Below, in pieces: positions 1 to 40,838 of a stretch of 40,838 bases of DNA. How positions within the stretch are numbered: position 1 is the stretch's first letter; the number at the start of each line of letters is the position of its first letter. The notes under the pieces are model-generated. The model ran no database searches and had not been told where the DNA came from. It was given only the letters and a program-made list of their open reading frames with translations. Origin of the DNA: a virus; IMG/VR virus record IMGVR_UViG_3300018424_000064, positions 1 to 40,838 of that record; one strand, 5' to 3'. The position numbers were made by a program, and so were the translations under genes.

Positions 1-208
1 AGTTAATCGTCTCCCCCTTTCTTTATACTTAGCGACAGTTTAAAAGTATACTTTGGGCAGTTAAATTAGCCCCCTTAAATATAAAAAACGGCCACTACCC
101 TAACCTACAAAGGTACCCAGGCGCGAGAGATATATCAAAGGAGGGTCCCTCACAGCCTATATAAAAAAAAATTTCCCAGAAAAATTTACCCCTCAGAGGT
201 TTTTTACT
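1..208. other. 5' non-coding region upstream of the first gene
   Basis: I see no convincing gene here. The left edge (about positions 11-20, CTCCCCCTTT) could be the 3' arm and T-run of a terminator whose 5' arm lies outside the window. The stretch is A+T-rich with long A runs (162-171) and contains odd short palindromes: GAGGG-T-CCCTC at about 141-151 and CCTC-A-GAGG at 191-199. CTATATAAA at 157-165 resembles but does not match the NATAAATA late promoter found elsewhere in the window. The small reading frame on the minus strand looks like chance. AGAGG at 195-199 is the ribosome binding site of the next gene. Confidence 0.55.
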
Positions 209-427
209 ATGGATTGGAAGATTCGCCAAGACCGTCAAGACGACCGTGTTTGGTGCCTTGAAGTGATGTTGCGCCACGAAGGTTTTCTGGACCCTCGGAT
301 TTATGCCTGTGCTGACTATTGTACCAGTGCTGGTTTGACAAAAGATGCTAAGGATGTCTTAGCAGCATGGGAAGAGTGGAAACTAGATAATCCGTCAGAT
401 AATCCACAAATTATTAATAGGTTATAA
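209..427 (+). CDS. small uncharacterised protein, 72 aa
   Basis: I do not recognise this 72-residue protein. The ATG at 209 has a good ribosome binding site (AGAGG, 195-199, 9 nt upstream). The protein is hydrophilic, with charged N- and C-terminal parts (KIRQDRQDDR near residue 4; AAWEEWK near 54) and three Trp residues, no signal peptide and no membrane segment, so it is probably a small soluble, mostly helical protein. It lies 3 nt upstream of the AbrB-like gene and probably shares its transcript. Small unknown genes of this kind are common next to late operons in T4-like cyanophages. The call as a real gene rests on the RBS, the tight spacing and the lack of a better frame. Confidence 0.7.
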   Translation: MDWKIRQDRQDDRVWCLEVMLRHEGFLDPRIYACADYCTSAGLTKDAKDVLAAWEEWKLDNPSDNPQIINRL

Positions 428-430
428 GAT

Positions 431-598
431 ATGTCCAAGAGATTCACAATCACTATCGAAGAGGATGAGTTTGGTGAGTTAATCCTTCCAATTCCTGATG
501 ATGTCTGTGAGGATCTTGGATGGGTTATTGGAGATGAGTTAGAATTTGAGGTTGATGATGTCACTGGGAGTTTTACTCTCAAGAAAGTTGAGGAGTAA
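431..598 (+). CDS. AbrB/MazE (SpoVT-AbrB-like) small protein, 55 aa
   Basis: This 55-residue acidic protein starts MSKRFTITIEEDEFGE and continues with the pattern LPIPDDVCEDLGWVIGDELE (residues 19-38), ending in a beta strand FTLKKVEE. The order strand, ILPIP, short helix ending in LGW, GDELEFEV, strand is the classic swapped-hairpin AbrB/MazE fold used by antitoxins and transition-state regulators. Such proteins normally dimerise and bind DNA. No toxin partner is visible beside it: the upstream gene is only 72 aa and not toxin-like, and the downstream gene is a coiled-coil protein. In a phage it could be a small transcription regulator or a stand-alone antitoxin acting on a host toxin; this is inference. 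The ATG lies 3 nt after the preceding stop. The fold assignment is by motif only. Confidence 0.72.
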   Translation: MSKRFTITIEEDEFGELILPIPDDVCEDLGWVIGDELEFEVDDVTGSFTLKKVEE

Positions 599-648
599 CC
601 TCGGCGCGTCCACAGCGAAAACCACAGTCCACCGCGTTTACACTTAGA
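599..648. other. G+C-rich 50-nt spacer with short repeats
   Basis: This spacer between two small genes is markedly richer in G+C than its surroundings. It carries CGCG near both ends (about 605-608 and 633-636) and the hexamer CCACAG twice (about 611 and 624), which could fold weakly. There is no Shine-Dalgarno sequence before the ATG at 649 and no NATAAATA. Its role is unknown; it might be an RNA structure or an operator. Confidence 0.35.
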
Positions 649-939
649 ATGAAATTTGAAGAAAATCCTATTCTACAAGATATTGATGATAACTTTGTAG
701 CAATTAAAGAATCTATTGATGATAACGCAAAGGCACATGATACACTGAATGAATGTATTACTTCACTCAGTAATCGAATTAAGGAAGTTGAGGACTATGT
801 TGTCACTATTCCCACACCAGATAAAATCTTGTACAAACCTCCTGGTGCAGAGGATTATTTGAATCTAAAAGAAAATTTAGACTACATTTATGCTAAAATT
901 AAAAAACTAGAAGATAGCATTTTGGGAGATAACGACTAA
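649..939 (+). CDS. small coiled-coil protein, 96 aa, virion-associated candidate
   Basis: This is a 96-residue acidic protein with no recognised family. Residues 8-50 (DIDDNFVAIKES onward) and 72-92 (YLNLKENLDYIYAKIKKLE) have heptad-like spacing of Leu/Ile/Val typical of coiled coils, separated by a Pro-rich turn (TIPTPDKILYKPPG). There is no signal peptide or membrane segment. Its stop overlaps the next start (TAATG, 937-941), so translation is coupled to the 862-aa structural protein. A co-translated partner or assembly chaperone of that protein is plausible, but this is inferred from position alone. No RBS is seen upstream of ATG 649. Confidence 0.72.
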   Translation: MKFEENPILQDIDDNFVAIKESIDDNAKAHDTLNECITSLSNRIKEVEDYVVTIPTPDKILYKPPGAEDYLNLKENLDYIYAKIKKLEDSILGDND

Positions 940-3527
940 TGTCCTGTCATACAGACGGTAGTGCTTGTGGAGATAATTTATTTTTCCCTGCGTCTAGGAA
1001 TAATGTAGACCATTGTGATGCACGAGTGCCAGGCACTTCTGATTCTGCTACTGTATCGGCAGAAGTTTATCCTACAGTAGAAAGACCAGATAGTCTAGAG
1101 AAGTTACCTAGAAATGCTGTAATGTATGATAGTCTCCTTTATAGTCCCTTTCCACCAACTTATAACGGTGGTAGAGACTATACTTCACCGATTGGTGCTT
1201 CTGATTATGAAGCTTCCAATTGTGGTAAACCTGTAAGAGATCTGGGTTGTGGTAGATCATACTTTGATTATATTCCTTCTGAGTTGAGTTTTCAGGAGAT
1301 GGACAGTGATACATGGTTTGGATTCCTGTATGACGTTGGTCCTGATGGTGGTAATGCAGGCACCCCTTGTTATTATCTTGTCACCGAGACAGAATCACGC
1401 TCAGGGACCACTACAACGTCCTCTACTAGCATTGATCCTGAAACTGGGGACCCAGTAACTACTACTAGCACCTCTCCTGCTGGTACACCTACAGAAAGTA
1501 GCAAGACAAAATGCGTTCCTTGTGCATCTTTTAGTTGCACACCAGTAGAAACATACTGCAATTACAGTTATAATGGTCCTGATGAGACTGGAGATCCCGA
1601 TTGTCCGTATCCGTTGATCTTTGGTATTGGTACAAACAGCAATAAAGTTGTAGTTACCTACAATTCGTTATCATCTGTTGTGCCTGATGGCGTAACTTCC
1701 GTAAATTTTTACGATTCTGGTGATTCAATTGATGAATTAGCGTGGGATCCTATCAGTTTTAGCGGAAACCCTGTTGTAAGATCGCAAAATCCATGGAAAA
1801 GTGGTGAAGAGCAGTTTGAAACCTTCGCAATTTTTGAAGGAAATGCTCTAGAAAGCGGAAATGCACAGGGATTACGAGTAAAATGTGCCATTAGACCCGC
1901 TCTTTCCAACACAGATCCCGTTACTTTTGTTGGAACTGAGTGGGAATTCATGGAATTGATGGATTCTGGTCAAAATTATGCGGTAAATGACACTTTTACC
2001 CTCTCATATTTGCATACTCACAACGATCAGACTCAAACAACACTCACTATTGACATAAAAATTGTCGCTGTTGCACCTATTACTGCGCTTGATCCCAATG
2101 CACAAGTGGGATTAATCGAAGAAGGTGATACTTTAAATGGACATGTTGTTATTAAAACCTTCCATACGGATGTTTCAAACTTCTCATATCAGATTATGTA
2201 CATTGATGGTGACGGAAATGACTTTGTAAAGGACACTTCCTACACTACTGACCGTGGTGCTACAGTTACAGCTAAGGCAGGATACGGAATTACCGACCGC
2301 TGTTTCTTTGGCGGATACTTTGAATTCTTTGAAAAATCCGTACAATACACCGTACATGACTTGGATAAGGAATCTCCAGACGTTTATAACATATTTGTGC
2401 AACCAGATGTCAATCTTACACTAACAAATGGCGTTGTTACTGGTTATAGTATTGTAAGTGGTGGTGAAAACTGGAATCTTTTGGGCAAAACACCTGATAT
2501 TGCTGTTACGGATCCAAACAATCCTAGCGGAAAGGTTGCTGTATTGGAGCCAACTTTTACTGGTGGCGTGTTAACTGCGCTGACTATCATCGATGGTGGG
2601 TCTGGGTATAGCGCAGATAATCCACCAAAAATGTGGATCTCTAACATTTATACTAAGGATACTGTAGTTTCTTTTGGGGCATCCGAAGACGAGTTTACCG
2701 ATTCATTTAAAAACCTTATTGATGCGGGGACTTTTCCTGAATTAGTTGATGCTATTAGAAATTCTTCTTCTCATAATAACGAATATAAAGAGTTATTTAA
2801 AGAGCAAACTATAGACGTGCCTCGCACTAATACGAGAGTCCTTCAAGATTACAATAGAAATAGAGTTATTGATTTACCCCAAAGATTGTTTAGAAAATCT
2901 GAGGTTGATGTTTTAAGATCACAACTTGACCCAGTTGAAGTAACCTTGCCCACAGTTAATAATATTGGTGATTTACAATCAAGTATTGACTCTGGTCTTG
3001 ATGCACTCAATGAATCGACTGATACTGCTTTGGATAATCTGACTCAGGAAAATGTCCCAGATACAATTAAATACAAAGAAAATTATGTCGAAACTACTCA
3101 ACGTAGATTCGCAGATATGCCAAAGTCGTCAACGTATACGAAATATTTAATTAAACAATATCGAGCAGATCCTAGAAAGGAAATCACACTAAACGTGACT
3201 ATTGGTTGTAATGTCCAGGAGAGTGGTTGTACTCACCTGCAAGACCTCTCAGGAAACCCTCCAGTTAACGACTGTCCGCCTCCTGCAGTGGCGTCTTACC
3301 CATCTACCAGTACATCTGAGTCTGTTGATGAAGATGATGGTCAGGGGGGCACACAGCAGGTAGATTATACTAATGTTTATACATATACTATATCACCCCT
3401 ATTGGGTCCTGGATGTCAAAACTGGTCTGCGTCTGGATCAATGCTTATTCGGCACAACTTGACCAGATCCACCGATACTTATGCTGCTGCTGTTGAGGCA
3501 TACGGCAATCCCTTTGACAATGCTTAA
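939..3527 (+). CDS. large Cys-rich virion structural protein, 862 aa
   Basis: The role is inferred as a baseplate or tail protein from its place next to the PAAR spike-tip gene and from shared modules. The N-terminus is Cys-rich (SCHTDGSACGDN, then several Cys up to about residue 210) and includes a Ser/Thr/Pro-rich linker at about 148-188. The middle (about 220-500) is beta-rich with no recognised domain. Residues about 490-570 hold two copies of the GSGY-type module seen across this window (GGENWN and GGSGYSADNPPKM). A helical segment (about 585-750) follows. The C-terminus (about 753-830) has five Cys and a second Ser/Thr/acidic linker. It has no clear T4 counterpart; T4 encodes gp5 near its PAAR gene, but no lysozyme domain is visible here. 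The start overlaps the upstream stop. Confidence 0.8.
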   Translation: MSCHTDGSACGDNLFFPASRNNVDHCDARVPGTSDSATVSAEVYPTVERPDSLEKLPRNAVMYDSLLYSPFPPTYNGGRDYTSPIGASDYEASNCGKPVRDLGCGRSYFDYIPSELSFQEMDSDTWFGFLYDVGPDGGNAGTPCYYLVTETESRSGTTTTSSTSIDPETGDPVTTTSTSPAGTPTESSKTKCVPCASFSCTPVETYCNYSYNGPDETGDPDCPYPLIFGIGTNSNKVVVTYNSLSSVVPDGVTSVNFYDSGDSIDELAWDPISFSGNPVVRSQNPWKSGEEQFETFAIFEGNALESGNAQGLRVKCAIRPALSNTDPVTFVGTEWEFMELMDSGQNYAVNDTFTLSYLHTHNDQTQTTLTIDIKIVAVAPITALDPNAQVGLIEEGDTLNGHVVIKTFHTDVSNFSYQIMYIDGDGNDFVKDTSYTTDRGATVTAKAGYGITDRCFFGGYFEFFEKSVQYTVHDLDKESPDVYNIFVQPDVNLTLTNGVVTGYSIVSGGENWNLLGKTPDIAVTDPNNPSGKVAVLEPTFTGGVLTALTIIDGGSGYSADNPPKMWISNIYTKDTVVSFGASEDEFTDSFKNLIDAGTFPELVDAIRNSSSHNNEYKELFKEQTIDVPRTNTRVLQDYNRNRVIDLPQRLFRKSEVDVLRSQLDPVEVTLPTVNNIGDLQSSIDSGLDALNESTDTALDNLTQENVPDTIKYKENYVETTQRRFADMPKSSTYTKYLIKQYRADPRKEITLNVTIGCNVQESGCTHLQDLSGNPPVNDCPPPAVASYPSTSTSESVDEDDGQGGTQQVDYTNVYTYTISPLLGPGCQNWSASGSMLIRHNLTRSTDTYAAAVEAYGNPFDNA

Positions 3528-3530
3528 CTA

Positions 3531-3537
3531 AGGAGGT
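3531..3537 (+). promoter_or_regulatory. strong Shine-Dalgarno (AGGAGGT) for the PAAR gene
   Basis: AGGAGGT lies 5 nt before ATG 3543, directly after the preceding stop. It is the strongest ribosome binding site in the window and fixes the start of the PAAR protein. Most other genes here rely on overlap or weak sites. Confidence 0.85.
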
Positions 3538-3542
3538 ATAAT

Positions 3543-4046
3543 ATGGCAGGTCTTCCCGCCGCCCTTTATATGGGATCTGATTCTGGACATGGAATTTGTA
3601 TTCCTGCTACTGTTCATGCTGTAGTGCCCTGTGGTACTCCATGTGTAGGAGCTCCACCAAAATCCCTTCTTACAATGAATAAGTCTAGTATTTGGCCACC
3701 ATTTCCTCAGGTGCCACTTGCGGTCATGACTGGTATATCTAACGTTATTATCAGTGGCAATATGCCTATTGTAGATCAAGATCTTTTGACAAATCATCCA
3801 GCAACCTGCTCACAACTCCTTAAGTTTACTGGTTGTGAGCCAATTCCTGCAGCAATACCATGTCCAACATCAGTTTTGTGTGCAGAGGACATTGCTGGTG
3901 GTGGTGCCCATATCAGAAAGGCAACGGCAACTACTAAATCGGTATTTGTAAACGGAAGACGACTATGTAGAGTGGCAGATCCTCTTGGTCCGCCCTGCCT
4001 CTCGAAAATTGCAACAGGATCACCCAATGTTTTTGTAGGAGTTTAA
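3543..4046 (+). CDS. PAAR-motif spike-tip protein, 167 aa
   Basis: PAAR proteins form the sharp metal-stabilised cone at the tip of the tail spike (T4 gp5.4) and help pierce the outer membrane. Here the C-terminal third carries the PAAR-type pattern VFVNGRRLCRVADPLGPPC followed by IATGSPNVFVG. A second, earlier half-repeat is VIISGNMPIVDQD (about residues 64-76). The N-terminus HGICIPATVHAVVPCGTPC (residues 16-34) is rich in His, Cys and Pro and offers candidate metal ligands; the PAAR fold usually uses three His and one Cys. At 167 aa it is longer than T4 gp5.4 (about 97 aa). It follows a large structural gene and precedes the wedge operon, as expected for a hub/spike component. The start is set by the strong RBS. 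Confidence 0.88.
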   Translation: MAGLPAALYMGSDSGHGICIPATVHAVVPCGTPCVGAPPKSLLTMNKSSIWPPFPQVPLAVMTGISNVIISGNMPIVDQDLLTNHPATCSQLLKFTGCEPIPAAIPCPTSVLCAEDIAGGGAHIRKATATTKSVFVNGRRLCRVADPLGPPCLSKIATGSPNVFVGV

Positions 4047-4048
4047 TT

Positions 4049-4186
4049 ATGGCAGCTAAAGCTAAAGTTGGTCTCGTTAAGAATGGTTATACTAAGAGTC
4101 CTCCAAAACGTACTCGTCAAGGACAAGGTACAAATTCAAAACCGAGAGGATCCCGAAAATTGCTTCGTGGTCAAGGTAAAGGTTGA
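4049..4186 (+). CDS. very basic small protein, 45 aa
   Basis: ATG 4049 opens 2 nt after the PAAR stop and the frame ends at TGA 4184-4186, just before a terminator. The 45-residue product (MAAKAKVGLVKNGYTKSPPK at the start) has about 13 Lys/Arg and no acidic residues, many Gly/Gln/Ser, and a middle of the form RTRQGQGTNSKPRGSRK. It looks unstructured and could bind nucleic acid or an acidic protein surface. I recall short basic proteins of this style in marine phages, but no function is known to me. Compact position, codon use like its neighbours and the flanking terminator support it as a real gene, the last of its operon. Confidence 0.75.
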   Translation: MAAKAKVGLVKNGYTKSPPKRTRQGQGTNSKPRGSRKLLRGQGKG

Positions 4187-4190
4187 ATCT

Positions 4191-4213
4191 AGGGGAGCAA
4201 GTCTCCCCTTTTT
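4191..4213 (+). terminator. intrinsic terminator after the PAAR operon
   Basis: A perfect 7-bp stem AGGGGAG (4191-4197) and CTCCCCT (4203-4209) with a 5-nt loop is followed by a run of T (4209-4213). It begins 5 nt after the stop of the 45-aa gene and separates it from the wedge operon. Confidence 0.88.
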
Positions 4214-4228
4214 ATGTGCTAAAATTGC

Positions 4229-4236
4229 CATAAATA
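4229..4236 (+). promoter_or_regulatory. T4-type late promoter of the baseplate wedge operon
   Basis: CATAAATA matches the T4-like late -10 element (NATAAATA), recognised in T4 by the phage sigma gp55 with co-activator gp33 and clamp gp45. It sits directly after a terminator and 55 nt upstream of the first wedge-operon start, with no gene between. The leader contains a weak AGGG...CCCT inverted repeat (4243-4258). Confidence 0.82.
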
Positions 4237-4290
4237 GATTCTAGGGATAGCAACCCCTCTAAAAGTTCTGGTTAACAGATTTTTGGAGTT

Positions 4291-4485
4291 ATGGCAAATC
4301 ATCCCGTCCCAGATAATGTACCTTCAATGATGGAAAACGATTTCGGCACAACTGTATTAATTACAGATCCACGATCGGATGCTTATTTGAATAAAGCAAA
4401 TAAAAAAAATCCTCCAAAGGATAGACTTTCAAAATGGTGTGGTGGTAAGAATGGATTCGACGACTATGTAGAAAGATGGCATTAA
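4291..4485 (+). CDS. small protein, 64 aa, in the gp53/gp25 neighbourhood
   Basis: This 64-residue protein starts MANHPVPDNVPSMMENDFGT and ends in CGGKNGFDDYVERWH. It is hydrophilic with no recognised domain, signal peptide or membrane segment. It is the first gene after a late promoter and overlaps the gp25 start by 10 nt (ATG 4476 lies inside its last codons), so the two are translationally coupled. GGAG at 4285-4288 is close to the ATG. The position next to gp25 is where T4-like cyanophages often have the wedge protein gp53, but T4 gp53 is about 196 aa and I cannot see homology. It may be an unrelated small structural or chaperone protein, or a strongly reduced gp53. Confidence 0.7.
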   Translation: MANHPVPDNVPSMMENDFGTTVLITDPRSDAYLNKANKKNPPKDRLSKWCGGKNGFDDYVERWH

Positions 4486-4892
4486 AACCTATTACTGGTA
4501 AAGACTTTAAAAAGTCAAAAAGTTTTCAAGATATGTCTATGGGTTTCTTAAGAAACCCATTTACAAAAGATATATCTAAAGTGGTAAATGATGATGCCAT
4601 TAAGCAATCAGTAAAAAATATTGTTTTAACAGGACCAGGAGAAAAATTATTTAATGGAAAATTTGGATCTACCGTATCCCAATTGCTATTTGAGCAACTG
4701 GATCCATTTTTAGTTGATACAATTCAAACTGAAATCCTAAATACAATCAGCAACTATGAAAAACGGGTAATCGTTACCAGTATTAGATGTATTCCAGATT
4801 ATGAAGAAAATGCAATTAGTGTGAGTCTAGAATATCAAATTATTGGTTTGCCAATTGTTGAAAATATTCAATTCGTATTACAGAGACCATAA
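4476..4892 (+). CDS. gp25: baseplate wedge protein gp25, 138 aa
   Basis: gp25 is a conserved inner-baseplate wedge protein (GPW_gp25 family) that helps start sheath assembly; TssE is its type VI secretion relative. Visible family features are the Asn-rich start of the core (residues about 38-62: IKQSVKNIVLTGPGEKLF then FGSTVSQLLFE), followed by a helix and YEKRV at 94-98, which matches the conserved E-x-R core motif (usually EPR). A hydrophobic C-terminal strand pair (SLEYQIIG onward) completes the fold. Length 138 aa is close to T4 gp25 (132 aa). It overlaps the upstream gene by 10 nt and gp6 by 1 nt (TAATG), consistent with coupled synthesis of wedge parts in fixed ratio. Confidence 0.93.
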   Translation: MALKPITGKDFKKSKSFQDMSMGFLRNPFTKDISKVVNDDAIKQSVKNIVLTGPGEKLFNGKFGSTVSQLLFEQLDPFLVDTIQTEILNTISNYEKRVIVTSIRCIPDYEENAISVSLEYQIIGLPIVENIQFVLQRP

Positions 4893-6940
4893 TGCAACCA
4901 AATAATCTAACAGCACTAGATTTTGAAGATATTAAATCTTCGATTAGGTCTTATCTAAGGACGAGGACTGAGTTTTCTGACTACGATTTTGAAGGGTCTG
5001 GACTATCGTATCTTATTGATGTATTAGCATATAATACATACTACTCATCATTCATGGCAAACATGTCTATGAATGAAGTATTTTTGAATTCTGCTACATT
5101 GAGAGATAATGTAGTCAATATTGCCAAACTATTAAATTATACGCCGAGATCAATTATCTCAGCAAAAGCATATTTCCATTTAACCTTACAGACTGAGCAG
5201 GTTGCTGGAGCATGGCCAAACAATGCAACCCTCAATAAGGGACCATGGGCAACAGGATCTAATTATACTTGGAATCTTTTGGATCCACAAACCGTTTCTG
5301 TCAATCAGACTACAGGAATCGCTACTTGGAGATGTCTTAAACTAACCGAGGGCAATGTAATTACATATTCATATGTTGTCAATACATTTGCTAAGCAGAG
5401 ATATGTAATTCCAACATCTGATGCAGATATTGAAACTTTAAAGGTAACGGTAAGACCAAACGAATCTAGTACAACTTCAGATATCTATAATAAAGTAGAA
5501 AATATCACATCAATTTTACCAACAGACAGAATTTATTTTATATCTGAGACAGAGGATAAAAAATATGAATTGGTATTTGGTGATGGGACTATTGGTAGAC
5601 AACTAGTAGACGGTGAGGTAATTACCCTAGAATATTTGGTAACATCGGGATCAAGTGCAAACGATGTAAGTCAGTTTACCTTGATTGGTAGAGGATCTGA
5701 TAGTAATGGCACTTTATACAACTCTAATGATTTTGCTTGGACTTTAGCAGAGAAATCTAGATTTGGAGCAACTGCAGAGAGCATCGAATCCATTAAATTT
5801 AATGCTCCGAGATATTATGCTGCACAATATAGAGCGGTGACTGCTGCAGACTACGAAGCTATTGTAAAACAAATTTATTCAAATACTAAAACTGTAGTTG
5901 CTTATGGTGGGGATCAGATAAGTCCTCCTGTATATGGAAAGGTGTATATCGCAATAAAAACACTAACAGGATCAAACTTAAATGATACGACTAAGAAAAA
6001 TCTTTCTAATCAGTTAAGAGCATATGCGATGGCATCGATTGAGCCAGTAATTATTGATGCAGATTCAATCTATGTTTATCCAAAAGTTTTTGTTTTCTAT
6101 GATCCTGCTTGCTCCAGTAGAAGTGTTTCTGAAATCTCTTCTGATGTACAATCGTCAATTAATGATTGGGCAGTAGCATCAAATATCAATAATTTTGGTG
6201 GTAGTTTTAGTCTTTCAAAATTCCAAAAAGCTATCAGTCTTTCAAATAGATGTATTTCTGATATTTCTTCTCAAATTACTCTAATCAAATACATTAGACC
6301 ATTTGCTGCTCAAACAAACACATATTGCATTACCACTGGATCGCCAATCTATGATAGTGCTCCTGGAAATAATGATCCAAATTGTAGCAAAGAACCAGTT
6401 ATCAAGTCTGGAATCTTTAGAACTGCAGCTCTACCAACAGTAGATCAGCAATTTGAAGATGATGGAAAGGGTAAATTGATTACTTACTATAACAGTGGAA
6501 ACAGAAAGGTTATTACTAATGCTTCTGCAGGCACGGTAAACTATGAAACTGGAGAAATTTGTTTTGGTCCAGTAAACATCATTGGCGCAGGTGGCAATAA
6601 TCTTGAGATTATTCCTGGAAGTGGTGTTGATACCGATAATGATGGAGTAGTTGATAGTGGTGTTGTTGATGATAGTCTTACTGCAATTGACAATTTGGGA
6701 GATTTACAAATTCCAGTGCAAATTATTCCAGAAAACGCTTCAACAATTAGTAATCCAACACCAGGAACAGTCATTGAAGTTGTTACACCTGTAGTTACGA
6801 TCGTCCCAGTTGGCACAACGCCTCCTCCAAATATTCCACTAAATAGTCTTACGCCAGGTGACTTTAATGTTGTACCAACAACAATTGATATCGCTGATAT
6901 CGCTAATACTGGTGACTTTACAACAATCTCCTGCTTCTGA
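4892..6940 (+). CDS. gp6: baseplate wedge protein gp6, 682 aa
   Basis: gp6 (Baseplate_J-like family) forms the ring that ties the six wedges together around the hub. The N-terminus is diagnostic: LDFEDIKSSIRSYLRT, then DYDFEGSGLSYLIDVLAYNT and NMSMNEVFLNSATLRDNVV (residues about 9-80), closely matching T4 gp6. Residues about 225-256 hold the family pattern FGDGTIGRQLVDGEVITLEY. Length is similar to T4 gp6 (660 aa). The C-terminus differs: about residues 579-593 contain an acidic loop of the form DTDNDGVVDSGVVDD, like Ca2+-binding thrombospondin-3 repeats, followed by a Pro/Val/Thr-rich tail (about 620-650). The stop is 8 nt before the giant gene. Confidence 0.94.
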   Translation: MQPNNLTALDFEDIKSSIRSYLRTRTEFSDYDFEGSGLSYLIDVLAYNTYYSSFMANMSMNEVFLNSATLRDNVVNIAKLLNYTPRSIISAKAYFHLTLQTEQVAGAWPNNATLNKGPWATGSNYTWNLLDPQTVSVNQTTGIATWRCLKLTEGNVITYSYVVNTFAKQRYVIPTSDADIETLKVTVRPNESSTTSDIYNKVENITSILPTDRIYFISETEDKKYELVFGDGTIGRQLVDGEVITLEYLVTSGSSANDVSQFTLIGRGSDSNGTLYNSNDFAWTLAEKSRFGATAESIESIKFNAPRYYAAQYRAVTAADYEAIVKQIYSNTKTVVAYGGDQISPPVYGKVYIAIKTLTGSNLNDTTKKNLSNQLRAYAMASIEPVIIDADSIYVYPKVFVFYDPACSSRSVSEISSDVQSSINDWAVASNINNFGGSFSLSKFQKAISLSNRCISDISSQITLIKYIRPFAAQTNTYCITTGSPIYDSAPGNNDPNCSKEPVIKSGIFRTAALPTVDQQFEDDGKGKLITYYNSGNRKVITNASAGTVNYETGEICFGPVNIIGAGGNNLEIIPGSGVDTDNDGVVDSGVVDDSLTAIDNLGDLQIPVQIIPENASTISNPTPGTVIEVVTPVVTIVPVGTTPPPNIPLNSLTPGDFNVVPTTIDIADIANTGDFTTISCF

Positions 6941-6948
6941 AGAAAGTA

Positions 6949-9900
6949 ATGTCTATTAATAAGGTATCCCAAGCAGTCACAAAGCAAACACCTCAGTTTG
7001 TACAGGATTCTTATCCACTATTTCCTAAATTTCTAGAATATTACTATAAGTCTCAAGAGAAGACAGGACTAGGACAAAATATTCTCAATCAATTTCTAGA
7101 ATACTTAAACATCGATAGACTTGATGTTGACATTTTAGGTGGTGCAACAAAAGTTGTTGAAGAAATTTCTGCAACTGATGATGTAATTATTGTAGAAAAC
7201 GTTGATAAATTCCTTGAAACCAATGGAAGTATCTTAATTGGTGATGAGGTAATTTACTATGAAAAGGCAATTCCTTCTCCAAGTATTGCACTTAGACCAG
7301 GCATTTCTTATGATCAAGTACAATTAAAATGGAGCACCCTTGCTTCACTGATCGAGTCTTTTGACGGTCAAACCACAACATTTCCACTTACTTCTCAAGA
7401 CAGTCCCGTTTCTCCTCCTTCGGCACAACATCTTATCGTCAAGGTTTATAATGAGGTGTTGGTTCCTAATGTTGATTATACCGTCAGTGGTAGTAATATT
7501 GTATTTACAAATCCTCCTAGAACTAGACTTCCTGCCGACGATACAATTTCAACAAGTATTACATTTTTAAATGGATTTATTGAAAATACGATTTATTCAT
7601 TAGATGATATTTCTGGATCTTTTGGCGAAGGGAAAACTAGTTTTCCTGTAACTAGATCTGGATCTTCATACACTCCAATTGTTGATGAATATGTCATCGC
7701 TATCTATGACAATGAATTATTATTACCAAAGGTACAATTTTCTTTCGATGAAGACAGAATTTCGTTTAATTTTGCCCCATTAACAGGAAGACGATTATCA
7801 CTATTCTCAATTGAGGCACCGATTCCTAGTTTTGGTAGTGGTGCTATTGGATTCTCCCGAGTTTCTGAAACTGGACAAATTACTTCAGTCGAAGTTTCTG
7901 AAACTGGATCTGATTATAGATTTGAATATCCACCTAAGATTACTGTTAAATCTGAAACGGGTCGGGATGCATCTGTAAAACCACTGGTAAATGGAATTAA
8001 AAACATTTCTCTTCTATCTGGAGGAAGAGGATACAGCAGCACAAATCCACCATTTGTTTCAATTCAATCTCCAACCAAGACTGGAAGCACAACAGCTAAA
8101 ATTGAAGCGACTGTAAGTAATGGTGTAGTATCTGGATTGAGAATTATTGATTCTGGTAGTGGTTATACGTTTACTCCAAGAATTACGTTTGTACAACCTG
8201 GGGGAGCAGAATTAGCAAGACCTACAATTATTGCAGGATCGGTCACAGGACCTATTACAATCACTAATGCTGGATCTGGATATACTACCCCTCCTGATAT
8301 CTATATCGACCCTCCTACGGGCGAGAATGGCATTGTAGCAACTTTTCAGAGCGTATTAAACTCAAATGGTGAATTGGAATCAGTCACCATTTTAAATCCT
8401 GGTCAAGGATATGAAACGCAACCAAGAATTGCAGTAATTAATCCAGTAAAAGCTCAAGTACTTGAAGCTGTTGTTGATGGCGACGGCAGATTAACTAGTG
8501 TTGAATTGCTTAGTGGTGGTCTTGGATATGAAGATGTTCCATCAGTTTATATTGTTGATGATAGAGTAAATGATCAGGGAGTTTTCATTGGTGGTGTTGG
8601 CGCAACTGCAACAGCAGCAATTTTTAATGGTCAAATTACAGATATCAATGTAACTAACTTTGGTAGTGGATATAGCGCAGAATTTCCACCAAAAGTAGTT
8701 ATTCAATCACCACCACCTGCAGCTGCTTCGGTAGAAATCGGACTTGGAGAAATCACAGGATTTTCTATCATTAAGGCTGGATCTGGATATCAAAAGTGCA
8801 GATTTGAAGGTTGTGCTCGCGCCGCTAGTGGAATTGTAGATTATACTGAAGAAGGAAATGCAGTATTTTCCAACGATACTACTGCCGCCATACATGAGAC
8901 AGAATCTTCTGTAAAATGTCTAGATGCTCTATTTGTTAAGAGACTGCTTGACAAATATATTGAGCAGTTTTTACCAGATGTACCTCAATTAGATTTTAAT
9001 AGCATTGACGTAAGAAATGCTATTAAAAATATTAAAACCTTCTATTCTACTAAAGGCACATCATTTAGTGTTGAATATCTTTTCAAATTACTTTATGGTG
9101 AAACTGTATCTATTTCATATCCCAAAGATCAGATTATTAAACCATCTGCAGCGTCATGGTCTATTAATACAATTCTTAGGGCAACTTTGGTAAGTGGTGA
9201 TCCAAATAATATTCAAGATGCTTTAGTACAACAATTTGAAGATATTGCAGATTCTAATGTTAAAAATGCTAGTGCTCTTGTAGAAAACTTCATTTCTATC
9301 AAGACATCTGATGTTGAAATTTTTGAATTAGTTTTATCTGAGGAAACAATCAATGGTAAATTTATTGTTCCATATAAAACAAAACTCGCAGAACCATTAA
9401 CAGAAACAACAGATATTATTACTGTTGACTCTACAATTGGATGGCCAGAAAGAAACGGTGAATTTGTTATTGGTAATGGAGAAACTGTAAGATATAAGGA
9501 AAAATCACTAAACCAGTTTATTGAATGCACAAGAGGAATTGCAGGAAATCCTCAAGTATGGGATTCTGCAACTGATGTAGTTTCTAATTTTAGAATTTAT
9601 TTAAATGCTGGTACAACTCAAGAAGTTGTAATGAATATCGTTGGTATTGTTGATGCACAGCAAACAACATTAACTGATACTGGATCTTATTATCTTCCTG
9701 GAGATAAACTGACTGTCTCAAAACTTGGTGGCACTTCTGATTTACCTCAGTTAACAACATGGTTGTATAATGTTAAAAAATTAATTGAAGTTGCATCAAT
9801 CACTTTTGGTGGAGTTAATGATGAATATGCAACAGTAACATGTAATGCACCTCATGGACTCTTAGTTGGAGATCAAGTTACTGTTTACGGTGCTAATCCA

Positions 9901-12900
9901 ATCATTTATAACGGCACATTTTTAGTAACTTCAAGAGATACTACTAATGTTTTCCAATATAGACTTCCCCAATCTGCAGTTGTAGAACCACAAGGCAATA
10001 TTTTAATTTCTGTTGACCTGAATAAAGGTAAATCTCAAAATTCTGCTGTATCCAAGGCAGTTGCTCCATATACAACAAATATCCAAAATTCATTCTTTAA
10101 TACCGATTACGTTTATATTGCTTCTACAGGAATTCCAAACTATAATATTGGACCATTTTTAGGATCTGCACTCTTACCTGGAAACCAAAGAAAACTAAAC
10201 CGTTTCCCCTTAAAATCTCAAACGATCTCTACGAAAACTAATATTAGTTCTGGATCGATTGGCACTTGGGTCAATGGTGTATCGATTTGGTCCTACAAGT
10301 CCACAGAGTCAAAGACATACGGACAAATTACATCTATTAGCATTTTAGATAAAGGTGAAAATTATGACGCAGCTTCTCCACCACAACTAACATTTAGTGG
10401 TGGGTATGGATCTGGCGCAGCTGCTGAGGTTGTTGTTGATGGATCTATCACTGAGATTGAAGTAACATCTGGTGGTAGTGGATACAAGACTTCTCCTCTT
10501 GTTTCTATCGTCGGCGGTGGTGGTTCTGGCGCATCTGCAACTGCTATCATTACTAGAGGAGTTGTTTCTAAAATCCTTGTTAATAATGGTGGATCTGGAT
10601 ATACGTCAAAACCCCAAATTTCTATTGTTGGTGGTAGTGGGTCTGGTGCTGCAGGTGATGCCTCTGTTAGAGGGCCAATTAAATCTGTTAGCATCACTAA
10701 TGCTGGGTCTGAATATACATCAAATCCATCTATCAAACTATCTTCGGGTGAGGGCGCTGTTGCCCAAGCAATTGTAAGTAACGGAAGAATTATTTCAATT
10801 GCAATCATTAATGCAGGACAAGGATACACCACTGCTCCAGAAATTTCTATTCAGGGAGATGGTTTTGGTGCAATTGCAAGGGCAACTATTGATGTTGATG
10901 GCGAAAATGCTGGTAGAGTAACCAATATTGAAATTCTTAATAGAGGTATTGGATATAGTCAAGGATCGACAATAATTAATTTGACTTCAGTTGGTCAAAA
11001 TGCATCATTTAGTGCAAATGTATTTAAATGGGTGTATAATTTACAACTCACTGAGTCGTTTGATGATGCAAAGGGATCTGTATTTGAAGGATATAATACA
11101 CAATATGGTGGTGAATATGCACACTTATCTAATCCACAAAGACTAAGATACATTTTAGGTGATAATTTATTTGTTGCATCGAATAATGAAATTTTAGAGC
11201 AAGAGGATCAACTAGAGCACTCTCCTATTCTTGGTTGGGCATATGATGGAAACCCAATTTATGGTCCTTATGCATATGAAGATCCTACGGATCAATCTTC
11301 TAATATAACAAGAATGCGTTCTTCATATGCATTAAAAACTAATTTGGTATATGATGCAATTACAAATCCATATCCAACTAGAGTAAATGGACCTTCTCTA
11401 AATGTTGATGCTGCAGGTCTTTATGTTGATGATTATCAATATAATTTTGGTAGTGGTGATCTAGATCAATACAACGGAAGATTCTGCAAAACACCAGATT
11501 TTCCAGCTGGAAGATATTGCTACTTTGTCACTATTGATTCTACAGAAAATGGTAATCCTGTATTTCCATATGTTTTGGGACCAAGTTACAATTCAGTTGT
11601 TGATATTTGGAATTTAGAAAACACAGCAGTACAGCAAAATATTCCTACTGGTGTTATTAGATACAGAGATCCATATGAAAATGTTGATATTGATGTTGAA
11701 AGAACACCAAATGCATCAACAAATGCTCTAACAACAGAAGCGGGTGATATTTTACTATTTGAAGTTGAAGATGAAAATCGAGATGGCGTCATTAGTCAAG
11801 ATGAAATTGACGATCCTGAGCAGATCTTCGAGGAATCGCCATTACAGGTCTTCGATTACTTCCCCAAAGTTAGATTTGACTCCAAAGTTGACATTGAAGT
11901 TGAAACAATTCAAAAATTTGAAGATGCTTCAGTTACTGGATTTACCGTAGAAAATCCAGGACAAAATTATCAAGTAAATGATATTCTTGTCTTTGATAAT
12001 ACTGGTAATGATAGTACTGGAGTTTCTGCTAGAGTTGCTAAAATTACTGGTGAAGATATTGCTTCCTATACATATGAAACTATTGATGGAATTAACTATG
12101 GAATTATTACAACAGACGTACCACACAACTTAAAGCCTGGTGATGCTATTTCGGTTGATTATGAACCAGTGATGGATAGCACTAATAAAGAATATGTTGT
12201 TCGCCAATATAAAGGTATTGAAGAAATTATTGTAACTCAAAATGGAAGTGGTTATAATGCAGATATTCCACCAGAGGTTATTGTTGATGGCGATGGAGAT
12301 GGTGGTCAAATTGAAGCAGTAATCAATAATGTTGGCGCTATTACTAAATTTAATATTATAAATTCTGGATCTGGATATACTGAGAATCCAAGAATTATTT
12401 TAAGCCACCCTCAAATTTTCAAAAAAGCAAACTACTATGTTTCTTTGATTGAAAACAATAATTACTTAAAAGTCAATGATATTCATGTTAATGCTGACAA
12501 AGAGGTATATCTTTGTGGAGAAACTTTAGATGCCAACGGAAATACGGTTGGATTTGTATCGAAATTCTCTTCAACTGGTCTTAAAGAATGGGAAAAGACC
12601 GCAGAGTCTTCTCAACCAGCAGGATTTACCACTTCTTTAATTTTCAACAAAATTCATGTAAACGGAAACAATATTTGGGTTGTTGGTACAAACCGACCAA
12701 ACACTGCACTTTTAGATTCGTATAATCCAGACATTGTGATTGTAAAATATACACAATCAAACGATGGACTTAGCGCAACGTTAAATTATCAGAAGGGATA
12801 TTCTGGCATTTCTGGATCTACTAGGGCTGATGTTGTAACTGCAATTACACAAATTTCCGATACAAGAATTTTAATCGGTGGACACACAAATACCAATTCT

Positions 12901-15900
12901 GGTAATCCATTGGATGCATTCCTTGCTGTTATTGACACTACTGGATCTTTTGTTACCAAGAGAAAACTGGCCTCAGCAAACAAGTCGGAAAAAATTACTG
13001 ATGTTGTAGTTTCTGATAGTGGAGTTTATTTCACTATGGAAACCGCCGCCACCCAGTCATCGGATGATGTTAATGTTTCCTTCGGAAAAGTATCAATTTC
13101 AACTTCTTTGATCACTGTTGACTGGATTAAAGAAGTATCAAACACATTATATTCATTCTTTGATTCTAGTATTGCCTACGATGAATATGATGAATACTAT
13201 ATTACCGCAACAACTAGACTAAAATCTGATGATGCAACTAAAGATGGATTCTGGGTTGGTAAATTCAAAAATGATGGTGATTTGATTTGGAATTACAGAT
13301 ATTCCACTCCATCTAGAGACATTCAAATGGCACAGAATAGTGTCATAGACATCTTTGGATTCTTGAATGTTGCTTATACAGAAACAAATGTAACAACAGG
13401 GCAAAAATTCGCTTCTTCCGTTAAAATTAATTATGATGGCACGTTAACTAAACATACTGCTAATAAATTTGTTTCTACTAGCGATACCGTTAATAACATT
13501 GAAGGTATTTCTGTACATGCCATCGATACTGACGTTTCTGGAGATGTTTATCTATTTGGACAAACTTCTTGGAATAGAAATGAATTCCTATTTGAGTTTG
13601 GTCAAACTGATGACGCTACAGACACAACAAATCACTACACTCCAACTTTGATAGGTAATGATTCTACAGATGCATTGACTCTACTTGGAGATGGTGTTGC
13701 TAAATTATTCGGATATGATGTTGCAACACCACTAAACTGGGAAAATGCAGCGGTTAAGATTCCTGGATCAGATCTTGGCACAAAACTCGATGACAATTGG
13801 ACTCTTGAGTTTATGCTATACAAAGATTCTGCAAATAGCAATACTCACAGTCAAACTCAAGAAACTTTGTTATCGATTGGTGATGCAACAGACTTAACTG
13901 GTGGTCTTTGGTTGTATTATGATATTGCTACTGGATATCTTGAATTAGTTGTTACAAACAATACAACTGCAATCAACTCTGCAAGTTCTGCATTACAGTC
14001 ATCTCTGACTACAATGTATGCAGATAATACCTGGCAATTTGTTGGATTGAAGAAAGAAGGTAATGTATTTACTGGTTATATTAATGGAATCCAAGTATTT
14101 ACAGGCACAATTTCAAATACTTTATTTGCACAGAAGGATTTATTAATTGGTAATATCTCTGGAAAAAGTGGTGTAGCTGCACAATTTAGATCAAATGAGC
14201 AAGGACAGTATTATATCGATAATTTGAGACTCAGAAATAGAGCAATTACTCCAACAGTACCATCTGATGTTGTAGCATTACCAACTAGCGGTGCATTTGG
14301 TTTAACATATGATTGGACCGATGATACATGGTTTGCAAATAATATCACTCAGTATGATTATATTGATTATGTTGGATTTGGTTTAAAAACTGATAAGGAT
14401 TCTGATACTGTTAGAATCGGAGCACTTGGAGTTAAAACTAATACTCAAATTTCACTCACAAGGGAAACAATCACTCCAGTTACAGGAAATACTTTAACTG
14501 TTACTAATGTTGGATATGCCCTTGGCGAAACTGGTCTACAAACTTTAGACTTCAATGAAGCAACCACTACACACATTCTTGATCAAGAAACTCTCACCCA
14601 GTCTCAAGATATTTGGTCTTCTAGGAATGCTACGGTTCCTTCACCAGGATCGCAGAAAGTAAAAGCACAAGCAGTAGTTAAAAATCGCTATTACTTTAAA
14701 GTCACTGATACCATTAAGATTGATAATGTCAGAATATTAACAACTAATCAGGCATTTAAATTTACAGTTGGTGCAAAATTACTTTTAAATGATTCTGGAT
14801 CATTTGTAAACAGTGGATATATTATTGATATTGATACTACAACCAATAAAATCTATGTTGCTGTAAATAACAACGACTGGTCCAATGATCTTAATCTGGG
14901 TGAATTGAGCACAGAAAGATTTGATGAGCAATCCACTTACGGCATTCGTGGTCCTGTAGTAAATGATGTTAACGAAATTGAAGCATACGAATTCTTTGAG
15001 GTAGTTAATACAACACCAGGAACCTTTGATATTGATCTTGCAGATTATGATGCACCTTCAGATATTGGTGGTACAAATAATTTAGATGAATATGGTAAGT
15101 TTAAAGCATGGGAAGCAGGTTTATATCAAATTAGAATTGATGAGATTTCTGGATCTTCTCCATATATTCCTGGATCTGTAGTTGAAGTCACTGCAAGTGA
15201 CATGACATTCAACGCTGGATACAGCACTATCCAAATTACAAATCTAACTGCAGTAACAAAAATCACTCTTGTTACTAACTTACAAAAAATTCTGCAAGTC
15301 TCTTCTGTAGAAAATAGTGATCAAGTCTATGTAATCACAGACTCGACACATTATCTCACTGCAGGAGAAATGCTCTTTGTTGACGGTAATCCATCCCAAC
15401 AGGTTGGACAAATTGTATATGATGAATATGATGGAGCATTCCCAGTTGATAGGGTGATAAGCATCAAAGAGTTTATCTATAAACTTTCACAAGTACCTGT
15501 AACTCAACCAGCGACCAATGCTTCTAATGTTAGCATTTTTGTCAAATCCCCAACACTTAAGATGTATTATGGACATCAGTATGTCTTTGATTTAAGTCAC
15601 TCTACATTGTTAGGCGGCAATCTATCCTTCTCTAAGGATAGTCTCTACAAACTTGAGTATTCATTCAACTCAATTCAAAGAATTGGTACACCTGGAGTAA
15701 CGGGAGAAGGTCAACCAACACCATCAGTAATCTTAAAGGTTGATAAAGATATTGTTACCAACATTTCATATTATTTTGATCCATCTAGAGTTGGTGAAGA
15801 TTCTCCAATCATTTCAGGAAGTTTCCTTGATATTGTTAATTCACCTTATCTTGGAGAGTTTACGATCTTTACAACTAGCGGTGGCACAATTACAACTGGT

Positions 15901-18900
15901 GACGATACTATGAGATTTGCTCTGCAATCTGAACCAGAGGGTAATGCTGTTGTAAGTCAAGCATCATATTCAACTGCATCTGAAAGTGCGGTTGGATCTA
16001 TTAATGATATTCGTATTATTAACTCTGGTGGTTTCTATACGAAACTTCCAATCGTGTCGGACATCATTTCAAATAGAAAGATTGAAAGAGTCCAAATTAA
16101 CGAACCTGGCACTGAGTATGCAGTTGGTGAGTATACTGGAATTCCTATTGCTGGTGATGGGGAAGGTGGTTTAGTAACAATCACTGTTGCTAATACAACA
16201 GATGATGAAGGTACTGTAATTCCTGGGCAAATTATTGAAGTTGTCGTTACTTCTCCTGGAAAAGGTTATACGACAGCATCGATCGATGTTGAATCTATTG
16301 ATGGTATCCTTGGTCCTACTTTATCTGGATCTGGTGCAGATCTTGAAGTTGTTATTCCACCTTTCGGCAGCGGTGCTTCAATCTTCACTAAGGGCAGCAA
16401 CGTTGGTAAGATTAAGAAACTCAAGAATAATAACTTTGGTTATGATTATCCTCATGACTATACATTAAGACCAGAAATTACTTTCCCAATCAATGCTCAA
16501 TTAACTTCTACAAGTATTCTTTCAAGCATTACTGTAACTGATCCTGGATCTGGATATTCTCAAGCACCTGCTGTTGTAATTACTGGTGGTGGTGGATCTG
16601 GGGCAGTTGCGGAAGCTTCCATTAAGAATGGGCGACTAGATCAAATTGTTGTTAAAGATCCTGGTGCTGGATACTCTTCAACTCCTACAGTTGAATTGAA
16701 GTCTTCGTTTAATTATGTCATTAACCTCGATCTGGGTCTCCTCCAATTTGCTTTCCCACATGGAATTCAAAATGGATCCGAAGTAACTCTAAATGTAGTT
16801 GATACTGGTGATGGAGCAGAATTTCCTCTATCTGCTGGTGCTCTTGGTAGACTAAATGGCACTACAACATATTATGCTATTGCGGGATCTGCGAATTCTC
16901 TTGAAGATGATCAATTGAAACTTGCTATTACTGCAGGTAATGCTGAATTGGGAGATGCTATCACTTTTGTTAATGCTGGTGATGGAAGACAGCAAGTTTT
17001 AACTTCATCTTTTGGTGGCGCAGCAACTGCAAATGTTATTACTTCTACCTTCCTAGAAGGTGAATTTATATACCAAGGTGGATCTTTAGAAACAGCAACC
17101 GCAACTGGTTACGTTTCAACTAATAGTGGTTGGCAAGTTGGACCAAGAATTGTTAAAATCGTTAATTATGAAGGAACATTCTCCGAAGGGCAGAAAATCA
17201 CTGGTGTTGTCTCAAAATCGTCTGGTATTATTAGTGACTTGAATATTGCTAAGGGAGTCTTAGAAATTGGTGCAATCACTAAAACGACAGGACAGTTTGT
17301 TGATGATGTTGGTAAACCATCAGAAATTATTCAAAAAATTCAAGACTCTTATTATTATCAAGATTTCTCTTATGCAATCAACTCCACAGTATCTATTGAT
17401 GAGTGGAAAGACGTTGTATTAAAGAATGTCCACCCAATTTCTTTCAAAGTTTTTGGTCAATTGGGACTGCAAGATGAGGCAAATATTCCCAATAAAGAGA
17501 CATTCTTTGATCTAACTAAGTCGGTTGAGTTGGCACGAGAGGCAATTGTACCAAATATTCAAAACTTTGCTTTAGTTGAGCCAATCTATCAAGAATTCAA
17601 TAATACTGAAGTCTTGTTTAGACAAAGGAGATTAACGTCTTCTGAGAATATTTTAACATCAGTTGTCCAAAGACTTGATGATATTTCTGGTTTATTTGAC
17701 GGAGAAAGAATTGCATTCCCACTAACAGTTGATGGTGATAATGTTGTTGCAAATGCCAACCAGTTGATGATTGTCTTAAATGGCGTTGCTCAAAACCCAG
17801 GAGTATCATTTACAGTTGAGGGAGATTCTATTGTCTTTACTGAGCCACCTTCTCCTCCCGCAAGTGTTAAATATGCAACAATTACCGTTGAGCAAATTCA
17901 AACAAAAGAGTTTAATTTTACGAATATTAGCGGCATTTTCCCAAATGTTGCTGACGTTTTAGTAGGTACTGCATCTAATGCTAGACTGAAAGTAACTGGT
18001 GTTACTGGAAATACCATTATTGGATATATTGAAAGTGGTACTTTTATCATTAATGAATTGGTGCTTGTTAATGCTACTGGATTTGCAGCAAATCTAGCAA
18101 CCATAACAGATCAAACAAATATCGGATTATTCATCTTTGGGGAGACAATTAGAAACTTTGATAATGACACTGCAAAAGTTGAGCAAATTAACCTTGCAAG
18201 AGGACAGGAAACCCCAATTGCTCAGTTGAGATATGGAATTGGAGTTTCCACTACACAATTTGAAGTAATTCCAGCAAACGGAGATCAACTACCAGTTGCC
18301 AATGGAGTATTTGAGATTAATCAGAATTATCAGTTTGGATCTGAAATTTTCACCGTAACAAATGTTACTAACGGTGCAGAATCAACCACACTTACTGTAA
18401 CTAGAGCTCAACTTGGAACTGCAGCAGTAGCACAACTACAAACAACACCAATTTACGGTACGGATATTGAAGTTACTGATACACTTGTATTAAGTAAGAC
18501 CACTGGTACATATCAGTCCACACCTGGACTATTTGATATTCAATTGGATGATATTATTATTGCTTCTGGATCTGGCGTTGTTGCAAGAGTAACTTCCACA
18601 AGTGCATATCAGGATCCTGCAACCGAAGAATTTATCGGTCAAGTTAATATTTCTGATGGATCTTCATTCTTTGGATTCCTCTTCAACAGAATTACATCAA
18701 CGCAATATCCTAACGTTGTTATTGATAATATTTCAGAATCTCAAGTTTCTATTGTTGACTATACTGACAACACTACTTCATTTGACCTTAGATTCCCTGC
18801 AAATGAGTTTATCAATAATTATATCATTAAAACAGAAAATGAAACTGGAGATTTGCAAGAAGATGAATTTATTAGAAACTTCAAGATTGAATATGGCAAT

Positions 18901-21900
18901 TCGACTGGTAACTTTGTAGAAGGTGAAAATGCTGTTGTTAGAAAAATTACATTTAAGAGTAAAGAAGGTGGCGGATTCTTCTCTCAGGGTCAGGTATTAA
19001 GATCTGAAAATACTAAAGCAGAAGTTATTGGATATAATCAACCCAGAAACACGATTTATCTCGGTAAGATGGGTCGTACTCAATCTACAGGTCAAGATTA
19101 TCACATTGCAACTTTTGACAACTCTGCTGAGCTGGATACTGCTCAGAAGAAATTCGGTAAGTCTTCACTATACCTTGCTGCTTCTGCCGATAGTGTTACT
19201 ATTCCAGCATCTGCCGAGTTTGCATATGGTACAAATGCATATACCTATGATATTTACATTCGTCCATCTACGGCAGCTTTAACTGGCACTGCTCATATTT
19301 TTGATACTAGAGAATCTGCAACCGAAGTTGCTGGTAGATTATATCTTGAAAGCAATCAATTACGTTATAACGTAAATGGATCGGATCTGGCAATTGATAC
19401 AACTACCACATTTGTTGCTGACACTTGGTATCATATTGCTGTTGTTAGATCTTCAACTACCGTTAAACTATATGTTAATGGTACAGAAACTGCAACTGGT
19501 ACTGATAGCAGCACATATATTACAAAACCAATTAAGATTGGCGCTGCTTTTAACGGTGGAAATGGATTTGTTGGACACATCGACGAATTTAGAGTTTCTA
19601 CAACCAACAGATATACCACAGCATTTTCACCAAGAAACGGTATCTTCCAAGGGGACGCTAATACGAAACTTCTTCTCCACTTCGATGGTGAAGATGGACA
19701 AACATATACTGATGATTGGTCTGGTGCTGCTAACTGGACTGCAGGACACTATTTCAACAATGATGCGATTCTAGCCACGAAGAGATCTACCAATGGATCT
19801 GCTTCTTATCATAGTTTCAAAACGCAGAGATATCTTGATGCTGCAAATTTAATTTTAGCAAATAAAGCATTCTTGGCGGCAGAAATTGTTTATCAACTAG
19901 AAAATTCTTCTCCATATGCACCGTTTACAGTTCCTACTGGATCTCAAAATTGTATTGATGATATTGAAGATGTGATTGATGAGTTAGTTAAGGATTTGAG
20001 AAATGGTAGCAATAGTTATATGTGGGATGCTGCTGCGGTATATGTAAATCGTATTGCAAATCCAATCGAAATCAATCACATTGAAACTGAAATTGATGAA
20101 TCTATTTGGGCATATGAAAAACTATCTGAATTTGCTCAATTGGTGATTAATAATCAAACAGTTACTGTCACTGGAAATCATGGACTGACTCAAACTCTTA
20201 ATAATACGCTAACAGATTCTAATGATGATTCAGACCCAGCATACACTGCAAATGACTGCGCTGATGTCAAAACAACCATTGATAACCTTGTTACGATTCT
20301 TACTGATACATTAGATCAGGCAAATCAACCAACACCAGTTGATCATCTAGCAACTGTTACTAAACTGGAACCAGCTTACGAATATCTTGCTGCTACATTC
20401 GATGCATTCTATGAGATTCCATTTGATATTTCTAATGTTGATACTCCTAATGAAGTCGTATTCTCCAATCAGATTGATCTTGACTCTAGAAATAGATTCT
20501 ATGATGCAGCAAATCTAATTCGCCTCAATAGAGGTGCAATTGTAGATAAAGCAGCATATGATTTGATTGCTCGTTATCCTGATTTGGCATTGGATATGCC
20601 AAGAAATGAGGATGGCACGGGATCTGGCACTTTAAGATGTAAAACTGATCTTGGACTCATTTTAGACAATCTTGCTGATGATATTGAGGTTGGTGGAAAC
20701 TTCAACACAATTACTGCAATTAGATCATATCTAGGTGCAAATGATGAAATCGTCCATATTAGATTGCAATTGCTTCAATCTGTATATGCCCATACTAGAC
20801 TTGGGTATTACATGAAACAGGCAATTACTGGTGACTTGACAGAAGATAATACAACATCAGTAATTGTTGGCGACTGGGGAATTACAGACGATCCAGGTGG
20901 ATGTGCAAATGTCCAAACAGCAATTGATACTTTAATTGATCTTGCAAACGATACTCTTGCTCCAACTGGACACAGATTTAGAGATGCAGGTGATCTTCTG
21001 TATTTCAATAAAGATTACATTGCCGAAGAGTCTACTGGAATCTTAGATGCAGATTTCACTTACTTACTTGGTGCCGTTGGAAATGAAACCGCATATTCTG
21101 CATTTACATATCCAGATGGTGTGAATGGAAGAACGAGATGTCAAACTGATATCAAGTTAATTCTTGATAGTGTAATCAGTGATTTACTAACAGGTGGTAA
21201 TAGCAATACTGTAAGAGCAATTAATTATTATGTAACTTCTAATCTTGGAATTACTTTTGTTGAAGATCAATTACTGGCAACCATTTATGCTTTTGAGCAA
21301 GTCAAAATGCTTGGAAGTAAGGCGATTAACAATTTACTTTATAATCAGGCAGAACCAGTAACTGGTGATCAATATGCAGCAATTTATACAAGTCAAGATG
21401 CATACAAAGATGAAACTATTACCGATTCAAATGGTGATGGACAATATACTGCTGCAGATTGTGCCAATGTCATTACGGCATATGAGACTCTTTTAGATTC
21501 TTTAATTGATACTTTAACACCTTCTGATGTTACTGGAAGAAATGGTGGCAGAATGGTCCTCTTCAATAGAAATTACTATAAGGAAGAATTGACCAATCTA
21601 GTCAATAATCAGTGGGGTGCTGGCACTTGGGTTTATTCTGATTATGTTGATACAGTATTAGATGATCTTATTCACGATCTTGCACTTACCGATACTAGTA
21701 GCGATAATGTCTTAACTGTCGCTAGAAATATTGATTACTCTATTTCATCTGGCACCACATTTGCTGTCGGAGAAACTGTAGAGTGTGATGTAAATGGATC
21801 TGTCGTTGCAACAGGAGAAGTCCTGGAGAATATTACTGATGATAGAGTTTTGATCATTGGAAATATCACTGGTACTTGGACAACAGCAAATGCTAACATT

Positions 21901-24900
21901 GTTGGTCCTAATGCTACTGCTAACTACATCGGTAATGGAGCTAATGGTGGTTTGGGTGCTACCTATGATTACTATGAAGATGTTGCAAACATTCAAACCC
22001 TAGCAAGTGCTAGAGTTACAACTTCTCCAATCGCAGGGCAAGTACCAAATACAAATCTCTTTACAAATCCAGAGGATCTAACTGCAAACTGGACTTCTTC
22101 AGGAGTAACTCTTGCTGCTAATGCATCTTATGATCCAAACGGTGATCTTTTGGGAGAAGAAATTAGACCAGATCTTACCAATGGTGAGCACTTTATCTAC
22201 AGAGATTACAGTCTTTCTTCTTATGATACATTTGATGACGGGACAATTACTCTAGATGACACCACAAACAGATTTGACGAAGGTGCTACTGCTGAAACAC
22301 AAACATTTACTTTCTCAATATTCCTTAAGAGAGAGGGTCTGTCTAAAGCGAGATTGCAACTTTCTTTAGATCCTGGCACTTCAGCATTCAAGGAAGCATT
22401 CTTTGATATTGATCTTTTAAATGCTACTGTTGGATCAATCTTTACTCCTCAAGGTGGACTGACAGTTGACTCTTTTGGTATTGTCCCTGTCGGACGTAAT
22501 TGGTATAGATCTTATATCACACTGACATTCTCATTCGGATTCTCAACTCTTAGAGCAGAAATCTATGCGAGAAATAGCTCTGGATCAACAACATATACAG
22601 GTTTGAATCAATCTTATAGTGCTATTGGCGTTTGGGGTGCAAAACTGACTAGTGGCGCAATTGATCCCTACCAATCTCAAGACGGTACAATTTATTATGC
22701 AAATAATGAATATAATATCAAAAATTATATTCTCGATAATCTCCAAGACTTCTTACAAGATGCTCTTAGACAAAATCTGACTTCGCCATCTTCAACTGCT
22801 GGATTCTATGCTTATACAAATTCAACTTTAGCAGCAACTTATAACTCTGATGCAGTTACAAGAACATTTAGAAGCAACATTAGTTTGCTGAAGAATCAGT
22901 TAACTAATGACGCATATTATGCAGACATCACTTCTATTAGTGGAATTTCTGTACCATCTAGCACATATGGCACACGAGTTATTCCAATCCCTCTTGGTGG
23001 TGGAATATATTCAGCAGATAATATGTATGGTTTGTTTAGTGATTCTCTAGCAGAAGTTGAAAGTATTACCTCAAATGAAGCTCAGATTGTTAAAGTCTAT
23101 AAGAGATTTAGAATTGATGGTGATATTACAGATGGTCCATTCACAATGAATGAAACTGTCTTTAAGCAAGGTGCCCCTAGTGTAACTGGTATTGTTTATG
23201 GATTCTTTGAAGATGAAAACTTCAAATATCTCGATGTTGAAGTAACTGCTGGTCCATGGGCAGTTTTGGATACCATCGTTGGTAACGAAAATAGCACTAC
23301 CGCTCAAATTAGTGCTATTGAAAATAGAATACATGTCATTGATTTACTAGGTGATTTTGAGGCAGGTGTTCAATTTAAGGGATATACTTCAACAGAAACT
23401 GCAGACGTTGTAGAATTTATTAAGACAACCGCTGCAGTTACTGATAACACTGGTGGTAGATTGACTGTTGATACTGAGAGTTTGACTGGTCTCTTTGAAA
23501 CAACTAGCGTTGTTTATGCTGAGAGTTCCAGACAATATTTGGAAGTATCGAAATATGCTGGTCTTGATTTGAATGTTGGTCAGAGAATTTCTGCCGAAGG
23601 ATACATTAGAATTGGTATTGCTGTTGTTGGTGGTTTAAATGAATTTACTATTGGCAATAGACTTTATAAAGTCTTTAATGGAATTCAAGATACCTCAAAT
23701 TATGGCGTAATCACAGATATTGACTTGAATAATAACTACCTATACATTTCTATTGTAGAAGGTAATATTACTAATGGCGACTTGGTTGGTGATTATGGAA
23801 TTGCTGAGAGTTTCCCAATTGGATATGCGACGGTTATCACTAAAGTTTACTTCGCAGGAGCTGGTGCTGCTTTAGTACAAGACATTAGAAATGTTGGTTT
23901 GAATCAACGTATCTATTTGAGTGATATTGCAGGCACTTTCGATTTGAAAGATTCTATTAAATCTCTCAATGGGTATAGAGCGGCAGTTGTCGATAAGGTT
24001 GATCTTAAGGCAAGAGTTAAGAGGGCATTCCGTGGATTTGATGGTGTCCAGACTAACTTTAAACTCACAACAAATAATGGCGATCAGTATTTCCCTGATT
24101 CTGAAGGTCATATGCTCATTTTCGTTAATGGAATCCTACAACCACCTGGCGCGTCAAATGCATATACGGCATTCTCGGATGAAATTCAATTTACCGAGCC
24201 ACCCACATTAGGATCTTCATTCACAGGATTCTATGTTGGTAAACTGAGACAGTTGGATGATATTTCCTTCGACTTCGACTCATTGAGGCAGTCATTTAAC
24301 CTTAAGCGCAATGGAGTCTTCTACTCACTTACGTTGACGGAAGGTGTCCAATCAACCACGATTAGACCTGAAAACAACATCATTGTTTCGCTCAATGGTG
24401 TCATTCAAGAACCTGGCGTTGGTTTTGAGATTGTTGGTTCTAGAATTATCTTCTCCGAAATTCCTCGCGTGGGATCGACTTTTGTTGCATTCTCCTACGT
24501 TGGATCTGAAGCAGACGTTGATGCTGCTGAAGTTGTCCCACCAATTGAGCCAGGAGACTTTATTGATATTCAGGGTGAAACTTCGGATCGTGAAGTTGCT
24601 GTTATTGAGTCTTCTAATTCACTGATTACCTTTGATTATCTTGGATCAGTCTTTGGTAAAGATGCTGTAGGACAAGCAAATCTTACATCGGGCACTATTG
24701 ATAAAGTAGTTGTAACAGCACCTGGATCTGGATATACCTCAAGACCCAATGTCAGAATTGACTCTATTACGGGTTTTGATGCTAGTATTCGCGCCCTGGT
24801 TGGTGTTGGAGGAATTACACTTTCAACAGCAGGATCTGGATATCAAAATCCATCTGTTGCAGTCGAAACAACCGTTGATGATGATTGGGTTGCACCTAAT

Positions 24901-24945
24901 CTTGCAGATTATGGAGAGGAAGTTATCGATCCTGAGATCCTATAA
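6949..24945 (+). CDS. giant modular virion structural protein, 5998 aa, in the gp7 position
   Basis: One uninterrupted frame of 18 kb follows gp6 by 8 nt with GAAGAAAG as a weak RBS. T4 has the wedge protein gp7 (1032 aa) here, but I see no overall likeness. Modules in order (approximate residues): helical N-terminus 1-60; LDDIS/NGV modules 125-280; GSGY array 288-630; a segment of the FYSTKGTSFSVEYLFKLLYG type (651-745) known from other myovirus structural proteins; GSGY array 1128-1345; YHYH domain 1424-1545; EF-hand-like loop 1608-1619; seven propeller-like blades 1840-2218; LamG-like 2231-2440; GSGY array 3015-3255; LDDIS module 3571-3650; second LamG-like 4055-4225; four helical repeats 4294-4935; carbohydrate-binding-like 5033-5255; two LDDIS modules 5694-5855; last GSGY pair 5915-5978. 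No signal or membrane segment. A large baseplate-periphery or host-binding protein is inferred. Confidence 0.9.
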   Translation: MSINKVSQAVTKQTPQFVQDSYPLFPKFLEYYYKSQEKTGLGQNILNQFLEYLNIDRLDVDILGGATKVVEEISATDDVIIVENVDKFLETNGSILIGDEVIYYEKAIPSPSIALRPGISYDQVQLKWSTLASLIESFDGQTTTFPLTSQDSPVSPPSAQHLIVKVYNEVLVPNVDYTVSGSNIVFTNPPRTRLPADDTISTSITFLNGFIENTIYSLDDISGSFGEGKTSFPVTRSGSSYTPIVDEYVIAIYDNELLLPKVQFSFDEDRISFNFAPLTGRRLSLFSIEAPIPSFGSGAIGFSRVSETGQITSVEVSETGSDYRFEYPPKITVKSETGRDASVKPLVNGIKNISLLSGGRGYSSTNPPFVSIQSPTKTGSTTAKIEATVSNGVVSGLRIIDSGSGYTFTPRITFVQPGGAELARPTIIAGSVTGPITITNAGSGYTTPPDIYIDPPTGENGIVATFQSVLNSNGELESVTILNPGQGYETQPRIAVINPVKAQVLEAVVDGDGRLTSVELLSGGLGYEDVPSVYIVDDRVNDQGVFIGGVGATATAAIFNGQITDINVTNFGSGYSAEFPPKVVIQSPPPAAASVEIGLGEITGFSIIKAGSGYQKCRFEGCARAASGIVDYTEEGNAVFSNDTTAAIHETESSVKCLDALFVKRLLDKYIEQFLPDVPQLDFNSIDVRNAIKNIKTFYSTKGTSFSVEYLFKLLYGETVSISYPKDQIIKPSAASWSINTILRATLVSGDPNNIQDALVQQFEDIADSNVKNASALVENFISIKTSDVEIFELVLSEETINGKFIVPYKTKLAEPLTETTDIITVDSTIGWPERNGEFVIGNGETVRYKEKSLNQFIECTRGIAGNPQVWDSATDVVSNFRIYLNAGTTQEVVMNIVGIVDAQQTTLTDTGSYYLPGDKLTVSKLGGTSDLPQLTTWLYNVKKLIEVASITFGGVNDEYATVTCNAPHGLLVGDQVTVYGANPIIYNGTFLVTSRDTTNVFQYRLPQSAVVEPQGNILISVDLNKGKSQNSAVSKAVAPYTTNIQNSFFNTDYVYIASTGIPNYNIGPFLGSALLPGNQRKLNRFPLKSQTISTKTNISSGSIGTWVNGVSIWSYKSTESKTYGQITSISILDKGENYDAASPPQLTFSGGYGSGAAAEVVVDGSITEIEVTSGGSGYKTSPLVSIVGGGGSGASATAIITRGVVSKILVNNGGSGYTSKPQISIVGGSGSGAAGDASVRGPIKSVSITNAGSEYTSNPSIKLSSGEGAVAQAIVSNGRIISIAIINAGQGYTTAPEISIQGDGFGAIARATIDVDGENAGRVTNIEILNRGIGYSQGSTIINLTSVGQNASFSANVFKWVYNLQLTESFDDAKGSVFEGYNTQYGGEYAHLSNPQRLRYILGDNLFVASNNEILEQEDQLEHSPILGWAYDGNPIYGPYAYEDPTDQSSNITRMRSSYALKTNLVYDAITNPYPTRVNGPSLNVDAAGLYVDDYQYNFGSGDLDQYNGRFCKTPDFPAGRYCYFVTIDSTENGNPVFPYVLGPSYNSVVDIWNLENTAVQQNIPTGVIRYRDPYENVDIDVERTPNASTNALTTEAGDILLFEVEDENRDGVISQDEIDDPEQIFEESPLQVFDYFPKVRFDSKVDIEVETIQKFEDASVTGFTVENPGQNYQVNDILVFDNTGNDSTGVSARVAKITGEDIASYTYETIDGINYGIITTDVPHNLKPGDAISVDYEPVMDSTNKEYVVRQYKGIEEIIVTQNGSGYNADIPPEVIVDGDGDGGQIEAVINNVGAITKFNIINSGSGYTENPRIILSHPQIFKKANYYVSLIENNNYLKVNDIHVNADKEVYLCGETLDANGNTVGFVSKFSSTGLKEWEKTAESSQPAGFTTSLIFNKIHVNGNNIWVVGTNRPNTALLDSYNPDIVIVKYTQSNDGLSATLNYQKGYSGISGSTRADVVTAITQISDTRILIGGHTNTNSGNPLDAFLAVIDTTGSFVTKRKLASANKSEKITDVVVSDSGVYFTMETAATQSSDDVNVSFGKVSISTSLITVDWIKEVSNTLYSFFDSSIAYDEYDEYYITATTRLKSDDATKDGFWVGKFKNDGDLIWNYRYSTPSRDIQMAQNSVIDIFGFLNVAYTETNVTTGQKFASSVKINYDGTLTKHTANKFVSTSDTVNNIEGISVHAIDTDVSGDVYLFGQTSWNRNEFLFEFGQTDDATDTTNHYTPTLIGNDSTDALTLLGDGVAKLFGYDVATPLNWENAAVKIPGSDLGTKLDDNWTLEFMLYKDSANSNTHSQTQETLLSIGDATDLTGGLWLYYDIATGYLELVVTNNTTAINSASSALQSSLTTMYADNTWQFVGLKKEGNVFTGYINGIQVFTGTISNTLFAQKDLLIGNISGKSGVAAQFRSNEQGQYYIDNLRLRNRAITPTVPSDVVALPTSGAFGLTYDWTDDTWFANNITQYDYIDYVGFGLKTDKDSDTVRIGALGVKTNTQISLTRETITPVTGNTLTVTNVGYALGETGLQTLDFNEATTTHILDQETLTQSQDIWSSRNATVPSPGSQKVKAQAVVKNRYYFKVTDTIKIDNVRILTTNQAFKFTVGAKLLLNDSGSFVNSGYIIDIDTTTNKIYVAVNNNDWSNDLNLGELSTERFDEQSTYGIRGPVVNDVNEIEAYEFFEVVNTTPGTFDIDLADYDAPSDIGGTNNLDEYGKFKAWEAGLYQIRIDEISGSSPYIPGSVVEVTASDMTFNAGYSTIQITNLTAVTKITLVTNLQKILQVSSVENSDQVYVITDSTHYLTAGEMLFVDGNPSQQVGQIVYDEYDGAFPVDRVISIKEFIYKLSQVPVTQPATNASNVSIFVKSPTLKMYYGHQYVFDLSHSTLLGGNLSFSKDSLYKLEYSFNSIQRIGTPGVTGEGQPTPSVILKVDKDIVTNISYYFDPSRVGEDSPIISGSFLDIVNSPYLGEFTIFTTSGGTITTGDDTMRFALQSEPEGNAVVSQASYSTASESAVGSINDIRIINSGGFYTKLPIVSDIISNRKIERVQINEPGTEYAVGEYTGIPIAGDGEGGLVTITVANTTDDEGTVIPGQIIEVVVTSPGKGYTTASIDVESIDGILGPTLSGSGADLEVVIPPFGSGASIFTKGSNVGKIKKLKNNNFGYDYPHDYTLRPEITFPINAQLTSTSILSSITVTDPGSGYSQAPAVVITGGGGSGAVAEASIKNGRLDQIVVKDPGAGYSSTPTVELKSSFNYVINLDLGLLQFAFPHGIQNGSEVTLNVVDTGDGAEFPLSAGALGRLNGTTTYYAIAGSANSLEDDQLKLAITAGNAELGDAITFVNAGDGRQQVLTSSFGGAATANVITSTFLEGEFIYQGGSLETATATGYVSTNSGWQVGPRIVKIVNYEGTFSEGQKITGVVSKSSGIISDLNIAKGVLEIGAITKTTGQFVDDVGKPSEIIQKIQDSYYYQDFSYAINSTVSIDEWKDVVLKNVHPISFKVFGQLGLQDEANIPNKETFFDLTKSVELAREAIVPNIQNFALVEPIYQEFNNTEVLFRQRRLTSSENILTSVVQRLDDISGLFDGERIAFPLTVDGDNVVANANQLMIVLNGVAQNPGVSFTVEGDSIVFTEPPSPPASVKYATITVEQIQTKEFNFTNISGIFPNVADVLVGTASNARLKVTGVTGNTIIGYIESGTFIINELVLVNATGFAANLATITDQTNIGLFIFGETIRNFDNDTAKVEQINLARGQETPIAQLRYGIGVSTTQFEVIPANGDQLPVANGVFEINQNYQFGSEIFTVTNVTNGAESTTLTVTRAQLGTAAVAQLQTTPIYGTDIEVTDTLVLSKTTGTYQSTPGLFDIQLDDIIIASGSGVVARVTSTSAYQDPATEEFIGQVNISDGSSFFGFLFNRITSTQYPNVVIDNISESQVSIVDYTDNTTSFDLRFPANEFINNYIIKTENETGDLQEDEFIRNFKIEYGNSTGNFVEGENAVVRKITFKSKEGGGFFSQGQVLRSENTKAEVIGYNQPRNTIYLGKMGRTQSTGQDYHIATFDNSAELDTAQKKFGKSSLYLAASADSVTIPASAEFAYGTNAYTYDIYIRPSTAALTGTAHIFDTRESATEVAGRLYLESNQLRYNVNGSDLAIDTTTTFVADTWYHIAVVRSSTTVKLYVNGTETATGTDSSTYITKPIKIGAAFNGGNGFVGHIDEFRVSTTNRYTTAFSPRNGIFQGDANTKLLLHFDGEDGQTYTDDWSGAANWTAGHYFNNDAILATKRSTNGSASYHSFKTQRYLDAANLILANKAFLAAEIVYQLENSSPYAPFTVPTGSQNCIDDIEDVIDELVKDLRNGSNSYMWDAAAVYVNRIANPIEINHIETEIDESIWAYEKLSEFAQLVINNQTVTVTGNHGLTQTLNNTLTDSNDDSDPAYTANDCADVKTTIDNLVTILTDTLDQANQPTPVDHLATVTKLEPAYEYLAATFDAFYEIPFDISNVDTPNEVVFSNQIDLDSRNRFYDAANLIRLNRGAIVDKAAYDLIARYPDLALDMPRNEDGTGSGTLRCKTDLGLILDNLADDIEVGGNFNTITAIRSYLGANDEIVHIRLQLLQSVYAHTRLGYYMKQAITGDLTEDNTTSVIVGDWGITDDPGGCANVQTAIDTLIDLANDTLAPTGHRFRDAGDLLYFNKDYIAEESTGILDADFTYLLGAVGNETAYSAFTYPDGVNGRTRCQTDIKLILDSVISDLLTGGNSNTVRAINYYVTSNLGITFVEDQLLATIYAFEQVKMLGSKAINNLLYNQAEPVTGDQYAAIYTSQDAYKDETITDSNGDGQYTAADCANVITAYETLLDSLIDTLTPSDVTGRNGGRMVLFNRNYYKEELTNLVNNQWGAGTWVYSDYVDTVLDDLIHDLALTDTSSDNVLTVARNIDYSISSGTTFAVGETVECDVNGSVVATGEVLENITDDRVLIIGNITGTWTTANANIVGPNATANYIGNGANGGLGATYDYYEDVANIQTLASARVTTSPIAGQVPNTNLFTNPEDLTANWTSSGVTLAANASYDPNGDLLGEEIRPDLTNGEHFIYRDYSLSSYDTFDDGTITLDDTTNRFDEGATAETQTFTFSIFLKREGLSKARLQLSLDPGTSAFKEAFFDIDLLNATVGSIFTPQGGLTVDSFGIVPVGRNWYRSYITLTFSFGFSTLRAEIYARNSSGSTTYTGLNQSYSAIGVWGAKLTSGAIDPYQSQDGTIYYANNEYNIKNYILDNLQDFLQDALRQNLTSPSSTAGFYAYTNSTLAATYNSDAVTRTFRSNISLLKNQLTNDAYYADITSISGISVPSSTYGTRVIPIPLGGGIYSADNMYGLFSDSLAEVESITSNEAQIVKVYKRFRIDGDITDGPFTMNETVFKQGAPSVTGIVYGFFEDENFKYLDVEVTAGPWAVLDTIVGNENSTTAQISAIENRIHVIDLLGDFEAGVQFKGYTSTETADVVEFIKTTAAVTDNTGGRLTVDTESLTGLFETTSVVYAESSRQYLEVSKYAGLDLNVGQRISAEGYIRIGIAVVGGLNEFTIGNRLYKVFNGIQDTSNYGVITDIDLNNNYLYISIVEGNITNGDLVGDYGIAESFPIGYATVITKVYFAGAGAALVQDIRNVGLNQRIYLSDIAGTFDLKDSIKSLNGYRAAVVDKVDLKARVKRAFRGFDGVQTNFKLTTNNGDQYFPDSEGHMLIFVNGILQPPGASNAYTAFSDEIQFTEPPTLGSSFTGFYVGKLRQLDDISFDFDSLRQSFNLKRNGVFYSLTLTEGVQSTTIRPENNIIVSLNGVIQEPGVGFEIVGSRIIFSEIPRVGSTFVAFSYVGSEADVDAAEVVPPIEPGDFIDIQGETSDREVAVIESSNSLITFDYLGSVFGKDAVGQANLTSGTIDKVVVTAPGSGYTSRPNVRIDSITGFDASIRALVGVGGITLSTAGSGYQNPSVAVETTVDDDWVAPNLADYGEEVIDPEIL
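7850..8805 (+). repeat. GSGY-type protein repeat array 1 in the giant gene
   Basis: About eight consecutive units of 35-50 residues share the pattern G-x-I/V-T-x-V/I-x-I/V-x2-G-G/S-x-G-Y-x2-x-P-P-x-I/V. Tips include GRGYSS, GSGYTF, GSGYTT, GQGYET, GLGYED and GSGYSA. The pattern of two strands with a Gly-rich turn suggests a beta-solenoid or stacked beta hairpins. Confidence 0.85.
10320..10970 (+). repeat. GSGY-type repeat array 2 in the giant gene
   Basis: Six tandem units of about 33-36 residues, more regular than array 1, with tips GENYDA, GSGYKT, GSGYTS, GSEYTS, GQGYTT and GIGYSQ. Most units also carry a Gly/Ala loop of the form GGSGSGA or GGGGSGA. The reverse complement gives a long Pro-rich open frame that is only a shadow. 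Confidence 0.87.
11920..12405 (+). repeat. GSGY-type repeats 3 in the giant gene
   Basis: Three units: GQNYQV (near 11960), GSGYNA (near 12250) and GSGYTE (near 12370). An HGL/HNL-GD type module lies between the first and second (VPHNLKPGDAISVDY). The array leads straight into the propeller-like region. Confidence 0.78.
12472..13605 (+). repeat. seven propeller-like blade repeats in the giant protein
   Basis: Seven units of about 52-63 residues begin near 12472, 12645, 12832, 12999, 13156, 13333 and 13507. Each has the order: Asp/Val-rich strand, strand of the type VYLCGET, IWVVGTN, ILIGGHT, YYITATT or VYLFGQT, then a strand of the type GFVSKF, AFLAVI, FWVGKF or FLFEFG, then a variable loop. 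This is how beta-propellers read, and seven blades would close a ring. Blades 4 and 6 are the least regular. A LamG-like domain follows at once. Confidence 0.68.
15990..16710 (+). repeat. GSGY-type repeat array 4 in the giant gene
   Basis: Five units with tips GGFYTK, GTEYAV, GKGYTT, GSGYSQ and GAGYSS. A 60-residue spacer separates the third and fourth. Unit 4 includes TGGGGSGA, matching units of array 2. Confidence 0.82.
19828..21765 (+). repeat. four tandem helical repeats in the giant protein
   Basis: Units begin near 19828, 20488, 20971 and 21535. Each opens with a line like RYLDAANLILANKAFL, RFYDAANLIRLNRGAI, RFRDAGDLLYFNKDYI or RMVLFNRNYYKEEL, then (where complete) Phe-x-x-Pro, a Cys followed by an acidic helix (CIDDIEDVIDELVKDL, CKTDLGLILDNLADDI, CQTDIKLILDSVISDL), G-x-N-x-x-x-x-A, and an AYE/FEQ-type helix. 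Units 1-3 close with a segment containing DC-A or GC-A and a final helix. The fourth is cut short. I recall similar DAANLI repeats in cyanophage structural proteins. Confidence 0.85.
24690..24885 (+). repeat. GSGY-type repeat pair at the giant protein C-terminus
   Basis: Two units with tips GSGYTSRPNV and GSGYQNPSV end 20 residues before the stop. Both encode GSGY with the same 12 bases (GGATCTGGATAT). Confidence 0.83.
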
Positions 24946-24948
24946 ATA
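24940..24948 (+). promoter_or_regulatory. T4-type late promoter overlapping the giant gene stop
   Basis: CTATAAATA is a full match to the late promoter consensus TATAAATA. The stop TAA (24943-24945) of the 18-kb gene is part of it. The next start is 20 nt downstream with AGAGGA (24961-24966) as RBS. The promoter would let the two following genes be made independently of an 18-kb upstream transcript. Confidence 0.88.
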
Positions 24949-24968
24949 ACTAGAAAGTCTTAGAGGAA

Positions 24969-26195
24969 ATGGCAAAGCAAACATTAGGTCTTGGAGCCGC
25001 CGCCAATGACAACACGGGGGATACCCTCCGTGTAGGTGGCGATAAAATCAATGACAACTTTAATGAAATCTATAGTGCAATTGGTAATGGATCTAACTTG
25101 CAGATCAGCCTTACTAATGCTGCCTCTGGACAAGTATTGAGATATAATGGTAGTAGTTTTATTCCGTCAGATTATACTAATCTCACGGCTGCTTTGGATG
25201 TAAATGGAAATTCGATTATTTCCACTAATAATGGAAATATTAACATTGCCACAAATGGCACTGGAGATTTAACACTAGGAGTTGGTGGAGTTACTAATAC
25301 TTTTGATGGTGCTACTGGCACCATTGATTTTCCAACTAAACTCTCATATAAAAATGCATATACCACATTAGGATCTGCCCCCGCAGCAGCAACATATCCT
25401 GGTTATTTCTTCACCGTTGATGGTGACGATAATCCATATGTAAATATCAATATTACTGCGGGTGGTGTTGGATTAACTAGAGCAAAATTAATTACAGAAT
25501 ATTCGAGTGTTGGTGCTCTTTCTGATGTTGATTTAGTTACAACTCCTCCTACAAATAATCAAGTTTTGAAGTGGAGCACTGCTGATAGTAAGTGGGTGCC
25601 TGCTGATGATGACGCTGGTGTATCTTCAATTAGTGTATTTGCTACAGTTGCTGGAGATACGGGGTCTACAACAGCAAATAGTCAGTCTGATACTTTGACC
25701 CTCGCTGGTGGTACAAACATCGTTACAAGCGTTTCTGGAGACACTCTGACGATTGATTTTGAGGGCACACTAACCACTACCCTCGCTGCATTGGATGATA
25801 CTGATGTTAGTGGTATTACTCAAGGAGATTCGTTGTTTTGGAATGGCACTGACTGGGTTGTTACCAGAAGTCCAATTACTTGGTGGGAATTGAATGCCAA
25901 TGGCAGCAACCACTATACATTTGCTGGTCCTGGATTTTCGGCAGCAACAGACGATCCAACCATTTATGTGCATAGAGGATTTACATACGCTTTTGATAAC
26001 TCTGTGCAGGGTGGAGCACATCCATTTAGAATTCAATCTACCCAAGGATTGACAGGGACACCATATACCTCAGGTCAGAGTGGAAGTGGATCTAACGTCC
26101 TTTATTGGACAGTGCCAATGGATGCTCCAACAACACTATATTATCAATGCACAATCCACGCATTAATGAACGGTACAATTAACGTCGTAAGTTGA
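24969..26195 (+). CDS. tail-fibre-like structural protein with C-terminal cupredoxin-like domain, 408 aa
   Basis: The N-terminus (TLGLGAAANDNTGDTLRVGG, then KINDNFNEIYSAIG, residues 4-39) is the attachment-type segment found on many cyanophage fibre and accessory proteins. Residues about 40-300 are Thr/Ser/Asn/Gly-rich and beta-strand-like, as in tail fibres. Residues about 308-408 read as a cupredoxin: YTFAGPGFS, then TIYVHRGFTYAFDN, then HPFRIQS, and at the end YYQCTIHALMNGTINV. His351, Cys394, His397 and Met400 match the type-1 copper ligand set H...C-x2-H-x2-M (as in amicyanin). Metal binding is inferred, not shown; the fold could be used only for binding surfaces. The start has an AGAGGA RBS and lies just after a late promoter; the next gene begins 3 nt after the stop. 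Confidence 0.87.
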   Translation: MAKQTLGLGAAANDNTGDTLRVGGDKINDNFNEIYSAIGNGSNLQISLTNAASGQVLRYNGSSFIPSDYTNLTAALDVNGNSIISTNNGNINIATNGTGDLTLGVGGVTNTFDGATGTIDFPTKLSYKNAYTTLGSAPAAATYPGYFFTVDGDDNPYVNINITAGGVGLTRAKLITEYSSVGALSDVDLVTTPPTNNQVLKWSTADSKWVPADDDAGVSSISVFATVAGDTGSTTANSQSDTLTLAGGTNIVTSVSGDTLTIDFEGTLTTTLAALDDTDVSGITQGDSLFWNGTDWVVTRSPITWWELNANGSNHYTFAGPGFSAATDDPTIYVHRGFTYAFDNSVQGGAHPFRIQSTQGLTGTPYTSGQSGSGSNVLYWTVPMDAPTTLYYQCTIHALMNGTINVVS

Positions 26196-26198
26196 TAA

Positions 26199-29100
26199 AT
26201 GGCAAGAAACATTCCTGGATCTGGCGCTGTAATCGAACCAATCTTCAATGAAGTATTTGGCGTAAGAGCAATTAAAGTAATTGATGGTGGAGAAGGATAT
26301 GATCCTACAGATCCACCAAGACTTACGGTAACTGGTTGTGGAGTACCAGAACAAGAGGCACTTTTATATCCAATAATCGATGCCGATTCGGGAAGGATTG
26401 TACACGTTAGAGTATTGGAACCTGGGAGGGGATATGATCCACTTAGAGTTTCTATTGTTCCATTACAAGATACTCCCGATGTTGTAACATCGTTTGATGT
26501 TAATCGTATTTGGCAAACAAATCCAAATTCTTCAACAACAGCATCATTTGAAACTGAAACAGACAGACTTAATATTGTCAGTGACAATCACCCTAAACCA
26601 GCGGATATTCCAAATGAGAGAAATCCTGGTGGGGGTCCATTAGTAGATAGGAATTTTGATCACACTATAATTTACCGAGGCGGTAAAGATGTGCCATCTA
26701 CTGCAGTTCCAAGACCAATTGAAAGAAATAAGTCATTAGGTATTCTGGCAAATGGATCTTTAATTCACACTCCAGATTGGGGATCTAGTGTTGGTGGAGC
26801 GCCAGTTGGGTTTAACATTGATGCAGTGCGATATGATTATATTAATAATCAAGATATTTTTGATGGAGTTGTTGAAAATAATGTCTATCAACTTCAAAGC
26901 TCTAAGTTAATTGGAAAGTTTTCTGAAAGAAACAGTGTATTTGAAAATGGGTTTTTAAGACCTTTTGTTTGGGATATTATTGTAGAATATGACAATATCT
27001 TACTTCAAATTGCAAATCCAGATGAAACTCTTGGTCAAATTGAAGTAGGAAGAATTTTAGAAGTTATTGGTGGTAATACAAGAGCAGAAATTGCAAAGGT
27101 AGTAAGAGATCCTAATAATAATGCCCCATTAAGAATATACGTTAGAGCAGTAACAGGGCAATTTAATAATGGCGACTTGATAATTGGATCTAATGGTTTT
27201 ACTTTTGCAGTTTCTTCGGATCCGAGAAGTTTTCCAAACGGAATATTTTATATTAATTTTAGAGACGCTGCATCAGAGTTTGGCAATTTTGCAAATAACA
27301 CATTTTATCTTGCCCCAGAGAATATTAGGGTGCAGAGAAATTATTTGATTATTTGGAATCAGCAGCATATATCCAATCAACCCTCAGAAATTCATACTCA
27401 GGGTCACCCAATGCAATTCAGCACAACACAAGATGGTGTGTTGAATCAGAATCCAGGTACTTTGTACTATAACAGCACTGGAGATTCACTAGCCCCAGCC
27501 GCTGACTATGAAAATGAATTCCAACCGCTATTCATTATGAATGCGGATGAAACTAATAGAATTTATTATTATTGCAAATACCATAACCATATGTCTGGTT
27601 ATTTGGGTGACGAAGGATATATGGAGTTGGATCCAGCAATTCCTACAGAACCTCTGCCAAATAATTATTATATTACTGATTATTATACTAGTGGAAATTT
27701 TGTTGATTATTCAAGGCACGCTAACGGACACTCTAAAGTTATTGGTGTTTCTTTTGATGGATATCCCATTTATGGACCTTGGGGATATGACTCCAATAAA
27801 AATGTAGTTAGGATGACATCATCCTATCGATATAAAGTGGGTGATGAAATCGATGGAAATAGACCAAAGGTAACAACAGCAGGAACAGTAACTTATACAG
27901 TTACCGTATCAAATAATAAATTTTTGATCGATGGTCAATCAAAAACATTTTTGAATCTTGATAGAGGAAAAACATACGTCTTTAATCAGGATGATGTTTC
28001 TAATGACAACTTCATAATCCTAATTAGTCAAGTTTCTGATGGTTGGCATATTGGATCTCCACCTGTAATTGGAGATATCACATACCTTTATGAATCTGGG
28101 GTTGAGTATTATATTGACGGTAGTTTAACAACTTACTCTAATTACATTAGTAGTTTTGAAAATGCTACAACTAGGGAAATTAGATTTACGCCAAGGGTAA
28201 ATGCTCCTAGATTGACATATCTATTTTCTTATGGTAATGCAGCAGTTGGATTTAGATTGGTTAATGAAGGATACATTATTGGAGATCTTATTGAAGACTA
28301 CATCTTTGAAGATGGATTGGGATCATTGGATGCTCATAATGGAAAATTTGGAGTTGCACCAGAATATCCAAATGGCACTTATGCATACTTTATGACCGAG
28401 ACTTCGGGTGAGGATCCTGTATATCCATATATTATTGGACCAACATATTATGGATCCCCAATCTTTGAGGGGCAGGAAGTGCCAGATCTACCAATCGAAT
28501 TCCCATCTGGAGCTAGAGCAGATGCAATCCTAGATGAAAATGGAGGAGTTTCCTATATTAAAATGAGGTCTAATGGCGATAGTTACTTTGGACCAACAAT
28601 AGCAAAAATTCTTGGTGGTGAAGGTAATGGTGCTACAGTGACTCCAGTTGTACAAACAATTACTGGTTTATCTCTTTTAACATCGGGGAGAAATTTTGCC
28701 ACTCCACCAACTTTACTTTTTGAAGGAGGTGGAGGATCAGGCGCTAGAGGAGCAGCTGAAATTGATACTACTGGAAAGGTAACTAGCGTTTCCGTTGTTG
28801 ATTCTGGAGAATTTTATCAAGAACCACCTTATATTCTGATTACTGGCGGTGGCGGTATTGGTGCTAAGGCTGTTGCTAGAATTCAGCAAGGTGAGATAGT
28901 CGGCATTGATGTCACTGAACCTGGAAGAGGATATACGAGCAACCCTAATATCATTTTTACAAAATTAGTTAATTTAAAGAGAAAAACTGCTGCGAGACAG
29001 TCGTTAAATTCTTCTTCATTCTATCTAACGGGATTACTTAAGAGCATCTCTGCTAGCGATACCACAATTTATGTTAACTCTACAGATGCTTTCCCTGGAT

Positions 29101-30362
29101 CAGGACAGATTATTTTAAATAATGAAATCATTAGTTATTCTTCAAAATCACGAGAAAGATTTACTGGTTTGACCAGAGGATTAAACTTCAATTATGACCA
29201 GAGAATTGTATTAGATACAACTCAAAATAATCAAGCAGGGCAGTCAACCTACGAATTTAATGTTGGTGATAGGGTAATTAGAAGAGTTGAAAGTTCAACC
29301 AATAAAGTTGCTAAGGTATATGATTGGAATCCAGATAATAGAGAATTATTGGTAACTTTTGAAGTTGATGAATTGGCGTTTATTGATGGCGGTATTCCCT
29401 CAACAGAAGATGCGATTGTACAATTTGATGCTGGCGTTGCATCAAGCAGTGGAGCGGGAGTATTACCACATACACTAGTCACTACTGTTGGTGAAACTAT
29501 TACAACTTTAACGGTGCCAATTTCATCACTACAAGATAGAACATTTGAGGATGATGATGAATTGGATGGTGCTGGTGATGGAATTCCAGATCTAATTAAT
29601 ACAGGCACAACTTTTGAAAATCAAATTAATCTTGATGGTGGAATATACAATTCATTATATGGTATTGAAGAAACTCTAGGTGGACAAAATACTACACTAT
29701 TCCAAGTCGGTGATAGTATTAAAGATGGATCTCTTCCATTCAAATATGCAACCGTAATTGAAGCGGGTGCATTAAATGAGGGTCGTCCACAGGAATCCAT
29801 CATTTCAATTAACATTGATCCTAATTTTGGAAATGGACAAAATTATGCTGTAAATGAAGTTGTAACTGGATCTGTTTCTGGAATCACAGCAACAGTTGTT
29901 TCCTGGGATAATGTTAATGGTGTGCTAACCGTTAAAGACATGAATCCATATAATACAGGAAACATCAATGTTGGTGTTAATGGGTATTTGTATAAATTCT
30001 CAGAAAATAGCACCATTGTTGATTTTATTGTGCAAGATGCTGGTGCCGATTATTCTGCAGCACCAGTGATTTCTGTTGAAAATATTGGAGATGTGCAAGC
30101 AACTGCTACGTCAGTTATGACAACAGCAGGAGATCAAGTTGCTTCTGTAACTATTACTAATGGTGGATATGGGTATGAGCAAACCGTTGATAATTCCTAT
30201 GATCTCCATCCAGTAATTACTGTTACTAATGATCCCAGTGATACCACAGGATCTGGTGCGGTTTTACAAGCAGTTCTTGGTGGTGAAAATATAGTCGGAA
30301 ATGGTGGGGCATCTTACAGAATTAAGAGCATCGACTATCAAACTCAGATTAGATCTGAATAA
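26199..30362 (+). CDS. large virion structural protein with cupredoxin-like and YHYH domains, 1387 aa
   Basis: Approximate residue map: two GSGY-type units (GGEGYDPTDPP, GRGYDP) 22-80; mixed beta region 100-355; cupredoxin-like domain 355-485 with His403, Cys459, His462 and Met465 (HPMQFSTT; YYYCKYHNHMSGYLG); first half of a YHYH domain 506-550 (HSKVIGVSFDGYPIYGPWGY); an inserted beta-sandwich-like segment 557-687; second YHYH half 698-752 (AHNGKFGVAPEYPNGTYAYF); GSGY units 780-925; a TRG-type module 945-990 (GLTRGLNFNYD); an acidic loop of the form DGAGDGIPD near 1125; TSG-type module near 1220; two final GSGY units (GADYSAAP, GYGYEQ). It starts 3 nt after the 408-aa gene and probably shares its transcript. 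It has no T4 counterpart. A peripheral baseplate or fibre role is inferred. Confidence 0.87.
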   Translation: MARNIPGSGAVIEPIFNEVFGVRAIKVIDGGEGYDPTDPPRLTVTGCGVPEQEALLYPIIDADSGRIVHVRVLEPGRGYDPLRVSIVPLQDTPDVVTSFDVNRIWQTNPNSSTTASFETETDRLNIVSDNHPKPADIPNERNPGGGPLVDRNFDHTIIYRGGKDVPSTAVPRPIERNKSLGILANGSLIHTPDWGSSVGGAPVGFNIDAVRYDYINNQDIFDGVVENNVYQLQSSKLIGKFSERNSVFENGFLRPFVWDIIVEYDNILLQIANPDETLGQIEVGRILEVIGGNTRAEIAKVVRDPNNNAPLRIYVRAVTGQFNNGDLIIGSNGFTFAVSSDPRSFPNGIFYINFRDAASEFGNFANNTFYLAPENIRVQRNYLIIWNQQHISNQPSEIHTQGHPMQFSTTQDGVLNQNPGTLYYNSTGDSLAPAADYENEFQPLFIMNADETNRIYYYCKYHNHMSGYLGDEGYMELDPAIPTEPLPNNYYITDYYTSGNFVDYSRHANGHSKVIGVSFDGYPIYGPWGYDSNKNVVRMTSSYRYKVGDEIDGNRPKVTTAGTVTYTVTVSNNKFLIDGQSKTFLNLDRGKTYVFNQDDVSNDNFIILISQVSDGWHIGSPPVIGDITYLYESGVEYYIDGSLTTYSNYISSFENATTREIRFTPRVNAPRLTYLFSYGNAAVGFRLVNEGYIIGDLIEDYIFEDGLGSLDAHNGKFGVAPEYPNGTYAYFMTETSGEDPVYPYIIGPTYYGSPIFEGQEVPDLPIEFPSGARADAILDENGGVSYIKMRSNGDSYFGPTIAKILGGEGNGATVTPVVQTITGLSLLTSGRNFATPPTLLFEGGGGSGARGAAEIDTTGKVTSVSVVDSGEFYQEPPYILITGGGGIGAKAVARIQQGEIVGIDVTEPGRGYTSNPNIIFTKLVNLKRKTAARQSLNSSSFYLTGLLKSISASDTTIYVNSTDAFPGSGQIILNNEIISYSSKSRERFTGLTRGLNFNYDQRIVLDTTQNNQAGQSTYEFNVGDRVIRRVESSTNKVAKVYDWNPDNRELLVTFEVDELAFIDGGIPSTEDAIVQFDAGVASSSGAGVLPHTLVTTVGETITTLTVPISSLQDRTFEDDDELDGAGDGIPDLINTGTTFENQINLDGGIYNSLYGIEETLGGQNTTLFQVGDSIKDGSLPFKYATVIEAGALNEGRPQESIISINIDPNFGNGQNYAVNEVVTGSVSGITATVVSWDNVNGVLTVKDMNPYNTGNINVGVNGYLYKFSENSTIVDFIVQDAGADYSAAPVISVENIGDVQATATSVMTTAGDQVASVTITNGGYGYEQTVDNSYDLHPVITVTNDPSDTTGSGAVLQAVLGGENIVGNGGASYRIKSIDYQTQIRSE
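27868..28260 (+). other. segment apparently inserted within a YHYH domain
   Basis: About 130 residues (from TVTYTVTVSNNKFLIDG to RLTYLFSYGNAAVGFRLVN) separate the two conserved halves of the YHYH domain of the 1387-aa protein. In the giant protein the same halves are only about 40 residues apart. The strand pattern resembles the neighbouring cupredoxin domains (short strand, LNLDRGKTYVFNQ, long middle, closing strand), but the Cys-x2-His-x2-Met loop is missing. Confidence 0.55.
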
Positions 30363-30366
30363 CATT

Positions 30367-30374
30367 GATAAATA
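30367..30374 (+). promoter_or_regulatory. T4-type late promoter upstream of gp8
   Basis: GATAAATA matches the late-promoter pattern NATAAATA and lies in the 46-nt gap between the 1387-aa gene and gp8. The gp8 start is 34 nt downstream. AAGAGGA at 30378-30384 is too far from the ATG to be a normal RBS. Confidence 0.8.
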
Positions 30375-30408
30375 AACAAGAGGACCAATATCCGAAGCAC
30401 CCTAGCAA

Positions 30409-31941
30409 ATGGCAGCGTTACTTACTGATCAATTTAGAATTTTTTCTGCGAGGAAATTTATCAAAGCACTAGAAGGTCCTATTGCGACTCAAAGTGATGA
30501 AGACGCAGGACAAAATAGAGATCGTCTCTATATCTTCATTGGAAGACCCCAAACTTGGGATGACGAAAACTCTCCCCCACAAGCGGTTGATTCTTTCCAA
30601 GAATTTTCTGCATCATATGATGACATGATTTCTTTGAAGAGAGTTTTGGCAGCAGATACCGTGCAAGTCGTCAGAAGGATTGACTGGGTTTCACCAGAGC
30701 AAACTACTGGTGGACTTGGTTATACCTATGACATGTATCGTCACGATTATTCTCCAAGTAAAACCGCTTCTTCTGGAGCAACGAAACTGTATGATTCCGA
30801 CTTTTATGTTGTGAATTCTCAGTATCAAGTTTATAAGTGCATTTATAACGGCACTTCTCCTTCAGATCCAAACGGAAAACCATCTACAGTTGAGCCAACT
30901 GGCACATCAACTTCAATCATTACCACTGCTGATGGATATCGTTGGAAGTATTTGTATACAATTCCTGTTGCTTCGGTTTTGAAATTCTTCTCCAACGATT
31001 ATATGCCTGTCTTTACCAATGATGCGGTAAGGACTAATGCTGTTGCTGGTGAAATTGATACTGTTGTTATCAATGCTTCTGGAGTTGGATATAACAATGG
31101 CACATATGATAACGTTGCAATCAATGGCGACGGCACTGGCGGTCGGGTTTCGGTCGTTGTTGATGGTGGTAAAATTGTTTCTGCTACGGTAACTTCTGGT
31201 GGTACAGGATATACCTTTGGAAAAATTAGCGTAGATGCTATCACTGGTATTGGCACTGGAAGCGGTGGACAAGTTGACGTTATCATTCCACCCCCAAATG
31301 GTCATGGATACGACCCAATCATCGAAATGGGTGCATATCGCGTAATGATTAATGCTAAACTCTCATACGATGAGGGTGCAGGTGATTTTCCTGTAGATAA
31401 CGATTATAGAAGAATTGGTCTTATCACCAATCCTAAGAAATTTGGCACGGAAGAATTAGTTGCAGATCTAACAGTTTCTGCAACTAAAGCTTCTATTTTC
31501 TCGCCAACATTCCAAGGTAACTACGTTCCTGATGAAATTATTACTCAGACAAGAGTTGTTGCTGGAACAAACGTAACTGCTCGTGGTAGAGTTATCTCAT
31601 GGAATGCAACAACAAAAGTTTTGAAATACTATCAAAACAGCGTAGATGGTATTTTTCCAGAAGTTACTGGTACTTTGAATGAATTTGATGGGTCAAACGT
31701 TATTAGTGGAGCAACATCTGGTGCTGCTGGTCAACCAGATGTTAATTTCCCTGCAGTCCCCAATTCTTCTTCAAGGACTATTAACAATACAGAGTATGAT
31801 CTGGGTATGAAATTTAATAACGGATATGCAAAATCCGAAATTAAATCCAACACAGGACAAGTGATCTATATAGATAACAGACGCGCAATTAGTCGCGCTA
31901 ATGACCAAGTAGAAGACATTAAAATCGTAATCGAGTTCTAA
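30409..31941 (+). CDS. gp8: baseplate wedge protein gp8, 510 aa
   Basis: gp8 is a dimeric baseplate wedge protein bridging inner and outer baseplate parts. The N-terminal half matches T4 gp8 in order: RLYIFIGRPQTWDDENSPP (residues 39-57), VDSFQEF, a segment VLAADTVQVVRRIDW, the YDMYRHDY pattern, VYKCIYNG, and TTADGYRWKYLYTIP (about 171-187) followed by FFSNDYMPV. At 510 aa it is longer than T4 gp8 (334 aa). The extra length includes two GSGY-type units (GVGYNNGTYDNV, GTGYTFGKISV; about 223-290) that the T4 protein lacks, and a TSG-like segment (about 365-440). The end near residue 455 returns to a conserved-looking tail (YDLGMKFNNGYAKSEI). It starts after a late promoter and is followed by the DUF4815 gene after 3 nt. 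Confidence 0.92.
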   Translation: MAALLTDQFRIFSARKFIKALEGPIATQSDEDAGQNRDRLYIFIGRPQTWDDENSPPQAVDSFQEFSASYDDMISLKRVLAADTVQVVRRIDWVSPEQTTGGLGYTYDMYRHDYSPSKTASSGATKLYDSDFYVVNSQYQVYKCIYNGTSPSDPNGKPSTVEPTGTSTSIITTADGYRWKYLYTIPVASVLKFFSNDYMPVFTNDAVRTNAVAGEIDTVVINASGVGYNNGTYDNVAINGDGTGGRVSVVVDGGKIVSATVTSGGTGYTFGKISVDAITGIGTGSGGQVDVIIPPPNGHGYDPIIEMGAYRVMINAKLSYDEGAGDFPVDNDYRRIGLITNPKKFGTEELVADLTVSATKASIFSPTFQGNYVPDEIITQTRVVAGTNVTARGRVISWNATTKVLKYYQNSVDGIFPEVTGTLNEFDGSNVISGATSGAAGQPDVNFPAVPNSSSRTINNTEYDLGMKFNNGYAKSEIKSNTGQVIYIDNRRAISRANDQVEDIKIVIEF

Positions 31942-31944
31942 AAG

Positions 31945-34900
31945 ATGCCCCAGAATACTAACCTCAACGTAACTCCTTATTACGACGATTTCGATAAAGA
32001 TAAGAATTTTTATCGAGTACTATTTCGTCCAGGGTTTCCAATTCAGGCTCGTGAATTGACAACAATGCAATCGATTCTTCAGAATCAGATTGAAAATGTT
32101 GGCACTCACTTCTTCAAAGATGGCGCGATGGTTATCCCAGGACAAGTGGGATATGACCTTAATGTACAAGCAATCTTACTCCAGGAGTCATTTCTAGGAA
32201 GTGATGTTGAAACATATAGAAGTCAGTTAACAGGATCTATTGTTGAGGGATTGACCACAGGCATTAAAGCTAAGGTCTTGTATAGTATTTCTGCGACAGA
32301 ATCAGAAAAGGGTTATGTTACTCTATATGTAAAATATATTGACTCTGGTGATACTGTTTCTGAGACAAATACAAAAATTTTCCAAAAGAATGAGCAGTTA
32401 ATTTGCAATAAAGAAATCACATTTGGCACCACCCTAATTGAAATTGGCACTCCCTTTGCACAATTACTGCCAGTTAATGCTACATCTGTTGGTTCTGCTG
32501 CATATATTAGTGATGGTGTCTATTTCATTAGAGGGCATTTTGTAAATGTACCTGCAGATTATCTGCTTCTTGATCAGTATGGAAGCAATCCATCATATAG
32601 AGTTGGACTGGAGGTATTAGAATCAATTATCACTCCAGAGGATGATGAATCTCTAAATGATAATGCTGCTGGCACTTCAAACTATTCTGCTCCTGGCGCT
32701 CACAGATTCAGAATCAAAACACTCTTCACTAAGAGATTGCTGACTGATGATGCGGATAAAGATTTTATTGAATTGCTCAGACTAAATTCCAGTAAGGTTG
32801 AATCCTTTGTAAATCGTACAGAATATAGCGAGCTTGAAAAGACAATGGCTCGTAGAACTTACGAAGAATCTGGAGATTATGTAATTGACACCTTTGATGT
32901 TAAAGTCCGAGAGCACTTGAATGACGGATTTAACAACGGTGTTTATGTCCAAGGTCAAACTTCATCTGATGGAAATACTGCTGATGATAGTCTTTGTGCA
33001 GTAGAAGTTTCTCCAGGTAAAGCATATATTAGAGGTTATCGTACCGAATTTATTGCTCCTCAGTATATCGATGTCCAAAAACCAAGAGATTTTGATGAAG
33101 TACAAAATGGAATCGTAAATTTCAATCTTGGTAATTTCCTCAAAATTTATGATGTTTATGGATGGCCAGAAGTTTCTGGTGATGGTGTTGTTGATGCATA
33201 TCAAGTTTTAAATCTGTATGATGATTGGACTGCTAATGCAACTAGCACACCTAAAGCAGGTGCGAATCAAATTGGTAGATGTAGACTAATTCAATTGCAG
33301 GCAGCATCAACATCAAATGCTGCTACCAATCCATTTGCTGAGAATGGAGCAGTAACTGGTGTTTATGATATGTGGATTTTTGATCCACAAATGTGGACTG
33401 TTTTAAACATTGCTAATGCAGTAACTCCTTATACCGCTGGTAGTAAAGTTTTTGGCAGAACATCTGGTGCATCTGGATACATTGCTAGCACTGGCAATAA
33501 TACACACTATATTTTCCTTGAGCAGGTTTCTGGGGTATTCATTAATGGTGAAATTTTAGAAGTTGATGGAAGAGATGTTGGCACACTGGAAGCAGCACAC
33601 ACATATCAACTAACGGATATTAGATCTGGTTTTGGTCTTAACGGATCCAATCAAGTAAGATTTGGTTGCAATTTTGTTTTAAATGATGCAAGACCCATTG
33701 AATTGTCAACCGTTGACATTGATCAAACTACTGACGATGAAATTACAGGTTTCCGCACAAGATTTGCAAAAGATTTGAGACCTGGAGATGTTGTAACACC
33801 AACTATTTCTAATTTTGAAGGAAATAATACCGTTCGTATTACCAGAGTTGATCCATCTGCCATTGCAACTTCTCCTACAAATAAGAAGTCTACAGTTGCA
33901 AGTGGCGATGAAATTTTCAATTATGATGATCAAACTGCAAAGATTGACACAGCACTTTCTGTTGGATCTGTAACAGATGGCGAATATTCTGAATTAGTTA
34001 GACTTCGCCCATTCATTTTCCAAAAAGATTATCAGAATGGTGAGTTGTCATTTGACTTACCAGAAGATGCGATGAGATCACTGGGAGACGAATCATTCTT
34101 TGTCTATAGAAACTTTGCAAGTAAAACAGTAACCACAGGATCAATTACATTTACTGTTCCAGAAACTGAAGCGTTTGCAGCATTGTCTTCTGATAATTAT
34201 GTTTTAACTGTCATCGATGATGGTGGTGATGCCACTTATACCAATGGTATGAATATTGATGTTGATGCTGAAGCAGATGCTGGAAATCTGACAGTTTCTT
34301 TTGGTGCTGGTAATCAATCATTTGCTATTTCTGGACTTGGTAGTGTTGCTACTGTTACCTTAACCGCATTGGTTTCCAAGAATACAGTTAGCAAAAAGTT
34401 AAAAACCGCATCGAAGATGCGTGCATTGAAAGTTATTAAAACAAATCAAAATCTTGATGCTCAACAAACTGGATTAACTTATAGCTCACTATTCGGCACT
34501 AGAGTTGAAGATCTTCAAATCTCCTTGGGTGTTAATGATGTATATAAGATTCATGCAATTTATGAGTCATATGACAACAACGATGCATCTCCTCCATATC
34601 TAACATTAACTGAATCTGCATTCTTTGGAACTGGCACCTTAATTAAGGGTAAGACTTCTGGTGCAAGAGGAAGAGTTATTTCTTTCTCCAATTCAAATCT
34701 TAGACTATATTATGTTGATTTAAATGGCGTCTCATTTGTAACTGGAGAAACCATTGAAGGATTTGATTCTAGTGACGATCCACTTCTAGGAATTGTCGAT
34801 GATGGTGATGATGCAGTTTTTGCTGGTAGTAAAGTCATCACAGAAGAATTTGATCTAGAGTCTGGTCAGAGAACAAACTTCTATGATGTTTCTAGATTGA

Positions 34901-37900
34901 TTAGACAACCTTCCACAGTATCTCCAAATAGAAAATTGCTAATTATCATGGATTACTTAATTCATGAAGCATCTGGAGACTATTTCTCGTCACAATCATA
35001 TACAGGTATTTCATATAAGGAAATTCCAAAATACAAACTTGACGGATCATTAAAATTCATCAGAGATCAAATTGACTTTAGACCCGCAGTTAAAGAATTA
35101 CGCAGTGGATCTGGTACAATTTCTGCACCATACTATGTAAACTGCACAACATTTGACTTCAATTCAAGAGTCTTTAGCACTACTGGTGGTACTGGATCAT
35201 CGACGATCTTTGATGTTATGCAAGTCAATTCTTCTTTCAGAGCAGATTACTCATGGTATCTGCCAAGACTTGATAAATTGTATCTCTCGCATGACGGTAA
35301 ACTTAGAGTTGCAAAAGGTGTTTCTGGAAAATATTTAATTCCACCACAACCTGTACAAAACTCAATGCTTTTAGCAACGATTGAGTTTAAACCCTATGTT
35401 TTTGATACTGAGAGAGATGTTTTAATTAAACCAGAAGTAATTCGTCGTTATACGATGAAGGATATTGGTGATCTTGAAAGTAGATTGACAAGTGTTGAAT
35501 ATTACACTTCATTGTCACTACTTGAATCTCAAGCAGATAACACTAAGACTTATGATGAAAACGGATTTGATCGTTTGAAAAATGGATATGTTGTAGATGA
35601 TTTTACTGATCATACTATTGGTAATGTTAATAGTGTTGACTATAAGTGCTCTCTAGATTTTAGAGAGGGTCAATTACGTCCACAACATTTCACAACTAAT
35701 GTTGGTCTTCAATTCAATGAAAATGAATCAACCAATGTAGTGAAGACTGCTGGAAATGTTGTGATGTTGCCATATACTGATGTTGCTATTGTTACTCAAC
35801 CATATGCATCACGCACAGAAAACGTTAACCCATTCAACGTCTTTACATTCATTGGTCGTATTGATTTAAGTCCCGCTTCCGATGACTGGGTAGATATCGA
35901 GCGTCTTCCTGCTCGTGTTGAAAATGTTGAGGGTGATTTCTCTGCAGTTTCTAGAGATCTTCAAGTTGATCAAGATGGATTTGCACCTCTACAGTGGGGA
36001 TCTTGGGAAACTAACTGGACTGGTGAAACTCTAACATCGTCAACGACAACAACATCCTCTTCTGGTACATATGGTGTTGGTCGTCAGTTAGGTCGTGCTG
36101 GTCATGGTCAGCGTCGTCAAGGTCTATTCTATCTACATGAAAGAGAGACTTATCGTGTTGTTAACAACCAAGCACGTCAGGCAGTTAGAACTCGTGTTAT
36201 TCCAAAGATTGAGCGTAAGTCTTTGGGAGATACTATTCTTTCTAGAAGTGCAATTCCTTGGATTCGCTCTCGTAACATTGGATTTAATGTTGCAAGATTG
36301 AAACCACGCACAAGATTCTATGGTTTCTTTGATGGTGTTGACATTACTACTTACATCACACCAAAAGTTATTGAAGTTATTAAAAATTCTTCAATTGATA
36401 CAAGAACAAACGAAACTCCATTTGTTGTCGGTGAAACTGTAGTAGGTCAAACTTCTGGATGTCAACTAAAAGTCGTTGCTCCTAACGATGGATATAAAAC
36501 AAATCCATATGGTACTGGCACAGAGACACTTCCTGAGACATACTCATCTCAAACCATTTACTTAAACCACGATATTGCTGCAATTTCTGAGACAGTATCT
36601 CCAGATTACTTTGGAAATATGCAAGTCAATGAAGTTTTAGTTGGTCAAACTTCTGGTGCCCGTGCAGTAGTTAGAGATCGCAGACTGCTAGCAGATAACG
36701 TTGGTAATTTGCAAGGCACATTCTTCGTACCATCTCCCAAAAATGATGCAAATCCCCGTTGGGCAACTGGCACAAGAACCTTTAGATTTACTACTTCAGA
36801 AACAAACTCCAGAGTACCTGGGGAGCTCGATTCTTCTGCAGATACTCAGTATAGTGCTACTGGCACTCTACAAACTGTCAGAGAAAATATTCTCGCAGTT
36901 AGAAATGCTGAGGTTATCAGAGATACTCTGACTGAAGAGAGAGTTGTAGAAACAACAAGAGTTGAGGAAAGACAAGTTGGTTGGTATGACCCTCTAGCAC
37001 AATCTTTCATTGTAGATGAAACTGGTGGCGTATTCTTAACTGGTGTTGACATCTTCTTCAACACTAAAGATGATAACATCCCCATTTCTATGCAAATTCG
37101 TGCTATGGAAAATGGTTATCCATCGAAAACTATTCTCCCATTCTCAGACGTTACTATTACCCCAGATCAAATTGAAGTATCTGAGACTGCTGCAGTGCCA
37201 ACTAGATTTACATTTAGAGCTCCTGTTTATATTAAAGCATCGGTAGAATACTGCTTTGTGCTATTGTCCGATTCAAACGAATATAAAGTTTGGATCTCTA
37301 GAATGGGCGATGTTGATGTTACTGGCACAAGAACGATTTCTGAGCAACCTTATGCTGGTGTCCTCTTCAAGTCGCAAAACGCATCAACTTGGACTGCAGA
37401 TCAATATGAAGACTTGAAATTTACAATTTACCGCGCAGAGTTCTCAAATACCTCTGGCACAGTGACCCTTAACAATACTCCTCAAGGTAGAGGTAATGGT
37501 GGAATTCATAGATTAACCAATAATCCAATTCAAACAATTAAACCAAAACTAAATCTCTACCTACCAGCAGGAAGCAACTATAGTTACACAATTGGCGCAA
37601 GATTGAAGCAAGTCACTACAAACGCAGAGGCAACAGTTACTGCATTTGATAGCACCACCGATCCTGATGTGCTCACGGTTACTGACGTTAGTGGTAACTG
37701 GTTGGTTGGGACAGCGACCACATATAACATTAAGTCTTCAAAGTCACTTGCAACAATTACAACTGCAAGTGTCGTTTCAACATTTAATGTTGGTGATTTG
37801 GTCACTGGTGGTACATCCGCAGAAACTGGAGAGGTTGTTTCTTGGGATTCTGGTACAAATACACTTGTGTTGAATTATATTACTGGAGCATTTACTGCTA

Positions 37901-39294
37901 GTGAGACAATTACGACCGCAGGTGGAGCTTCTGCAGTTGCATCTGTTATTTCCTACAGTGGAGATTCTTACGGTCCATATGTCTCCACAACACCATCGTA
38001 TGCTTCAGATGAAAAAGAAGTGCTTGTATACCATAGAAATCATGGTATGCATCAACGCACAAATAATGTTGAAATCACTGGTGTTGTTTCGGAAATATCT
38101 CCAACTTCTCTAACTGCTGCGCTTTCTGCTGGAGCAACATCAATTACAGTTGATGATGCGTCACAATTCCATGCAATTGTAAATGGTCAAGCAATTAGTG
38201 ATGTAAATCCAGGATATTTGAAAATTGGTGCTGAAATCATTCAATACAATGCAATTTCTTTAGATGGCAAAACAATCACTGTTGCAACTTCTGGTAGAGG
38301 AGCTAATGAAACTGATGATTCAGCACACGCTGTAGGAGATATTGTTGAATGCTATACTTTGGATGGCATTCCCCTCATTGATATCAATAAGACACACACA
38401 AGTATTGAGTGTCCATGGATGGATACTTATATGCTTGCCGTTTCTAGTGTTGCCTCAACTGGTATTCGCACTGGTGGTAACATGGTTTATGCATCACAGA
38501 ATGTCCAATTTGAAACTTTGACTCCATCGATTTCAGTGATGGATCTTCCAGAGACAACAATTACTGCTAGAGCAAATACGACTAGTGCTACCTCCGTTGG
38601 TGACGGCGGCGGCGAAGGTGGATCTTCTCCTAGAGATCAAGCATCATTCATCAATGATGGATCTTATATTCCTGTTACTTTAAACGATAGAAATATCTTT
38701 AGTAATCCAAGAATGATCTGCTCATATGTTAATGAGCAGAATAAACTGAGTGGAGCTAAATCATTTACGCTAAAGGTCGATTTATCAACTGAAAAATCAA
38801 CCTTATCACCAGTAGTTGATTTGGATAGATGCTCACTGATCACTACTTCAAACAGAATCAATGAATGGCCTGGTGGTCCTTCACCTTATGGTCAGCAAAA
38901 TGCAATTGATCGCACACAGGATGTTTCAACCCTTCCTAGCGGAGATCAAAACGATGCTGTTTATATCACAAGATTGGCAAGACTTATTAGAGAATCAAGA
39001 TCTTTAAGAGTTGATTTCCAAATGTCTCGCCCACCAGAAGCAGAAGTTAGAATCTACTACAGAGCATTTAGCATTGGTACCAATGATGATATAAATTCTA
39101 TTGGGTGGACTTTAATGCCTTTGCCAGCACAATATGATTCTTCTCCATCAGAAGAAATTCTATGGAAAGACTATTATTATGAAGCAACTGGATTGAATTT
39201 CAATGCATTCCAAATCAAGATCGTTATGAGATCTTCCAGTCAGGCAAAAGTGCCCCTTATCGCAGACCTTAGAGCAATCGCATTGGCAACATAA
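31945..39294 (+). CDS. DUF4815-family virion structural protein, 2449 aa, in the gp9/gp10 position
   Basis: The N-terminus NVTPYYDDFDKDKNFYRVLF, then QARELTTMQSILQNQIENVG (residues 8-52) and KDGAMVIPGQ, is the DUF4815 signature, a family known from cyanophage and other phage structural proteins. Residues about 290-375 (RRTYEESGDYVIDTFDVKV to VSPGKAYIRGYRTEF) continue it. Repeated TSG modules (RTSGASGYI about 505, KTSGARGRVI about 900, QTSGCQLKVV about 1505, QTSGARAVV about 1570, a divergent copy about 1955) are spread along the chain. A Ser/Thr then Gly/Arg/His-rich insert lies at about 1364-1393. His2030, His2033 and His2036 form H-x2-H-x2-H, a possible metal site, followed by a TRG-like module (2050-2110). 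The C-terminus (about 2230-2449) is a conserved-looking end domain. T4 encodes gp9 and gp10 here; no clear homology is seen. The stop overlaps the next start. Confidence 0.9.
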   Translation: MPQNTNLNVTPYYDDFDKDKNFYRVLFRPGFPIQARELTTMQSILQNQIENVGTHFFKDGAMVIPGQVGYDLNVQAILLQESFLGSDVETYRSQLTGSIVEGLTTGIKAKVLYSISATESEKGYVTLYVKYIDSGDTVSETNTKIFQKNEQLICNKEITFGTTLIEIGTPFAQLLPVNATSVGSAAYISDGVYFIRGHFVNVPADYLLLDQYGSNPSYRVGLEVLESIITPEDDESLNDNAAGTSNYSAPGAHRFRIKTLFTKRLLTDDADKDFIELLRLNSSKVESFVNRTEYSELEKTMARRTYEESGDYVIDTFDVKVREHLNDGFNNGVYVQGQTSSDGNTADDSLCAVEVSPGKAYIRGYRTEFIAPQYIDVQKPRDFDEVQNGIVNFNLGNFLKIYDVYGWPEVSGDGVVDAYQVLNLYDDWTANATSTPKAGANQIGRCRLIQLQAASTSNAATNPFAENGAVTGVYDMWIFDPQMWTVLNIANAVTPYTAGSKVFGRTSGASGYIASTGNNTHYIFLEQVSGVFINGEILEVDGRDVGTLEAAHTYQLTDIRSGFGLNGSNQVRFGCNFVLNDARPIELSTVDIDQTTDDEITGFRTRFAKDLRPGDVVTPTISNFEGNNTVRITRVDPSAIATSPTNKKSTVASGDEIFNYDDQTAKIDTALSVGSVTDGEYSELVRLRPFIFQKDYQNGELSFDLPEDAMRSLGDESFFVYRNFASKTVTTGSITFTVPETEAFAALSSDNYVLTVIDDGGDATYTNGMNIDVDAEADAGNLTVSFGAGNQSFAISGLGSVATVTLTALVSKNTVSKKLKTASKMRALKVIKTNQNLDAQQTGLTYSSLFGTRVEDLQISLGVNDVYKIHAIYESYDNNDASPPYLTLTESAFFGTGTLIKGKTSGARGRVISFSNSNLRLYYVDLNGVSFVTGETIEGFDSSDDPLLGIVDDGDDAVFAGSKVITEEFDLESGQRTNFYDVSRLIRQPSTVSPNRKLLIIMDYLIHEASGDYFSSQSYTGISYKEIPKYKLDGSLKFIRDQIDFRPAVKELRSGSGTISAPYYVNCTTFDFNSRVFSTTGGTGSSTIFDVMQVNSSFRADYSWYLPRLDKLYLSHDGKLRVAKGVSGKYLIPPQPVQNSMLLATIEFKPYVFDTERDVLIKPEVIRRYTMKDIGDLESRLTSVEYYTSLSLLESQADNTKTYDENGFDRLKNGYVVDDFTDHTIGNVNSVDYKCSLDFREGQLRPQHFTTNVGLQFNENESTNVVKTAGNVVMLPYTDVAIVTQPYASRTENVNPFNVFTFIGRIDLSPASDDWVDIERLPARVENVEGDFSAVSRDLQVDQDGFAPLQWGSWETNWTGETLTSSTTTTSSSGTYGVGRQLGRAGHGQRRQGLFYLHERETYRVVNNQARQAVRTRVIPKIERKSLGDTILSRSAIPWIRSRNIGFNVARLKPRTRFYGFFDGVDITTYITPKVIEVIKNSSIDTRTNETPFVVGETVVGQTSGCQLKVVAPNDGYKTNPYGTGTETLPETYSSQTIYLNHDIAAISETVSPDYFGNMQVNEVLVGQTSGARAVVRDRRLLADNVGNLQGTFFVPSPKNDANPRWATGTRTFRFTTSETNSRVPGELDSSADTQYSATGTLQTVRENILAVRNAEVIRDTLTEERVVETTRVEERQVGWYDPLAQSFIVDETGGVFLTGVDIFFNTKDDNIPISMQIRAMENGYPSKTILPFSDVTITPDQIEVSETAAVPTRFTFRAPVYIKASVEYCFVLLSDSNEYKVWISRMGDVDVTGTRTISEQPYAGVLFKSQNASTWTADQYEDLKFTIYRAEFSNTSGTVTLNNTPQGRGNGGIHRLTNNPIQTIKPKLNLYLPAGSNYSYTIGARLKQVTTNAEATVTAFDSTTDPDVLTVTDVSGNWLVGTATTYNIKSSKSLATITTASVVSTFNVGDLVTGGTSAETGEVVSWDSGTNTLVLNYITGAFTASETITTAGGASAVASVISYSGDSYGPYVSTTPSYASDEKEVLVYHRNHGMHQRTNNVEITGVVSEISPTSLTAALSAGATSITVDDASQFHAIVNGQAISDVNPGYLKIGAEIIQYNAISLDGKTITVATSGRGANETDDSAHAVGDIVECYTLDGIPLIDINKTHTSIECPWMDTYMLAVSSVASTGIRTGGNMVYASQNVQFETLTPSISVMDLPETTITARANTTSATSVGDGGGEGGSSPRDQASFINDGSYIPVTLNDRNIFSNPRMICSYVNEQNKLSGAKSFTLKVDLSTEKSTLSPVVDLDRCSLITTSNRINEWPGGPSPYGQQNAIDRTQDVSTLPSGDQNDAVYITRLARLIRESRSLRVDFQMSRPPEAEVRIYYRAFSIGTNDDINSIGWTLMPLPAQYDSSPSEEILWKDYYYEATGLNFNAFQIKIVMRSSSQAKVPLIADLRAIALAT

Positions 39295-39545
39295 TGAATA
39301 ATGAAAATTTAATTCCTGTTGATGGAAAGGAGGGGTGGTATAGAGACCCCTCCACAAATACTATCGTAAATGGCAATCGCTCAGAATACGATAAATATAT
39401 GGCCTCTTATAATAAGAGACAAAAAGAAGAAGCAGATAAGAAAGCTTTACAAAAAGAGGTTTCTGATCTAAAATCTGAAATGGGTGATATCAAATCACTT
39501 TTACTGACGTTAGTACAAAATCAAAATAAAAATCATGACAATTGA
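39294..39545 (+). CDS. small coiled-coil protein, 83 aa
   Basis: The N-terminus (LIPVDGKEGWYRDPSTNTIV, residues 5-24) resembles the short G-W/L-Y-R-D-P-x-T-x-A/T-I motif found at the start of several phage structural or accessory proteins. Residues about 38-75 (KRQKEEADKKALQKEVSDLK, then EMGDIKSLLLTLV) form a strongly predicted coiled coil. Its start overlaps the stop of the DUF4815 gene and its end overlaps the next gene by 11 nt, so all three are likely translated together. A fibre-attachment, trimerisation or assembly helper role is plausible but inferred. GATAAATA at 39390-39397 lies inside the gene but encodes conserved-looking sequence. Confidence 0.78.
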   Translation: MNNENLIPVDGKEGWYRDPSTNTIVNGNRSEYDKYMASYNKRQKEEADKKALQKEVSDLKSEMGDIKSLLLTLVQNQNKNHDN

Positions 39546-39753
39546 AAAAGTTTCTCAAGAAGAAATGCTGTCACAGTTTAAACAGCGTTATGCTGCGACG
39601 ATCGAAGAGAATCAGAGACTTGCAGCAAAAATTAAAGAAAATGAAGTTACCGCACTAAAGTTGCAAGGTGCCATTGAAACTCTTGAATACTATAATACTC
39701 AAGAAGAAACTGCATCTCATCCACCAGAAGTTGATGAAGTTGAAGTTGAATAA
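39535..39753 (+). CDS. small coiled-coil protein, 72 aa
   Basis: Almost the whole 72-residue chain is a charged helix (SQEEMLSQFKQRYAATIEEN to about residue 55, ending ALKLQGAIETLEYYN) with heptad-like Leu/Ile/Ala spacing, followed by an acidic Pro/Glu/Val tail. It overlaps the upstream coiled-coil gene by 11 nt and is the last gene before a terminator. Two consecutive small coiled-coil genes between a large baseplate-like gene and a tail-fibre gene suggest paired assembly chaperones or linkers, but no family is recognised. Confidence 0.77.
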   Translation: MTIEKVSQEEMLSQFKQRYAATIEENQRLAAKIKENEVTALKLQGAIETLEYYNTQEETASHPPEVDEVEVE

Positions 39754-39758
39754 TAATC

Positions 39759-39781
39759 AAGGGGGCAAATGCCCCTTTTTT
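39759..39781 (+). terminator. intrinsic terminator after the gp8/DUF4815 operon
   Basis: The stem GGGGC (39762-39766) pairs with GCCCC (39771-39775) around the loop AAAT and can extend by G-T and A-T pairs to AAGGGGGC/GCCCCTTT. Six T follow (39776-39781). It lies 6 nt after the last stop. Confidence 0.88.
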
Positions 39782-39787
39782 ATTTGA

Positions 39788-39795
39788 CATAAATA
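39788..39795 (+). promoter_or_regulatory. T4-type late promoter of the tail-fibre gene
   Basis: CATAAATA directly follows the terminator and precedes the fibre start by 36 nt. The arrangement terminator, NATAAATA, gene repeats that at 4191-4291. Confidence 0.85.
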
Positions 39796-39831
39796 ACTCA
39801 GAAGCATTTACTAATCGGGTTGTCGTAACAA

Positions 39832-40838
39832 ATGGCAAATAGAATTCAATTAAGAAGAGGTGGTGCTCAGGAATGGGCAAACGCTAACCCAACTCTGGCA
39901 CAAGGCGAATTGGGAATCGAAATTGATACGGGTCGTATCAAGATCGGAGATGGTGTTACCGCATGGAACTCCCTTCGTTATGAAAGACCTATTGAATCCA
40001 CATCCAATACTGCAAATACTTTGGTGCAGAGAGATGCGGACGGTAATTTTTCTGCTGGCACGGTTACAGCAACTCTTATTGGTAATGCTTCAACTGCATC
40101 TCGTCTTGCTTCTGCGAGACAGATTCAGTTGTCTGAAGACCTTCAGGGATCTGGAGTTTTTGATGGATCTTCAAACCTAACTATTAATGCTACTCTTGAT
40201 CTGGTTGCAACTCTACCTCACTATGATGGCACAGACACACCAACAGGCACTTATACAAAATTAGAGGTTGATGCAAAGGGTCGTATTGTAAATGCTTCAA
40301 ACCCAACGACTCTTGCTGACTATAATTTAAATGGAAATGTGGAAGGATCTTCCGCACAACCATATGATTTAGATCTACAAGCAATTTCAAATCTTACCAC
40401 AACTGGTCTTATTTCTAGGACTTCTGGTGGTGCTATGGCGACCAGAACGATTACTGGCACCCCAACAAGAATTGCTATTACTGATGGTGGTGGTCTTACA
40501 GGTAACCCCACTATTGATATGATTACTACGGCAGTTGTTGCTGGTGATTATAATACTGAGTCTCTCACTTCAGTATCTGGTCTTGGTGGAAATAGCGAAC
40601 CATTTGGTACAGAAACTGTAAACGCTACGAAATTTACAGTTGATTCATATGGTCGTTTAACATCCGCAACAAACGTCCCCATTGCAACAGCAACTGAAGG
40701 TAGCAAATATGCTGCATATGGTGCAGGCACTGCATATTCTCGTTACGATATTATTGAAGAAGGAGGTAATGTTTATCAAGCAATTGCTGACATTCTTGCG
40801 GGTCAAGGTGCTCCTTCTCACACTGATTCCTCCGATGC
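39832..40838 (+). CDS. tail fibre protein, N-terminal part (runs off the right edge)
   Basis: At least 335 residues are present with no stop before the window ends. The N-terminus RIQLRRGGAQEWANANPTLA, then QGELGIEIDTGRIKIGDGVT and AWNSL (residues 4-51), is a very common phage tail-fibre attachment motif. Further segments are typical fibre-shaft repeats: LVQRDADGNFSAGTVTATLI (about 65-84), DLQGSGVFDGSSNLTINATL (about 103-122), GTYTKLEVDAKGRIVNA (about 138-154), and a second copy of the last type, KFTVDSYGRLTSATNVP (about 267-283). The protein should form the distal or side fibre that contacts the host; the receptor-binding end is not in the window. The start was chosen because it is the first ATG after the late promoter and begins the motif exactly. 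No good RBS is visible. Confidence 0.92.
   Translation, partial: MANRIQLRRGGAQEWANANPTLAQGELGIEIDTGRIKIGDGVTAWNSLRYERPIESTSNTANTLVQRDADGNFSAGTVTATLIGNASTASRLASARQIQLSEDLQGSGVFDGSSNLTINATLDLVATLPHYDGTDTPTGTYTKLEVDAKGRIVNASNPTTLADYNLNGNVEGSSAQPYDLDLQAISNLTTTGLISRTSGGAMATRTITGTPTRIAITDGGGLTGNPTIDMITTAVVAGDYNTESLTSVSGLGGNSEPFGTETVNATKFTVDSYGRLTSATNVPIATATEGSKYAAYGAGTAYSRYDIIEEGGNVYQAIADILAGQGAPSHTDSSD

Follow-up and report, generated by a model that had tools for sequence, protein, structure and literature searches.

The analysed window, a virus record of 40,838 bases, contains a cyanomyovirus baseplate operon. Its genes are arranged in the order phrog_719 wedge protein, PAAR protein, gp25, gp6, a giant gene, a gp9-like connector, phrog_708 wedge protein, gp8, VrlC and a cut structural protein. 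gp6, the wedge partner of gp7 in T4, is located on the plus strand at 4892..6940 and matches T4 gp6 with an hhalign probability of 100. The giant gene (6949..24945, +) directly adjoins gp6 in this wedge operon, as does gp7 in T4, and it is found at the same place in the relatives compared. Downstream follow the gp9-like connector (24969..26195, +; PF07880, T4_gp9_10_N, the gp9/gp10 N domain), the phrog_708 wedge protein of 1387 aa including a YHYH domain (26199-30362) and gp8 (30409..31941, +). The neighbours gp6, gp8 and the gp9-like protein are T4 homologues. The phrog_708 protein does not match any of the T4 baseplate proteins tested; like the giant, it contains YHYH and GxGY modules. None of the baseplate genes compared in the window showed homology to T4 gp11 or gp12. 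Models of defence genes gave no match to four neighbouring proteins.

The giant gene runs from ATG to TAA over 5998 codons with zero internal stops, exactly as a stop-free frame behind gp6 was described in the initial annotation. The protein has a computed mass of 648.7 kDa and a computed pI of 4.4. This agrees with the ~0.65 MDa per chain estimated there, and six copies would amount to 3.9 MDa (nearly 4 MDa in that estimate). Sigma-70-like promoters and terminators within the gene do not exceed chance level, and no DNA tandem repeats were found. A late-promoter-like element, TATAAATA, overlaps the stop codon (24941..24948, +). It is the sole copy in the window, yet at this base composition the 8-mer carries no significance of its own. 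The promoter initially proposed at this site thus gains support not from the motif itself but from its recurrence, since nATAAATA is found at the same place, the end of the giant gene, in the divergent relatives S-SM1, P-SSM4, P-HM2, ACG-2014f, Mosig and S-B68.

The giant belongs to a family that was known before. The PHROG 701 profile (6136 positions) matches its first ~4430 residues in register, and phrog_18802 also matches its last ~1570 residues. The first 800 residues find a match in 476 of 50,697 phage records, with a coverage of at least 80% in 290 of them; for the last 981 residues, 279 records reach this coverage. S-H35, S-B64 and S-SKS1 match the giant locus as well; their records carry no annotated gene there. 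The member of P-SSM4 (PSSM4_080) is even longer (7312 aa) and already named gp7, and that of S-SM1 is annotated as T4-GC969. Virion mass spectrometry, one of the checks proposed initially, was done on this orthologue by Sullivan et al. 2010, where purified virions of S-SM1 gave multiple peptides of T4-GC969 (PMC3037559), so that virion presence was shown by others for the S-SM1 orthologue. In S-CREM2, ORF122 is a shorter family member by sequence (1937 aa, length taken from published coordinates), for which a 2023 report gives 91 unique peptides in the virion (PMC10665884). The giant is hence a standard gene of this cyanomyovirus group, and the exceptionality implied initially is not supported.

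The comparison with S-SM1 SSM1_102 (6180 aa) is informative for the whole frame. Both proteins are collinear from end to end and 67% of the aligned residues are identical. At four-fold-degenerate sites of the shared residues identity drops to 43%, which is close to saturation. Residue identity of this extent at saturated four-fold sites argues for one gene with selection at the protein level along the whole frame. Judged from the coding sequences, purifying selection acts over the full length of the giant. The most constrained stretch comprises residues 5801-5900 (24349-24648) and is located outside the gp7 core; it is 98% identical to S-SM1 while its four-fold sites are 56% identical.

The proteins encoded after gp6 differ widely in size, i.e. 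874 aa in Mosig, 1006 in phiM7, 1454 in S-CRM01, 1915 in S-B68, 3048 in S-PM2, 4225 in ACG-2014f, 4454 in P-HM2, 5998 in the window, 6180 in S-SM1 and 7312 in P-SSM4. Common to this series are three collinear blocks A, B and C. Together they comprise about 480 of the 5998 residues of the giant (about 8%) and follow the order of T4. Block A (residues 1-66; 6949..7146, +) consists of the predicted N-terminal helices. It is the putative counterpart of Pfam Gp7_helical (T4 gp7 643-689), in register but weak alone; it extends to ~105 in some members and is missed by pairwise search in some. Block B (residues 619-866; 8803..9546, +) matches T4 gp7 683-787 and carries the motif FYSTKGT...LFKLLYGE at residues 698-718. 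The baseplate wedge model PF23786 exceeds its cut-off here. Block C (residues 3364-3530; 17038..17538, +) matches T4 gp7 861-895.

A blastp search of the whole giant against T4 gp7 gave no match at E 1e-4; the similarity could be traced only with short core segments and profiles. We compared them by hhalign to a profile of 25 T4-like gp7 sequences, with 60 column permutations as control. The full-length core first aligned with block C only, and the blocks were then tested apart. Block B reaches T4 gp7 683-787 with a probability of 95 and a score of 61 versus 21 for the best permutation. The whole core, by its block C segment, reaches 861-895 with a probability of 97 and a score of 88 versus 25. 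With block C trimmed apart, the score is 44 versus 30, and block A on T4 gp7 644-689 (Gp7_helical) is at noise level (20.9 versus 20.8). Among ten T4 tail and fibre proteins compared, gp7 alone matches the core of the giant. In a search of all 177,635 distinct PDB sequences with the block B profile, hits better than E 0.3 are confined to gp7 chains from T4 and another T4-like phage (E 3-4e-4). Foldseek with the model of residues 1-880, in which the core helices are of low confidence, gave no match at E ≤ 0.001; the hits at ranks 2 and 11 are T4-like baseplate chains with the length of gp7 (E 0.004 and 0.2, TM <0.1).

The gp7 domains V and VI (PF21427, PF21456), present in T4 gp7, are absent from the giant at E ≤ 1 and likewise not found in the members from phiM7, Mosig and S-CRM01. 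As these Pfam models describe close T4 relatives, we treat both domains as accessory, and the gp7 claim is limited to homology of the core. Within this limit, the profile matches establish the giant as a gp7 homologue independently of the position of its gene. The initial reading of a single mosaic virion protein at the gp7 locus is thereby strengthened. Block C is located near the C-terminus in S-CRM01, S-B68 and phiM7, and the ~2470 residues following it in the giant are therefore regarded as an extension.

The extra mass outside the core consists of insertions and this C-terminal extension, both made up of adhesin-type modules (all on the plus strand). Insertion 1 (residues ~67-618) is placed after the first helices and before the helices of block B in the model, where the core helices are of low confidence. 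Residues 67-120 (7147..7308) form a small beta module. Residues 67-108 (7147-7272) and 811-854 (9379-9510), which flank insertion 1, resemble each other at 36%. Insertion 1a follows with two 'LNG...PG...F..P' modules (residues 122-290; 7312..7818), recognized by self-comparison and modelled with a pLDDT of about 90. Insertion 1b is the first GxGY beta-repeat cluster (residues 296-618; 7834..8802; motif count, self-comparison and model).

Between blocks B and C we find GxGY cluster 2 (residues 1125-1350; 10321..10998; motif count and self-comparison), a YHYH domain (PF14240 match; residues 1384-1547; 11098..11589), GxGY cluster 3 (residues 1757-1820; 12217..12408), a beta-propeller (residues 1831-2215; 12439..13593), LamG lectin-like domain 1 (residues 2225-2435; 13621..14253) and GxGY cluster 4 (residues 3132-3265; 16342..16743), clusters 3 and 4 by self-comparison. 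The propeller and LamG 1 are derived from an AlphaFold model (pLDDT 88, pTM 0.82 for the pair) and Foldseek, with matches to CylK, Sec12, trans-sialidases and GH43 enzymes at E down to 4e-14. The modelled architecture resembles carbohydrate-active enzymes of the sialidase/GH43 type. YHYH was predicted as a metal hydrolase (PMC7824862). For the giant this function is doubtful, as RYCYF is found where the eponymous motif is expected.

The extension after block C contains LNG module 3 (residues 3573-3664; 17665..17940; self-comparison) and LamG lectin-like domain 2 (residues 4062-4230; 19132..19638; PF13385, E 1e-20). Three to four helical repeats of ~170 aa follow at residues 4290-4900 (19816..21648; self-comparison), the part of the protein where size differs most between phages. 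Further downstream are a GTA_spike_fiber domain (NF048003, 58.8 bits at a cut-off of 36; residues 5110-5237; 22276..22659), LNG modules 4 and 5 (residues 5682-5860; 23992..24528) and GxGY cluster 5 (residues 5903-5994; 24655..24930), the latter two by self-comparison. LNG residues 122-238 resemble residues 5682-5789 (E 8e-9). The repetition of modules noted initially is thus borne out by self-comparison, with five GxGY clusters, about five LNG modules and three to four helical repeats. Strict GxGY motifs occur 17 times in the giant versus a mean of 1.7 and a maximum of 6 in 200 composition shuffles. Among the members compared, the large class alone has the propeller, LamG 1 and 2 and the spike domain, and GxGY and YHYH are more widespread. 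The propeller-lectin fold is also found in other cyanophage structural proteins, which argues for modules that move, and neighbouring baseplate genes seem to exchange them as well.

Taken together, we consider it quite likely that the giant as a whole is a gp7 wedge scaffold with a core of ~480 residues from which modules project towards the cell. T4 gp7 is a monomer present in six copies per tail (PMC3004832). In phage XM1 the gp7 orthologue gp17 (242 residues) and two gp16 chains make up the core bundle; the tail spikes are bound by two parts of gp17, the flexible loop 80-106 and the C-tail (PMC10457771). As to baseplate structures of marine Synechococcus myoviruses, a literature search returned methylophage work only. 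By analogy, the three core blocks would be the scaffold that packs with two gp6-type chains in T4 and XM1. Insertion 1 and the extension after block C would leave this scaffold at places comparable to the XM1 loop and tail, which suggests a wedge scaffold with built-in adhesin modules. Insertion 1, the ~2500-residue insertion between B and C and the extension might then reach cellward with their propeller, LamG, YHYH, spike-fibre-type and repeat modules and thereby add further surface contacts near the trigger of contraction. For module orientation, binding and stoichiometry of the giant we infer the corresponding arrangement, with one chain per wedge and presumably, as in T4, six per virion. 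Stepwise accretion and module shuffling around a fixed core could have led to the range of 874-7312 aa. One may further speculate that in cyanomyoviruses with a large gp7 the wedge scaffold itself is a main host-binding organ, its lectin, propeller and spike modules taking over the work of the separate gp10-gp11-gp12 short-fibre assemblies of T4. We regard this as rather doubtful; if true, six gp7 chains of 650 kDa would wire receptor contact directly into the contraction-triggering wedge.

The frame could in principle be an assembly or frameshift artefact fusing two genes. Other IMG/VR contigs match the window at 1-16743 and 17000-29942 with 99.95-99.98%, and the contig behind the second of these matches starts near 16789. 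Two contigs of metagenome 3300018421 end and begin ~45 bp apart inside the giant gene (16743-16789), and a scan of viral contigs for one bridging 16744-16788 found none. These ~45 bp without a second IMG/VR contig are what an artefact could appeal to. However, the giant stays collinear with S-SM1 around this site at 84-85% identity, other contigs cover the remainder of the gene, and full-length collinear orthologues exist in S-SM1 and P-SSM4, complete isolate genomes with named hosts. A join, for which a check had been proposed initially, is very unlikely with near-identical contigs on both flanks and S-SM1 collinear throughout, and the probability of an artefact of either kind is practically negligible. 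Alternatively, the primary product might be cleaved post-translationally into several virion proteins such that no 650-kDa chain exists in the particle. Nothing positive speaks for cleavage; there is the extreme chain length, and the accessible parts of the proteomics papers carry no report of full-length peptide coverage. But domain model searches found no protease-like domain in the giant, and full-length collinearity over variable members marks no cut site, although this evidence is weak either way. We consider cleavage unlikely.

A different view concerns identity. According to a 2020 paper, cyano- and pelagimyophages lack T4 gp7 and have VrlC in its place (PMC7029224), and the giant would then be an accessory fibre-like structural protein. 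VrlC (PHROG 358; 31945..39294, +) is indeed large and conserved in the same operons. DUF4815 (PF16075) is found at residues 1029-1319 of the VrlC-like protein. However, VrlC is a separate gene alongside gp7: the only phrog_358 match in the window is 31945-39294 and none is found in the giant. Moreover, the VrlC profile versus T4 gp7 scores 19, within noise, and has no match to the ten T4 proteins, whereas the core of the giant does match T4 gp7. Both genes co-occur in the relatives examined, where VrlC is either annotated in the same operon or corresponds to an unnamed or otherwise named large gene downstream of gp8, and even the 874-aa protein of Pelagibacter phage Mosig has blocks A, B and C. 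Hence we consider a VrlC in the place of gp7 highly improbable. On these profile data the published absence is contradicted and seems best replaced by a gp7 that is present with a split core. More serious, though still unlikely, is a gp7 whose decorations serve structure (assembly, stability, spacing) and not receptor binding. No binding function is known to us for the GxGY and LNG repeats, and the YHYH motif is altered to RYCYF in the family of the giant. Against this stand the sialidase/GH43-like propeller-LamG architecture, the presence of two LamG domains and a spike-fibre domain, and the fact that these modules are limited to the large class, which is what adhesion specific to a lineage would predict.

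The wedge scaffold with projecting modules hence remains our preferred reading. New here are the sequence-based gp7 identity, the module map and the correction of the literature claim that gp7 is missing from cyano- and pelagimyophages; the gene itself is ordinary for its phage group. Giants listed as 'hypothetical' or 'virion structural' in hundreds of cyanophage records gain a gp7 identity, with a core split by insertions. The series from 874 to 7312 aa moreover lends itself to testing to what extent a wedge scaffold can accommodate, and maybe exploit, modules of ten times its size.

Among known systems, T4 gp7 (1032 aa) shares with the giant the homologous core in the same order and the gene place after gp6. 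It differs by about 640 aa ahead of the core, whereas the giant has its extra mass between and after the core blocks. The giant is about six times as long, owing to modules of sugar-binding and repeat type around the small conserved core. XM1 gp17 likewise has the role of a T4 gp7 orthologue with extra segments, which in XM1 bind spikes (PMC10457771), but it is 25 times smaller and the correspondence of insertion points is a presumed one. VrlC is similarly large and encoded in the same operon but has no detectable similarity to gp7. The gp7 of Prochlorococcus phage P-SSM4 is an orthologue with 64% identical residues and differs from the giant by an insertion of 1109 residues within the helical-repeat region; these residues, 4611-5719, are tandem repeats around 'SLTFTCxxDxNxTxHxYPR'. 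SSM1_102 of Synechococcus phage S-SM1 is a full-length orthologue in the same position between gp6 and gp9, and differs mainly by insertions near residues ~4070 and ~4430.
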